A stretch of DNA of 64,000 nucleotides from Polytrichum commune (Eukaryota > Streptophyta > Polytrichopsida > Polytrichales > Polytrichaceae), in the NCBI GenBank assembly GCA_950295325.1, contig OX485805.1:58874283-58938282 (forward strand). Direction: 5' to 3'. Below, piece after piece: positions 1 through 64,000 of this stretch. The notes beneath the pieces are model-generated. The model was not told the DNA's origin. It ran no database searches and saw only the letters and a program-made list of their open reading frames with translations. The position numbers and the translations under genes are program-made. Within the stretch, counting starts at the first letter, position 1; every line of letters begins with the position of its first letter.

Positions 1-1690
1 CGAGAAGCTGGAGACGAGCCAAGTATGCTTTACACTAGACCATGAGGGCCTAAGGGACCAAAGAATTTCAATGGATGAAAAATCTACCTGGCATCCTACA
101 TGGCAACAAATGCATAATGTTTCATTGTCCACCATATATTATGTTAGGTGCATCACAAAGAGGTGGGTTTGACACAAAACCAAGGGCCATGACAACAAAC
201 TAAAGTGGCATTGGCTTCTGATTATATTATATTGCATTGGTAGGGACTCGAATACAAGATCCTGGGATTCGCAAATGAGGAGCTAGACCACCAAGTTGTT
301 TCTTAACATGTTGAATAGGAACTTGGAAAAAATATTAATGAACCCAAAATTGGTAGATTTCACTATGTCCACTATGTTATCCCTCTTGTTCCAATGTATA
401 CTTTAACATACCGTAGTAGCTTTACCATTCCGGTAATTAATAGGTAAATAATTAGTATAAGCTATATTTTTAGATTCAGTAATCCTGAATTTGAGGGCAA
501 AATTTCCACATTATATATATATATATGAAGTTTGCAGTTTTTCTTAAAATAATTTAAGTAGTGCCAAACTGGTAAAGGTACTACAGTATTTGGAGTTTTT
601 GGGGGTCAAAGGTGTGTGTTTTCTCAAGATTTTATGGTATTTCATTGTATAAATTTCATTTTGAGTCCTTCATTATACATTCATGATATTTGTAGTGGTT
701 GTTTTCATGTGTGAATGAATTCATGGATTAGCTGCTAATGTCCCTTATAAAGTGAAATTGGTAAGGGTGGATGGAAATGCAAATAAAATCCATTTTTCTT
801 AAAGTTTTTCTGTGGTAATAAATGGTAAATGGGAAAAAACCACGTGTGAGATATTTGGGTTTGCAAAACCTGATAACAGTATATCTTACAATTATTTAAA
901 GATTGCAAATGTGCGTGAACTTTTGTGTGCAACATAATGCAATGGAAACACGAAACATTAAGATTTTTTTTTCCAAAAAGCTCACTCTCTCTAGCCGTGC
1001 AGAATTTATTTTCGTAGAAAATCACAATATGTACATTATTATTTGGAAAAGGTTTTGGTTGACACAGATTATATTCTTCAGGTCATTTAAAGATCACAAA
1101 TGTGAGTACACCATAACGACACATGTTTAAAAGAGATTAGACTTCATCTTCAAATTTCATTAACTACACTAAATGTTTATAGTGTCACCAATTCTATTTG
1201 TCTTACTCAATACTAATTGGAAACCATCCTTGTAGTGTCACCAACACTAATTGTAAACCTGGAATTGTTTGTCGTTTCTTGGAAACTCATTGTTTTTGGG
1301 CATTATAGATTTATCATGTTGCAATTATTGTCACTTAGTGATTTCTCATCTAAGATCTCATTAATCCATGACAATATTTTCATTAAGGTCCTTCCACACC
1401 TAACGAAGGTAGCAGACAAATGTTATCTTCAAACATTTGCTGTTGACTAAAAAACCATATTCGTTCACACGGTGGACAAGAATACGAGATATTACGGATT
1501 TTGTATGATACGAAACACCGATGATATATATTGTCTGTACACACCTATGGCCGTATCTGCCCTATATCTGTGTAACACCTCATGATCGCGTAATGGCCTT
1601 TCACATCAGAAAAGCGATGTCTTGCACCACACCGATGTTTGAATATCGTGCCTTCGCGGTCCTTTAAGGTTTCTTTTCCTCTCTGATGAG
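1..1690. other. AT-rich intergenic region
   Basis: I see no convincing gene here. Open frames are short, AT-driven and match no family I know. A short (TA)n tract lies near 513-527. A phrase near 1186-1255 about 'gtgtcaccaa-cactaatt' resembles text near 31.0-31.1 kb, which hints at an old dispersed repeat, but the match is too weak to name. Confidence 0.6.
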
Positions 1691-1693
1691 TTT

Positions 1694-2347
1694 ATGAGAA
1701 GGAAACACAGATCTCTCCAAACCCTAAACACTCATCCACTTCACGTTACAGAAGCCCACATTGATTTCATTCACCGCCGCAACACTGCACGTCGCTCCAA
1801 GGATGAATCGAAGAGGAAGTTGCGCTCCAATTCAAGGATGAATCGAGGAGGAAGCTGCGTTCCCCGGAAAGATCCGAAGGTGCTGTGCTGCAAGTAGATC
1901 TGCCATGTTCCCGTCGTCTTTTGTCTCTTTCGCGTGCAATACGATCTATAACCACATCTATGGTTCTTCTATTTCAGGGAAAAAGGGAGCAATCGGGGCT
2001 GGAGTGGAGAAGGAGCAGCGTGCAGCAATTGGTGCACTTGTGAAACTTTCAGCAGACAACCCACCCAAGGTGTTGACTTGTGTAGGGAAGATTTACGCAC
2101 CCTTCGGTTGAAAAAGGTATGAACTTCTCCCGTTCTTGCCTTCAGAGTGCAAGTTCTCTAGGGATAGATTTTATCGGGTTTGCATCCTGGGTTTGAATGT
2201 GTCAAATGTGATGACGATTTGATGCCATCGTCTCCACTTCTACCCATACGTCATGCACAATGTTGAGTGTGTGTGTTTCCTTTTCCTTTTCTGTCAATTC
2301 CTGTCTTGTGACCTAAATGTAAGGTAGTTGCAGAGGACCTTGCGAGA
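1694..2347 (+). other. Likely 5' leader of the SR45-like pseudogene
   Basis: This stretch is less AT-rich than its surroundings. Possible splice signals at about 1977 (ttcag) and 2324 could mark leader exons. Short open frames exist (1694-1897, 1905-2111) but resemble no known protein, and the first codon that fits the family is the ATG at 2348. I read this stretch as untranslated leader and promoter of the parent gene copy. Confidence 0.35.
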
Positions 2348-3626
2348 ATGGCGCCCAGCCTTTCCGGTATGAAGGTGTTCATCGACCAAAATGATGTGAG
2401 CAGTTTGTGACGGACAGTACGAGAAGATTAAGAGACTTGCATTTGGGTTTCTTGCATTATTATCGTTGATGAATGATGTTACCTGGTGTTATTGTCCTTC
2501 TCTGGCGTTTCAATAAGGGTTTCACTACTGGCTCATCTTCGTATACAGGCTCATCTTCAGCATCACGCTCAAGATCAAGGTCACGATCATCATCATCTTC
2601 TGGGAGTGAGACTTCTAGAAGTTGCAGTCCTCCTGCCAAAATAAGGTATTTTGTTTTACATATCCCTGAAATGTTGTTTTTTTATTTCAGCTCGAGCATG
2701 ATTGCTGTTGAATTGAAGAGAGAAAGATTGGTACTCAGGATATATTAGATTGGTTTTCTTTAGAGGATACACAATTTGAACTCAGTGTATTATTGGGAAA
2801 ATCGTTCACCTCTCCTTGTTGTGGCGTGCAGTGATGCGTCAGGTGCAAAGAAACCCATATCTTCATCACCCCCACCTAAGAAATTTTCACCTGTCAAGTA
2901 AGTGTTTGGCCAGCCACTGTCTGAAAGCATTGTTGTGTGTTGATAAATGTGAATATGCTTACATGTGCTCTTTTTGCAATTTAGGATGAGAAATAGGAGC
3001 CTAGTTAGATGCACTACCAGTATTAGCAAAACATTTTCTACATAATTGCTTAAATAGGATCAATCAGGATATTCTGACTCTTTGTTTTGTGCTTTATCAT
3101 TATTCAACTACAGAAAATTGCGAACTCCAACCCCATAATCCACTGTGTTGCATGTTGGGTGCCTCACTCGCAATGTAAACGAGGCACACCTGAAAGAGAT
3201 CTTTGGTATGCTTGCACTTTGGAATTTTCTCATTGACTGCACCAAATAATACTAAGTAGTTCATGGTTTTTAGTGTTTTCATAGTGCAGAACTTCTATGT
3301 AATTACAATTTGAAAATAGCTTAGGTTCATGATATTAATCTTTTATGTGAACGTACTGAACTTTGTCTGTTTGCTATGATTCAGGCAACTATGGTGAAGT
3401 TTGTAAATGTGGAGCTAGCTATGGATCGCACTGTATGTATTTAACCTTCTTCCATGGAGTCTTGCTGTCTGTAATTTTGTTTGTTACTTTATAGCATCAT
3501 AAAATATATATGGAACGGGAATGAACTCAATGCTTCACCTTACAGGTTAATCTGCCCAAGGGATTCGGCTATGTGGAGTTCAAGACAAGGACAGATGCTG
3601 AGAAGGCCTTGCAGCATATGGATGGG
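2348..3626 (+). pseudogene. SR45/RNPS1-like splicing factor, broken and 3'-truncated
   Basis: Six exons can be followed by GT-AG signals and consistent phase: 2348-2366, 2549-2645, 2832-2897, 3114-3205, 3385-3432 and 3546-3626. Exon 1 reads MAPSLSG. Exon 2 gives an Arg/Ser-rich stretch (SRSRSRSRSSSSSGSE), exon 3 a Pro/Lys linker, and exons 4-6 an RRM with the RNPS1 hallmarks NVNEAHLKEIFGNYGEV and VNLPKGFGYVEFKTRTDAEK. In the family (SR45 in plants, RNPS1 in animals) this RRM binds RNA and joins the exon-junction/ASAP complex in the nucleus. Two defects are visible: an in-frame TAA at 3136-3138 just before the RRM, and one extra base near 3399-3403 that shifts VNVELAMDR out of frame. After 3626 I cannot find the end of the RRM or the usual C-terminal RS domain. 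Introns are kept, so this is a duplicated gene copy rather than a retrocopy. Confidence 0.8.
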
Positions 3627-4060
3627 GTAAATCCTTAAACTGAGTGGAAAGGTTGAGCTATTTTGCTTATTGCAGTCTCTTGAGGTTACCTTCGAGTTTG
3701 GGGGTGCCTCTCCTAACTTCATAGGCTCACTTAAAATACATGTGGCTGGAGATTGTGTACTGTAGTTGCTGTATGATCAGTTATTATTCATCCTATTCAT
3801 GCTAGCTCTATTCATTCTTTTCCTGCTTTATGGAACATGTATTCTTGTTTCCAGGCAAACTTTTTCAGGTCTTACTCTCTGGTGTGTTGTGATGGATTGT
3901 CTAGCAAGGTCTGCATAGTGTCAAGATTTCAAGAACTATTTCTTTAGAGAAGAGTCTTCCAAAACTGAAGCAAAGAATTGACAACAAGAGATATTACTTA
4001 AACCAGAAAGTATTAATTCAAGAACTTGTTTAATTTCTTTGATCAATTTATTTATATTCG

Positions 4061-4237
4061 TCATGAAACTTGAAACAACAATGGAAATGGACTTGCAATC
4101 GTACCATCATTGGTGTTTGCAGCATATGCTCCAAAAAGTGCGGCACTAGCTTCACGAGCAAGAGATTCAGCAACGGAAGGATTGTCATCGTATCGGCGAG
4201 CGTTGGAATCCGTCAATGAATCACTATCATAGTCCAT
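4061..4237 (-). CDS. Small open frame of 58 codons, function unknown
   Basis: On the minus strand an ATG at 4237 opens a frame beginning MDYDSDSLTDSNARRYDD and running through an Ala-rich segment (SAALFGAYAANTND) before stopping at 4061. Its composition (acidic start, balanced residues) looks more protein-like than the surrounding AT-rich DNA, so it may be an exon of a lost gene or of a transposon's accessory protein. I do not recognise it, and no partner exon is evident nearby. Confidence 0.2.
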   Translation of the reverse strand: MDYDSDSLTDSNARRYDDNPSVAESLAREASAALFGAYAANTNDGTIASPFPLLFQVS

Positions 4238-4496
4238 TGAGATTTGTGCAAAGCAAACTCTCTTTTAGGATAGAAAATTTGTTGTAATGATTTTTTTGTT
4301 GTAGCAATAAAGCCGCAAGAAACAAAGATTCACAGGAGTAGCAACAGAAAAATCACATACTAGTGAGTAGAAAGATTCAATTTGCAAAGGTTCAAGAACA
4401 CTGGAGCTACTTTTTTTTAAGCAAGAACAAGAAACAATAGAGCAGTCCAAAAACAGAAGCAAGTGCGAGGTCACTTTTGCGCCCAAATGATGTAAC

Positions 4497-4518
4497 GGGG
4501 GGGGGGGGGGGGGGGGGG
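4497..4518 (+). repeat. Homopolymer run of 22 G
   Basis: An uninterrupted G run followed by aaggagg. Runs of this length are prone to slippage and assembly error and could form a G-quadruplex. The flanks show no gene that would use it. Confidence 0.9.
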
Positions 4519-5904
4519 AAGGAGGTGCTTTACGTAACACCTCGCTGATTTCTCTTAAATCTAGGAATTTTGAAGATTTTATAAAAATCTCTGAAATTGC
4601 GTTAACTGCGGAGTTACACATTTTATATTGCAACCATCGCTTGTCCAACTCGGATTCCACGTCTGCATAGTGTTTCATACCACTTGTAATGTGAATACAG
4701 AATAAATTTACTATAAATTTTGGCATGCTAACATGGCCTACCACCGCAGGTGTGGAAGGACCTTTATAGATATGTTAATATACAACATATACCAAAATTT
4801 GATTCAATAGTTGGAATGAATTTCATTCATTATGCTAAATACAACATTTAGTGTGCTCCACACTCAACTGTGAACACAATTTGGAGGACTTATGTGTTTA
4901 ATTAAGGGATCCATAAATGTGCGCTTTTGGCAATCAAAACTAAACCAAGGGAGGCACAATTTTCAATATGATTTTTGTTGATGTATCATCATAGACTTGC
5001 TATGCAACACAAAATTGAAGACATGAAATTTGATTAGTAGAAGATGAGGAAACCAAAATCCGAACCGAATAACACCCGTATACACTGTACCTTAACGAGT
5101 TTCTTGAAAGTTCCTTGGATTCAATAGTACCCCACTTTGTTGGATTTGAGCATGGGAAGAGAGGCCCCTCTTTGTACAAAGAAAAACACCAGAGCTCACA
5201 AAGTCTATTGGCTAAGTTGGGCCAATCAAATTATCATCTACCATATTTCATCCATCAAGCGTCCAGCGTCACCTTTGTAACCGTTGCATGTCTCGACACA
5301 TCCGATGGCTCTCTTTGAAGCCTCAGTCATCCGACGGCCACACTTATTTCCTTCACCATTTTGAAATGGCGCGGAAAACTCCACACAGGAATCAACCCTG
5401 GCACTACATCCCCACGCCACCACCACATCTACACATCCTGAATCATGCTTGCAGGTACATTATTCGCATCTACGATGTACGTTCTCGACTGTGGCTATGG
5501 CGCCCGAAACACATTTGTTTGCGAGGAGGGAGTGATGGCTATGGCGGAGCTATGACCCTGTGCACTCCCCGCAACCCAAGAGTAGCAACACATGCAAAAA
5601 ATTTCATCAACGAACAGGGTGCCCGAGGGCCGTGATTTCGAGCGTAACCGTTGAAGGAATGGTGCATGCTTTGTGGAGGGAATTCTGAGGCTAGGGTTTG
5701 GAGCGAAGTTCTCTTTAGCGTGGGCTATGGCGATGCGAGACAGGGAGTGGAGAATGTGGCAAGCGGAGGTGGATGAACCTCGCCGACAGGGGCGAATGTA
5801 GCTCAAACGTGGCCGTGTTGAGTACAGCCTTGGTTGAAGACACAGGTGAGGGTTTCTTGTGTGTGTTTGTGTGATGATATGTCTTGGTGTTTCGATTGCC
5901 ATAG

Positions 5905-6312
5905 ATTTCATTTGTGTGCATTCCTTTGTTGGATAAGAAGAAACTAGGATTCCAGTTCACTATGATCACTTAAGTGTTCCGTACGCGGTGCTAGTTGTGA
6001 CGCAATGTGAGATAAGAAGAGTTTTGTATTGTTGACATATAGGTTTCGAGATTTCTTTGCATTGTTGGCATCTCCATGCTGGACGATAGAGACTACTGAT
6101 TGTGGTGAAGAGAAGGAAACTAGGTTTCACATTGCAATGGTCATTTAGCTGATCTGCATCGCATTGCTGTGCGAGTGATGCTATGTCTTGTGTGTGTAAA
6201 TAGACGTAGATTGCATTTACGTGTATTCCTATCCTGGAGAGGAAGGAAGTAGCATTACACTTCGCGATGATTACTTAAGTACTCTGTATGCTGTGCTAGT
6301 AATGCAATGTGA
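5905..6312 (+). repeat. Threefold degenerate tandem repeat in the leader of the helicase-like gene
   Basis: Three diverged copies of a roughly 105-170 bp block follow each other at about 5905-6014, 6077-6187 and 6210-6312. Shared phrases include catttgtgtgcattcct / catttacgtgtattcct, ...ctatgatcacttaagt / ...gcgatgattacttaagt, and gtgctagt.gtgacgcaatgtgag / gtgctagtaatgcaatgtgag. The block lies between the first GC-rich stretch and the coding start at 6442, so it is probably leader intron or untranslated exon. No coding role is apparent. Confidence 0.6.
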
Positions 6313-6441
6313 GCTTAGAGTCTTTTCGCGTTGGTTTTCAGAATAGTTTGCACCTCTGTTCTGGACGAAAGCGACTATGGATTTCAATGTAACGGCAATC
6401 TTCTATGTGTTTTGTGTTGCAAAGGGAGGGAGGGGTCAGCG

Positions 6442-9400
6442 ATGGCAACAGCTGTGCGCCCGCCTCGTCCAGGAAGAGCAAGAGCAGCTTTGGCTGATGT
6501 GACCAATACAAGCTCCGTGAAAGCGCAGAAGGGCCGGTCGGTGGCCAAAGGTCGCAGTACTGTGAGGGAAGTGGCTGTGGAAGCTTTGAAGCATGAACAT
6601 CTGGATGCCAACTTGAAGAAGAGCAGAGGCAAGGCTCCTACCAATCAGGTCGTAGGCACTCCCTCTTCACCGGAGCGATCAAACGCCACGGCAGCAAAGG
6701 ATATTTCTGTGGTGAAGTTGGTGGTTCGGGGCAGGAAGGCGAAGGAGCAAGTGCAGTTGGAACCAAAATTTGGGGATGTGGAGAGCAAGAAGAAAGGTGT
6801 GGTACAGAAACCTAGAGTAAAAGTAGCGCAGGCTGGTGGGAGAAAATCCACAAAGAAGATTGTCAAGGAAATACAGACGAGCGAGGAGGAGTTTAATGAC
6901 GATCAGCATGAGAGCAATGCATGCGAACATGAGAAGCAGGAGGCAAAAGCTTCTGAGAGGTCTGTTGCACAGAAACAAGTGGCGAGTTCATTAGCAGAGG
7001 CAGATTCATCCAAATTGACGAAGAGGAGGAGGGAGCCAGCGAAAGCGAAGAAAAGTACAACCGCTGAGAGTTCTCAAGAGGTTTTGAGGGGTGGGGAAGC
7101 CTCACCGTCATCAGTCCAAGCAATAAGCGATCAAAATCTCGATACCAGTGTGTCGGACCAAGTTCGGGAGAGCGAATCCGTTCAGAAAACCAAGGTTGCT
7201 GGGAAGAGAGGGCCTGTGGCTATATCAAGCTCGAAAGGGCGGCGAGCGGCTACTGGATCAGTGAGGCAAGGCAGGAGGGTACCTGTAAAGCCCCAGATCC
7301 AGGAGGATATGGAGAGGGCAGTGGCTCAAATTGCCGATGACAAGGCTGCCAGAAATGCACACTTGCAGACTCCCGTTGCAGGAGGAGATCTCAGAATGGC
7401 AGATGGGCTGACAGATCATGTGGTCGTGGAGAATCTAGCAAAGGGCAAGAAGGGTACTGGAAAGGGAATCGCGAAAGCGGATGATTTCGGATCATTGACC
7501 CTGAAAAGTGTCACGTCTGCATCCAGGCACGAAAGTTTTCCGGAAGGGCCGGTGAGGGGCACACATTCTGTCACGAAGGTCACTCGAGGAATTTCTGCCG
7601 AGCTTCCCCAGGTGTCCATCTCAAACCTCTATATCCATAAATTAACACCGGTTTCACATTTTATTCAATCACATGAATTCATAAATTGATCTACCAAACA
7701 TAGTTGAATAATAGTTATGTGAATGTGGATATAGCTCTGAAAGATTTAAAACCTGAAGAGGAATGACGGCGATTCAAGATTAAATGCTGGTCATTTGAAT
7801 TTTGAGATGCCGCAGACGTTGAGAAGAAATGCTTCCAGAGGGACACGGAAAGCTGTCAATTATGCGGAGGACATTAACGAGGGAAAAACTCGCAATACTC
7901 CAAAAATAACGTCAGCTGAGCATCACAGTGAGCTGCCACAATTGGTTATCGGCAGTGAAGCACAGGCTGTCACTCGGATCGTGCGGCAGACAGTTAAGAA
8001 GGGTAGGAAGAAAGACGCTGAAGATGTAAAGATGCCTGGATCTAATGAAAACGACGATGCTATTAACTCCGGTAAGGAGATCTTGCAAGACCTGAGCGTC
8101 AATCATGCGGGAGATGACTGTGGTAGCACTGCTGAGGTAGTTAATCTCAAGGGAAATACCCAGGTCGAAGATAAAGTCTCGAAGCAATCTGTAGGTGATG
8201 TCATAACCGTGAAGCGCATCGTGCGACAAACTGTGAGGAAGGGCAGAACGAAAGACACTAAAGTTGATGACAGAGATAAAAGCATTGGCAAAAAGAACTC
8301 TCTCCATAGCGTGAAAAAAGACTTGCTGGACAGGGTCCAAGCAATGCCATCCACTTTCGAGAGCTCTCTAGAGGAGGAATATGAGCGATTCAAAAGGGAG
8401 AACAGAGTGCACAAGGAAGGTGCAAAATTGCCTAAGCTTACAACTCCAGAAAAATTGGATACACTTTCTGAGAGGATTCTCATCGATTCTGCCAAACCAC
8501 TCATTCCAATAGCGGTATGTACTTCGCTCGTAGAAACTGTTGCCTCTTCAAAGGTTGGCAAAAAAAAGGGGGCTGGAGGAGTTGAATCTATTTCAGATGG
8601 ACTCCACCATAACAAACGTACGGATATCAGGGTGAAAACTCTGGAAATTGCCCACAAATCTGGCCCGAGTGTCAGCCTCCCTAGCTCGAATTCGAGCAAC
8701 TGCAGTGTTGAGCTTGTCTCATGTAGTGAACAAGCGCAAACTATCAAGAGCAATAATCTTCTCTGTAGAACTCCATCACAAAGGGGGCAAAAGCGCAGTT
8801 GGAAGGAGAACGTCGATGATAAATCCACAGCAACCCCCGTGCATCTCTCTCGAGCTGACTGTGACTTAACAGATTCAGAGGTTGGCTCAGGAACACTTCA
8901 TACTAGTTCATTGAAGTTGGATATCGACCCCATTGTGGAATGTGACGATCAGGATGACGACCATGTAACCGATGAGGATTCTCAGAGGTCAATGGTTGGA
9001 CATGAAGACCAGATGTATGTGGATGTATCAGGCCGAGGATCTGACGATCCTCTTCTGAAGGCCATAGCCAATTTTGATGAAGCAGATATTCCGACAAAAG
9101 TAAAGGACTGCTGCAAGCTTCTGGGGAAGCCATCAACAATTCAATCACATTCCTTGCCCTTCCTTTTGGCTGGTCGAGATCTCGTAGTCATTTCTGACTC
9201 AGCTCCTGGTGAGCTTGCATGCCTGTAATTTGTAAATTCATCACTTACACTGCGTAGAGTATTCTATGTATTTGCGACTCTTAAATGTGCAAATGTGCTA
9301 GTATCTGTATGCCAAACTACAAAGCTTTTGTTGTAGTAACTGCATGCTAATATGTTATAACTTCTTCTCTTGCCATGTTGAGAAATATGGTCAATGTTGA

Positions 9401-12400
9401 TTGGTAATGTCGTTTAATCTATCTCAATTTCATGGCGGGGTGGATTCTGATCTACTTCTAACAAGTTAGGTGCTCCTTGTGTGCTTTTAAAATATGCAGA
9501 ACAAATACTGGCTTACGGAGTGCCTGTTCTGGTGCATGCATTGAAGAAAAAGAAAAGCTACGTGCGGAAAAAGCCCTCGCCAATAGGACTTGTCCTGGCG
9601 TCATCTGACGAGCTTGTGCAACAGGTGACTTCTATGGTTTGAATTTTGTCTGTTGTGTCTGAGTCACATGGTTTTCTATGTAGGCTCAGTCGCAGTGACA
9701 TGATGTTTGGACCCTGTATGTCTGTTCATATTGGAGTATTCACTTCTTGTGCTGTGCCACTATTTTACACATTTTGATCGAGCCTGAGTTGACATTTCTG
9801 CACAGTGCAGATCACAGATGTGCTTGAGGAATCATTTTGTTCTTTAAAAGTGAAGATTGGAAATGCAATTTCAGCATCCAATACCTCATCAGATATGAAC
9901 ACAGTCAAGCCTGGAGTGGTAAGACTGATGAATCGTCCCTGCCACTTTAGTTATGCAGTAGCATTGCTTGTGTAATCCAGCAGCTAATGTCCTCTTCTGC
10001 ATATAATTAAAGAAAGCACATTTGAGATTTAGTACTGGAACCTCACATTGTATATTGTTAGAGCCACTATCATTCTTAGCTTTGCGACTCAAGGTACCCA
10101 TTATGTTGAAATGGTAGGTAATGCAGATGAGGTGGTTCTAATCATATGCTTTGGTAAATGTTACGTGAGGCAGGCAATTCTCGTAACCACCCCCAGCTGC
10201 TTGCAAAAGATGCTGGATGTTGGTAGATGCTCGCTTGCTCTTGTGTCATTTATTGTGAGTTCCTATAATACCCTGTTGAAACTTGTTGAACATTTCTTCT
10301 ATACCTGGTTGAGAGGGACTGCTTTGTACTTCCATATATTTATAATTAACTGCTTTATTGAATATAAATTGAAGACAGGTGAATGTTGGAGGGGCGAATG
10401 CCTTCTGCCCTAGATATGCATAATCAAACATGCCTGACATAAACACAATAATGATCTCAATCCAGGTGCTAGATGGGGCAGATTGCATGATTCAGAATGG
10501 AATGGAGGCATTCCTGCGTGATGTTTTTGATCAAGCATCTACTTGTATGTTACTTTACCCTTCTCTGACCCTTTTGAACTCACTCACAACTAACCATGCA
10601 TACATTATTTATAGGTCCAATTGATTAAATCATATCTCATTGGCTCTCAGAGATCCATTTTTGCGGGCTGGCAGGCATATGACATCACAAAATCAAGGAA
10701 CCATTTATATTAAGGGTTTTGAAGCCTTTTGTAAGGCTGTGTAAAGACTTTCAACAATGAGATCAATTGAATTACAGAATCAGTATACTCACTGGGTTCA
10801 TGGTGACCTTGTTTTTTTTAATCAACCTAGGCCGGCAAACTGGAGTGTTCTCATCAACATGGGAACCTGAAATTGAGCAAGTAGTCAAAGATTTAGTTTC
10901 TGAGACCGATCTTGTGAAGGTATCTTTCTAAGTTGCTACAACCCATTGCAACCTCTTTGTTGATGTGGTCACCGATAATATTATGCACTAAGTTTGGCCT
11001 TACGTAGTTGTATTTGCATTGATTGCAGTTTGACAGTTCATGCATCATGAAAGCAGTCTTATGGATGGACAATAATCTTGAAGATGATATTGGCCAGCTT
11101 AGTAGGTCACATTGTCCAGTATCATGCTTTTGAAAATGTTCAATAAAACTTCGGCATATTTATTTCTAAGTTCAAACCTATCGTGTTCTGCAGATTAGTA
11201 TCAAGAATCCTGTAGAAGTGCCAGAGCAGATTGGTGAGGAGCAGGATGTAACTCAGATTGTTGAGGTAAATCCTCTGTAGACTTCTACCAGAGTGCTGAA
11301 GCTCTAATTCCTCTTCACACCACAAGTTGATTCTAACATAGAATTCCTGAATTTATTTCTGGATACTATTGTACTGTGTGCAACAGGTATTGGAGGATTC
11401 AGATAGAGATACAAGGTTAATGGCACTGCTACGAATGTTCCAAAAGTGCAAGAAGTATGTTAATATTGCCACCCTTGCTAGTCTATGTTGTTCTGTGGAA
11501 ATGAATTAAAGTGCACTTTCTGACTTATGGAGTGCTGATGTACTTTGGCAATAATATGTCTTATTATTACTCACCCTGATTGTAATTTTGTGCTTTGTAG
11601 AAATCAGGTTCTGGTTTATGTCCTTTACAAGGAAGAAGCTCTTCATGTGGAGGGCTTGCTGCAGCAAAGGTGAGCGCTCCCACTTGAGTTGTCAAGTGAA
11701 TGAAAAGGGAGGCTGCTTTTATGGAATATCCCTGTGAATGTTGATGTATAGGACATCTATGGCATTCGAAATTTCCTTCCAATAATTGTTCTATATGTGA
11801 TGTTATGGGTGATCCTCAGAGGGTGGAAAGTTGCTGCGGTGCATGGAGGGATATTTGAGGCAGACCGTAATAAAGCAGTTGTTTCTTTTGAGAAGGGTTC
11901 AAGCTCAGTCTTGGTGAGTTCTTTAGAGTAACTCTTCTAGTCTTTTCAATTTTGGGTAAGGAATTCAGCTTCCTTTTAATGCATTTAGGATGAGGTGATC
12001 GAGATACTTATTCATGAACTTTCAATGATTGTAGGTTGCAACAGATGTTGCAGCAAGGGGCCTTGTTATCCCAAATGTGGATTATGTCATCAATTACAGC
12101 TTCCCCTATACTTTTGAAGACTATGCCTGTCGACTACGGCAAACAGGGAGGACTGGAAGGAAGGGCATCATGCACACTTTCTTCCTGCCAGCAAACCAGG
12201 TATGAAATTCAGAGAAGCCAACAGTGATAATAGTCCTGTCAACAGTGCTTGTCATTACTTCTGAATTTGTTTGGAGTTTCAACCTTGGGAAGTCGGCACA
12301 GAACAGGCCCTTTTGCACTTTGGATTTGCTTGCTCAAGAATCATTTGTCGGTTTGCCAATTGTATCATGCCATTGTCCAGTATGAAATCTGTAGTTTGAA

Positions 12401-12626
12401 TATACACACCATAACTCTCGTACCAGTTAAACACTTCATGAGGACAAGGGAATGACTTGAAATGTGAACTCCATCTTGATATCACAAGTCTCTCTGCATT
12501 TTCTTGGCGTTGCAGGCTCGGGCAAAAGAGCTTGTGGAGGTGTTAAGGGAAGCAGAACAAGATGTGCCAGAGAATCTGGTGAAATTGACGAGCCCAGCCC
12601 AGAAAAAACCAAGAATTGAGTACTAA
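6442..12626 (+). CDS. Degenerate DEAD-box protein (RH5-like pseudo-helicase) with long N-terminal extension
   Basis: Thirteen coding exons: 6442-7611, 7816-9208, 9500-9624, 9811-9918, 10174-10254, 10466-10544, 10831-10919, 11194-11265, 11387-11454, 11601-11669, 11820-11913, 12035-12199 and 12516-12626, all phase-consistent, about 1207 aa. The start at 6442 ([14 protein letters not shown]) follows a GC-rich leader. Residues 1-800 are basic and disordered-looking, with a D-box (RAALADVTN, 14-22), repeated [14 protein letters not shown]-type segments and a KEN box (about 720). From about 810 the RH5/DBP2-type helicase core begins. The Q motif (PSTIQSH) and motif V (VATDVAARG) are kept. Motif I is SDSAPEQI in place of the A-x-TGSGKT type, DEAD is DGAD (962-965), SAT is SST (993-995), and HRIGRTGR is [11 protein letters not shown] hydrolysis is therefore unlikely (inference). 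The frame stays open across all exons, so the gene seems kept by selection. It probably acts as a nuclear RNA- or protein-binding scaffold whose level may be cell-cycle controlled. Confidence 0.82.
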
Positions 12627-14520
12627 ATGTTGCTTTGTTGCCAATTCAGCAACAAGCATGACAAGGTGGTTGTGAGGGTATAATTTGGTATCTCAATTGG
12701 ATAAAAATTTCTGGTATACTGGATCTCATTTGGGTAAAGTTTCTGGTATTTCTGGCAAGAGAGGGAGGAGAAATATTCTTGGAAGAGAGGGAAGAGCAAG
12801 AAGCCTGGTCCGAGATCCTAATTTTTACGCTTTTCCTGCACTTCAGTGTGTCATAGGAGTTGAGGATGAGCTTTTGTACCAGTGTGTTCAATCATTTTGA
12901 ACTGCTTCACCATATTATGTAAATAAACTGATGTAATTAGCAAGGTTTTTCAAAACCCACTCATGTACATCCCAAGAGCATTTACCTCTTGATAGCAACA
13001 AATGGGGAAAAAAGCAGCTCTCGCAAAAGTCATCGCATAGTGATCCAAATCTTGTGCATACCTGTAAATCTTATCAAATAGACTAAACTGCATTCTTAGA
13101 AGTCTCTATATCAATCTATTTAATGTTTAGATATCACAATTCACCAGGTCTGAATGCGTTTATGTTATTCAGTGACCAAATCACACACATGTACATACAT
13201 TAGAAGGTATTAAGCATGATGAGAAGGAAAAATTCATGTCATTCCTTAACAGCCTAAATACAGTACGATAAAAGATAGTTAAGCTTCCAGTTTTTGATAA
13301 TTGTAAACATATCCTCAAAATCTTGAGGTCTTAAAAAAGTCATTCTACTGTTTACAATACATCTCCCTCCTGGATCATAAAAGCAACCACAAACACCTTG
13401 GATGTGGTTACAGGATAATACTTCATCTACAGACATATGACTGATGACATGCTACCATTTGCTTCTTGGGTATTGCAGCAAATTCCAGCCGCTAATAGGC
13501 AGACAGATTTCTTTTCAGGAGGGATCCAGAACCACCGTCCCGTTTTTTCTGATAGCAAAACTCTAGTAAGACTTTGAAAGACAATTGTTGATCTTATGAT
13601 GCCAAAGACCTTTCTGTTGTGCAATATTCTAATGCAGTCCCATTCCATCCGAATTTGGTTATGGGGTCAAAAACTAAGCCATCATGTTGGCTAAAACTAA
13701 GAAGAAATCTACGCCATTTTACTCCTGCAGACATCCACAGAAGTATTGCAATTCAAAGTGACATTCCTTCATTCTAGCTTGCTCCAATAGAAGCATACAC
13801 AATCAGTATCTACTTGGATATTTGAAGCTTCCATTGTGAGCAAGCCAGCCTGAAGCATTGTCACGTCCTTCCCAATAAAGCAGCCGACCATCTACAATCT
13901 GCTTCTGCAGCAACAAGGTCCTGTTGACAAGAAGGAAGTTCCTCCACACATCTGCGACCTGCTTTCCCTGCTGACTGCAAGCTTTCTTGAATGCATTTTG
14001 CACACATGGTACAGAGTATCCTACAATCAGGGCACCAAGACTACAACAAACTGCATGTATATATACAATGAACCCTAGTAAAGTCTTCTGGCTGACAATT
14101 GCCATCTTCTGCTTTAATTGCCTTTCACTCCTACGGTTCATATTCATTTCCAACAATGCAAGTCATTTGATGTCAATCTTCAGTGACCATGTAATTAACC
14201 TTCAGACGTGAAGTGCCCTTTCCATGACAGTACTGCATGTAGCTCTTTTCCAAAAATCGTCCCCATGCCCAGTTCAAGCTATCAGATGAACCACTGAGTG
14301 CTCACACAGATATATGTGTCCCTGAACACACCTTCACCAGCTTATTCCAAGCAGTGACAGGTGGTGAACACTACCAGTTTGAGAATTTTCTTAAGGTGGA
14401 TGCCTCTCTCCATCCCCTCAAAACAGATAGGGGTTGATGAGAGCCACAGCCACCTTTTTCACAACGGGTGCCAACAATGTCCTCAGGATGGCTCTTCTGA
14501 TTTTGATCAATTTCTGGGAC
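12627..14520. other. 3' flanks of two convergent genes
   Basis: A poly(A)-like signal (aataaa, about 12922) lies about 300 bases after the helicase-like stop. The remainder is AT-rich with no recognisable gene. The region closest to 14.5 kb is presumably the 3' untranslated part of the minus-strand lipase gene. Confidence 0.5.
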
Positions 14521-14524
14521 TCTC

Positions 14525-17500
14525 TCAAGGTTTGCGAAGGCTGTTGGCTGCACCAACTAAAACTGCTACAACCAGACCAAACCCTGCTCCAATGCCCGCA
14601 GCTGTTGTAGCACCTGCAAGCCTATTATAGTCATGTTTGTTTGCCTCTAATGAGGCCATCTCTTTTGCAGTTTCATATGCCAAGGCTTGCCTAGAGAATT
14701 CTTTCATGGCCGCCTCCTCTTGCTCTATCAACACATTATGTACAAGTGTCTGCAGATTTTCAACACCTTGCGGTGATTGCACAACCTCTCTCCTCCGGAA
14801 GGGACGCTGTACCAGATTCATGGACCCAGAAATGAGGCGCTGTGGTTGCCACCCTGCACCCTCTTTCTCCTCCTGCGCCTCGTCCTGCACTACCCCATGC
14901 ACCACATGTGGACACGAATTTATCACCACAGTCAAGTTGGGTGGCACTTGGTAGGTCTCCATAACGCCCACCGTTGCCAGGTGCCTCCTGTCTGCACTAA
15001 CTGCAAATTTGTTGGTGATAGCCAATATGAAGGGGACGCCAGCAGCTGCGACCTCATCCGTGAGGAGAGCCAACGCAGGACGAGATGAGGCCCGCATTTG
15101 TGGAATCTTATGGGCCAGGTTGTGGACAAGAATCACCAGATCCAGCTTCTTCGAATTTGGTCCGACCTTCACAGACAGCTCCTTCTGCAACCGTTCTGCA
15201 TCCCCTGGCAAATCTTGCAGGTTCACTCCAGGGGCATCCACGTAGCTTACACCTCCTACTACCCCCTCCCGCCAGTCCATATCCGGCAGCATCCCCCCAA
15301 AGTTGTGACCCAACATCATACCTTCACCTCCCAAGAGCGCAAAGTACAATGAAGTCTTGCCTGCTCCTTCAAATCCAAGCAAACGAACGCGTCTGAGCCT
15401 CATTGCAACCTCTCTCGAAGCCGTCATGAAGTCCGTGCTACAGAATATGGTCACCTCACCTAACCCCTCCACTTCTATGCTGCTACTGCTGCCTCGGCCC
15501 ACCTCACCCATGTCACACAAATCGCTGCTATGCAGCGCATCATGCTGCTGCAGCTCATTCATGGTGGCTTCAGAGGTCGACAAAGCCGATCTTTCCTGCT
15601 CTGACATTGACGACTGCTGAAGTGGATCTCCAATGCGAATTCGCATTCTTTGCAATTTGGACGCCCTCCCAATGTCAAGAAAAGGCGTCGGCGGAGAGAC
15701 TTCGATTGATGTGGCACACCAGCGCCCATTCACCCTCGCTCTCACAAGCGTGCACAGATGCAACCCATGGCCTAATATGTCCACCTTCAGAGGCTTGCAC
15801 CCCTTCTTCTCCCCTACAAGACCAGTCCAGCCCAAGGGCACCATGGCTGTTGCAAGCTTGATAGTGATGGGATCCAAAATCCTCCCGACTTCGGCTAATT
15901 GCCCTCCTAGCGTACTCAGCCACTGTTGCAAGTGAGGCAGAAGTGGGAAATTCTCCTTGTTACTTACAGGCACATCTTTGGACATACACAAGTTGTAAAT
16001 CTGCTGGAAACGACCTCGGTACGACCTCATGGAATGAGAATGGAAGCGTTCTCGCATCTCCAGCAACACCGACTGCACCGATGACAGTTGGGTGTACTCT
16101 GAGGTCGAGAGCGGTTGCACGGAGAGCTTGTCCAGCAGGTAAAGCTGCCCAAATGGTACATATGAAGGTAAGGATGGTAGGGAAGGCACCCTGTCAAGCC
16201 ACTCTGCTGCAACCCCACCTGGTAGCTTCCCATCACTACCAGATGGTGATTTGGATTCCAATTCAACCCCTTCACTGTCTTCATGAATCTCAAGCAATTG
16301 GGAGGAGGCAGGAGCAGCAGCAGCAGCAGCAGTAGCAGTAGCACCCACTTCACCTTCGTTGGAGTTAGCAAGCTCGCCATTGTCATCCTCCTTTCGTTTC
16401 CCCTTTAGCCATTGTAATGATGTCATCGGCACAGCTGCAAGAGGCACCAGCTTTGGAAGCCTCCAGAAAGGGTTCGGAGTTGCCAGAACGATCTGGGAGC
16501 CCTCAGTCTTGTCATCATTCCTCACCTCTTCATTGGGTGTTTGCTCTGGCAGGACAGCAGCGACAGCAGCAGCAGGAGGCGCAGTGGTGGTTGTTTGAGA
16601 GCGGTAGTGTTCGAAGTAAGCAGGTGATAAGATACGGGGGATAACATCTTCGGGGATGCAGTAAGTTCGGAAATGGTGTTGCCACCCTTTCTTGTGGACA
16701 TAGTCTCGAAGCGCCGCGTTCCCGACCGGAGGCTGTGAGAAGGTGATACACTTCACCTGCACTTTGTTTGCCGCTCGAGAAATCGAGGTGGTGCTTGCGA
16801 AAGCTCTGAGGATTGCCAGAGTAGCAAGCACCGCAACAGCTCCTCCCAGTGAGTGCCCGCACAGCACAAGCCTGCGGTCCTTGCGTTGCGCCAACCTGTA
16901 AAGCTCGGTGGCTGGCACCCCGTTCGCTCGTGCGAGGAAGCCCCGGTGCGCAGCTGGCTTTCCCTTGGTAAGCTTGACGGGACGGGCTGGCAGGTCGCCA
17001 TTGTTCAAGCCAAGAACAGCCTTGCGCGGCGCAGCATTACTTCCTGATGAAGAAGAAGAAGGTGGACGATGAGGGATGGCTACTTCCTTCACCTGCTCTT
17101 CCCCTTCGGAATCCTCGCCCTCGGAAACGTCCCCTCCGAACATGGACTTTTGGAGGAAATTGGCGTCGGCGACCACATCCTGCAACTGTTTGGTGCCAAT
17201 GAAAGAGACGAAGAGTGTATTGCCAGCCTCGGCAAGCAAGTACCTGTGTGGCACATGGTCTAGAGATGCTTGCACCAGGTTCACGGACACAAGGTGGCCT
17301 CCGAAGTCGGCTTTGAATTTATTCACCGCTCGAAGAAGCTCGGAATCCGGTCTCTTGTACACACACTCCGATAACACCATGGCCCCCAGCACATCCTCCA
17401 AGTCGGACACATCCTCCGCCTTCACCGCACTGCACAGGGCTGCCAACTTCCTCTTGTACTCCTCTCCTTCTCGCTGCTGCGATGACGATGATGGCTTCTT

Positions 17501-17683
17501 CGCATGATGCCGGCCCTGATGCCATGGCCACCGCCAATTCCAGTGCCACTCCGGCCACTGAAGACCCGCTACAGCGGCCGCAACCCCCCCATCCTGCCGA
17601 CCTCTCTGCTGCTGCTGTTGCAAACGCACCTCAATCTGCCGCTGCAACGACGTCAGCCACTGAGGTATCTGCATTGCCGTCAC
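14525..17683 (-). CDS. Class 3 lipase fused to a P-loop GTPase-like domain
   Basis: One uninterrupted frame of 1052 codons. The N-terminal half is an alpha/beta-hydrolase of the lipase class 3 family: nucleophile elbow GHSLGG (about 276-281), an Asp in EDVIPRIL (about 346) and HSMRSYRGRF (about 550), which together fit the Ser-Asp-His triad. Two low-complexity inserts (about 160-235 and 370-495, with poly-Ala and acidic runs) lengthen it. The C-terminal half has a Walker A loop GFEGAGKT (about 770-777), DAPG (816-819) as a G3-like motif and TNKF (890-893) as a G4-like motif, so it looks like a GTPase. The last 25 residues (GIGAGFGLVVAVLVGAANSL) are a candidate tail anchor or membrane-binding helix. 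Likely role: a membrane-associated acyl hydrolase acting on glycerolipids, gated by nucleotide. The substrate is unknown. Absence of introns contrasts with the neighbouring helicase-like gene. Confidence 0.85.
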   Translation of the reverse strand: MTAMQIPQWLTSLQRQIEVRLQQQQQRGRQDGGVAAAVAGLQWPEWHWNWRWPWHQGRHHAKKPSSSSQQREGEEYKRKLAALCSAVKAEDVSDLEDVLGAMVLSECVYKRPDSELLRAVNKFKADFGGHLVSVNLVQASLDHVPHRYLLAEAGNTLFVSFIGTKQLQDVVADANFLQKSMFGGDVSEGEDSEGEEQVKEVAIPHRPPSSSSSGSNAAPRKAVLGLNNGDLPARPVKLTKGKPAAHRGFLARANGVPATELYRLAQRKDRRLVLCGHSLGGAVAVLATLAILRAFASTTSISRAANKVQVKCITFSQPPVGNAALRDYVHKKGWQHHFRTYCIPEDVIPRILSPAYFEHYRSQTTTTAPPAAAVAAVLPEQTPNEEVRNDDKTEGSQIVLATPNPFWRLPKLVPLAAVPMTSLQWLKGKRKEDDNGELANSNEGEVGATATAAAAAAPASSQLLEIHEDSEGVELESKSPSGSDGKLPGGVAAEWLDRVPSLPSLPSYVPFGQLYLLDKLSVQPLSTSEYTQLSSVQSVLLEMRERFHSHSMRSYRGRFQQIYNLCMSKDVPVSNKENFPLLPHLQQWLSTLGGQLAEVGRILDPITIKLATAMVPLGWTGLVGEKKGCKPLKVDILGHGLHLCTLVRARVNGRWCATSIEVSPPTPFLDIGRASKLQRMRIRIGDPLQQSSMSEQERSALSTSEATMNELQQHDALHSSDLCDMGEVGRGSSSSIEVEGLGEVTIFCSTDFMTASREVAMRLRRVRLLGFEGAGKTSLYFALLGGEGMMLGHNFGGMLPDMDWREGVVGGVSYVDAPGVNLQDLPGDAERLQKELSVKVGPNSKKLDLVILVHNLAHKIPQMRASSRPALALLTDEVAAAGVPFILAITNKFAVSADRRHLATVGVMETYQVPPNLTVVINSCPHVVHGVVQDEAQEEKEGAGWQPQRLISGSMNLVQRPFRRREVVQSPQGVENLQTLVHNVLIEQEEAAMKEFSRQALAYETAKEMASLEANKHDYNRLAGATTAAGIGAGFGLVVAVLVGAANSLRKP

Positions 17684-17757
17684 TGTCCCTCGGAAGCCTC
17701 ATCGCCCTCCTTTCACAAACAAGCTCTACCTCCTCTCTTGCATTGCAACCTGGATGA

Positions 17758-18285
17758 TTCTGTGCAATACGTCTGTGATGCCGCCCTTAACCCTCGCCTT
17801 GCAACTATCCTTGAACAACATATGAGTGTCTCAATCTATAAACCCTACAACATGCCACGAGTACAGCGTCAGCGAGAATTCCAGTGCAACACAAGCCAGA
17901 CTCAAAAAACCAACCACTCACGTACATGTTACAAATAACCCAGTTCCCAACTCCGGTACGAACAGCCGCACCCGGATTAAGAGTTGCTAAAATAACATCG
18001 TGTTATTCCAGCCCGGAATCTTTCACTCGCCAGCTTCTGTGCAATACAGGCGATGATATCGCCCTTAACCCTCGCCTAATTGCAACCCCCCTTTGAACAC
18101 CATATGAGCGCCTCAATCTATTAAACCTAAGAGATGCCACACGGACAGGGTTGGCGACAATTCCAGTGCAACACAAGCTAGACTCACAAACCAACCCACT
18201 CACATGCACGCTTGAAAAACCCCAACTCCCAACTCCAGTACGAACGGCACCGAATTGAGAGTAGCTAAAATAAAATTCTTGTTAT
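17758..18285. repeat. Tandem duplication just upstream of the lipase gene
   Basis: Copy 1 (about 17758-18006) and copy 2 (about 18035-18285) share ttctgtgcaatac, gcccttaaccctcgcct, ttccagtgcaacacaagc, cccaactcc.gtacgaac and a closing gttat, with scattered changes and small indels. The block starts about 75 bases upstream of the lipase ATG (minus strand), so it duplicates proximal promoter or leader sequence. Confidence 0.75.
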
Positions 18286-18289
18286 CAGC

Positions 18290-19820
18290 TTTCTTCAGCC
18301 AGGGACTATTCCCTCCTGGTATATACATGAGTGGTGTCTAACTCCCTATACCTACCGCAACTGCTCTCGCTCCCAGAATTTCGAACGGCAATCATCAAAA
18401 ACAGCATGTTTGATTCTCAATAGTCATTACAATCACAACTAAACATACGCCTACCAAATTTTGTGATCAACAGAGACCAGAATCAACATGGTTTAATTCT
18501 CAAAAAGCTTTCACAATCACTTGAAATGAGCTACAAGAGTAAAACAAAAATGTTTAATGTGCCTTCTTGAAATGGAAGAATGTGGTTAAAATCACTTGGA
18601 GAAGGCTTGTTGGATGACAAACAGACAACAGAGAAACGATACGTGTGTTGGGAGATAAATTTAACGCAATGAAGAAGGGAACGACGAGACAGGGGAAGTA
18701 AGTAAGTTGTATGAGAACGACATCCTTGAACTCATTCTCTTTCAGACAGCCCTCACAGATTTCCGTTACCAGGAAAAAACAGAATAAATATTAAGAGAGG
18801 GAGTGAGAGCTGACCGAGAGATTTTAAAGTTACATACTCACCCTAAAGCAGGCAAAACGAAAGAAATCCGGAACTAGAATGCCTTGGCAAGCTCTTTGGG
18901 GCAAAGGCCATCCACAACCATCTGCCATATGTGTATCAAGTTCTCGATTTCAACACAAGGAAATCGAGACTAAGACTAAGAAAATGAACTGAAGTACAAA
19001 ATTCACAAAGAGTAAGGAGTATGAGAAGACGTGTAAGCAGAATGAGGGAGTGGAGTGACTGTGAAATCGGATTGACAGTGAACAGGAAGACGGAAAACTT
19101 ACACACAAATTTCGTGCAAAAGCTTAACGATGAGGTTGCTGCTACGATGTGGGGGAGAAGGAACAGGGGAGATGAGATTAGGGTTTTGGAGTGGAGAGGT
19201 TGCTTGTTTGTTTGTATGCTGGCTTGGATAAGTTACCTCATCACCTTTTCTCTCTTCATGAGGCTTGGGCTTTGGTCTCATGCTTCTTACTCACCTAAGC
19301 ATAGACAAAAACCTTCAGACCTCCAATGCTATAATATACAATCTAACCCCAATAATGTCGTTTATATGACACATTTCCCGTCGACCAAACTTTCTAGTTT
19401 TGATTTGCCCCGATGTTACGACTATAATGCTCGTAATACGACATATTTCAGGCTTGGTTTGTTATATAATAGAGGTAACTAATGCGTGAATGTGGTGGGA
19501 CACACATTAAGGATTTGTGTTGTGATCGAGGAGTGCATGGTGAATTCATCAATGGTTTAACTCAACTTAAGTTCATTGATTTAGACCTTGATTACAAAAC
19601 TAACGTTGCATTTTTTGAGTCTTTGGGATTGGGTGGAGGTTGAAGGATTTAGAGATTGTTGAATAGAATTACGAAGTTATTGATTTCTCTTCTTGATTCA
19701 AAATTAGTCCTCACAACTAAATATTGCATCTCTTTAGATTGAAAATTTCAATCCTTGCCAGCTTATACTCCTAGATTTGCCCATGTCATTCTTTAATTTC
19801 TTGGCTCCATAGGTGTCGGC
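18290..19820. other. Intergenic region upstream of the lipase gene and pogo-like remnant
   Basis: No gene is recognised. A 153-codon open frame (19021-19482) has no family features and overlaps AT-rich text. The stretch from about 19330 onward may be the decayed 5' end of the pogo-like element that follows, but I could not identify a terminal inverted repeat. Confidence 0.45.
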
Positions 19821-20465
19821 AATCTTGAGTGGTGGAAGCATTTCATTTCAGTTATAATTTCAACACTTTCAGTGTTGGTGACCACGTCTGCACACAAAAC
19901 AACTTGCACACAATTTGGAGTGCACTGGCCTCCTCCCCGTTGGTTGTGGCACCGGAAGATGTTTACGATATGAATAAGACTAGTTTATTTTATCGTGCTC
20001 AACCAAACTAGACACTAGCGCAAGGAAGAGTTCATGGGTGCAAAATCTAGAAGGGCCGTCTCACTCTTGCTCTTGTTGTAAACATGACATGCATTGACAA
20101 ATTCATACATGTGATTATTTGCAATTCTCTAATCTTATTGTATATTTCAAATCTCAAAAGTGGAAGATATTTTTGATTATGGAGAATTATACTACTCATT
20201 CCTCTCAACATGTTGGTAGGGGTGAAGCGTTTGGTTTTTCAATCGTGCAGCTCAATAGTATTACTATTGCTTTCTTACCACCTAATGTTACAAGTGTGGT
20301 ACAACCCTTGGATCAAGAAATAATTGCTTCATTTAGTTCAATATAAGAGGATGCTTTTGAAATGGGTTCTCCCTCAATTTGATTCTTCTACTACTCACCA
20401 TAACTTGAGGAAAATAGTGCCTAATGTAAGGCACGTTGTGGTGCTCTCAAGTGTGGAGAGAGATT

Positions 20466-20621
20466 GTAATGTAACTATACCTAGTTACCATCCTACGATG
20501 ACGAGGCGTCCTCAACGACGAGGCTAATTGACAATATGATATTGTAAAGTAACTACACCTAGTTGCCATCCTACGACGACGAGGCGTCCTCAACGACAAG
20601 GCTAATTGACAATGTGACATT
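20466..20621 (+). repeat. 78-bp direct tandem duplication inside the solo LTR
   Basis: Two adjacent copies (20466-20543 and 20544-20621) share gtaa.gtaacta.acctag, ccatcctacga.gacgaggc, gtcctcaacgac.aggc and taattgacaat with few differences. It sits at the start of the LTR, where U3 tandem repeats are common in LTR elements. Confidence 0.8.
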
Positions 20622-20758
20622 TAATGTATACCATGATGACGAGGTTGGGTGTATGGACACCTAGTCATCGACGGTAGTGTCATTGTAAGGTAAATACCAA
20701 TATTGATGGATAATTGAATATTCTAACCACATGTGCCAGTGTGTAAGCGGAGGATGAT

Positions 20759-21123
20759 GGGAGCTAGACAACTCCTAGTTGAAGATGGATGGATTGGAGT
20801 TAGACAACTCCAGATTGACAACATGTGCACTGGAGTTAGACAGCTCCGCATATAGTGCATTGGAATTAGACCATTCCATATTGAGAACATGTGCACATGA
20901 GTTAGACAACTCTCGATGAGGTGCATTGGAGTTGGACCGCTCCAGAATTGGAAAGATGAATGTTATTCATTGGAGTTAGACAACTCTTAATGAATAGATG
21001 GATCTAGTTGGAATTAGACAATTCCAACTAGAAGAATGAATGGATGAATTTAGTTGGAATTAGACAATTCCAACTAGAAAGAAGGATGGATGAATCCAAT
21101 TGGAATTAGACAATTCCAATTGG
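20759..21123 (+). repeat. Array of about ten short hairpins with a constant AGAC loop
   Basis: Inverted repeats around AGAC occur at about 20759, 20796, 20832, 20862, 20899, 20928 (loop GGAC), 20972, 21004, 21051 and 21096. Stems differ but stay paired: GGAGTT/AACTCC, GGAATT/CATTCC, CTAGTTGGAATT/AATTCCAACTAG (12 bp) and CCAATTGGAATT/AATTCCAATTGG (12 bp). The loop AGAC is nearly invariant. The whole array lies inside the solo LTR. Reverse-complement reading gives a GTCT loop. Confidence 0.85.
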
Positions 21124-21949
21124 AAGAATGAGATTGAGATAAGAGATGGAAGAAGGTTCTAGAAGAACCAAAGATAGAAGATTCATAGTAGAACTAAAAG
21201 ATAGAGCTATGAATATGATACTTTTACTATATGTAAAGATAGAAAGTAAAAGTAGTGCTTCGGCATAAGAAGAAGCTCGGGGGAGGAGAGAGGACCTTTG
21301 GTCTCTCTCCTATGGTCGGGTGGTTGAGCTTTAACCAAAACATACTTGGTCTATGATTGTTTTGGGTTGATACGTGTTAGTGTGGAAGTTGGTGATAAAC
21401 CGGTGAGAGGTTCGTTACAGAGATGGATCCCCAAACCATGCGAAACGGCTGGAGAATGTCCAAGATTTTACTTGCAAACTAGAATGCCAATTTTTTCATG
21501 AATGATGAATGTGAGAAATCAAGAAGGAAAGAAGCAAAAAATGAATTGGCAAATCTCACTTCCTCTTTGAATCTTGGAAGTGAAGAAATGCTTATTAAAG
21601 AATATGTGCAATGTGTAGGAGAGGAAATTGTTGATGCAGAGTATAATATGGCTAAGTTGGTGGATTTGGCATGGGTAGAAAATTCATTTGAGTTTAAATT
21701 GGAATGAAGAGCCAATGGAGGGGAATGATGGATGACCAACCACCAACAATACTCAAGCTTCTTCAAGCATATGAGTATGCCCAATTACTATCAAATTTTG
21801 TAGTGAAGCATCCTTCGGAGGTTTCAGTTATTGATGTGACAAATATGCAATCTTTTATGAATAAGTCAAACAAGATGTCAGTTTCCAACATCAACAAGCA
21901 TCAAGCATAGACAATAGCTTCTTACTTTCATAGTGTAAATATGATGAAG

Positions 21950-24900
21950 ACATCATCATCAGATTTTTATTTTTTTAAACTCCATATTGTGTGACACTAT
22001 GAGCATGTTTTTTCTAATAAAAACGTTCTTCCATACTCATGTATCTTCAAAATGTATACAAAAAGACATTTTACAGTGAAATAGGCCATTTTCTTCTCGA
22101 TAGATTGACATTTGAGGCCAAATCTCATATCATACAAAATATGATATTCGGATAATACAACACGTTATTGTGCAACCAAACGTGCCATATTGAAGGGGGG
22201 AACAAAATTCAAGTATGAAATGCGCATTTTTTGAAGAAAATCATCATAGGTCATATACTCATGGCGACTCGAGAAATAACAAGCTTAACTATTATTCTTC
22301 TTGCAATTCGATGTGTGAAGCCAAACCTAGAGCCACATTGGCTCTCATTTTTGGAGTGTACAACACCAACTAGGTCATTAGGAATATCTTATGAAAATAA
22401 CACAAACTCGTCCATATACATGTATATACATCCAAATGTAATTCAAATTTTCACAAACTGAAATTTTGAGAGGAGCAATTTGTTACTTTCATCCATGAAA
22501 CATTCAATTTAATTTGCTACCAAAACTCCTTTCAAATTTTTGAGGTACCAATTTAGCAATTTTAGCCACATATTGAAACATTGATTGGGGTGACTCCATC
22601 CGAGTGAGTTTAAAGAATTGATGATGGGGTGGAGCTAAAAGAGTTTGAAGTTCGCATGTGTTGGCTTGAAAACTCTATGTTAATCTAACCTAGCCATAAT
22701 CATGGGCTCATGTGTCCGAAGCTAAACTTGGGGATGGGGACCCACAACATTGAGGGAAAATTGCATATGTCCTCGTCCCAAGAAATCAATGTGCAATATA
22801 CAGAGTTGTAGAATTTTTGTTTGTTTGTTCTCATGAATGTAATTGGAATATACAATTGTGGTCTTCACATAGATGTTGGTGTTGAAAGTTTATGAGTTTG
22901 TGAAAGTTGTCCGCAAGGGCCTCCTACTTGAATTTTGGCGCACAATTGGGGCCAATGTTTCCAAAACCGAGGACCATGATCTTAAATAATTTTTTGTACT
23001 TAGCAATCAACTGTATGTGATGTAAATTCCTATACTCCAATGGTCTTGGAACATAAGGATTTTTTCCCCGTTCTCTCGGTACTTTAAAAGTCGATTCTTG
23101 TTCTCTCACTATACATGCTTACAAAAGATGCATCAAGATTTGGAACCCAAAAGATGTTTAGTCATAGTAATATGAGAGATAAATCACTAATTTTGTTTAA
23201 GATGCTACCTTCATGTGATGGTCAACTTGAGTTTACTTGTTGAATACTACATCGTTATTTCTATCTACATCATCACTTTAAGTTTAACAGTAAATGTTTC
23301 AATTTTAACATTGTAATTTCAACAATCCTTATCAGTCAAAGATATGTCTGTCTGTCTGTAGATAGAAACTCCGGTCCTTTTCAAGGGGCCGGTGTGAATA
23401 AAGTGTCCGTTCGTAATGTCAATGACCCGATGCCCACCGGACAAGGGGACATTGGGGCAATACTACTCTCCCCTTTTGAGGATGGGCACTATAGTGACAC
23501 ACTATACTAGTTCCTAGCTAGCCACTAGTGCCTTGAAGATACCGGACATGGTATCCCCCCAAAGGGCTTTGAGATACCCATACAACAAGGTCCATGTCTG
23601 TCTGTATGTATGTATGTATTGCAATAACTCAAATTGAACCCTTGGGAGTCCATATCACCTTATGGAAGCTCCATGGCTTTTGTCAAGGGACAGAGATGGC
23701 CCACACGTGTTTTAATTGGGAACTCTTCATCATCAACTCTGTAACATCACTCAGCCATAGATCTTCGTTCAAGAGATCCTTGAATAAAGTAATTATATTA
23801 TGTGGCCGACCTGAACAAAGTAGTATTATTTGGTTATTACTCATACATTCAGGTGGACACTTGGAAATTTGGGTGCAATTACATTCCTAAAAATATTCAT
23901 AGGAAGTAATGTCCATCCCAACAATATTCATTAAAAATACATGCACTATTCACAATAACCATACTATTCAAACCAACATTAGTTTCTTCTTATTGTTTAG
24001 GTTACTTCACATGAAGGTACGAATAGTGAAGGCCCTTTTCATGCGCTAAGTATAAAAACAAAACTCAACCATAGGGTTGAATAATGTTATGTCATAAGTG
24101 GAATGTCTCTAACCACCAAACCTCATTGTTAAACCCTTAACTTCCTAATTAAGAGGCCATATCGGGCTTTATGAATGACTCTTGAAGGCGGATTCATCCA
24201 AAAAGAGGGAGCTAGGAAGGTCACAATAGGTATCATCGTGTTCCTTTTGAGATTTTCTTGTCAATGATGATGATCCCATTGCAATATGAAAAGATAGTTG
24301 TTCACAAGTGAATCTCAAAGTCAAAATTGAACTAACTTTTCCCTTTGTTGATACATTATTATATATAGTAGCTTACTATTATTATGATTGAAAATTGTCA
24401 AATTCATGTGGAGTCTTTTTCTTACGTCAAAGTGTATGTCTATTCTTGATACAATCTTGAACGTTTAAACTATAAATTTATTGCATATATTTATCACAAT
24501 TTCTTGAACTTCAATGACTCTAAATAGTTTTTAAAAAAATCATCAAAATTATTAAATATCACTACCGTATTGATGTGATCTTAAAATCATTGGCTACAAC
24601 TTTTTCATCTATGTACAATAAAAATTGAAGTTTAAAGCTTATTTTTTAGATAATCTAATGAAACTATAATACGCTAAAGTAAAGGTAAAGGTTAAGTAAG
24701 TTAATGTGGGATTATTCGATTCTTGAGGGTGTGAAGAATAGATTTACATGGTTGTGTCTGGTTCTCTTTATTGGACGCACATAATGGTGGCTCCTGGGGC
24801 TTGAAGCCCCACGGTGAGCAAGCCAACTAGCTTAGGAATTCTCACAAGCACGATGGTTGTCATTAACATTTGTTACAATTTTCATCCATGCAAGACTACA

Positions 24901-25750
24901 TTTTCCAAATAATTTGTGTTCCTGTGCAATTTTTGTGGTCGCATAGTGATTTTGGGGAAAATCTCCACTCCCATAAAAATTACAAACCTAACATTGATAA
25001 GTATAGTTGAGCTAGAAAATCTAGCAAGCATGGAAAAAAAGGCTTTGTGATATATCCCTTTCTTGTGGAGGTGCATGGGAGATAAGGCCTTAAGTTTGCA
25101 TCTAGGATTTTTCCAATGCCTAATCTTTTGCTTTTTCTAGATCATTTATAAACATGATGAAAATTGTAAACAATGTTAATGAAATCCGTACTACTTTTGG
25201 TGTCATACAGAGGGTTTATGATTACATAGTGATATATATAGCCAAAAATATCAAAAGTGACCCTATACAAAATCAACCTATTTATCATATATATTATTCC
25301 AATCACATTATAAATATATGGAAAAAATCATTAAAATAATAAAGTTCATATACCTAACATAAACTTAGGTGCATACCATGTATATCTAATCACCCGTTAT
25401 CATTTTTTCCCTTGATTTTTTTAATGAATTATGCTAAATATGGTTTTGATACCATATACCAAATGATATGTTATATCAATACTTGTTAGATATTTTGGTA
25501 AATTGCCACAAATCCCTTATGAATAGACCCCATGCCTTGTGAGGGTTAAAGTTGGGGCACCCTGACACTTTAGCATCTGGTTCTTGAATAGTGGAGGGTT
25601 GCTTATTAAAAGCAATGTAGCATTGGTATCGAAACCTAACTTGTTCTTTTTTTGGGCTTTGCTAGCATAGCACTTCTGATATGCAAGTATACATTTATAG
25701 ATATTTGTGGAGCCAAATTTAGGTAATTAGGTACCCTTTAGTGGAGATTT
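21950..25750. other. AT-rich intergenic DNA
   Basis: No gene or RNA is recognised on either strand. Notable points are a GC-rich island framed by tgtc/tgta repeats (23343-23625, listed separately) and a short palindrome GGGGCTTGAAGCCCC near 24797. The remaining open frames are short and AT-driven. Confidence 0.5.
23343..23625. repeat. GC-rich block framed by tetranucleotide (TGTC/TGTA) repeats
   Basis: The AT-rich surroundings are interrupted by about 230 bases of GC-rich sequence with CCGG-containing inverted repeats (ccggtcc...ggggccgg). It begins after atgtctgtctgtctg and ends before atgtctgtctgtatgtatg. The shared atgtctgtctgt could be a target-site duplication of a small inserted element or simply two microsatellites. 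No pol III boxes are visible, so I leave its nature open. Confidence 0.35.
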
Positions 25751-25752
25751 AA

Positions 25753-26239
25753 GGCCACTTCACACGCGCGACTGAGAGCCCGTAACCGTTACACTTCAAG
25801 CACTCTCATTGGTGGAAAAGGCGGAGCCGGTCCAAGTTCGCTACTTCACACTACGCTCGAGGGACCAACAAAGTATATGAATGCAAGATGGATGTAAAGT
25901 CTACATGGCATTGAATGGATCATGTTTCATGGTCACTTGGACTATTTTCAAAAACAACCTCTTGGAGGTAGGCCTAACACAAAACGGGGAGACCACGGCA
26001 CTCCAAACGTTTACAACCGTTGATTTATTCTATTCTAAGATGTGTGAGGACCCACATGAATAGACATTCATTGAAATAACATTTGGTTGAGGGCCAATCA
26101 CATATGACTTCACACTACACTTGGGGGTTCGTGGCCACACTGCATGATTTTGGAGAAGTGTTGGGACGGCCTTTGGACACTTTCTTTTGGGCTCTCACAA
26201 TTTCATGGTCATGGCTCTTGGCTCGTGTGTGAAGTGGCC
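25753..26239. mobile_element. MITE-like element with 13-bp terminal inverted repeats
   Basis: The left end GGCCACTTCACAC (25753-25765) is mirrored exactly by GTGTGAAGTGGCC (26227-26239), with weaker matching beyond. The phrase acttcacactac recurs internally (about 25842 and 26109). The element is about 487 bp and has no coding capacity. Target-site duplication is unclear, so the superfamily is not assigned. The ends resemble those of the element at 43432-43815 (GGCC..TT.ACAC). Confidence 0.6.
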
Positions 26240-26589
26240 CCTATCCGGGTCTTTGTGACCATTTCAATATTTAAATTGAAATCTTAAAATGTTGAAATTG
26301 TTGCAAAGTTGAAGATGCCATTTGATAACAAATGAAATCCATAATTATCCTCAAGTAAATCACAGATTTGCAACAAACACCATGAGACAATGCACCTAAC
26401 ATATAAATGTTGCATGCGACTGTGTCATCAAAACACATTATTTTTACAGCATTTATGATTTATGGAATGTCAAGTCAAGAGAACTCTGACAATACATTCT
26501 TCAACCGATTTGAATACCAAATGGAGAACTTACACCTCCGTCATCCTAAATTTTCAGGTTAATTGGTCCGAGATGATCCTAAAATACCA

Positions 26590-26752
26590 GATGATGGTGG
26601 AGAGATATCCAAATCTCAAGGAAGAGGTTAGCGGTTTAAATCCCGGCTGTGAAATCTCCTCTCTACTTGATGGAAAACTTGCCAGGTGGTCAACTGCTTC
26701 CTGTGCTTTGGCACTGGCCTGTCGGCCTTCTGTCTCAAAAAAATAAAAATCC
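26590..26752 (+). mobile_element. SINE-like fragment with A-rich tail
   Basis: A pol III B-box-like phrase (ggtttaaatccc, about 26632) is followed by about 100 bases of GC-richer sequence and an A-rich end (ctcaaaaaaataaaaatcc). A side product is an open frame reading KLARWSTASCALALACRPSV, which I take as a shadow of the repeat rather than a gene. No clear A box was found, so the call is tentative. Confidence 0.35.
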
Positions 26753-26759
26753 AGGTTAA

Positions 26760-27930
26760 ATCTCGAAACATAACGCTCATGTAGAGAATCTCTAGGGTTC
26801 AAGGAAGGATCTAACCACGACCATTGGTTGAAAACTGCAATGCTACATATCATGTTCGGAGAGGCTGGTTGTAAGTTACTAGAATAGAAATCAGGGCTCT
26901 CAGGCGACAGTTGAGTGGAATGCCAGGTGGACTTTTCCGTGAATGAAAGTAAGGCCTATCAGAAACAGGAAGGCTAACAGAGGGGGAAAACATTCATCGA
27001 TCCCCTGTCTCCTCCGATTGTTTGCTTCGTCTGTCCTAGTCGGCAGAAGGGAAACTGTAAACTGACCAGCACTCACACTTTTTCATGCAATTCACCAGAC
27101 GCCCACAATTCGTATCACCTCGCGCATTGTCGCTGCTAACTCACTCTGCTCGGGAAAGACACCTGACTCGATGAGACAGGGGAAATTCGATATCGGAGGA
27201 GTATAGTAGAAACCGAGAATGAGGATTGGTTGCAGCGGCAATAATTTTGCCCTGCATTCGGAGATGACAATATTGTTGCGGGACTGGAGCACAAAACCAG
27301 CACAGCGTCGCAAACAGAATTGCAAGAATCACAAAGTAAAGTTTCTGATTTCAAAGTGAGTGACGAGGAAAGGCGAGATTATACGCCCCCAAGATACAAA
27401 AATATATGTCTACAATCTGGGGGCCGATGATATGGCTTGAATCCTATACAAATTTTAGCAAGGGCTACCCTACGCTAGCATCGCTCGCTTTCGAATCGCC
27501 TTCCTCAGTAAGAAATTGATGAGAACTCCAGCTTCACTCCCTCGTACACCTAGGCAGAAGAAAGCAGCAACGACATTCCTATTACTGATGAGTGCATCAG
27601 AAAACCAAGTAAACTAGCAATCCATGTAAGAGCGCGTACCAATAGTGTGACCTGTAATGAAATAAAATAGATTGAGTCCTATGAAACCCAAGTAAATTCT
27701 CACTCTTTAGATAAAGGCTTGAGGAGCCAGAAAGGAAGAGAATGGGGGAAGAGAAAAACAGGTTATGTCCAATACACTGAAGTTATCATCCACAGAGATA
27801 TATTGTAAAGCTCATGGAGGGATGGTTCTTCATCCCCTAAATTTACAAAAAATTACGGTGGAGATGGGCACACGTGATTGAAAGAGAAGGTGACAGTACT
27901 AGTCAGGCACTCCTGCAAGGGCTCGTGCCA
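26760..27930. other. Region with no recognised gene
   Basis: GC content is moderate near 26.9-27.4 kb and three overlapping minus-strand frames begin near 27.3 kb, but none shows family features and they lie in different frames. It could hold leader or 3' sequence of the small minus-strand gene at about 28.3 kb. Confidence 0.35.
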
Positions 27931-28077
27931 TCAGAGATTCACAAATTGTGGTCTTCATCCAACATTCTAACAATCAACTGATCCGCGATTCCAGTAGACA
28001 CACACACTTGACAAGAGGTTAGCATGAGCCTGAAATGCACAACAATTGAGCTAATAAAATCTGCCCACCTTGCTTCG

Positions 28078-28296
28078 TCACCGCTGTGCAGCTGCCTCAT
28101 CCTCCACTTGACCTGCTGGAACGGCAGTGTTATCCAGGTGCTCATGTGCACCATCAGGCGCTTGAATATTGTGTACATGTGGAGCTGCCAGCGGTTGCTG
28201 CTCCTCAAGAAATACACCGAGGTAGTCTACCTCGGCCTCACTGAACCGGAACTGGGGGTGGATTGTCTCCATCTCTGAGGGCATGGTCGAAGCCAT
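28078..28296 (-). CDS. Candidate small acidic protein, unknown function
   Basis: On the minus strand an ATG at 28296 opens 72 codons starting MASTMPSEMETIHPQF and rich in Glu, Ala and Pro. About 120 bases upstream is a TATA-like CTATAAGA (28414-28421) with a GC-balanced leader between, a good layout for a plant promoter. A possible 52-bp GT-AG intron (28030-28081) would join it in phase to a second exon ending at 27939 and give about 101 aa, but that intron is shorter than plants usually use. I do not recognise the protein. The leader and promoter recur in a second copy at about 29.69-29.87 kb without the coding part. Confidence 0.35.
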   Translation of the reverse strand: MASTMPSEMETIHPQFRFSEAEVDYLGVFLEEQQPLAAPHVHNIQAPDGAHEHLDNTAVPAGQVEDEAAAQR

Positions 28297-28413
28297 GATA
28301 ACGAGCGAGCGACAATCTTGCCAAATGCAAAGTGCCTTGAATGAATGCAGGCTGTCCTGTGAGTTGTCTACTGGAGTGTTCGTGAGTTGTGATTATGCAA
28401 GTGCAACTGTGGC

Positions 28414-28421
28414 TCTTATAG
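28414..28421 (-). promoter_or_regulatory. TATA-like box of the small minus-strand gene
   Basis: The minus strand reads CTATAAGA about 120 bases before the ATG at 28296. The equivalent position in the duplicated copy (near 29735) reads TATATATAAC, so a TATA-type element is kept in both copies. Confidence 0.4.
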
Positions 28422-28747
28422 ACTAGTTCGGGGAACTTCCAACACTTCCCCAACCGTCAAGTAGATAACGGAATTGGCCCAACTGCGCCATTCCGATACC
28501 ACAGAGGTACTGTCTCTTCCCACACAGCGGTAAGAATCGGGACGCCTTTTATGCTCTCTGGATTGACCGACCACTCCCATCGTGCCACGTGTCGTCTTGA
28601 CTTTTGGGGGACAATCATTTTTGGGGGACAATCACACTACCATTGACTGACTTGAGCTATCGAAATTCCACATGATGTTGTATTAATGTACAAAAATGCT
28701 GTGGCCAGGTGGATTGCGGACTCACCTCCCAATGACCATGCTCTCAA

Positions 28748-29642
28748 TCAAGGAGTAAATTTGAAGGGCTATTACCTTTATTTTGGGGTCCAGCCCTTCA
28801 CTTTCCCTTCAAAATATTTTGCAACTCTTCAAAGAGGAAGGGTTAATTTTCTATAAACCCTTCAAAATGAACGGCAAAAAAAAAGTAACCCTTCCCTAAT
28901 AATACTTTGAGAAAAATGAGATCACTTGCTCATCTCACATCTGTCACCCCTAATTTCTTATCCTATGGAATTGCCACTTCTATATCGGAATGCACACTTA
29001 TGATTACAAGTCATGCTTAATCACTTTTGTTTAGAAGGATGCAAACTTGTAAATCATGATGGATGTCAATTGTGGCAAGTGATCTTGACTCTTCCTGCAA
29101 GCACAACTAGTTGTGATAGGGGATTCTCAACTCAAAATCTTATCAAATCTTATAGGAGATGTGCTCTAAATATCACCACCTTGGACGCTTTGATGAGGAT
29201 TGCGATGGCGAAGATTCCTATGGAGTCTCTTGATTTTGAAGATATTTGGGAGAGGTGGATGAGTGTGAAGGATAGAAGATTTCAAGAATGATTTAGATTG
29301 TGAGTTTCGAGTTTCTTACATCTTGCTACTATTGCTTTCTTGTTGTCCTCAAGATTATCATTGATGCCAATATGTTCAGATGTCATTACCATTTCAATAT
29401 ACTCAAACATCAATGTTTCATTAATGAAATAGTTCTATCTTTTCACCATGTGTGTTCTTTGGTCTCACTTATATTATAGTTTTCAACATCGCTTAAATGA
29501 TAAACATGATAATGTGCACTTTCAACAAAAACTTCAATACATACATGAAGGGCAATTTTTGAGGTAACCCTTCATTTTGAAAGGGAAAATTTTGAGTTAC
29601 CCTTCCCTATGAAATACAAGCAACCCTTCAAATTTATGCCCT
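28748..29642 (+). mobile_element. Deleted hAT-like DNA transposon keeping the C-terminal dimerisation domain
   Basis: The element carries imperfect terminal inverted repeats: AGGAGTAAATTTGAAGGG at the left and, read inward from the right, AGGGCATAAATTTGAAGGG. It also has subterminal aagggtta motifs typical of hAT elements. Flanking gctctcaa (28740-28747, 29643-29650) gives the 8-bp duplication expected for hAT. The only coding trace is 29013-29291: LTLPASTTSCDRGFSTQNLIKSYRR followed by LDALMRIAM and W, the hAT C-terminal dimerisation region (family pattern: ER-x-FS ... LI-K ... R-N-x-L ... L-x-x-L). Here ER is DR. The catalytic and zinc-finger parts are gone, so it is a non-autonomous deletion derivative. 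Confidence 0.75.
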
Positions 29643-29879
29643 GCTCTCAATGACCATGCTCCCAATGACCATGCTCTCTCTTGCGATTTGTCGCGAATTG
29701 TGATGCTGCAAGTGCAACTGTGGCTGTTAGTTATATATACTAGTTTGGGGAACTTCAACAGTTACCGCTACAGTTGACCCAACTGCGCCATTCCGATACC
29801 ACACAGGTACTGTACTGTCTCTTCCTACATTGACCACTCACATCGTGCCATGTGCCCTCTGCTTGTGGAGAATCACTTG

Positions 29880-32800
29880 ACTCCGTTCACACCATATGAC
29901 AGCTTTCGTTTTGGGTCTAAGCCTTTCGACATCATTTCGGGAGGTCAATTGGGGTGGGTTCGCATTGGTGGAAATAGGTTTGGATTGTCACATGAGGCTT
30001 GCTGACTTAAAATCATAGGTTTGGTAGCTACGATGAAGGTATAGTGTTTGCTATGTACTCCTTGTGCCGTCCTAATTAACTGGTTTATGGGTATGAGTTG
30101 AAATAAAATTTTGGTACACGTTTTTATGCTACATTTTCATCTTAGTTTTACATTGATTATCCCGATCAGTGTGTGTTACTATTTGGAGTTACGCAGTGTT
30201 ATAATTATTTAATGAGAATGTAATAGTTAACCAAGCAAAGTTGTTTATGTTCTACAATGTCCCAACAACTTATTGAACTTTCGTTGGTAAAAATTGAACT
30301 CTTGAAAAAGACATTATTGCACTATGTAACTCCAAATAGTGGCACGCTCCGATTGCGATAATCAATGTAGCACCAAGTACTTAACATCCATAAAAATTCA
30401 ATGGGTGAAATGTTTCATTGAGCAAGCAATTGCAAGCCATAAAATTGTCATATCAAGTTCACAATAGGAGTTGAGATGGGAAAATTACAAGAGGTGGTAG
30501 TAAGTGTGTGTGTGTGTGTGTGTATGTTAAAGTGATTATGAAGGTCTTCTTAACTATGTTCATTATTGATTCTAGAATGAAGCACATACTCCATTCTCAT
30601 TAATTTGATGTCAACTATTCCACTCTTCACTTTACAATCAAGCTTCAGGGCTCAAGGAAGTTTGAATGAATGGAAAACTAAATAGACTCTACATGACATA
30701 AAGCGGATAATGTGTCAAGGGTTACTACAACAAATATTGTATTTAGCGTCATATGGTATTTTATGTCACTATGATAAGTTTTCTAATGAAACTTTTTATG
30801 AATAAGTTTACAAATATTGTCATCCCAATTTAGATAATATTCATCCACTTTTGGTCTATTCTGCATCCTATCATTGTTATCATGAATTACCATCATGGAC
30901 GATTGAAATCTTGATGAAAAACCACTTAGTAAGTGATAGTAATTGTCAATGTTATAAATCTATACTATCCAATTTTTTGACAAGGAACGACGAATAGTGT
31001 TGGGTTTGCATTTAGTGTTGGTGATACTACACGAACGGTTCACAATTAGTATTAACCTAGACAAAATAAAATTGGTGACACGAAACACAATATCTAGTGT
31101 AGATTTTGTGACAAACCCACCTAAAAGAGATGGCTCTAACACAAAATTAAAGGGCCATGTCGACACTTCAAAATCTCACAACCCTTGATTTGGAGTGAGA
31201 GTAAGGTTAATGTGCCTTGTTCATTAGATTGATGTTCATATATAATTATGCAAACACCAAATGTTATAAACATTGGGTGTAGCATGACATCTTGTCTAGG
31301 TTCCACCTAGTTATTGCAACCCTAATAATGTGGATAATGTGGCCAATGTAGATTAGTTATTTAGGGCAGTGGTATTTAATAATTATAACTCTTATCTCTA
31401 TATATCAAATAAGCTTGGATGTGAAGTTGGCTAGGGTACGAGGCTCTAATGAAGTGGTGGAGGGTTCAATTATTTGATGTGACAAAGATTGAGTAAGGGT
31501 GAGACCCGGTAAAGATTCGGGAGGCAGACATGAGGCAAGAATGTAGGACCTTTGAAAGTGTCACCTCTTGCCCTTGTGATTGATTGCTTTTAGTATTAGC
31601 TATGAGGGTAGGAGGAGCTCCATTAGCAAAAACCAATGGTAAGATAGACGACTAGTAAGGCATTTGGGGATGGGACAAAAACTGTCCAACATTCATTGCT
31701 TGGTAAATTAAAAAATGAACATGTGTGAAAACTACTTGACTAAAATCTACTCGAAAATCTCTGGAACAAATTCTTATAAGTGCATTGGGATAGCCGGATG
31801 CCTCTACTACAACCGAGAGAGCTTTACCCGGATTTAAAAGAAGACTTTGGTTATTTGGTAAAGTCAGGTGCGAAGGGGCCATAAGTCAAGTTAGCAGAAT
31901 GCCCCACGTGACAAAAGCATTCTGGGCCCAGGCACTGTTGTTATCAGAATGTAAGGCCAGCTTCTACGACCACTGCCTTGTTGTCTAAGTATTGTGCATC
32001 ATGTGACTCGATTCAAGTTGTGTAGCCTGGATTCGGGGGAAAGAGCTCAGCATGTTCTGTGCATGCTTCGGTAGGTATCGGATGCCTGGACTCGTGCTAA
32101 GTTAGCTTCAAGAGCAGGGTAATGTGCAAGAGCTGTGCCAACAGTACAGCCTTTATAACACCACTACAAGTTGGGGAGCGGTGGTGTATCTCAGACCTTA
32201 TCAGAAGGTTTCAGTTTGTATCTTTGTCTAGTTATTGTGGCATTTTGGGGAAGCTGGTAGCCATCCATCTATTTGAGCTGAGGCCCCACCAGTGTTATGC
32301 AAGGTGAAAGCATAGTCCAAATTACAAGCAATGTGAGTTCTAGGTAATTGACCTACGTTATTGAAAAATATGCAAACGTACCAAACTTATTCAAGTAAGG
32401 TATTCAAACTCTAAACTCTCAACCCTAAAACGTAAGAGCTTTGTTCACATATGTTTGTATTCAAGCATCAAGATCTAACTTTTATTAACGCCGATTGTTG
32501 TCAGAATTGTGATCCGCACTTCACAATGATCGTGAATCCACTAGTTTTAAAATCAATTGATGAGCCTTTCCTATACCATTAAATATGGATACCGTCACCA
32601 ATTTGGAATAAACAATACTATAACTATTTAACTTGCTTGATGACAATATTTGTTGGTTTTGATAATAATATTATGACCCAAACATTTAAACTTTGTACCA
32701 ATATTCTCAAAACAAAAAGTAATCAATAAAATATCATGTTAATTATTTGTAAACCACATTAATGGTCACCACGTCAAGAATTAAGATTTTGAATTAGCGT

Positions 32801-34440
32801 GACCCAATCGGTATGCTAGGCCACAAATCATCAACCCTCATTTGGTGCATAAGTATTTCATTGAGCACATTTTATTTGAGAAGTTCATATAACCATCATT
32901 TTCAAATTTGTAAATTTGAACTTAGGATAAATTAAAGATTTAGAAGAACCTTAATGAACGGTCTCCACATTTATGACAGCAATTTCACAAGAGAAGATGT
33001 CAATAGACATACTTATTCACCAAATGTTGGTTGATAATTAGTCATTTTGGATGCCGCGTGTGCCCATGCTAATGTTGGGCGTTAATTGGGAACTCCTTGA
33101 TTGTTAATGCGGATTTTAAATAGTAATTTAAATACTATCATACTAATATCACCCCTATTGCTGGGTGCCGCATTCACAGAGGCCGTTGCTCAGTGAAGAG
33201 TTCGTTCTGTTGCGTTATGGCCCGGTTATGGTCAAGGCCGGGGCAGACCTTAGAGGACACGAGAGGAAACGACAGATGAGGTTGCTTCGTATATTATGCC
33301 CTAACTTAAGGACACTGCTACTTGATGGATCCCATCTATAAAATGATTCTCAGCAGAACTAGCGGACGATGTTCCGATAGATTGTCAGATTATTGCTGAC
33401 AATCCTGGGCAATGTGGGGGCCATGGAACAGGCAGCGTGCCTGTTGGGGTGGAATGATACATATTCTGCATTCACAAATGTATGGGTTAAATTCATGTCA
33501 ATATGACGCAGATGACACTCATGAATTCGACACATAAGACTACTAATGCAACTCGTCCATTGGAAGACACAATATTGATGTAGCCTGAATTTACGAGGGG
33601 AGAGCAGAAAACTAAGTATCTCACAAGTATGTAGTTGTAGTGCTCCATGTTAGGTAATTAAGCTTATTGTGGGTGTTATAGATATGGCAGCAGGGAGCAA
33701 CCGTGGGTGACCAATATTGTAATCACAATTTCAATCGGAATCATGACCAATATCAAGTGAGATCCAGGTGTTTTGAATCCATCATACCATGCATAAGCAA
33801 TTGTTTGATAAATATGTTTTTACTTTCTATGTAGAATTTCTTGTGTGAAACTGTACAATAGCAAATGTCTCCAGGTAAACAAGACCTTCAAATGGTTTGA
33901 CAGCACATTCGAAAGTTCATACGATTGAACTCTATGTGTGAAAGGAGAAAGTTTTAAGTTTTGAACATATGAAGTGCGCAATGCAGAAGGGAATAATATT
34001 GTATTAAGAAACAGGAGAGTTGAGATTGCTATTTCTGAACTTTGCAACGCAGCAGTGACCTTGAAGTTGATGTAGTTGTAAAAGTTACCTGGCTTCTCCT
34101 ATCAGAAAGCATACACTTGTTCTTCACATACATAATCCACGTTCCACCACTGCCACTTTGTCGCTCCTCCAATTCATCACTCATAATGTCTGGTCCCATG
34201 GATCTAGAGGACAGAAAGTTACGCGGTAAATTTAAATCTACCTTACATGCATGAATTAGGAAAATCGTTCACACAATCCGCATCCCACAAGAAACCTAAG
34301 AGCATTTCGGAGGTTGTAAAGGGAACGACAAAATGCAGTGGCATTTTTCTTTTCCTGTTTTGCACTGGAACCTGTGTTCCACCTTATGCGACGTACTTAG
34401 CTGGCTACCTTCCTACCTTCCCAAACCTTATACAGTAAGC
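29880..34440. other. AT-rich intergenic DNA
   Basis: No gene is recognised. A (GT)n tract lies at about 30503-30525. GC-richer patches at 31.9-32.3 kb and 33.16-33.45 kb show no family features. The second holds a hairpin (gattgtcag ... ctgacaatc, about 33378-33402). Open frames are short. Confidence 0.5.
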
Positions 34441-34442
34441 AA

Positions 34443-36278
34443 TTACTCATTACTGCTAGTAAGGCTCGGGCTGCGACTGCTATCGTCGTTGTCCTTAGTG
34501 TTACTGGTGCTGTCAGATCTTTGTCTCTTCCGCAATATTCGAGCATTGGACTTGCTGGTGGGAGCCGATGATCTTTTTGATGCATTTGATGACGAATTTT
34601 CCTTGCAACCACTATGCAAATTCTGAGCATATTTATACATCTCTTTCATTGCAGTGCACTCACATTTGATGTAACGCACTTCTGTCACATCTTTCAGTTT
34701 CTTAATGACCATTCTTTTTTCGTATTCTTTGAGCTTGGGTTCAACTTGTGCCTGCAACTCGGAGATCCTCTTGAGAACATGTTCAACCTTCTCTTCAGCT
34801 TCTACCAAAAATTTGGCGTCCAATTTCGAAGTCTTTTGAAGATACTCGGCCTTCTCTTCATGAGCTTCTATTAATTGGTCTTGCAAATTGCGGATCATCT
34901 CGTTATACACACCTCCAAGTCCACATTCATTCCCGAGTTTGGCCTCCAATTCCGAGATCTTGTTCTGATGCTTGTCCTTCTCCTCTTGTAATCTACAGAT
35001 CACCTTCTTATACACATCTCCAAGTCCACTCTCATTCACGAGTTTGGACTCCACTTCCAAGATCTTGTTCAGATGCTTGACCTTCTCCTCTTGCGCTTCT
35101 CTCAGTTGACCCTGTAACTCGGAAATCCTTCTGAAAATCCTTTCCCCTAGTTGTTTCTCCACATTAAAGTCATTCTCCTGCATTTATAAGAATTATGTTT
35201 ATGTAAGACTTTGGAGTCCAATTGAACAAGGGCAGAGCATGCCAGTTATTCTAGTCCGTATGAAACATCTGTAATGAACATTAGCGCTTGTCAAACCTTG
35301 TCAAACCATGCCAGTTATCCTAGTTCTTTCTCCTTGCCCCTTTCTCAAGCCCGGTTTGGCGCCACTGAGGTGTTTTCTCAGTGAATTTTATCGCTGTTTG
35401 ATTCGGAAAAGAAAAAGAAAAAGAAAAAGAACTGTGAATGCACTCAGTCCAGTAGGGTGGAGTGCTACAGAGACACTCCAACTCTCTCCTGCCGTTAGTT
35501 TCTTGGGATGAGATACTTGCGACGTAGCATGCAAACTTTACAGAGCGGAACGAGGAGAGCTGGCAAAGGCCAAATGGCAGTCTGCCGTGCATGCAGTCCT
35601 GTTCTAAGAATATTAAGGGTTGATCCCGGATGTTTGAGTTTTTATAACAAAAAAAGGAGCAAAAAGAGAAGATAAGCAGTATAGAGGTAGTGAGATTGGA
35701 AGGTTGCAGGAAGTAACAACTGAAGGACAGAGCGAATGGAGAGTGACGGGGTCCCTCGGCAGACTTCTCCCGTCCGATGTTGTACTAGACTTCCACATAA
35801 CCAACATCAACTTTAGAAGTCCCTTCGACTTGGCATAATTCACCGAATGTTCTCGTTGTCATCCTAGGCAAAGCAGTGTAGCCAAGGCACAACTAATCAC
35901 CTCAAAAATTTCAGGAAAACCAATCATTTCTATGTTGTAACCAGAGGTAGTTTTAGTTTAATTTCGAAACAAATCAAAAAGTGAAGGGGAAGCGAAGCTG
36001 GGATTAAGTTTCTTGCAAACTTCCTGGTTTAAGAAGGTTGATGAATTGATCATATAAACAAATATTAGATCCCTATGTTGTGAGTAAGAAAAATGCTCCA
36101 GAATGGCATCAAGGTGGAAATTCATTGAATACAGATTTTCCAAGCACAATGCTCTAAGATATCAATATCGGTCTTAGGGTACCTCAATGGACCGCTTCGG
36201 CGGTACACAGTAGCGAACCTTTCCAGCCTCGTTCTGTACTGCTTGAGAATGTTTGGCCATCTTTAGATGTGCACTCAT
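34443..36278 (-). CDS. Coiled-coil protein with basic Ser-rich tail, unknown function
   Basis: Exon 2 (35177-34443) begins after a TGCAG acceptor and encodes about 244 residues of heptad-rich sequence. Two internal copies of a roughly 50-residue unit are visible (SKLVNESGLGDVYKKVICRL and AKLGNECGLGGVYNEMIRNL, each followed by a Gln/Glu-rich helix). The end has ARILRKRQRSDS, a candidate nuclear signal, in a Ser/Asn-rich tail. An upstream exon 36278-36183 (MSAHLKMAKHSQAVQ...KRSIE) ends at a GAG|GTACC donor in phase 0 and would supply the start. The intron would be about 1 kb. No enzyme domain is seen; a structural or scaffold role in the nucleus is an inference. The first exon is the less certain part. 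Confidence 0.5.
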
Positions 36279-36289
36279 CCACATCCTTG

Positions 36290-39200
36290 GTCAATCGTGT
36301 GGGTCTCAGGGCTCTGCTCTTAGGATGCCGCAAAAGTGAAGAGCGTACTTCTTGTTCTGCTTCCTTCTAAGGATATTGAGGAGGTCATCTGCAAGCATCA
36401 TACATATTACTCTCAGCTTCGTGACACTATGCCACAATCAGATGAACCCAGATACGTATTTCGAAATAAAAGTACTTAAATACCAAATGCACCCCTTTCA
36501 GAGGCATGAGAAGGTTAAGATAGATGGAAAAGACGCTGACGCACCGGAATGGAAGCAGAGTATCTCAAGGTGGCGAGAAACATATACCTGCACGAAAGAA
36601 TGCCTGCCGACTTGAAGGTTTGTGAAAAGAGACCTGCTGTGGCCTGACTCTAGTTGTCTCCAATTATCTTCTACTTCCAACGATTAACAGCAACTCTTCT
36701 CTTAGTCCTTTGTAAGTCGACTAGGTTGGACCCGTGCCGTCACGTATCCCTTTAACGTGGTCCCGGGTGGTCCACCTTGCCCGGCCCGCCACCTGGCCGT
36801 TCGCGTTTCCGTCCACTGTCCTTGGAACGGTTGGGGAGGGTTGGAGGTGAGGGCCACCAACTGGCACATTGTCCAGTATATATTGGAGTTAACTGGAGAG
36901 AAACACCTGAACAATGCAGCTTCAGTTCCCAAATGGTCATCAAATTATCATGACCGCAAAGATTTGCAATTGTGAACTACATGGTGTCTGCATCTACCAG
37001 CTTTTCATGCTGGAGATGAGCCGGGAGTACTTCGCATTCCATCAAATTGGTGATTGGAATACAACCACCTTATACACTAAACCCCAAGCGAAACTGATAT
37101 ATACTTTTCAACCCCCTCAAAGATGAGCTTCAAAAGTAGATGATGTGAAACTTGGTGCTTATCCAATTTCCTTGTCTTGCCTCTTCATTGACACAAATAC
37201 TGGATTTTTGCAATCGACTGAAAATGATAGAAAGACGACTTACACTTGAATGAAACACAACTTCAGCGATGAAACACAAATTTATCAAGTGGTATACCGG
37301 GTCCCTACTTGGGTTATTTCTTTTGGTCTCCAGTTATCGGTCCAGTTACAGGAAGGTGAAGACATGGAGAAAAAAAAAATGACAGAGTTGATAAAACAAA
37401 AAGAGAGCACGTCAGGTGTACAAAACCTGGGTGAGGAGTTGGCCACGAAAGTTGTCATATTGCACCTTGAAGACTGGACATGCTGCTGCTTCTAATCTGT
37501 CACTTGTTTTCCATGTTCGTCCACCACATTTACACGTACTTATAACTTCATGCTGATTCATATTATCAGAATGGCAGACGCTATAGGAACTCACTGGCAT
37601 GTATATACTTACTGGATTGATTCCTGGGTGGACTCTGATATAGTCGTCTACCTCCGATGAGCTTATCGGAAATGCCCGTGATGTTACTACTAAATTACAT
37701 TACCAACAAGTTCATTAATCAAACTAGGTACTCTGCATCTCCGGAATGGCATGTGGAAGAAATTCGAAGCTGGGCTGCATGCACCCTCGAACCCACACAA
37801 GAGAGTCGTGCACGCTCCTTTTTTCCGATACTCAGATCATGAAGGAGTGATCTCTAGGTTTTGTGTGTGCATCCGCGAGAGTTTACGAGAGATGTTTTGA
37901 AATTATTTGAATTCGTTCTGAGCAGAGCCATCTCACCTGTTGGTTTTAGGATTTAGAGCTTTAAGACCTCTCGAATCTAAGGTTTTGTGTAGACACGATT
38001 TATCGATATCCTTGATATTGTCTACAGATGAGTGTGTCAGAATAATATCTTCTCTGTAGCTGTGCCGAATACGCCTCTTCTATTCTTTGATCTAGCTGTG
38101 GTTACCAAAGAAATTCAAACTTTGAGGTTCTTACTTCGGTTACTTCTTGTTGATTGATTTGGCAAGAAGGAAATAGATGTATTTACTTCTTGCTACTCCG
38201 TTTATGATATTTAGTGTCACATGTATAATAGTGTCACTTACCCTATTTTGAGGCATATGCTAGGTTACTCTAATAATCAACAACTTCACTATTACTATCA
38301 TCTCATGACACTTGGCGTTCAATTGCACTTATTAATATCTTGGCACGAGTAGGTTCAGTAGTATTATGAAATGTATTCCTACGTTATGTAATGGTCTATA
38401 AGTTGACTAAAAGTGCATGAGAATATTTCCTCTTGCATAATAAAACGCAAAACTATCATCTCAAGTACCCCAATATGCTACTTTAAATGTCTTAATGTAA
38501 ATAATTCCTCACTTAAAATATTACTTATGTTGACAAATAATATCATATCGGCAATTAGGGGACGTGACAGCAAATACCATAAACGGTGTACTTGTATTCC
38601 GGCATTGATGGTTAAGTTTTCGTTAATCAGCCATGGCTCCCTGTTGCTCTAGCTATGATAGGGTTGGTTGCAGCTGCAATTCAGACAATGCTTCTCCTTG
38701 GCGCAGTGGGTTGATTGATTGTGAGTTTAATAACTATTATAGTTCTCTGAATCTCGTTTCATCTAAATGAGGCACTCTGCAAATGTTCCAGCAACAAAAG
38801 GAGTTCTGAAGCAGAAACATCCATAGAAATGAATTCCTGTGGTTTAGAAAATGAGTTGTTTCAGAAGTGTCATAAGCAGAACCTCCATTTGTGTACTCTC
38901 TAACCCTAATTGTCAAGGCGTATACATAATGGTGGCATCCTCGCAGGTTGGATGTGGATGTGCGTGGAGGCGCAATTTACAAGGAAGGAATACTATTGTC
39001 CATTCTAGCTCCGCTTCAGTCATAAATCTACCAACTGCTCTTTCTCGCTTTCGGCGCTTCTCCTGTCCAGTTTCGACGTTTGATCCTTCAGCGCATCTTT
39101 TCATGAGTTGACTCAAATTTGTATTACGAGAATTTGAGTTCACCTATTCCTGCAAGATTGACTCAAATTCTCGTAATACAAACAACTATGGATGGTGAGA

Positions 39201-41700
39201 TATGAAGGTGCTTGTTGCGGATACACCAATCGGCCGACCATATCCTTTGTTCTCCTCTTTCCAGAGATTATTCTTGAGTTCCCAGGAAATTGTTGTAAGG
39301 CAAGGCATTTTTGTAAGTAAGTTTTAGGCTCTTTAATTCAAGTGACTTGGGAGCTTTTGAATCCCTAGTGTATAAACCTTGGAGATTAGTTGTGAGTGCA
39401 CTGACCAAGTGAACCTGGCAGGAATTGCTAATTATAGGCGTTTCACGAAAAACAACAGGAGAGGGCTTAGCTATGAGTACGTATGGCCTTATGATCCTCC
39501 ATTGCCCTCTGATTCTTTCCGAAGTTGTTCAAATGGTGAAAAATCACTCAAGTTTTTTCTGCTCGCCAGAATTACCTTAGAACGAACTCGGAAATACTTT
39601 GATCAGAATCCAGTGGCTACGATTGTTCCTTGCTATCCCAGAAGCTGTAGATTTTGTGAGCTTGGTTTCTGAACAAAATAATGTGGAGGTTTTAGCAGTA
39701 GTAGCTGCGAAGCATATAAAAATAAACAAGAAAGTTTTCTGGTGATGTTATATTCATAGATGCGTGGAGTTAAGGAATTGGCCACCATAAGCCTCCCTGT
39801 CAAACGTAGACAAAGCAACAACAGAGACCAAATTTCAAAGTTCAAAATTCAGGAATCGTTTCAAATTTTGCCACACATACATTGGGTTGCAACATCAATT
39901 TAGACCGAGGGTGTTACGGAGCTGAATCGATGTGCTGCTCTATTGCATATGGCTATGGTGTTGTTGGTTGCAGTCTCTGCTACATCTGAGACCTGCATAT
40001 TGGTCCTGGAGGTGAAGGACATGAAGCATACGATTGTGAACATCATCTTGTACATGCTCTTGCACAAATCCTCTAAGTAAGTTGCTACAGTCTATAAGGA
40101 GTTGTAACTTTGCAGCCCGTATGGCCAATCGGTTCATGTGAGCAATTTTTCTATTTTTTTGGTATTTGAGCTTGACTCCAAAGGAAATTTGTCCACTGTC
40201 AAATATTTTCTTTGCACAAATAAAATGTTTTGGCTACCAACTCTTAATATTTGAATTGGAATAGAAAATCATGGATAGGCACTGACAGACAGTGAGGGAT
40301 GAAAAACACAATATGTTGTAAGAGCTTTATTTATATAGTCGACTACTAATTCGAACAAAGTAACCTAAGATAGTTCCAGAACGTTGTTCAAGCACCGCTC
40401 TTTGACCACACCACATTTTTCACGTGCACATCTGCGACATTTTATGCAGTTTGTATTGGAGTTATGTCTTGCACAAAGCAGCACGCATGACATGCCCTCA
40501 ACGGTTCCGACATGGATTCCTTTCTAAACTTACCAATTCGTCCAAGATTACTAAGAGGTTCCATGCAGATAAGACACGTCACACGGGCCACACTACCTAG
40601 TAAACCCGACTACAAGTATAACCATATTATTGAGCTATCGACCACAGATGGCTCTGCTAATCTCCATGTCCACTGAGTTAATAAATAATGGAGTCCAATC
40701 ACTCCACAATTATTTCCTGTGTATCTCCACTTTTGGGCACTGTAGGGATTCTTGGTCGAGAGCACTTCGATTTTGTTCGACATAGTTAGCATGTGGCATC
40801 AGTGAGTTTAACAGTATGGTAGGATTTAGTTAAACTTCTTGGCTCTCCTTGGAACTCCTCCAATCCTTGCGTGCATCCTTCGCATTCAGTCCTGTAGTAG
40901 GTAATCACATATCAAAATCTTGCAACAGTAACCAAAATTTTGCATGTCAACCACATCTGGTTCCACTTTGGCAGCAATCTCAGCCGTAATAATTAGACTC
41001 TGATGATAAAATAGAAATTCCAAGTCTTAGACAGGTTGTAGTTGAAGGTGTATGTAGGTTTAGTCTACTGACCATGCTACAAAAGGCATGCTGTACATTT
41101 CAATGAGGCGAGGAGCGGAGAGACTGAAAAAAATCATAAGAACAACAGCAGCATTTGATAAGCTCTGGAAATATATATCAAATGATTCTGCCAAGCTATC
41201 TGAAATTGGAAGATCAAACTTTGGCTGCGGGGGTTTCTGGCATGCCTACCGCACCTCGCAACGAAGTATGGAGGTGAAAACGTGCTCAGTGCAACAGAAG
41301 AGACTTCATAAATGGTGATGGGCATAACACACAAGATAAGTTCAATAGTTGCGGACACAACGAAATTGCATTGTCAAGTATATTACCTCACAAAAGTAAT
41401 CTGTGCCAGTTTTGCAATGAATTACGCAGAGGGACCTGGAAAAGGCCAGACTGATGATGATACTTCTGACTCTCAGACATTGCATACCCTAATTTGACAT
41501 TGCATACCCTGAGATGGAACTCAAATGCTTTCCGTGGAAGTTGAAAACTTACCCATCATATATCAAGAACTGACAAAGTGTTCGATTGGAAGAGGCCGCA
41601 ACGGAAGGAAGCAGATGGATACACTACATTTCCATGATTCCTTATCATGAAGATTTATCGATGATGCAGCAGTGGGAGCACAAAGAACCCCCCTGACTGA
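36290..41700. other. Region without recognised genes
   Basis: Several frames of 60-97 codons occur on both strands (for example 36702-36943 minus in a GC-rich patch, 38851-39111, 39379-39672, 41088-41318), but none shows motifs or family resemblance. Part of the region at 37.6-38.1 kb has repeated gaga/tctc-rich text. The hairpin at 39118-39182 is listed separately. Confidence 0.45.
39118..39182 (+). repeat. Perfect 22-bp inverted repeat (hairpin)
   Basis: The left arm (39118-39139, TTTGTATTACGAGAATTTG + AGT) and right arm (39161-39182) are exact reverse complements, separated by 21 bases. A third partial copy of the arm core (actcaaatt, 39111-39119) precedes the left arm. Transcribed, it would fold into a short miRNA-precursor-sized stem, but it could equally be a fragment of a foldback element. 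Confidence 0.85.
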
Positions 41701-42154
41701 TAAAAATGAGGCTGGGACCAATACTGGTATGCATGATTGTCATGCTTTTGCTCACATCTTCCCATGTATGGCAATCCAACTGGAAGTCCAACCCAAAGCA
41801 TTTCTTGAGCCGACTCGTGCAGCCAAATGAAAGTAGCACGCATTATGATGTTGATGATGATGTCACGAATAGTTCCTCGTCGTCGTCATAACCCAGTCAG
41901 GAGTGTGAGGGCGATTGGTATCCCTCCGCACACTGGAGTGGTGAGGGCAGCGTGAAGGGACGCCGGATGTTCGGCAGCGTGGCGGCCCAAGAGGCGATCT
42001 GGAAAGCGCAACACCCGAGTAGCTGCCATGACAAGAAGTTCGTGGTGTACAAGGCGACGGGGAGGGGCCATGGCATGGGCTCCGTGTTGCACAAGGCGAC
42101 GGTGGTGCTGCAGGTGGCACTGGACCTAAACCGCATTCTGGTGCTGTTCCCCCA

Positions 42155-43070
42155 ACCCTGTCGCGCACCTCTCCATGAGGAGTGCCCGCAACACCATGGG
42201 CACAAGGGGGACCCCGGAGTGACACCCGGGACTTGTGGCGTCATTGGTGAGAGGGCCCAAGTACTCTTAGTGTGGGTGAGGGCCCCGGGCGTTAAGAACG
42301 CCTCTCACCCATGGGGACTAAGAGTCATGAGGGTAAGGCCATAGATTATGAGTAGCTTATGGCGGTGGAATTCTAGAATGCTAAGGAACACCTCAATCGG
42401 AGGTGCTAGCTAGGAGATATGGCCATTTGAGTGGGGCGCTGTCCCGGGACAACACCCTGGGACAGCAGTGACCTGGGAGTGGTGCCCGGGACTGCCAAGG
42501 TTTGAGGAGCCATAACTTCCTCAATACTTGCCCGAATGGGGCAGGTGAGGAGTCCATCGGCATTTACGCAAAGAGTAGATGACGATAGAGTGGTCGCTTG
42601 AGAGCATCCGACATCATATGTAGAAGTTATGGTGGTCTGAAGCTGCTGGGAGGTTCTAGCCCCAGCGGCTAAGGGAAAATGTCCACTTGGCCCCAACCCT
42701 TGTAGAGAGAGACAAAAGGATACTTGAAGGTGGGGTAGGGGCCCCGCCCAAAGTCCTAGAGGCTTATATGGGTGAGGCGGCTTAGCCGACCGACCCCCCC
42801 GGAGCATACTTGGCAATGTGCTCCGGGTAGTTGTAGTGTTGTTTTGGCAACACGATGATCAACTCAAGAGTGGACTTCCATGGATGGAAGTCCACCTTAG
42901 CCATTGGCTACCTATTAAGGGGAGAGTCCCGAATGCATGTGTAGGAGGGTTTGGTGACCTAGCCATGAGCTTGAAGGTCCGCGGTTTTGGGAGCTAACCA
43001 TGCATGTGCGTGGGATGTGCAGGTTAGCGCTCGTGGCACTTGCTAGGTGGGAAAGGCGATCAAGCTAAGT
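42155..43070. other. GC-rich block inside the glycosyltransferase gene, nature unclear
   Basis: About 900 bases between the second and third recognisable glycosyltransferase pieces are unusually GC-rich and rich in cccggg-type inverted repeats (gtcccgggac, gtgcccgggac). The frame from upstream runs on for about 60 codons without family resemblance. It may be an intron swollen by a repeat or an inserted element, but I could not find ends or a target duplication. Confidence 0.35.
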
Positions 43071-43304
43071 GAAGGAAAACTAGCAAGGGTTGCGATAAAC
43101 CCGGCGGCGACCTGACCGATGGCCGCTTCTGCCGCCAGCAGCTTCAAGGAGGGTTGGGTATGAGTACTAGTACCCTGGACAGCTGCTACTTTGAGCCCAT
43201 CTCGTCTTGCTCCATCTACGATGCATTCGGGACGCTCGCACCCTCCGACCCCAATTGGGAGGCCCTGCCGTGGCTGGATGAGACTACTTACAGGTAGGTG
43301 AATT

Positions 43305-43307
<3 letters not shown>

Positions 43308-43336
<29 letters not shown>
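43308..43336 (+). repeat. (CT)n microsatellite
   Basis: An uninterrupted tctctc run sits directly after the probable donor of the third glycosyltransferase exon, in intron sequence. Confidence 0.85.
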
Positions 43337-43338
<2 letters not shown>

Positions 43339-43431
43339 CGCGCCCGCGAGCTAGGCCTCTCCTTGGTTTTGCCTTCCTTTTGGCTGCGGCGTAGTAGGCA
43401 CACACTTCTCGCTCACTGCAATTCAAACTGA

Positions 43432-43815
43432 GGGCCGGTTTACACTACGGTGGAGAAGTCCACCGGTCATGAAGAAAAGGGTGTTTCTCAATTATGATTG
43501 GTCGAAAATGCAACTCTTGACCGGTGGGTATTTACACTAGGTGAAGAAAACAATGGTGGTGAATTTTTCTCATGGATGATAAAATGACATGGCCGCCTAC
43601 ATGGTGGCACTTTTTGGAGTTGGGCTTCTCCGGAGGAGTCCGGAGGAGGAGTTTCTTGTCCGGCCTCAAGAGGCCGGAGAAGCCCAACTCAATAAAAATA
43701 TTTTATTGCCTTTAATTCTTCTCCGGCACATCCACCATTTGCCTCATATAACCATGTCTTGGCCAAGCATTCTTGACCGACCGGAGGCCTTCTCCACCGT
43801 AGTGTAAACCGGCCC
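43432..43815. mobile_element. 384-bp MITE with perfect 27-bp terminal inverted repeats
   Basis: The ends GGGCCGGTTTACACTACGG... (43432-43458) and its exact reverse complement (43789-43815) are flanked by TGA on both sides (43429-43431, 43816-43818), a 3-bp target duplication. A second, inner inverted repeat (gttgggcttctccgg ... ccggagaagcccaac, about 43619-43690) makes the middle a foldback. There is no coding capacity. Perfect ends suggest recent movement. A 3-bp duplication fits PIF/Harbinger-like or CACTA-like families, but the TIR is neither classic type. It lies in an intron of the glycosyltransferase gene. Confidence 0.85.
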
Positions 43816-45472
43816 TGATTATGTAGTAAGTCCGGAACAACTTCTTTTAAACACATAACATTGCTAAGTTCCACCTGCCACTTACGCTAGGTAGGATAAT
43901 AATATGGGCAATGATGATGCACCATTGTTGAGTCACGACCTCATCAAAAAACGCCATAATTAAGAAACCCTTGATCTAATCATATTGTTGTATTATGCTT
44001 ACCGATTACTTATTCAGAATCTGGGGACATGTGTGTTACTAAGATCCATCCCTCTTCACCCGATGTTTCGTCGGGTGGTCGCCTCCTCCAACGTTCTAAC
44101 CTCCTACCTCCCTAGGGCCCACCCGCTCATAATGTTTTTTCTTAAGAAACTAAACACATGGGGTCAACCATTAAATATTAATTAAGGCCTGGAGGCCGTT
44201 GCAAAACCCCGCTGCTCGCTCCTCTTTTGTGCGGTTTGCATGGCGACCTACCCCCAAGAAATCATAAGGATAGAGAGTCGACGGGTGAGTCCCCTCTAGC
44301 ACTCTACCCAATGAGTCTCTATTGAAAATCTGAAGTGATTCAATGGGCATGTCCGTTGTTGGGCCTCCAGAGCCAACAAAGAGCGAGTACTGAGGGAGGA
44401 CGTGGGGCAATTTGGCTCCTACTTCCTTTTCCACAATACACCCATCATGTTCCACGGCATGTGGAGGGACGCCAACATGAGCTCCCATCCGAACCTGTAT
44501 TATTGGTGGCGAGCACAGGGGGCCGCGTATTTGGTCTGCCCCAACACGCGCACTTTGCTGGAACTGGATCGGCGCCGGAGCCTCTACTTCAACGAGGACA
44601 TTGACGAAGGTACGATCTCCGTGCACATCCACCATGGGGACAAGTGGAAGGAAAGCGCACTTGCCAGCGACCAATCCTACCTCGAGGCAGTCGAAGCGTT
44701 GTATAACAAGGTGTTACGCATATGAGACTCTGCCCAATGGATTCATTGATGACTCGTTGGAATTTTATGTATTGTGTTGTATCAAGAGGTGGAAATAGGA
44801 TCTTGATGAAACCCTCAATCTCCGCATCTGCATGTCAGTTCAGCAAGATGTTATGATTCATACTATCATAACAGATATCTACGAGGTATGTGCATGTAAT
44901 TTAGATACTTAAGATGTTCCTAGTCGACAAACGAAAAAAACACATAATATTTTCCAAAGGATTTTGTATACAAATTCACTCAAGGACAAATCTACGTGCC
45001 AAATCTCCCAAAGAAACCGAAAGCTTGGCTCCAGGACAAATCGTCGTCGCAGCTGCGTGAGCCGATGCCACCGCTGAAGCGCAAGATTTTCCTGAGCACC
45101 GAGGACGCGGCTACGGTGACATTCTTCGCCAACGTGGCAGCCACCAACTGGACAGTGAGTTGGACGAACGTGAGCCGGGTGAGCGACAATTCCACAAGCC
45201 CTGCGTTGTATGTCAGCCTCATCGGGTGGGATGAGGAGTTCCTCAACAGCTTGCTCAGCTTGCAGCTAGCTCTGGAATGCGACGCGTGGGTGGGCATGAT
45301 CTCTTCCAACTGGAACAGGCTCATCGATGAGCTCCGTTCCACAGTTCGCTGTAAATATGACCACCTTTACATGGACGTCTTCCACGGCTTCCACATCCAT
45401 GATTATGACTGGTAACAATTGAGAGTATCGAACGAATGCCAGTAAGCATTGAGGATTTTGAATCCACTATCT

Positions 45473-46052
45473 CGCCATCATCCTTTCTGCTTCCAATTCA
45501 AGGTCAATTTTCAAATCATACTGTCCAATTTTCATATGCATATTGTCAGGAATATCTTCTGTCTCTCACATCACTCTATCAAGGTCAGTCTCCAAATCAG
45601 AAGAGGTGGGGGGCCCCATCCCTCTCCACTCACGGGCCGCCCACCACTCTCTAGTCGCACTCTTTCCCTACTGCACAGCCTCTATATGCTATTATGCTCA
45701 TGTTTTATCACATAGAATCCAAATATAAAACTCCCTCAAAGAACCTCAAAGCAGCACAACCTAGTTTCACGATCTGGCGGCAGTTCGGCCTTTGCAAATC
45801 CTACTTGCTCTGCTCTGTAGGGTTTGCACGGTGGGTCTTTTGCAACCTACCCCAAGAAACCAAGGGCAGAGAGAGATCCATTGGGGAATCCCCCTGCAGA
45901 ACTCTTCCCGTTGTACATGATCCAAATTTTATATGCATGTTGTCTGGAACCTCTACCACCGCACCCATCATCCTTTTAGCTTCCGGTTCAAGGTCAGCTT
46001 CAATATTATATTGTTGTGTACAACCACATTTCATGTGCATATTGTTTGGAAC
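45473..46052. repeat. Repeated block downstream of the glycosyltransferase gene
   Basis: The phrase catcatcctttt.gcttcc.gttcaaggtca followed by ttca.atgca.attgt occurs at about 45476-45550 and about 45964-46045, with a partial copy at about 45918-45945. In addition, text near 45826-45905 (gtttgca.gg...cctacccc.aagaaa) repeats text near 44228-44315. This points to local duplication around the 3' part of the gene. Confidence 0.55.
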
Positions 46053-46079
46053 AACTGTGATTACCTGCTGAGGTTACCA

Positions 46080-47240
46080 ATTTGGTGCTTTAAACTTTCT
46101 AACTGATGACAGTGTTGTACTGCAATGGAAAATTCACGGAGTCCACCAAATTGATCAGAGTCTAATCCATCAGAATGTGCGATGATACAAAACCATGGGC
46201 TACATACAATGAAGTTTTTTGTAAGAAGACAAACAATCAGTACATGAACTGCTGTGCCTTCCTATGAAAAAGAAGTATAACTCGGCTCTTCAAGGACTAG
46301 TGTGAGTAATTGGTGTTTGTTCATGGGATTGCATTTCTAACCAAGGTATTGGTTTCCAATTAGAGAGTGAACCCCATCATCTTATATCTTGTGTCTCATA
46401 CAAAAATCCCTGCAGGTGAATAATTTGTCTTTAAGAATCCTCACTATAGTCAGGTTAGCACTAGCATGGCTCCAACAACCACAAGTGATATTAACCAGCA
46501 AATCTAAGGTTTAAGGGTATCCACCTATGTACATAGATGGGCAATAAATGCTAACTTACATGGGGCCATTCACGGTTGGGGTACTACTTTTGGCCGTCTA
46601 ACGGAAAACGGATTTTTTTGGATAACTTCACATGCTTGGTATGCTTAGATTTGTATTGTGAAGCATATTTTGGATCATACCTACATTTCATACTCCATAT
46701 CGAGTACACTGACAAAAACACTATATTCGTTAAATTGAGACTTTTATCTAGTCTCAAATTAATATATGGATCAAACAACATTCCGTGTTCCGAAACTATA
46801 TTGAGAACGATCTCAAATATATTATATGTTCTAATATCCCAAATCTATTATGTGTGGACATAAGCACATGTGGTAGAGCACTCAACACCAACTTCATCTA
46901 CAAAAACACTTTGGGTAGAGCACTCCAAACTAGTTTCACCCAAGAAACATATAAAATGATTTTTATTATTAGCATGGTCAATAAAATATAGACATTGCAA
47001 CATACAAAGTGCATGCAATAAATGCATTTTTCTTCAATGGAAAATTTAGTCCCAAACTTAATAAAAAAAATGAACTTCACAACTGTATTGAAATATAGTA
47101 AATGGATATTCATCCAACCCCAAACAATATAGCATTCGCAAGTTCTACCCAAACTTTGCCCCAAGTTTGAGGAGCACACATATGAGTAATATATATTCGT
47201 CGAATTACAGTTTACACTATAATCATGCTAACACAATCCT
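46080..47240. other. AT-rich spacer
   Basis: No gene is recognised. It contains one copy of a roughly 60-bp dispersed repeat (46717-46780) that recurs at 53181-53240. Open frames are AT-driven. Confidence 0.5.
46717..46780 (+). repeat. Dispersed 60-bp repeat (copies at 46.7, 53.2 and, in part, 63.76 kb)
   Basis: The phrase aacactatattcgttaaatt, then ctttt..tctagtctcaa and attaatatatggatcaaa, is shared between 46717-46780 and 53181-53244. The first about 28 bases recur inverted at 63752-63780. No terminal features are visible. It may be a piece of an unrecognised transposon. Confidence 0.65.
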
Positions 47241-47249
47241 ACCAACTTC

Positions 47250-50200
47250 TCATTCAACGTGGGTTGCTTCTTCTGCGATCCGAGTAAGGTTGTCTTTTGC
47301 AAAAGTTATGTACTTTTGAGGGATGGACACTGATCCACTATGATTTTTCCGTGGTTTCCATGCTATGAATATGGAATCTGTATCTACCCAAGATGGACCG
47401 TGCTCAGAATCCACCTTCCACCGAAAGTTAGGGTTTGTATCCCAGCCTGTATAATGCCGAACAACATCTTCATTCCGTGCTGTCGGTCAGTAGTACTCTA
47501 CTTGTATTTGTCGAAAATGAGGGCTGGAAGTTACAAAATTTGGTTTGGACAAAGCTCTTGCCACCCACACTGGCTTTGCATATGTCTCATCTCCAGGACG
47601 CAAAATGAGCATATAACCTTCATGACAATCCACTGCAATGCGGAAAGATGGTGGCGGACGACTACTAGCAGGCCCCACGTAATCACTACTAGAAAATCAT
47701 GACCAAATCAACAAAAAATCAACAGAACTTTGTCGATCCGGGCACTGCAATGACCGATTTCACTGATTTTTGAATTTTTGTAAAAATCAACAGTTTACTG
47801 CCTACAATTTTGTTGATTAGAATAGTACAATGACCAAATCAACAAAATTTTAGTAAATGTGAAATCTTTTTTGAATCTTTTTGGGAATATTCTAGGATAT
47901 ATTGGAATATTGTAAAATCTTTTTAATTTTTTGCAATTTATGGACTTGTAAGTGTATGGGTATGGAAATAATTACGAATTCAAAGGTGTTTAAATATTAT
48001 AAATATTATATTAGTTGATAGTTAATATTATATATGTATTAATAATATTATATATGTAATATTAATATGTAATATTATAATAATATTAATATATTAATAT
48101 ATTTATATTAATATTAATATATTAATATGTATAATATGTATATAATATATGTAACATGTATGTATATAATATATAATATATAAATATGTATATATTTACT
48201 GTAATTATATACTGTATATATTTACTGTAATTATATACTGTATATATTTACTGTAATTATATACTGTATATATTTACTGTAATTATATACTGTAATTATA
48301 TACTGTATATATTTACTGTAAATATATACATCAAGTAGGTAGTAAAGAGAAATTAGTGGCCTTATTCTAGAAAGTTTTAAAACACTCCGTTTATATCATG
48401 TGTGATGTGATGACCTAGTGGTTAAGGCACATGTGTGGGTATCACTAGGTACAAGGTTCGATTCCCGTGGCTGACACCTTCGGCCTTGGCCTTGCCACCT
48501 ATATGAGTGGTAGGTAGTCTATACTTGTAGGTGAGGTATATGTTGAGGTTTACTTGGGAGGGGTTAGGAATTGCAGATCTGACATTTATTCATTTTTTAT
48601 TTTTTAATGTTATATATATATATATATAATAAGTTTTTTTAAAAAAATATTTTTGTGACCATATCAACAAAAAAAATCAACAAAATTGTGTTACATCATG
48701 TCCAGGTCAACGCGTCCTAAGTAACAACCGCGACCAACGCCTTTCTGTTGATCCGGACGCAAAATTTTCTACTAGTGAATGGTCGTCCATATCAAACTCC
48801 TCTCGAATCTCTCCATTTCCCAAAAGACTAGCCTCCGAAGCTTGTACATTGACACGTGTTTGTGGCCAAAACCCATGCCTTAAAGTAAGGGGTGTATCTT
48901 GATGAAGGTTTGCCAAAGCGCCACGAACACGTGTCCAATATTGTATCCAACTTCCGTAACGAAGCCAACACGATCCACCAACATCCGCTACCCTCAAACT
49001 CTCCCAATATTGTATGAAGCCTGATATGCCTTTACAAATGTCCTCCAAATTCTTCATGGGTATTGGTTTGCAAGGCTTAGGCTCTCCGTCAGGCAACATC
49101 GTCCTTCCTTCCCCATCAACACGCCATACAAGGAGACCCTCCGGCGGGCTCCAGTCTTGTGATGTGCACAACAACTTGTATTGCATGGCGGGGACACCAT
49201 CGTCACGCACGTAGAACCGAAATTGTTGTGCCTTCGTATGCCCGATCAATCGGTGAGCTCCGCTTCGAATATACGGTTCTATAAATGCCTTGAAGTCTGG
49301 AACCTCCTCGATCATATGGGGGATGACGGGAATGTTCTCCAAATCCATGTATGACTTCATCAACAATGGAATTGTTGGAAAATCCTCCTCGCGCAACTTC
49401 ATGCTCCACCGCCCAAAGGACGCATCAATATCATCGTGCGTATGGCCTACCAATAGAAAGGACACAAAAACCTCCTTGAAAATGCCTTTCGCCACCAACA
49501 ACGACCAATATGCAAAAACATATCTATTTTTATTGTCCTTCGCACAATTGTCCAATTGAACACGCAGAGTTGGGGGCAACTTCTTGGCAATCACATCTTC
49601 ACTTGGTGGCTCCGGCAATGACTGCACGCATACATCTCTTCCATCCAAGACCGCTTCATATAGAGGTGTTGATCCCGAGTTTTCAAATAACAATCTTGAT
49701 GAATAGGACGGCGGTTTCTCCAAATCACGTAAAAGCTTTGCAAATGACCCTATCGTGTGGTTTGAATCCGCCGGATACAAATCAAGAGCATAATGAGCAT
49801 ATTTGATATCACCATGCCCATGTGCAATCATTCCTGCAAAGGCAACCCAATGGTTTAATATTCAACTATAACACCAAAAAATTCACATGGTGTACATCTA
49901 TGGCCCCAAGTACAAACCTAAACGCACAAATTTGTGTTTAGGTAATGCAATGCAATTGTTATCAAAATCACCTGTAACCGAAACAGGAAGCTTAAAAAGG
50001 CCGTCCGTGGCTTTGATTCGATTTGCAAAACATGGTGAGGCTGTTTTGGCATGGTCCATCTTGTCATGGATGATTGTAAGGACTTCCAAAGGCCTGGAGA
50101 TGGACAAAGCTCTATTTGTGTAGTAATCATTACGGTGTGCCTCTTGCATGTTCACATGCTTGAAATAGTTCATTTGATGTGCGGCATAGGACTCTGTCCC

Positions 50201-51436
50201 CATCGTGTGTGCATCTCGAAGGCGTTTCAACTTCTCGCATTTGGAACAACGGGCAAATTTATCGCCTCGTCTTTTTGTGATGTATTCGCTAAAGTGAGAT
50301 TTTTTTATAGCACTCAGTTTCGACAACGAAATTGGGTCCAACCCGGCCTTCTCGCCAACTGCGTTTACGTCCAACAATATGTCTTTCCATTTCGTGACTG
50401 TAGGAAGAACCTTCTCCACAACCTTTTCACCGGTTGCGAGTGTGCGTGTTTTGTGCGGCATTGCATCGGCAAGGGGGACAATGATGGTTGCCAAAGTGGT
50501 TGTTGCTTGTCTCGTTGCTTCTCTTGGTTTCTTTAAGCCCATGTTTCCATGGTGACGGGCACGGCGGCCTTCATTGGCATACACGGCTTGTCTATAAAAT
50601 TTCGCTTTCGACACACCATGAATGGTGTACCATGCCGTACAACACACGTCTATGCTCTCAAGGGTGATGACCTTGCGACCCGCTCCGTTCACATGTATCG
50701 CCCTATGGACATCAAGTTTTTTGGTGGATCTTAGACGGAAATCTCCAAGCCACATTTCTTCACGGATGGCCTTCAATTTATCTCTTGGGAACAATTGGCA
50801 ACAATGATGTACACAACAATCCTTCGTAGCAACTTCTCTAATAGACTCCTCACAGAGCAACCTTTGACGTTTACACTTATTTGCAGACGGAGTAGGACGT
50901 GTCAATGTTTCGTACTTCCGAAGGCCTTTGCGTGGCCGAATGTTTGCTTGGAGCTCCTGTTGGATTTGGACGTGTCGTCGCTCATGGTCGCGCAAGCTAA
51001 CCCCGTCAATTGTCACATTCCTCAACGGCCACCTTCGCAACGAGAACCTATGAGTTGGATTGACTTCCGAATGTACGAGTGATTCTAATATAACAACTCC
51101 AACGTCCTCGGTGCCAAGGGGGTGTTCATCAATGCAATCTTGTGGATGTGTGTTACGACAAATACCCTCCGCCACAGCAACTCCACTGTCATTAACAAGT
51201 ACCACATCCAAATTCACCCATGAAGCTCGTGAAAGCCCCGCACATTCCACAATGGGGCAAAAAGGGTCAGATGGCGAAGGACTTCCCAAATGACCTTCAT
51301 CTGCACTGTCATCAAAACTATCCTCCCCGACAATGTCTAGCTCATCCCCAGACAGAGATTGGGTGCTGCCGATGTCTTCAGAGAAGGAATCCCCTCTTCC
51401 ACCAACTCCCTCCATTACGCCTACACACATGCACAT
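47250..51436 (-). CDS. DUF7869-type transposase-like gene, 3' part interrupted by a CACTA element
   Basis: Exon 1 (51436-49918) and exon 2 (from 49833) join over an 84-bp intron in phase (RL|GMIAHGHGDIKYAHYAL). Exon 1 has an acidic start, Cys-rich segments (KDCCVHHCCQLF; FARCSKCEKLKRLRDAH) that look like zinc ligands, and HDKMDHAKTA. Exon 2 carries VQLDNCAKDNKNRYVFAYWS and FLLVGHTHDDIDASFGRWS, the hallmark pair of DUF7869, a domain common in mosses and invertebrates and thought to be RNase H/DDE-like (family knowledge; function unproven). The frame now ends inside the CACTA element at 48707. Beyond it, from 47683, the same frame continues (YVGPASSRPPPSFRIAVD) to a TGA at 47487-47489 and then stays open with protein-like sequence to 47250. 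About 850 aa in the original form. The gene is likely disabled or altered at its C-terminus. Confidence 0.7.
48187..48330 (+). repeat. AT-rich tandem repeat, about 26-bp unit
   Basis: The unit tatatatttactgtaattatatactg is repeated four to five times with little change inside the CACTA element. Confidence 0.8.
48405..48612 (+). mobile_element. tRNA-derived SINE nested in the CACTA element
   Basis: The head is tRNA-like: A-box-type tgacctagtggttaaggc (from 48411) and a perfect B box GGTTCGATTCC (48455-48465) at usual spacing. A tRNA-unrelated body (ccttggccttgccacctatatgagtgg...) and a T-rich end (ttcattttttattttttaat) follow. This is the build of plant AU-type SINEs, which end in T runs. Length is about 200 bp. 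Flanking duplications were not resolved. Confidence 0.75.
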
Positions 51437-51615
51437 GAAACCTCAACAAACATGGACACAACGTAAGGGTCCAAAAGAATCAAATATTGGAAAATGCAAA
51501 ACATCACGATGAATGGGGACACTGAGGATCAAGACATTTGCAACACAAATGCAATGTGAGCTCCCAATACTGTGCGCCAGTCCACAAAATGTTCCACAAA
51601 ATATTTTGGGTGGGA

Positions 51616-52401
51616 GTTTGGGTCGGCCGACCTAAACCCTGTGGCACCAGGGATTGAGGGCCATCCCCACCTTGCCTGTGGGATAGGGTCGGGTTCCGGT
51701 CGACCGACTCAAACCTTGTACAATGATGGGTTGAGGGCCATTTAGAATTCCATCACACTGTGGGGAAAACTTTGGGTCGACCGACCCAATCCTTGTCATG
51801 GTCAACTACAACCGCCGAAACTGGGGAAGGGGTTTGGGTCGACCGACCCAAACTTTCACAGGGTAAACCCACCCACACTCAGAAGGGGTTTGGGTCGGTC
51901 GACCCAAACTTTCACAGGGTAAGTCCACCCACACCGGGAAAGGGTTTGGGTCGGTCGACCCAAACTTTCACAGTGTAAATCCACCCACACTGGGATGAGG
52001 TTTGGGTCGCTCGACCCAAACATTACATATGATGGGATAAGGTTCCTACTCTGTCCGTCCAAACCTTCTGAGTACCTTGGGTAAGGGCCATTAACAATTC
52101 GTTCACGATGTGCGAAAAAGTTTGGGTCGACCGACCCAAACCTTCTAAAAGGTTTTACGATAAACGCCCACAGTGGGGTAGGGGTTTGGGTCGACCGACC
52201 CAAACCTCACAAGGGTCAGAGTAGACCCCCCCCCCAACACTAGTGAAGGGGTTTGGGTCGACCGACCCAAACCTCACAAGGGTCAGAGTAGACTCCCCCC
52301 AACACTAGTGAAGGGGTTTGGGTCGACCGACCCAAACCTCACAAGGGTGAGACTAGAACCCGCCCACACTACTGGAGGGGTTTGGGTCGACCGACCCAAA
52401 C
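51616..52401. repeat. Tandem array of 22-bp palindromes upstream of the DUF7869-type gene
   Basis: Perfect or near-perfect palindromes with arms GTTTGGGTCG and CGACCCAAAC start at 51832, 51888, 51944, 52000, 52120, 52184, 52251, 52316 and 52380, with diverged ones at 51616, about 51690 and 51770. The first four are spaced exactly 56 bp, the last three about 64-65 bp. The linkers (tttcacagggtaa..ccaccca; cctcacaagggtcaga) are tandem copies as well. The 2-bp centre varies: AC, GT, CT, GC. The array starts about 180 bases upstream of the DUF7869-type start codon. Confidence 0.92.
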
Positions 52402-52446
52402 CTCACAAGGGTCAGACTGGAACCCGCCAACACTAGTGTCGACCGA

Positions 52447-52506
52447 CGTATAATACAGCGTATAATGCGGCGTATAATGCGGCGTATAATGCGGCGTATA
52501 ATGCAG
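52447..52506 (+). repeat. 12-bp tandem repeat CGTATAATGCGG
   Basis: Five consecutive 12-bp units (cgtataatacag, three cgtataatgcgg, cgtataatgcag) follow the palindrome array directly. Confidence 0.9.
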
Positions 52507-53723
52507 CGGATATTGAGAGGTGTGTGGAATTTCAGCTCATTGCAAAGTTCACTGCGGACTTGCATGCTGTGGATAGGTCCTCATGAACAGCAGCGTGAAC
52601 GAACCTCGAAGTACAGCTCCGACTAAGAGTTCTCTCTACGAATTCAGGAGTGGGAGAAGAGCAAAAAGAAACCAATTTTTGGGGGGTGCGCCCCTTTATA
52701 CTATCCACCTCCACTTGCCCGACTTCCTCATTGGATGCCTTTCCCGCCTTGTTATTTCAAACCTCCTGACAGAATTCCCCGTTTTCTGTTTATTGTAGAA
52801 AATGCGCATCTTTCAATGCCCCTCTCATACCCCAGCCGTCATATGATTTAGTCTATGATATTTAATCTTTTTTTGGTTTTGTGTGTATATGACATACGAC
52901 ATTGGGAGGAAGGGTGGCGGCCACATTAATTTTTTCAAGTGTCACAACGGTATATTTTAACCAATATGTATACCCAACCACAACTCCATTCAATGCTTTC
53001 AAGTGCAAACCTATTTCGGTGGGGTTGGGGCCATTTGGAGGCTGCAATTATGAGAGAGTTTCCAAGGCTTGAGGCCATTGTCATGATGAATAAAATTATT
53101 TATTTGTCTCCCCTAAACCCTAAACCCTAGAACATTGCTCTATTATCTCGCATGGAAGTGTGGCAATGATAAACGTATGTAACACTATATTCGTTAAATT
53201 CAAACTTTTTCTAGTCTCAAATTAATATATGGATCAAACAAAAACTTCTACAATGTCACCCTAATGCATCATATACATATTAAATGATGATATTGATCTA
53301 CTTTAATTCAAACATTACGGTATGGCATTAACCAATATGTAGACAAAAGAAGTCTAAACATTGTGTAACGCCTTATGGTAAGAGTCACTAAATACAATAG
53401 TTAAAGTGGTTATGAAGATCCTCGCAAGGGGAATTATTAATTTTGAAATCAAATTATGTCATGACAAAGTTCATTTATTGTTCCAAATCTGAATTTGCAA
53501 CAATGCAAGTGACAAGAGCTTTTATATATAATATGTTGTCATCCCTAAACCCTAAACCCTACAATATTGTCCTCTTCTCTCGCATGCAAGTGTGGCAATG
53601 ACGAATGTATGTGGACGTCGATAAGGGGATACTAACTACCAATGTCGCTTTTTAGTTCAATATTTCCATGCTAATTGAATCCATCCTCAAGTTCACTTCA
53701 AGCTTACTAATGTGTGTGAACAA

Positions 53724-54555
53724 AACATCCAAAGTTGAACCATAAACCCTTATAACATCCACAACATGAAATTATACGTATTGACTAAACCATACACCAA
53801 TTAGTATATCATGTTTAGACGTTCCAAATAACATATTCACATGATCAAGATTGTGGTCACTATAACCTTCCTATTAGACTCTTCTTAATATATAAACAAC
53901 ATTTCTTATATCTTTCTCCATTATCTAATATACGTGGAGGGAACAATGAACAACAACACGATTGCTTGCATGGCTTCATTTGATGTTGTGCTTAACCGAT
54001 TTACGTTTATATCACATTCCATATATTAAATACATCACGAACCATAGTTTATTGGCGACTATGTGATTCATCAAAGGGAGCAAAACATCCAAAGTTAGAC
54101 CCCTAAGTCCTAATAACATCCACAACATGAAATGCTATTTGAATAAACACAAGACCAATTAGTATATCACGTTTAAACGTCCCAAATAACAACTTAACAT
54201 ACTCAACATCATCTTTACTATAACCTTCCTATAAGACTCTTCTCACCAGTAAGTCAATGTTGTACGTTAATATTGGATAGATTAATATGTTATAACCATG
54301 ACTCCTAAACCCTAAACCCTAAACCCTAAACCCCAAATCTTGTAGTTGTTCAGTGCTACCTCCATATACAAACAACATCAAGTTTGTCTTGCGCCATTAT
54401 CTAATATACTTGGAGCGAACCTTCAATAACAACATGATTGCTTGAAGGGCTTCATATGATGTTGTGGTTCTCCGATTTGCTTTTATATCACATTCCAAGT
54501 ACATATATCACGATCCATGGTTTGTTGGCGACTATGTGATTCATCAAAGTGAATA
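53724..54555 (+). repeat. Diverged tandem duplication, about 360 and 470 bp
   Basis: Copy 1 (about 53724-54080) and copy 2 (about 54083-54555) share acatccaaagtt, aacatccacaacatgaaat, accaattagtatatca, gtttagacg.tccaaataac, ataaccttcctat.agactctt, attatctaatatac.tggag and ggcgactatgtgattcatcaaag. Copy 2 is longer because it holds the CCCTAAA run at 54304-54332. Confidence 0.75.
54304..54332 (+). repeat. Interstitial telomere-type repeat (CCCTAAA)n
   Basis: About four CCCTAAA units in tandem. Shorter runs occur at 53111, 53543 and 56129. This is the Arabidopsis-type telomere unit and supports a land-plant or green-lineage origin. Confidence 0.85.
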
Positions 54556-55029
54556 TCTAGGGGATACCCTATAAAACTTGAGCATGTTAGCATTTTGAAA
54601 TAAAGATCATGCAATTCCAAACCCTCACAATATGCACTTGGGGAAGGTATTCATTTAGGCTCCACATTCAAATATCCTCAATTTCCGAATTTCATGTTGG
54701 GGGGTGGGGATTGTCTTTTTTATTCATTGCATATTGTGTGAGTTGTTGGCATCAATGGTAAAGTCTATTGTATTTGGCACGTAATTGTATTTTTTTTATA
54801 ACGTGCTCAAACAAACGAGAAACCAATGACTTCAACTTGTTTGGAAAATTTAGTTAATGGTGTCATGTAAGTAGGAATTAAGTATTAGTGTTAGCATAAA
54901 GTTGCGTTGTAAAGATGTATTAGTTGTATAAATGGTTTAGTTTTTTAGAATACCTCATTTGATGTATACCTTAGGCTACTCCAAAGTCTATTCAAAATTG
55001 TACTACCCGCTAAGGGTTTACTCCTTAGA

Positions 55030-55934
55030 GGGATGGGAGTTAGGGTTCCCCGTAACCCTATTCCCGTTGCTGCCCTAATCACGTTGGCACCCTATTCGCG
55101 CGGTTGGGGGCCAATTCCCGAGGGTAACAAAACCCCAGCCGCCAAGCATTCTCCTCCTTTCTCTCTCTCTCTCCCGCCAACCTTTCGCTCCGCGCCTCTT
55201 GTGGAAACGCCGCCTCTCCTGAAGCGCCGTGGCGATTCAGGGTGGCGCTTTTCTTTACATTCCTTCTCCACCCTTTTTTCTTCTCCTTCCCTCCCTTCTC
55301 TTGCTGTAGCGGGAGATTGCACTAGTGTTGCAATATATAGCATTGTTGAAGTGTTTTCCAGATTGTTGAAGGGTTTTCCAACATTCTGTGTGAGCTTTAG
55401 GCAGTGCTTGCGAGAGTTCGAAGTGCGGATGAGTGCATGTGAGTGCTTGTGAGTGCATGTGAGTGCTTGTGAGTGCATGTGAGTGCTTGTGAGTACATGT
55501 GAGTGCTTGTGAGTGCATGTGAGTGCTTGTGAGTGCATGTGAGGGCTTGTGAGTGCATGTGAGTGCTTATGAGTGCATGTGAGTGCTTGTGAGTGGTTGT
55601 CAGATTAGGAAGTTCTATAAGAGATACAAAAGTGATACAAAAGTGCTTTCAGAGATTTAGTTATTGTTTTGAGAGATTCAGTTGTTGTTTTAACAGACTC
55701 AGTTGTTGTTTGAGAGTTACAATTGTTGTTTGAGTGATTCTGAAGAGACTCAGGAGTTGTGTGAGAGATTGTGGGTTTATTGAGAGATTCAAGAAAGGTT
55801 TGAAATCTTTGGTAGTTGTTTGCGAGTTTTAGCGTGTCTGCGAATAGGAATTCACTGATTCTGTCTTAGTCGAAGAAGAGCACTTGTTCAAAAGCAACCA
55901 TCTGCAACGACTACAACAGAAACCCTCAGCAAAG
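55030..55934 (+). other. Probable 5' leader exon of the ParB-like gene
   Basis: GC content rises at about 55.03 kb (with ctctctctctctccc and ccctattcccg text typical of plant promoters and leaders). The stretch ends at a good donor (AAAG|GTATTG, 55935) whose matching acceptor TTTGCAG lies just before the ATG at 56445. The 20-bp minisatellite and a run of ttgttgttt-type repeats lie within it. Frames inside look untranslated. Confidence 0.5.
55431..55597 (+). repeat. 20-bp minisatellite, about eight units
   Basis: The unit gagtgcatgtgagtgcttgt is repeated about eight times with few changes. Its reverse strand yields a periodic His/Thr/Ser-rich open frame that is an artefact of the repeat. Confidence 0.92.
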
Positions 55935-56054
55935 GTATTGTTTTTCAAGGGGTTCCAATATGTGTTTCTTAATTGACAGTGTTGTAGCATACACAATGCA
56001 TAAGCATTGTATATGCTACATGCCAAGTTTTAAAAACTATATTAAAATAGAACA

Positions 56055-56418
56055 GTTTGGGGAGACGACCCAAACACAGCCTATAGTTTGGGTCGATCGA
56101 CCCAAACAGCACGATGTGCTTTGGGTCCCTAAACCCTAAACACAGCCTATAGTTTGGGTCGATCGACCCAAAGCACATCCTGCTGTTTGGGTCGGTCGAC
56201 CCAAACGCAACCTCTACAGTATAAACTTTTCAAGAAATCCTTGATGACAATATAAAACGCAAATCCACCCAAGATAACGAAATACCATATAAACATATAA
56301 ATGAAGTTCTAAAATAACAAGACACAATCCAAAAATAAATGCGTTGATGCATTATATTTCCCTTCCATCACGTGACATCTAATCTATTGTGAAGAAGTTT
56401 GGGTCGAACGACCGAAAC
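56055..56418. repeat. Palindrome cluster in the first intron of the ParB-like gene
   Basis: Copies start at 56055 (diverged), 56086 (centre AT), 56152 (centre AT), 56185 (centre GT) and 56397 (diverged). A short CCCTAAACCCTAAAC run lies between the second and third. All lie within 55935-56444, the inferred leader intron. Confidence 0.85.
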
Positions 56419-56444
56419 TAACATCCTTGCTTCTTTCTTTGCAG

Positions 56445-57775
56445 ATGGCCCCAAAGAAAAGACCAGGAGAAAGGTGGTTCATGCTTGCGCCAGACGTGTT
56501 ATGGCAGGAGCACGAAACACCTCAGGATGACTCATATGTCCCTAAGGACGGGCTTGTCCTCGCCTGGTCAATTCAAGTAGTAAAAACCTCCATTTACAAA
56601 CTGATATTCGTTGTCAAAGTAGGGACCGTGGAAAAACATACCTGGGCGATTCTTACGGGATGGGAGGTGGCGTCGGTCCAGTCTTTTGGAGACTACGCAG
56701 ACGTCATCCTTGAGAACAACGCTGTGCAGAATGCTCATATGTTTCTGTACCAGTTCGTCGAACCCTTTGACGCTACATATGCAAGGGAGTCATGTGTCGA
56801 ACCTGATGTAATCAAACCCGAGACAATTTTCATCGATGCCAGTACATCGAACACAAAGGTCTCGAGCCGGTTTACGAAACTAAAGCATGCAATCAGCGTG
56901 CTCAACAAAGCCCTGCAGAGCAAAACGAAGTCTCAGCAACCCGTCATGCGGAAGGTACCCACTGAGGAAGGTGCAGGGTCGTCAAGGCCTCAATCGGTGA
57001 GGATGCCGCAACCAGTCCCGGCTAGCTCAAGACGAACCACTCCATCGGAGACACCGGCGGTTAGCGAGACTCCTACGCCTTCTGGCAGCCGCCAAACAAC
57101 TCCCTCCAAGAGGGCCAGAGAGTCATCTGTGATGACTGACGAGCCAGTCTCTCCCGAATTGCGCATGCCGAAGCCAGGGCAGGAAGTGGATGCAGGGGAG
57201 ATCCAAAAAATCGTGAACAATTTCACGACCAAGTGCTCCCATTGCTTTTTCATGGGCAGGGATTTCAAATTCGACGTGAACATCAGTCAGTGTCATCTCG
57301 CGCCACCAGAAAAATGTGTGCGGGCAAAAGAAGACGCCTACGTCGATTGGATAATCGCGCAGATCGTTAGCGAACAATTCAAAGACGACAGGCAAACCAT
57401 TGTAGTGATGCCCCAGGGACTGAAGAAAATGCCTACCCCTGAAATGTGGGCGACAATTTAGAAAGGCAATTTTTGGCTCATAGACGGCCAACACAGGCGT
57501 TGAGGCTTCCAAGAAAATCCAACTAATGACTGAGTGGGACGATCCCAACCATCAGAAGGAGAAGTTGAAGGTGTGGAAGGCACTCGTGGTGTGGTCTGAC
57601 GATGAGACCCGACTGAGCGACATCTCCCGTTACTTTAACATGGGGAATAAGAAAAGGGCCTACCAAGCTTCCTGGATAAGGAATATCATGGCCTCGCGGG
57701 AGGTGTGGGAGTTCTATGGTAGGCCTCCCAAGGAGAGGGAGAATGCGAAGGACAAGAATCCCAAGTGGGAGTTGA
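56445..57775 (+). CDS. ParB/sulfiredoxin-like domain exon of a large multi-domain gene
   Basis: The acceptor TTTGCAG precedes ATG 56445 (MAPKKRPGERWFML). The first about 110 residues form an unrecognised folded-looking segment (LAWSIQVVKTSIYKLIFVVK, HTWAILTGWEV). A Ser/Thr/Pro-rich linker follows (about 57000-57180). Then comes a region with CHLAPPEKCVRAKEDAY, VDWIIAQIVSEQF, QTIVVMPQGLKKMP and FWLIDGQH, the pattern of a ParB/Srx nuclease-like fold, whose family signature is 'pi.v.p......lidGxHR..A'. Downstream TRLSDISRYFNMGNKKR may be a helix-turn-helix. In bacteria and phages such domains bind DNA and CTP or cut DNA. Here nuclear DNA binding is an inference. Reading in this exon appears broken at about two places. 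The exact donor near 57775 was not resolved. Confidence 0.5.
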
Positions 57776-57780
57776 GTATT

Positions 57781-57986
57781 GTTTGGGTCGATCGACCCAA
57801 ACTCCTTTTGCAGTTTTATTTGTGTACTTTGGGTCGCTCGACCCAAAGTCTTGTTGCAGTCATGTTTTTTTAGTTTGGGTCGCTCGACCCAAAGTCTTGT
57901 TGCAGTCATGTTTTTTTAGTTTGGGTCGATCGACCCAAACTCTTGTTGCAGTCATGTTTTTTTAGTTTGGGTCGATCGACCCAAAC
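57781..57986. repeat. Palindrome cluster with 46-bp period in the second intron
   Basis: Copies start at 57781 (centre AT), 57827 (CT), 57873 (CT), 57919 (AT) and 57965 (AT), each exactly 46 bp after the last. In the later units the linker ctcttgttgcagtcatg + ttttttta is repeated too. It occupies the intron between the ParB-like and methyltransferase-like exons. Confidence 0.92.
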
Positions 57987-58075
57987 TCTTGGTGCAGACA
58001 CTGGTCATGATATGTTTTGGAAATCACATGTTCATATCTAACATGCATTCAAATGATTGTTTTGATCACATGCAG

Positions 58076-59407
58076 GACTTCAAATACCAAATGATAAATA
58101 AATTCTCCTCCATTGATAATGCTAGTCACAAACAGAAGAAATACAACGAGCTTAGAGGGGAGATTTATTTAATAACAGCATCCGACTCCGTTTGGATGAA
58201 GTGGAAGAATGTATTTGAGAAGCATGAGACGGGTGAGCTCATCGACCCGGACACAAGAATTTTCTTCAACCAAACCACGCGCTTCAAACAAATGAAGCCT
58301 CTCGTAAGAGAGTTCTTTAGAACTCTTCAAGGCCTTTCCGAGACGGAGATGAAGAAGGCGGCGACGCACATCCTGCATTTCACGTCCACGGCGAAAAGGT
58401 GCTGGGTGCACCCGAAGATTGTCTTCTTAAAGCCCAAATTCTTCGTCCCTTCATGCTACACCATGAAGGAATGGACTGAGAATAGGAAAAATAAGACAAC
58501 TATAGTGCAGGAGCTGCATAAATTGGTACCGGAGAGGAATATTGTCGTGGACGGCGAGGTTCATGAGGCTAACTGGAGAGCATTCAAAGCTGAATATAAG
58601 TTCACCAGTGCCTCCATGGCGGCTCTAATAAGGGAAGCGGGGGATGACTTCTTGCGGGCCAAGATGGTGAAGGGTGGGAAGAACCGGGCGCTTCCCGATC
58701 ACACAGCGCGTGCGTTCTCGAACTTCATCAAGGAGAAGAAGATTGTCCAGTTTGAAGGGGACGCTTACTTCAACCTTGTCACCTTCGAGCCTTTGAAAAT
58801 TCAGGGCTGGCCAGGTCAAGACGCCAGAATGGCGATAAGGACGAAAGCAGGGGGGCGTTTTCCATTCGGAATGATAGATTTCAGGAACATTCCTGGAAGC
58901 TCATTTGAGGGTACGATGAGCACACTGTTTTACGACCCCTTCCTATCTAAGTTCGTTGATTATGCGAGTCCTAAGTTCAGGGAGGTTGATGTCTGGCTAT
59001 GGATAGTCGAGGATAGGAAGGCGGAGCAGGTGTACGACCTTGTCCGGAAATTGCAGCCGGAGTATGCAGTCTCCAAGTCTCACTACATCGCCGCACCGGC
59101 GGAGGGGGCCTACACGTCGTTGAAGGACAAGAAGACCAAGGTCGTCAACGTCCTGTGTTTGTACTTCGTGTACAAAGCGGAGTTGTTGAAGGTGCCGAAC
59201 CACCCTATATCCCGGATGGACAAGCTCTTCCAAGTTCCAGATGGGTTAGGTTCCAGCAAATGCCTATACGACGAGGCCAAATACGCAAACTATCCTGTAG
59301 ATGAGCTGCGGATGGAATTCTACATGCGGATGCTAAGGACCCTGACTAGGAGAGGGGACTGTATCTTCAACGTGTTCGGGGGCTCGAAACCCCTCTATGC
59401 TGCCATG
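58076..59407 (+). CDS. DNA methyltransferase-like exon of the same gene
   Basis: This is an open exon of 444 codons between acceptor ACATGCAG and donor ATG|GTAAGT. Its end, RRGDCIFNVFGGSKPLYAAM, together with the start of the next exon (MLGLNIYSYIEDSDLQFY), matches the AdoMet-binding motif I/II of N6/N4-type DNA methyltransferases (family pattern GD-x-V-x-D-x-F-x-G-S-G ... AA ... lGr ... iE). An upstream FYDPFLSKF could stand where DPPY normally is, and VDVWLWIVEDRKAEQVYDLV follows. ParB-methyltransferase fusions are known from phages and bacteria (established knowledge), which supports the pairing. The motif residues deviate (SGT is GSK, DPPY is DPFL), so activity is doubtful. Confidence 0.5.
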
Positions 59408-59435
59408 GTAAGTTACATTCTTTAGCTCTTGCGCA

Positions 59436-59493
59436 GTTTGGGTCGGTCGACCCAAACTAGTCTCTCTCTTGGTTTGGGTCGGTCGACCCAAAC
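59436..59493. repeat. Two palindromes in the third intron
   Basis: Copies start at 59436 and 59472, both with centre GT, in the 154-base intron 59408-59561. They fill over a quarter of it. Confidence 0.92.
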
Positions 59494-59561
59494 TAGATAT
59501 TGTTTTTGGTCTTGTTTTTTGTCTTGCAAATTATAATTTCTATATAACTTGGATTGTGTAG

Positions 59562-61046
59562 ATGTTGGGGTTGAACATCTACTCGTACATAGAGGATAGC
59601 GATCTGCAATTTTATAGGACGCAGAAATCGCTGGCAAAGAAGATGGATATCCTCGATTGGATCCCGGGAAGCTACGTGGACGAGGTTGTTGAGGGGGGTG
59701 AGAACCCTCTTGATAGGGCGAGGCGGATCAACCCGGAAGAAATTGCGATGAGGGCAACAACCCAATTACCCGAACCTCTAGTCGGGTTGCATCCGGGCAA
59801 TCCGTCCCGTACAGGAGGTGGAGAGCTGGAAGAGGAGGAGGAGGAAGAAGAACACGGAGAGGAGGAAAAGGAGGGGGATGTGGAGGAAGGGGCAACGGGA
59901 TTCACGCAAGAATCCGAAGCCCCTCAGAGGAAGAAGGCTATGCGTGTGGCAACCCCGCAGAGTAAGATGATGCCCGTCCTTACGGTGGACGATGCGAGGG
60001 ACATGTACTCCAGGGACGCGACTGCCACGTTCCGGGAGAGGAGGAAGTTAAAGGGAAAGAAGCTCTATGGCGATTACGCATTGGAGGAGACCATTGCCAT
60101 TAGCAGCGAGGACGACGACGACATTGAGCTCGCCAAACGGCTCAGATCGGATCCCCCCTCCCCGACAGCGTTCGCAGGCATGGTTAGGGTGAAACCCGAA
60201 GTCCTCACTGTGGAGGAAGCCAACGAGAAGATGCGTAGAGACGAGGAGCAGCGCGTCCGCCTGCAGAGGGCTGCCGCGGAAGAACCCTCCGTGCGGAACG
60301 AGGTCGCAGAGCTGAGGGCTCTCCTCTTGGAACAAGAAAGACTAAGGGCGATGGCCCAACCTCCATCCAGCGCCGACTTGATATCGCAAGTCATACAAGG
60401 GATGCGGGCGCAAGGATTGGTGGTGGCTCCATCCAGCTCGTTTCCGCACTTGCCCCCCGGTTTCCCAACGCAGAGCATCCCTCAGCACCCAGTGTCGCAA
60501 GGGTCATTCAGCTTCCAGCACATGATGCGGCCGCCCCATGTTCCGTACGCGCCGGTCCAACAAGTGGACGATCCCAACATCTGGCGCGTATCTGGAGCCT
60601 CCTCCCTGTTGGGCCCTCCACCACTACGACCCCCCATAGTGATGGCGCCCCCTCACCAGCCGGACGATCCCAGGATGTTTGGGTCGACCGACCCAAACCC
60701 ACCCTCGACTGTAGTGCCCCAAGGCGCCTCCCCCGATGCAGGACAGTTTGGATCGCCCGACCCAAACCCCGGAGCAGCTCAGTCCTCCCTTGACGAACTT
60801 GTGTCTCAAAGAGACACAACCATGTTAGATGTTGAAGGCCTCCAAGGGCCTGGTGATACCTCTAATCCTAACCAAATCGATGAACCCATGCATGATGCAT
60901 ATGCGGAGATTGGTTTAGGACAAGGGCCTGATGCTCAACCTTTGCAGGACAAGGTCCCTGACGTAGGCGGAGAAGGCGGTGGCGAGAGAGGTGGGGCACC
61001 GGGGACGGTGGAGGCATCCACATCGTCGAGACATGACCAGGGCGAG
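59562..61046 (+). CDS. Acidic/proline-rich linker exon of the same gene, with two palindromes in frame
   Basis: An open exon of 495 codons, phase 0 at both ends (TGTAG|ATG ... GGCGAG|GTAACA). After the tail of the methyltransferase-like motif it has an acidic run (EEEEEEEEHGEEEKEGDVEE), a basic patch (RERRKLKGKKLYG), a coiled-coil-like helix (VRNEVAELRALLLEQERLRA) and a long Pro/Gln/Ser-rich tail. Two copies of the palindrome lie in the coding sequence (60677-60698 and 60746-60767) and encode FGSTDPNP and FGSPDPNP. The exon probably forms a flexible spacer between the enzyme-like domains. Confidence 0.55.
60677..60767. repeat. Two palindromes inside coding exon
   Basis: 60677-60698 is a perfect copy (centre AC). 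60746-60767 is a slightly diverged copy (GTTTGGATCG arm, centre CC). Both keep the reading frame. Confidence 0.9.
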
Positions 61047-61067
61047 GTAACACACTGAGCCCTCCCA

Positions 61068-61089
61068 GTTTGGGTCGACCGACCCAATC
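61068..61089. repeat. Palindrome at the start of the fourth intron
   Basis: One copy (centre AC, last arm CGACCCAATC) begins 21 bases after the donor at 61047. The rest of the 466-base intron has none. Confidence 0.85.
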
Positions 61090-61512
61090 TTCCTTGGTCA
61101 TTGTCTTGTTGGCGTGGTCGTGTCCCCCCTATCTATGAGGAACTACACCCCCCGACGCACCCAACAACGTGCTCACCCCCGCGATCCCCTTCGTCTCACC
61201 TCACTCGACTACACTCGACCTTGGCGGCGCGCAACCAATTTTGTAGATGTAGAATTAGGATAGTGTGAATGCCCTCGTTCACCGCGCCCCCCCCCCCCCC
61301 ATAAAATTGTACATAGAGATTTGTAACAATAAAATTATTATTTTTGGCGCCCATATGTTAGCATCCGTGTCCCAATGTATGTTGTTCCCCTTGTATGTTT
61401 TTGTTGCCACCAATGGTCCAATTCTTCTTGTGTTTGCACAAAATTTCCGTTCTGCTTGAATTAAACATAGCATAACATAGTCCTCGCCGCCTTCTCTCGC
61501 TCGTCGCCGCAG

Positions 61513-62301
61513 GGATCGGAGCATAGCGTCGCGGCTCCCCACCGGTCCTCCCCGAGGAGCGTGGAGGACAGCGTGGTGGTCCCTCCGATTTTGCCCTCTC
61601 CGTCTCCGCCGCCCAAGACACGGTTCCTGGTGCTAGATCTCAACGGGGTCCTCGTCCAGTGCGTGCACTGTCCCAGGGTCCCCACGGTGCCTTTCTGCAA
61701 GCCCGAGGACGGGAACTACGATGGACCCCCCGCGTACATCAAAAGCAAGCTAGTGTACCTCCGCCCGTCCCTTCGGCGCTTCCTACAGGTCGCCCTATCC
61801 AAATGGTGGGTGATCATTTGGAGCTCCATGAAGTCCGAGAATACCCAGGCCGTCGTGGAGTTCATCTTCAAGGGACTCCAACCCCCGTGCTTGGTCCTAG
61901 GACAGGATTCTTGTAAAACATTGTACACCCCCGAGGGCAGGGTTGTGAAGAAGCCCAACAACCCCGCCGTAAACCAATTTCTTAAGGTCTTGAAGCCAGT
62001 CGTATGGGACCAGCGTCTGACCATGGTCGGCTGTCCCTACGACGTTCGCCCCACCCGTGACAACACGTTGATGGTGGACGACAGCGCTTCCAAGAACATT
62101 TTGAACCCGACCTCCAACTTCATAGTTTGCCCGACGTGGATGGTCGAGAAGGTCCGAGACCGCTTTTTGTTAGACCTACTTAAGTACATTCAAACGCTCG
62201 TGGGGAGCGGACTACCCGTGCCCCGGTTCCTTAGTTGTAATCCGATAGGCGAAAGATACATGGATCCGAAGGACTATATGTACAGAGAGTTGTACGCTCA
62301 C
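61513..62301 (+). CDS. FCP1/NIF-like HAD phosphatase domain exon of the same gene
   Basis: This is an exon of 263 codons, phase 0 at both ends (GCCGCAG|GGATCG ... GCTCAC|GTGAAA). It carries FLVLDLNGVLV (motif I; plants have a large HAD group with DLNG in place of DLDG/E), YLRPSLRRFLQVAL, VIIWSSMKSEN (motif II Ser) and TLMVDDSASKN (motif III/IV VDDS). These are the ordered motifs of the FCP1-homology/NIF domain, which in other proteins dephosphorylates the RNA polymerase II tail or other phosphoproteins in the nucleus. Motif I keeps its first Asp as nucleophile but the second Asp is Asn, as in many plant relatives. Without an upstream ATG in frame it must be spliced to the preceding exon. Confidence 0.7.
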
Positions 62302-62441
62302 GTGAAATATAATAAACTCATTTGAGATACTACATGGTGTGCCATTGTGTGTGATATATTATGCCTCAATTGTATATCGATTTTCACATGCTCCCCCCCC
62401 CCCCTCCCCTTGGGTTTTGTTTGTTTTAATTTTGCCATCAG

Positions 62442-62795
62442 CGTTTGGAGCCCTCGATTGAGATCGTCAGCGAATCAAACTTGGGGGGCTTCTTCTACGA
62501 GACCGTCTACGATGCCGCGTCCACCATCGACTACTCCAAGGAGCCTATTGACGCCAATGTCGTCGATAGCCCCCCACCCAAGCAAATCTTCTGGCGATCT
62601 CCGTCGCCGTCGCCGCTCAAGGGCATAAATTGCAAATGCGTCCGGACGTCCCCGTCTCGGCCTGGCGGCAGTAGTACACCTCAACGGCGGCTGCGGATGG
62701 ACGCTCGGCCTACGAAGAGTGGCACCCTTCCTATTCCTTTGCGGGACGCATTGCCCCTCCTCGCCGACTCCGACGGGAACGCCCCCGGTGACAAG
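62442..62795 (+). CDS. Penultimate exon of the same gene
   Basis: An open exon of 118 codons, phase 0, acceptor GCCATCAG and donor GACAAG|GTGAAC. It reads LEPSIEIVSESNLGGFFYETVYD, then Pro/Ser/Arg-rich sequence (RSPSPSPLK, TSPSRPGG). No domain is recognised. A poly-C run (62394-62404) and a second C run (62801-62812) mark the flanking introns. Confidence 0.5.
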
Positions 62796-62926
62796 GTGAA
62801 CCCCCCCCCCCCCAAACATGGTTAACTGCGCATTACAATCATCCGGCACTTAAAAAATGAACGTGTGACACGTTTGGGTCTTCCTCCCTAAACTAACACG
62901 TGTGTTCTTGCATTGACGCGTTGCAG

Positions 62927-63208
62927 GTTGCTCCCACCCGTAGACCTATGCGGGCTAGTGCGTCCGTCGAGTTGGAGCGTTTCTACTCCATGACCAGAAA
63001 TGCAAGACAGTCCACTTCATCGTATTCGAATTCTTCGTCGTATAATTCGGGCGGCCGACGGAATCCAAAATGTGTTATTGATGGCGGTCACCCCAAGAAT
63101 GGCTATAGTCGCGGGGCGGAGATTTTCAGGAATGTTGAAGCAATGCGAGCAAAAGAAGCCGCAGCAAAAGAAAAAGAGGCAAAAGAAAAAAAAAGCAAAA
63201 GAAAATGA
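62927..63208 (+). CDS. Last exon of the same gene with Lys-rich tail
   Basis: Acceptor CGTTGCAG, phase 0, 93 codons and stop TGA at 63206-63208. It begins VAPTRRPMRASASVELERFY and ends in KEAAAKEKEAKEKKSKRK, a strongly basic tail that could serve as nuclear or DNA-binding signal. Exons from 58076 onward are all phase 0 and in one consistent series, which is the main argument that they form a single gene. Confidence 0.5.
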   Translation, partial: VAPTRRPMRASASVELERFYSMTRNARQSTSSYSNSSSYNSGGRRNPKCVIDGGHPKNGYSRGAEIFRNVEAMRAKEAAAKEKEAKEKKSKRK

Positions 63209-63289
63209 GGCAATCTCCGAGGCTAGATAGGCCATAGTAGGCGTAGGGTTTTGGGCCATAGGCAATATGATTTTGGGTCGCACTATCCA

Positions 63290-63660
63290 ATGGATGTGTG
63301 GTGTTAGCATGCTATGCATTTTACATGCCATACTTTGTATGTTTTTTTTGCAATAATATAAGTGTCACATGATTTCCCCTTCCATATGGTCTAAGGTTTG
63401 GATTGCCCTACCTAAACCATCACAAATATGAGTTTGGAATATTTTGTATGTTATATTATATTGCTTGACATATCTCCCCTTCAATATGATCTATGGTTTG
63501 GATTGCCCTGCCTAAACCATATTCATACAAGCTCTCATATTTTGTGTGTGATAATATGAATGTTTTAAGATTTCCCATTCAACGTGGCCTAAGGTTTGGA
63601 TTGCTCATCCTAAACAATCACGAATATGAGATATTAATGGGGTTCTTGGTCTAAACACCC
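63290..63660. repeat. About 100-bp tandem repeat with decayed palindromes
   Basis: Three to four degenerate units (about 63290, 63391, 63491 and 63589) share gatttccc..tcaa.atgg.ct and aaggtttggattgcccta + cctaaacc. The second phrase, GGTTTGG ... CCTAAACC, looks like a decayed version of the GTTTGGGTCG palindrome. The block lies just 3' of the ParB-like gene. Confidence 0.7.
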
Positions 63661-64000
63661 GCTTCAAAGTGTTCGCATCTTACAACTTTCTCCAATATGT
63701 GTTCCATTTATCCTTGTCCTTATTTATGTGATTGTCTCAAAATGCCCAAAAAATCTCAATTTAACGAATATAGTGTTATTATGATTTTTTCATCATGATA
63801 AAGTTTGTCCATTATGTTGGATTTTATTTTTCACCAATAAAGAACACAAACCTTAAAATTTCAAGAAGGAAATAAATCCCTTCTTAATGTTATATGCAAC
63901 TTGAAACAAAATGCATGGCATCATCATTTATATGATATGCGTCAACTATCCATGTGGGAGTCCAAATTCGACGGAAATACGGAAATACGGATTCAATTTC
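63661..64000. other. AT-rich flank
   Basis: No gene is recognised. It contains an inverted partial copy (63752-63780) of the repeat seen at 46717 and 53181. Confidence 0.5.

Follow-up and report, generated by a model that had tools for sequence, protein, structure and literature searches.

Arrays of a 22-bp palindrome in an apparent giant transposon of Polytrichum commune: candidate binding sites of an element-encoded regulator

A 22-bp palindrome, GTTTGGGTCG-NN-CGACCCAAAC, occurs in 26 copies between positions 51616 and 61089 of the window, i.e. the 64-kb stretch of Polytrichum commune DNA analysed here, within what looks like one single giant DNA transposon (46.7-63.8 kb). Judging from the DNA sequence, we consider it reasonably probable that the palindromes are cis-acting recognition sites for a protein dimer, read most likely by a regulator that the transposon itself encodes and that would act through them in cis, controlling the element or releasing it from silencing. 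That they are protein-binding sites is likely, and the regulator that reads them is probably element-encoded.

The copies were found by a pattern scan of the window with at most 3 mismatches. Both arms are perfect in 17 of the 26 copies, no copy at this threshold lies in the remaining 47 kb, and 100 dinucleotide shuffles gave no match. The earlier note had reported more than 20 copies in this one region and none elsewhere in the window, which is borne out. It had also described the 2-bp centre as variable and free. Seven dinucleotides do occur (AC 10, GT 5, AT 5, CT 3, GC 1, AA 1, CC 1), but the centre is not fully free, since all copies but one (25 of 26) have a pyrimidine as its second base. 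Moreover, a purine stands just before the palindrome in 23 copies and a pyrimidine just after it in 23. A relaxed pattern had 30 matches in the window versus a mean of 0.01 in shuffles, including degenerate copies inside both termini (Table 1). Two further degenerate copies, at 56055 and 62872, were recognised by eye from half-sites, and the terminal repeats enclose all six degenerate copies. Lone half-sites (at most 2 mismatches, outside palindromes) are not confined in this way, 24 of 50 lying beyond the terminal-repeat interval. The exact pattern had no match in viral contigs or in prokaryotic genome contigs, these collections consisting of viruses and prokaryotes only, and the 20-letter core with an AC centre was not found in literature text.

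Table 1. Features of the palindrome-bearing region (window positions)
Feature	Position	Strand	Remarks
Left terminal inverted repeat	46717-46745	+	AACACTATATTCGTTAAATTGAGA...; 46714-46745 is 94% complementary to 63749-63780
Degenerate palindrome	46909-46930		Inside left terminus; relaxed pattern
Nested non-autonomous CACTA element	47684-48777		Termini CACTACTAGAAAA; 3-bp duplication AAT; interrupts 3' part of leftward gene
DUF7869 part of leftward gene, candidate transposase	48779-49861	-	PF25273, E = 4e-43 (ORF 48710-49861)
Upstream ORF of leftward gene	49901-51442	-	Putative splice to next ORF, donor ~49972
Palindrome cluster	51616-52401		12 copies; between likely DUF7869 start codon (~51436) and TATA-like 12-bp minisatellite (52447-52512); holds 56-bp and 64-67-bp arrays
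Internal second copy of left end, 62 bp	53180-53241	+	95% like 46717-46778
Putative intron 1	~55935-56444		4 palindromes and the degenerate one at 56055, just upstream of ATG 56445
Loose 33-bp array	56054-56213		72% matches (Tandem Repeats Finder)
Palindrome cluster	56086-56418		4 copies
Putative exon 2	56445-57780	+	In-frame stop 57459-57461; frameshift near 57.5 kb; ParB-like motif DGQH..EASKK
Putative intron 2	to ~58075		Donor uncertain; 5 palindromes, 46-bp period
Palindrome cluster	57781-57986		5 copies
Putative exon 3	58076-59407	+	End carries part of methyltransferase-like stretch
Putative intron 3	59408-59561		2 palindromes
Palindrome cluster	59436-59493		2 copies
Putative exon 4	59562-61046	+	2 palindromes
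Palindrome cluster	60677-60767		2 copies (60677-60698, 60746-60767)
Putative intron 4	61047-61512		1 palindrome
Palindrome cluster	61068-61089		1 copy
Putative exon 5, FCP1/NIF-type phosphatase domain	61513-62325	+	PF03031, E = 2e-13; in phase with exon 4
Three degenerate palindromes, GTTTGGATTGCCCTACCTAAAC type	63396-63615		Starts 63396, 63496, 63594; ~98-bp period; inside right terminus; relaxed pattern
Right terminal inverted repeat	63749-63778	-

The earlier note had set the palindromes in a gene family. The region sits between two inverted copies of a terminal sequence, CACTATATTCGTTAAATT, one at 46.7 kb and one at 63.78 kb, and looks like a giant DNA transposon, not an ordinary gene family. 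A third, internal copy of the terminus at 53.18 kb may have arisen by duplication of the end or may mark the left end of a shorter element of 10.6 kb; the 12-copy array would fall outside the latter. There is no target-site duplication for the 46.7-63.8 kb interval, the left flank being AAA (at 46.7 kb) or TAA (at 53.18 kb) versus TTA on the right. This apparent transposon copy, very large and of plant type, is decaying and broken. The giant elements described in PMC12477816 often have nested insertions and broken genes as well.

The leftward gene encodes a DUF7869 protein, which is a candidate transposase. Among the ORFs given to Pfam, a selection of those in the interval, only DUF7869 and NIF were above the cut-off; no Tnp2-type/CACTA transposase and no VANC or Mutator-type transposase family was found in them, and the ORF at 49901-51442 matched no Pfam family. 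The DUF7869 part had no match among PDB sequences, its ORF matched a single unknown PHROGs family (E 0.13), and its single-sequence structure prediction (48779-49861) was unusable (mean pLDDT 33). No mention of DUF7869 was found in literature text. In prokaryotic contigs the DUF7869 ORF gave 10 pattern-matching stretches, all of which failed tblastn, and three window ORFs gave 0, 7 and 2 such stretches in viral contigs, none confirmed by tblastn.

The palindromes might belong to a CACTA-like transposon in which an accessory DNA-binding protein recognises them, pairs the ends for excision and represses transcription, as TNPA does in En/Spm. We regard this as unlikely. The termini begin with CACTA, a feature of CACTA/EnSpm elements, though a conserved AA precedes it, and degenerate copies occur near both element ends. 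As in En/Spm, Tam1 and Tgmt* with their TNPA/TNP1 proteins, a short motif is repeated and an element-encoded reader is expected; the subterminal motifs of CACTA elements are repeated and palindrome-capable, and their presumed binding partners are TNPA-like proteins that diverge fast (PMC2613891, as far as its text was available). The canonical copies here, however, are internal, with the left end 4.9 kb away and the right end 2.7 kb, and largely in putative introns; the ORFs given to Pfam hold DUF7869 and no CACTA transposase domain, and the 3-bp target duplication is absent.

The rightward gene is divergent from the DUF7869 gene and has a putative exon-intron structure (Table 1). The earlier note had placed the palindromes in introns, promoter DNA and coding DNA. 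Of the 26 copies, 12 lie upstream of the DUF7869 gene, in what may be its promoter or its 5' leader, 12 in the four putative introns of the rightward gene and 2 in its putative exon 4, where they translate in frame as FGSTDPN and FGSPDPN. Every one of the four counted introns has at least one palindrome. In the rightward gene the 1425 bp of putative intron hold 12 copies and the 4152 bp of exon hold 2 (binomial p = 4e-6, array copies not being independent). Such a placement, upstream of one gene and within the introns of another, would also suit operators read by a transcription factor of the host, or by one of its insulator-like proteins, which the transposon would have gained and amplified to keep its genes expressed, and a dyad with a 2-bp centre fits many dimeric factors. 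We nevertheless think host operators quite improbable, given that the remaining 47 kb lack such sites at up to 3 mismatches and that, to our knowledge, 22-bp host sites with so little variation would be unusual.

Tandem Repeats Finder identified four palindrome-bearing arrays with periods of 56, 64-65, 46 and, loosely, 33 bp. The 56-bp period occurs three times and the 46-bp period four times. The second array has spacings of 64, 67, 65 and 64 bp, so that of the strict periods in the earlier note (56, 64-65 and 46 bp) the first and last stand, and the middle one has to be widened to 64-67 bp. The note had further proposed that arms are kept while linkers drift, and a comparison of the two agrees: counting homologous array units only, with gap-free linker columns, 2 of 60 arm columns are variable versus 23 of 95 in linkers (Fisher p = 5e-4, which is only approximate because the columns share ancestry). 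The exception is the 46-bp array, with 2 of 20 variable columns in arms versus 7 of 24 in linkers, where the arms differ between some copies that have identical linkers. The same palindrome recurs in arrays of unrelated linkers and periods, and copies outside arrays also have nearly intact arms. In array 51616-52401 the CpG observed/expected ratio is 1.43 within palindromes versus 0.30 outside, an excess that is partly true by definition because the motif itself contains two CpGs; outside palindromes it is not low everywhere, being 0.98 in intron 4 and 0.79 in exon 4. As to a hairpin RNA, the end pair is changed on both sides in copy 57827 and on one side in copy 57873, and there is almost no covariation to test since the arms hardly vary. 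Rfam and tRNA scans of the window gave nothing.

With four arrays that hold them, the palindromes could also be taken as satellite-like, functionless by-products of tandem duplication with recent homogenisation, and in the 46-bp array the arms are indeed no better preserved than some linkers; but in the 56-bp and 64-67-bp arrays the arms have lasted longer than the linkers, and outside arrays they stay nearly intact, and we hold this explanation to be very improbable. The smallest chance is given to mobile, self-spreading palindromic elements or recombination sites, for although the same palindrome occurs in unrelated surroundings, the four isolated copies (56397, 60677, 60746, 61068) show no flanking duplication by eye, all copies in the window are enclosed by the terminal repeats, much of the spread is explained by units of 46-67 bp duplicating in tandem, and both exon copies preserve the reading frame.

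Of the options raised earlier, i.e. dimeric binding, a recombination site or a mobile element, the first fits, with symmetric constraint, kept arms and a non-coding bias, and the others gained little. Binding sites are supported because the copies greatly exceed what chance would give and, with 3 mismatches allowed, all fall between the terminal repeats, because the arms are conserved relative to linkers and the same palindrome stands amid unrelated linkers and periods, because copies are biased to non-coding DNA, and because the CpG ratio is higher inside palindromes in array 51616-52401. Several observations count against this reading: 2 of the 26 sites are exonic, arms vary in the 46-bp array while some linkers do not, CpG outside palindromes is not low in intron 4 and exon 4, target-site duplication is lacking, and the internal end would exclude the 12-copy array from a shorter element.

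The sites with their number, positions and arm conservation, and the terminal repeats, are direct observations; that dimers bind, which protein reads the sites and that silencing is countered we infer as follows. A symmetric protein dimer would sit on each palindrome, one 10-bp half-site per subunit. The sites would have multiplied via local tandem duplication in non-coding DNA, i.e. in the stretch before the candidate transposase gene and in introns of the divergent gene, with the linkers free to drift and the arms preserved by selection. A regulator encoded by the element would most likely be the reader, the product of the rightward gene being the best candidate, and its binding would regulate the element in cis or lift its silencing, in the way that VANC proteins act on the VANDAL elements of Arabidopsis.

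An element-encoded reader is supported by the sole PHROGs match of the rightward gene, to a ParB-like partition protein (phrog_1033, E = 0.038-0.076), a weak match of 33-37 residues. At E up to 10 the ParB-like part matched neither a Pfam nor an NCBIfam family, and tblastn gave no phage genome for it; its 9 matches among PDB sequences (E 1.4-1.7) were all haemagglutinin-neuraminidase and were taken as chance. By eye, the stretch around the exon 3-4 junction carries what we take to be a motif resembling those of N6/N4 DNA methyltransferases. It matched no Pfam family at E up to 10 and two PDB sequences at chance level (E 0.89 and 1.4), PHROGs gave no methyltransferase, and tblastn against phage genomes gave 7 records for the exon 3-4 part (E 0.9-9), taken as chance, with no methyltransferase. 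A single-sequence structure prediction of 58343-59407, part of exon 3, was unusable (mean pLDDT 32). The weak and short ParB-like match, the ParB-like and methyltransferase-like parts without a Pfam family, their chance-level PDB matches and the two unusable structure predictions likewise count against our explanation. A bolder version, which we put forward only tentatively and hold to be rather doubtful, is a parS-like system in a eukaryotic giant transposon: a ParB-/methyltransferase-like accessory protein with an FCP1 phosphatase domain would bind the dozens of palindromes amplified in the promoter and introns of its own element, mark the element epigenetically and protect it from silencing. 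If true, this would be an anti-silencing system of an origin unrelated to VANC.

The 26 copies of a 22-bp palindrome beside a candidate ParB-like methyltransferase gene are a concrete, testable target. If confirmed, they would mean that sequence-specific anti-silencing has evolved a second time independently, and they would offer a compact pair of protein and site with which epigenetic marks could be directed.

Bacterial ParB-parS and KorB operators are palindromes that bind dimers and are dispersed over promoters and genes. The present sites differ from them in forming arrays, in their length of 22 bp, in their location in eukaryotic introns and in the weak ParB homology; they resemble them as palindromic sites across a mobile element that carries a ParB-like gene. 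In algal transposons such as the 21.5-kb Sola1-1_Ec32, a ParB-like and DNA-methyltransferase accessory gene is reported, whose proteins are proposed to attach to the element that encodes them and to modify it (PMC12477816, available parts). The main text of that paper, as available, has no word beginning with 'palindrom' and names no target sites, and the portions of the literature surveyed propose no cis sites for such proteins. The algal elements share with ours the giant size, the ParB-like motif, possibly the methyltransferase part and, if DUF7869 is the transposase, an accessory gene on the opposite strand. In our element, by contrast, the ParB homology is weak and the methyltransferase part only putative, the candidate transposase is assigned to DUF7869 and not to Sola-1, and an FCP1/NIF phosphatase domain is added.

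The VANC21 motif of the Mutator-like VANDAL elements, YAGTATTAY, is 9 bp long and non-palindromic, unlike the 22-bp palindrome described here, and no Mutator-type or VANC-like family was present in the ORFs given to Pfam. In the available parts of PMC5735166 and PMC10398659, VANC targets are short motifs that form tandem repeats in introns and in intergenic and terminal non-coding regions of their own transposon. An element-encoded anti-silencing role is supported because the palindromes are laid out alike, i.e. as arrays of a short motif concentrated in the non-coding parts of one transposon, here with putative introns and in one element copy.

The palindrome, a 22-bp site of two 10-bp arms around a 2-bp centre (GTTTGGGTCG-NN-CGACCCAAAC), was found 26 times between 51616 and 61089 with up to 3 mismatches allowed, so the coordinates and copy number of the earlier note stand; 100 shuffles gave 0 copies. 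The arms are perfect in 17 of the 26. The arrays have periods of 56 and 46 bp, as first noted, and of 64-67 bp, where 64-65 bp had been claimed; a loose 33-bp array lies in intron 1 of the rightward gene, a divergent multi-exon gene. The centre is not free, as had been supposed: its second base is a pyrimidine in 25 of 26 copies and AC is the most frequent form (10/26). Moreover, the base before the site is a purine in 23 of 26 copies and the base after it a pyrimidine in 23 of 26, so that the dyad spans 24 bp. Degenerate palindromes occur near the ends of the element (the putative giant DNA transposon), and lone half-sites (up to 2 mismatches) show a loose concentration at most, 26 of 50 lying inside the terminal-repeat interval.

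The variability of arms and linkers was compared using homologous array units only, non-homologous edge units being left out. Variable columns numbered 0 of 20 in the arms vs 9 of 34 in the linkers of the 56-bp array, 0 of 20 vs 7 of 37 in the 64-67-bp array and 2 of 20 vs 7 of 24 in the 46-bp array (pooled, 2/60 vs 23/95; Fisher p = 5e-4). In other words, the proposed pattern of kept arms and drifting linkers holds for the pooled data and the first two arrays, and less clearly for the 46-bp array, in which some copies with identical linkers have differing arms.

Twelve palindromes begin 180-944 bp upstream of the likely start codon of the leftward gene, a DUF7869 gene and candidate transposase. 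Directly beyond this array is a TATA-like 12-bp minisatellite, a possible promoter of that gene. The rightward gene accounts for the remaining 14 palindromes: its four inferred introns (1425 bp) contain 12, at least one in each, and its exons (4152 bp) contain 2, both read in frame. The binomial p of 4e-6 makes this bias look stronger than it is, as array copies are not independent. The observed/expected CpG ratio of the palindromes exceeds that of the surrounding sequence in the array at 51616-52401 (1.43 vs 0.30), in introns 1 (1.73 vs 0.49), 2 (1.39 vs 0.0) and 3 (1.40 vs 0.40), but less markedly in intron 4 (1.40 vs 0.98) and exon 4 (1.44 vs 0.79). Note that two CpGs lie within the motif itself, so that the contrast indicates retention at most and no cause.

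Positions of the features in the window
Feature	Position	Direction	Remarks
Leftward gene, ORFs	51442-49901 and 49861-48710	leftward	joined by plausible intron
Rightward gene, inferred exons (last, exon 5)	56445-57780, 58076-59407, 59562-61046, 61513-62325	rightward	splice signals and reading frames
Nested CACTA element, non-autonomous	47684-48777 (1.1 kb)		13-bp termini CACTACTAGAAAA, duplication AAT
Inverted repeats	46714-46745 / 63749-63780		94% complementary
Degenerate palindromes near element ends	46909, 63396, 63496, 63594		relaxed pattern; 0.01 expected in window
Two further degenerate palindromes	56055, 62872		spotted by eye from half-sites
12-bp minisatellite CGTATAATGCGG	52447-52512		5.5 copies
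10-bp minisatellite TGAGTGCTTG/TGAGTGCATG	55430-55600		17 copies
Complex local repeats	53104-54552		~80-190 bp
Second palindrome array TTGGARTTAGACAAYTCCAA	20760-21126		~10 copies (9 by script pattern, tenth at 20899)
Pogo-type DDE_1 transposase relic	~20150-20345		Pfam E = 6e-8
Class 3 lipase, probable host gene	14528-17698		PF01764, E = 8e-17

The inverted repeats enclose the palindromes. TAACACTATATTCGTTAAATT is perfect at 53180 (plus) and 63758-63778 (minus), and a copy at 46716 differs at a single base; the expectation from shuffles is 0. There are thus two left ends (62 bp, 95% identity) and one right end. We prefer one 17-kb element with a duplicated left end inside it, since palindromes flank 53180 on both sides, to a 10.6-kb element adjoining a relative. 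Neither interpretation yielded a target-site duplication. Local repeats lie beside the internal terminal repeat, where the unit 53104-53180 stops exactly, and some carry telomere-like CCCTAAACCCTAAACCC runs; plant-type CCCTAAA repeats are present in the window and, together with the nested CACTACTAGAAAA element, point to a plant.

The leftward gene matches Pfam DUF7869 (E = 4e-43), which by its motif pattern may be an RNase H-type transposase; a PDB sequence search with this part gave no match. Its 3' part is broken by the nested CACTA element. Within the latter, a tRNA-derived SINE-like stretch (~48400-48480) was seen by eye from what we take to be A and B boxes; ARAGORN reported no tRNA there.

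The rightward gene, with the 10-bp minisatellite upstream of it, has an uncertain intron 2 donor. An in-frame stop (57459-57461) interrupts its exon 2, as does a frameshift at about 57.5 kb, meaning that the present copy of the element is broken. Exon 2 contains FWLIDGQH..EASKK. Three cuts of this stretch were run against PHROGs, and the sole match, a weak one, is to a ParB-like partition protein (E = 0.042, 0.076 and 0.038, respectively); Pfam and NCBIfam gave no match. By eye, the exon 3-4 junction resembles an N6/N4 methyltransferase C-terminal motif, a lead only; no methyltransferase was found there in Pfam, PHROGs, PDB sequences or phage genomes. Exon 5 encodes an FCP1/NIF phosphatase domain (E = 2e-13) in a phase that matches exon 4, apparently joining a phosphatase to an accessory protein of the transposon. 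DLNGVLV stands at the position of DxDxT, the motif expected in FCP1/NIF phosphatases. Structure predictions for the DUF7869 part and for part of exon 3 both gave unusable models.

Elsewhere in the window, an unrelated second palindrome array lies 3' of a pogo-type relic; its centre is mostly a constant AGAC and its arms co-vary on both sides (GGAGTT/AACTCC to GGAATT/AATTCC). Of the seven other window ORFs searched, only the lipase, probably a host gene, has a Pfam match.

The symmetric constraint, the short centre, the unrelated linkers and the non-coding placement point to putative protein-dimer sites acting in cis on the genes of the element. The nearest rival is that they are classical CACTA subterminal sites (PMC2613891); the CACTA-like element ends agree with it, but the palindromes are internal and intronic, no 3-bp duplication was found and the ORFs tested contain no known CACTA transposase domain. 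Viral and prokaryote sequence collections gave no exact copy of the palindrome and no confirmed relative of the window ORFs tested, which carries little weight as eukaryotes are outside their scope, and searches of open-licence PMC papers turned up neither the 20-letter core (AC centre) nor DUF7869.

Returning to dimer sites, the palindromes are probably targets of an element-encoded regulator, the binding of which would probably counter silencing of the element. This reading draws on likeness to two published systems. With its opposed pair of genes, a ParB-like lead, a nested insertion, a broken gene and dense sites, the element has an architecture like that of algal transposons with a ParB-like plus DNA-methyltransferase accessory gene (PMC12477816). 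In site distribution the element resembles the VANDAL transposons of Arabidopsis, whose VANC proteins bind a short motif, tandemly multiplied in non-coding DNA (introns, intergenic and terminal parts), and cause loss of DNA methylation (PMC5735166, PMC10398659).
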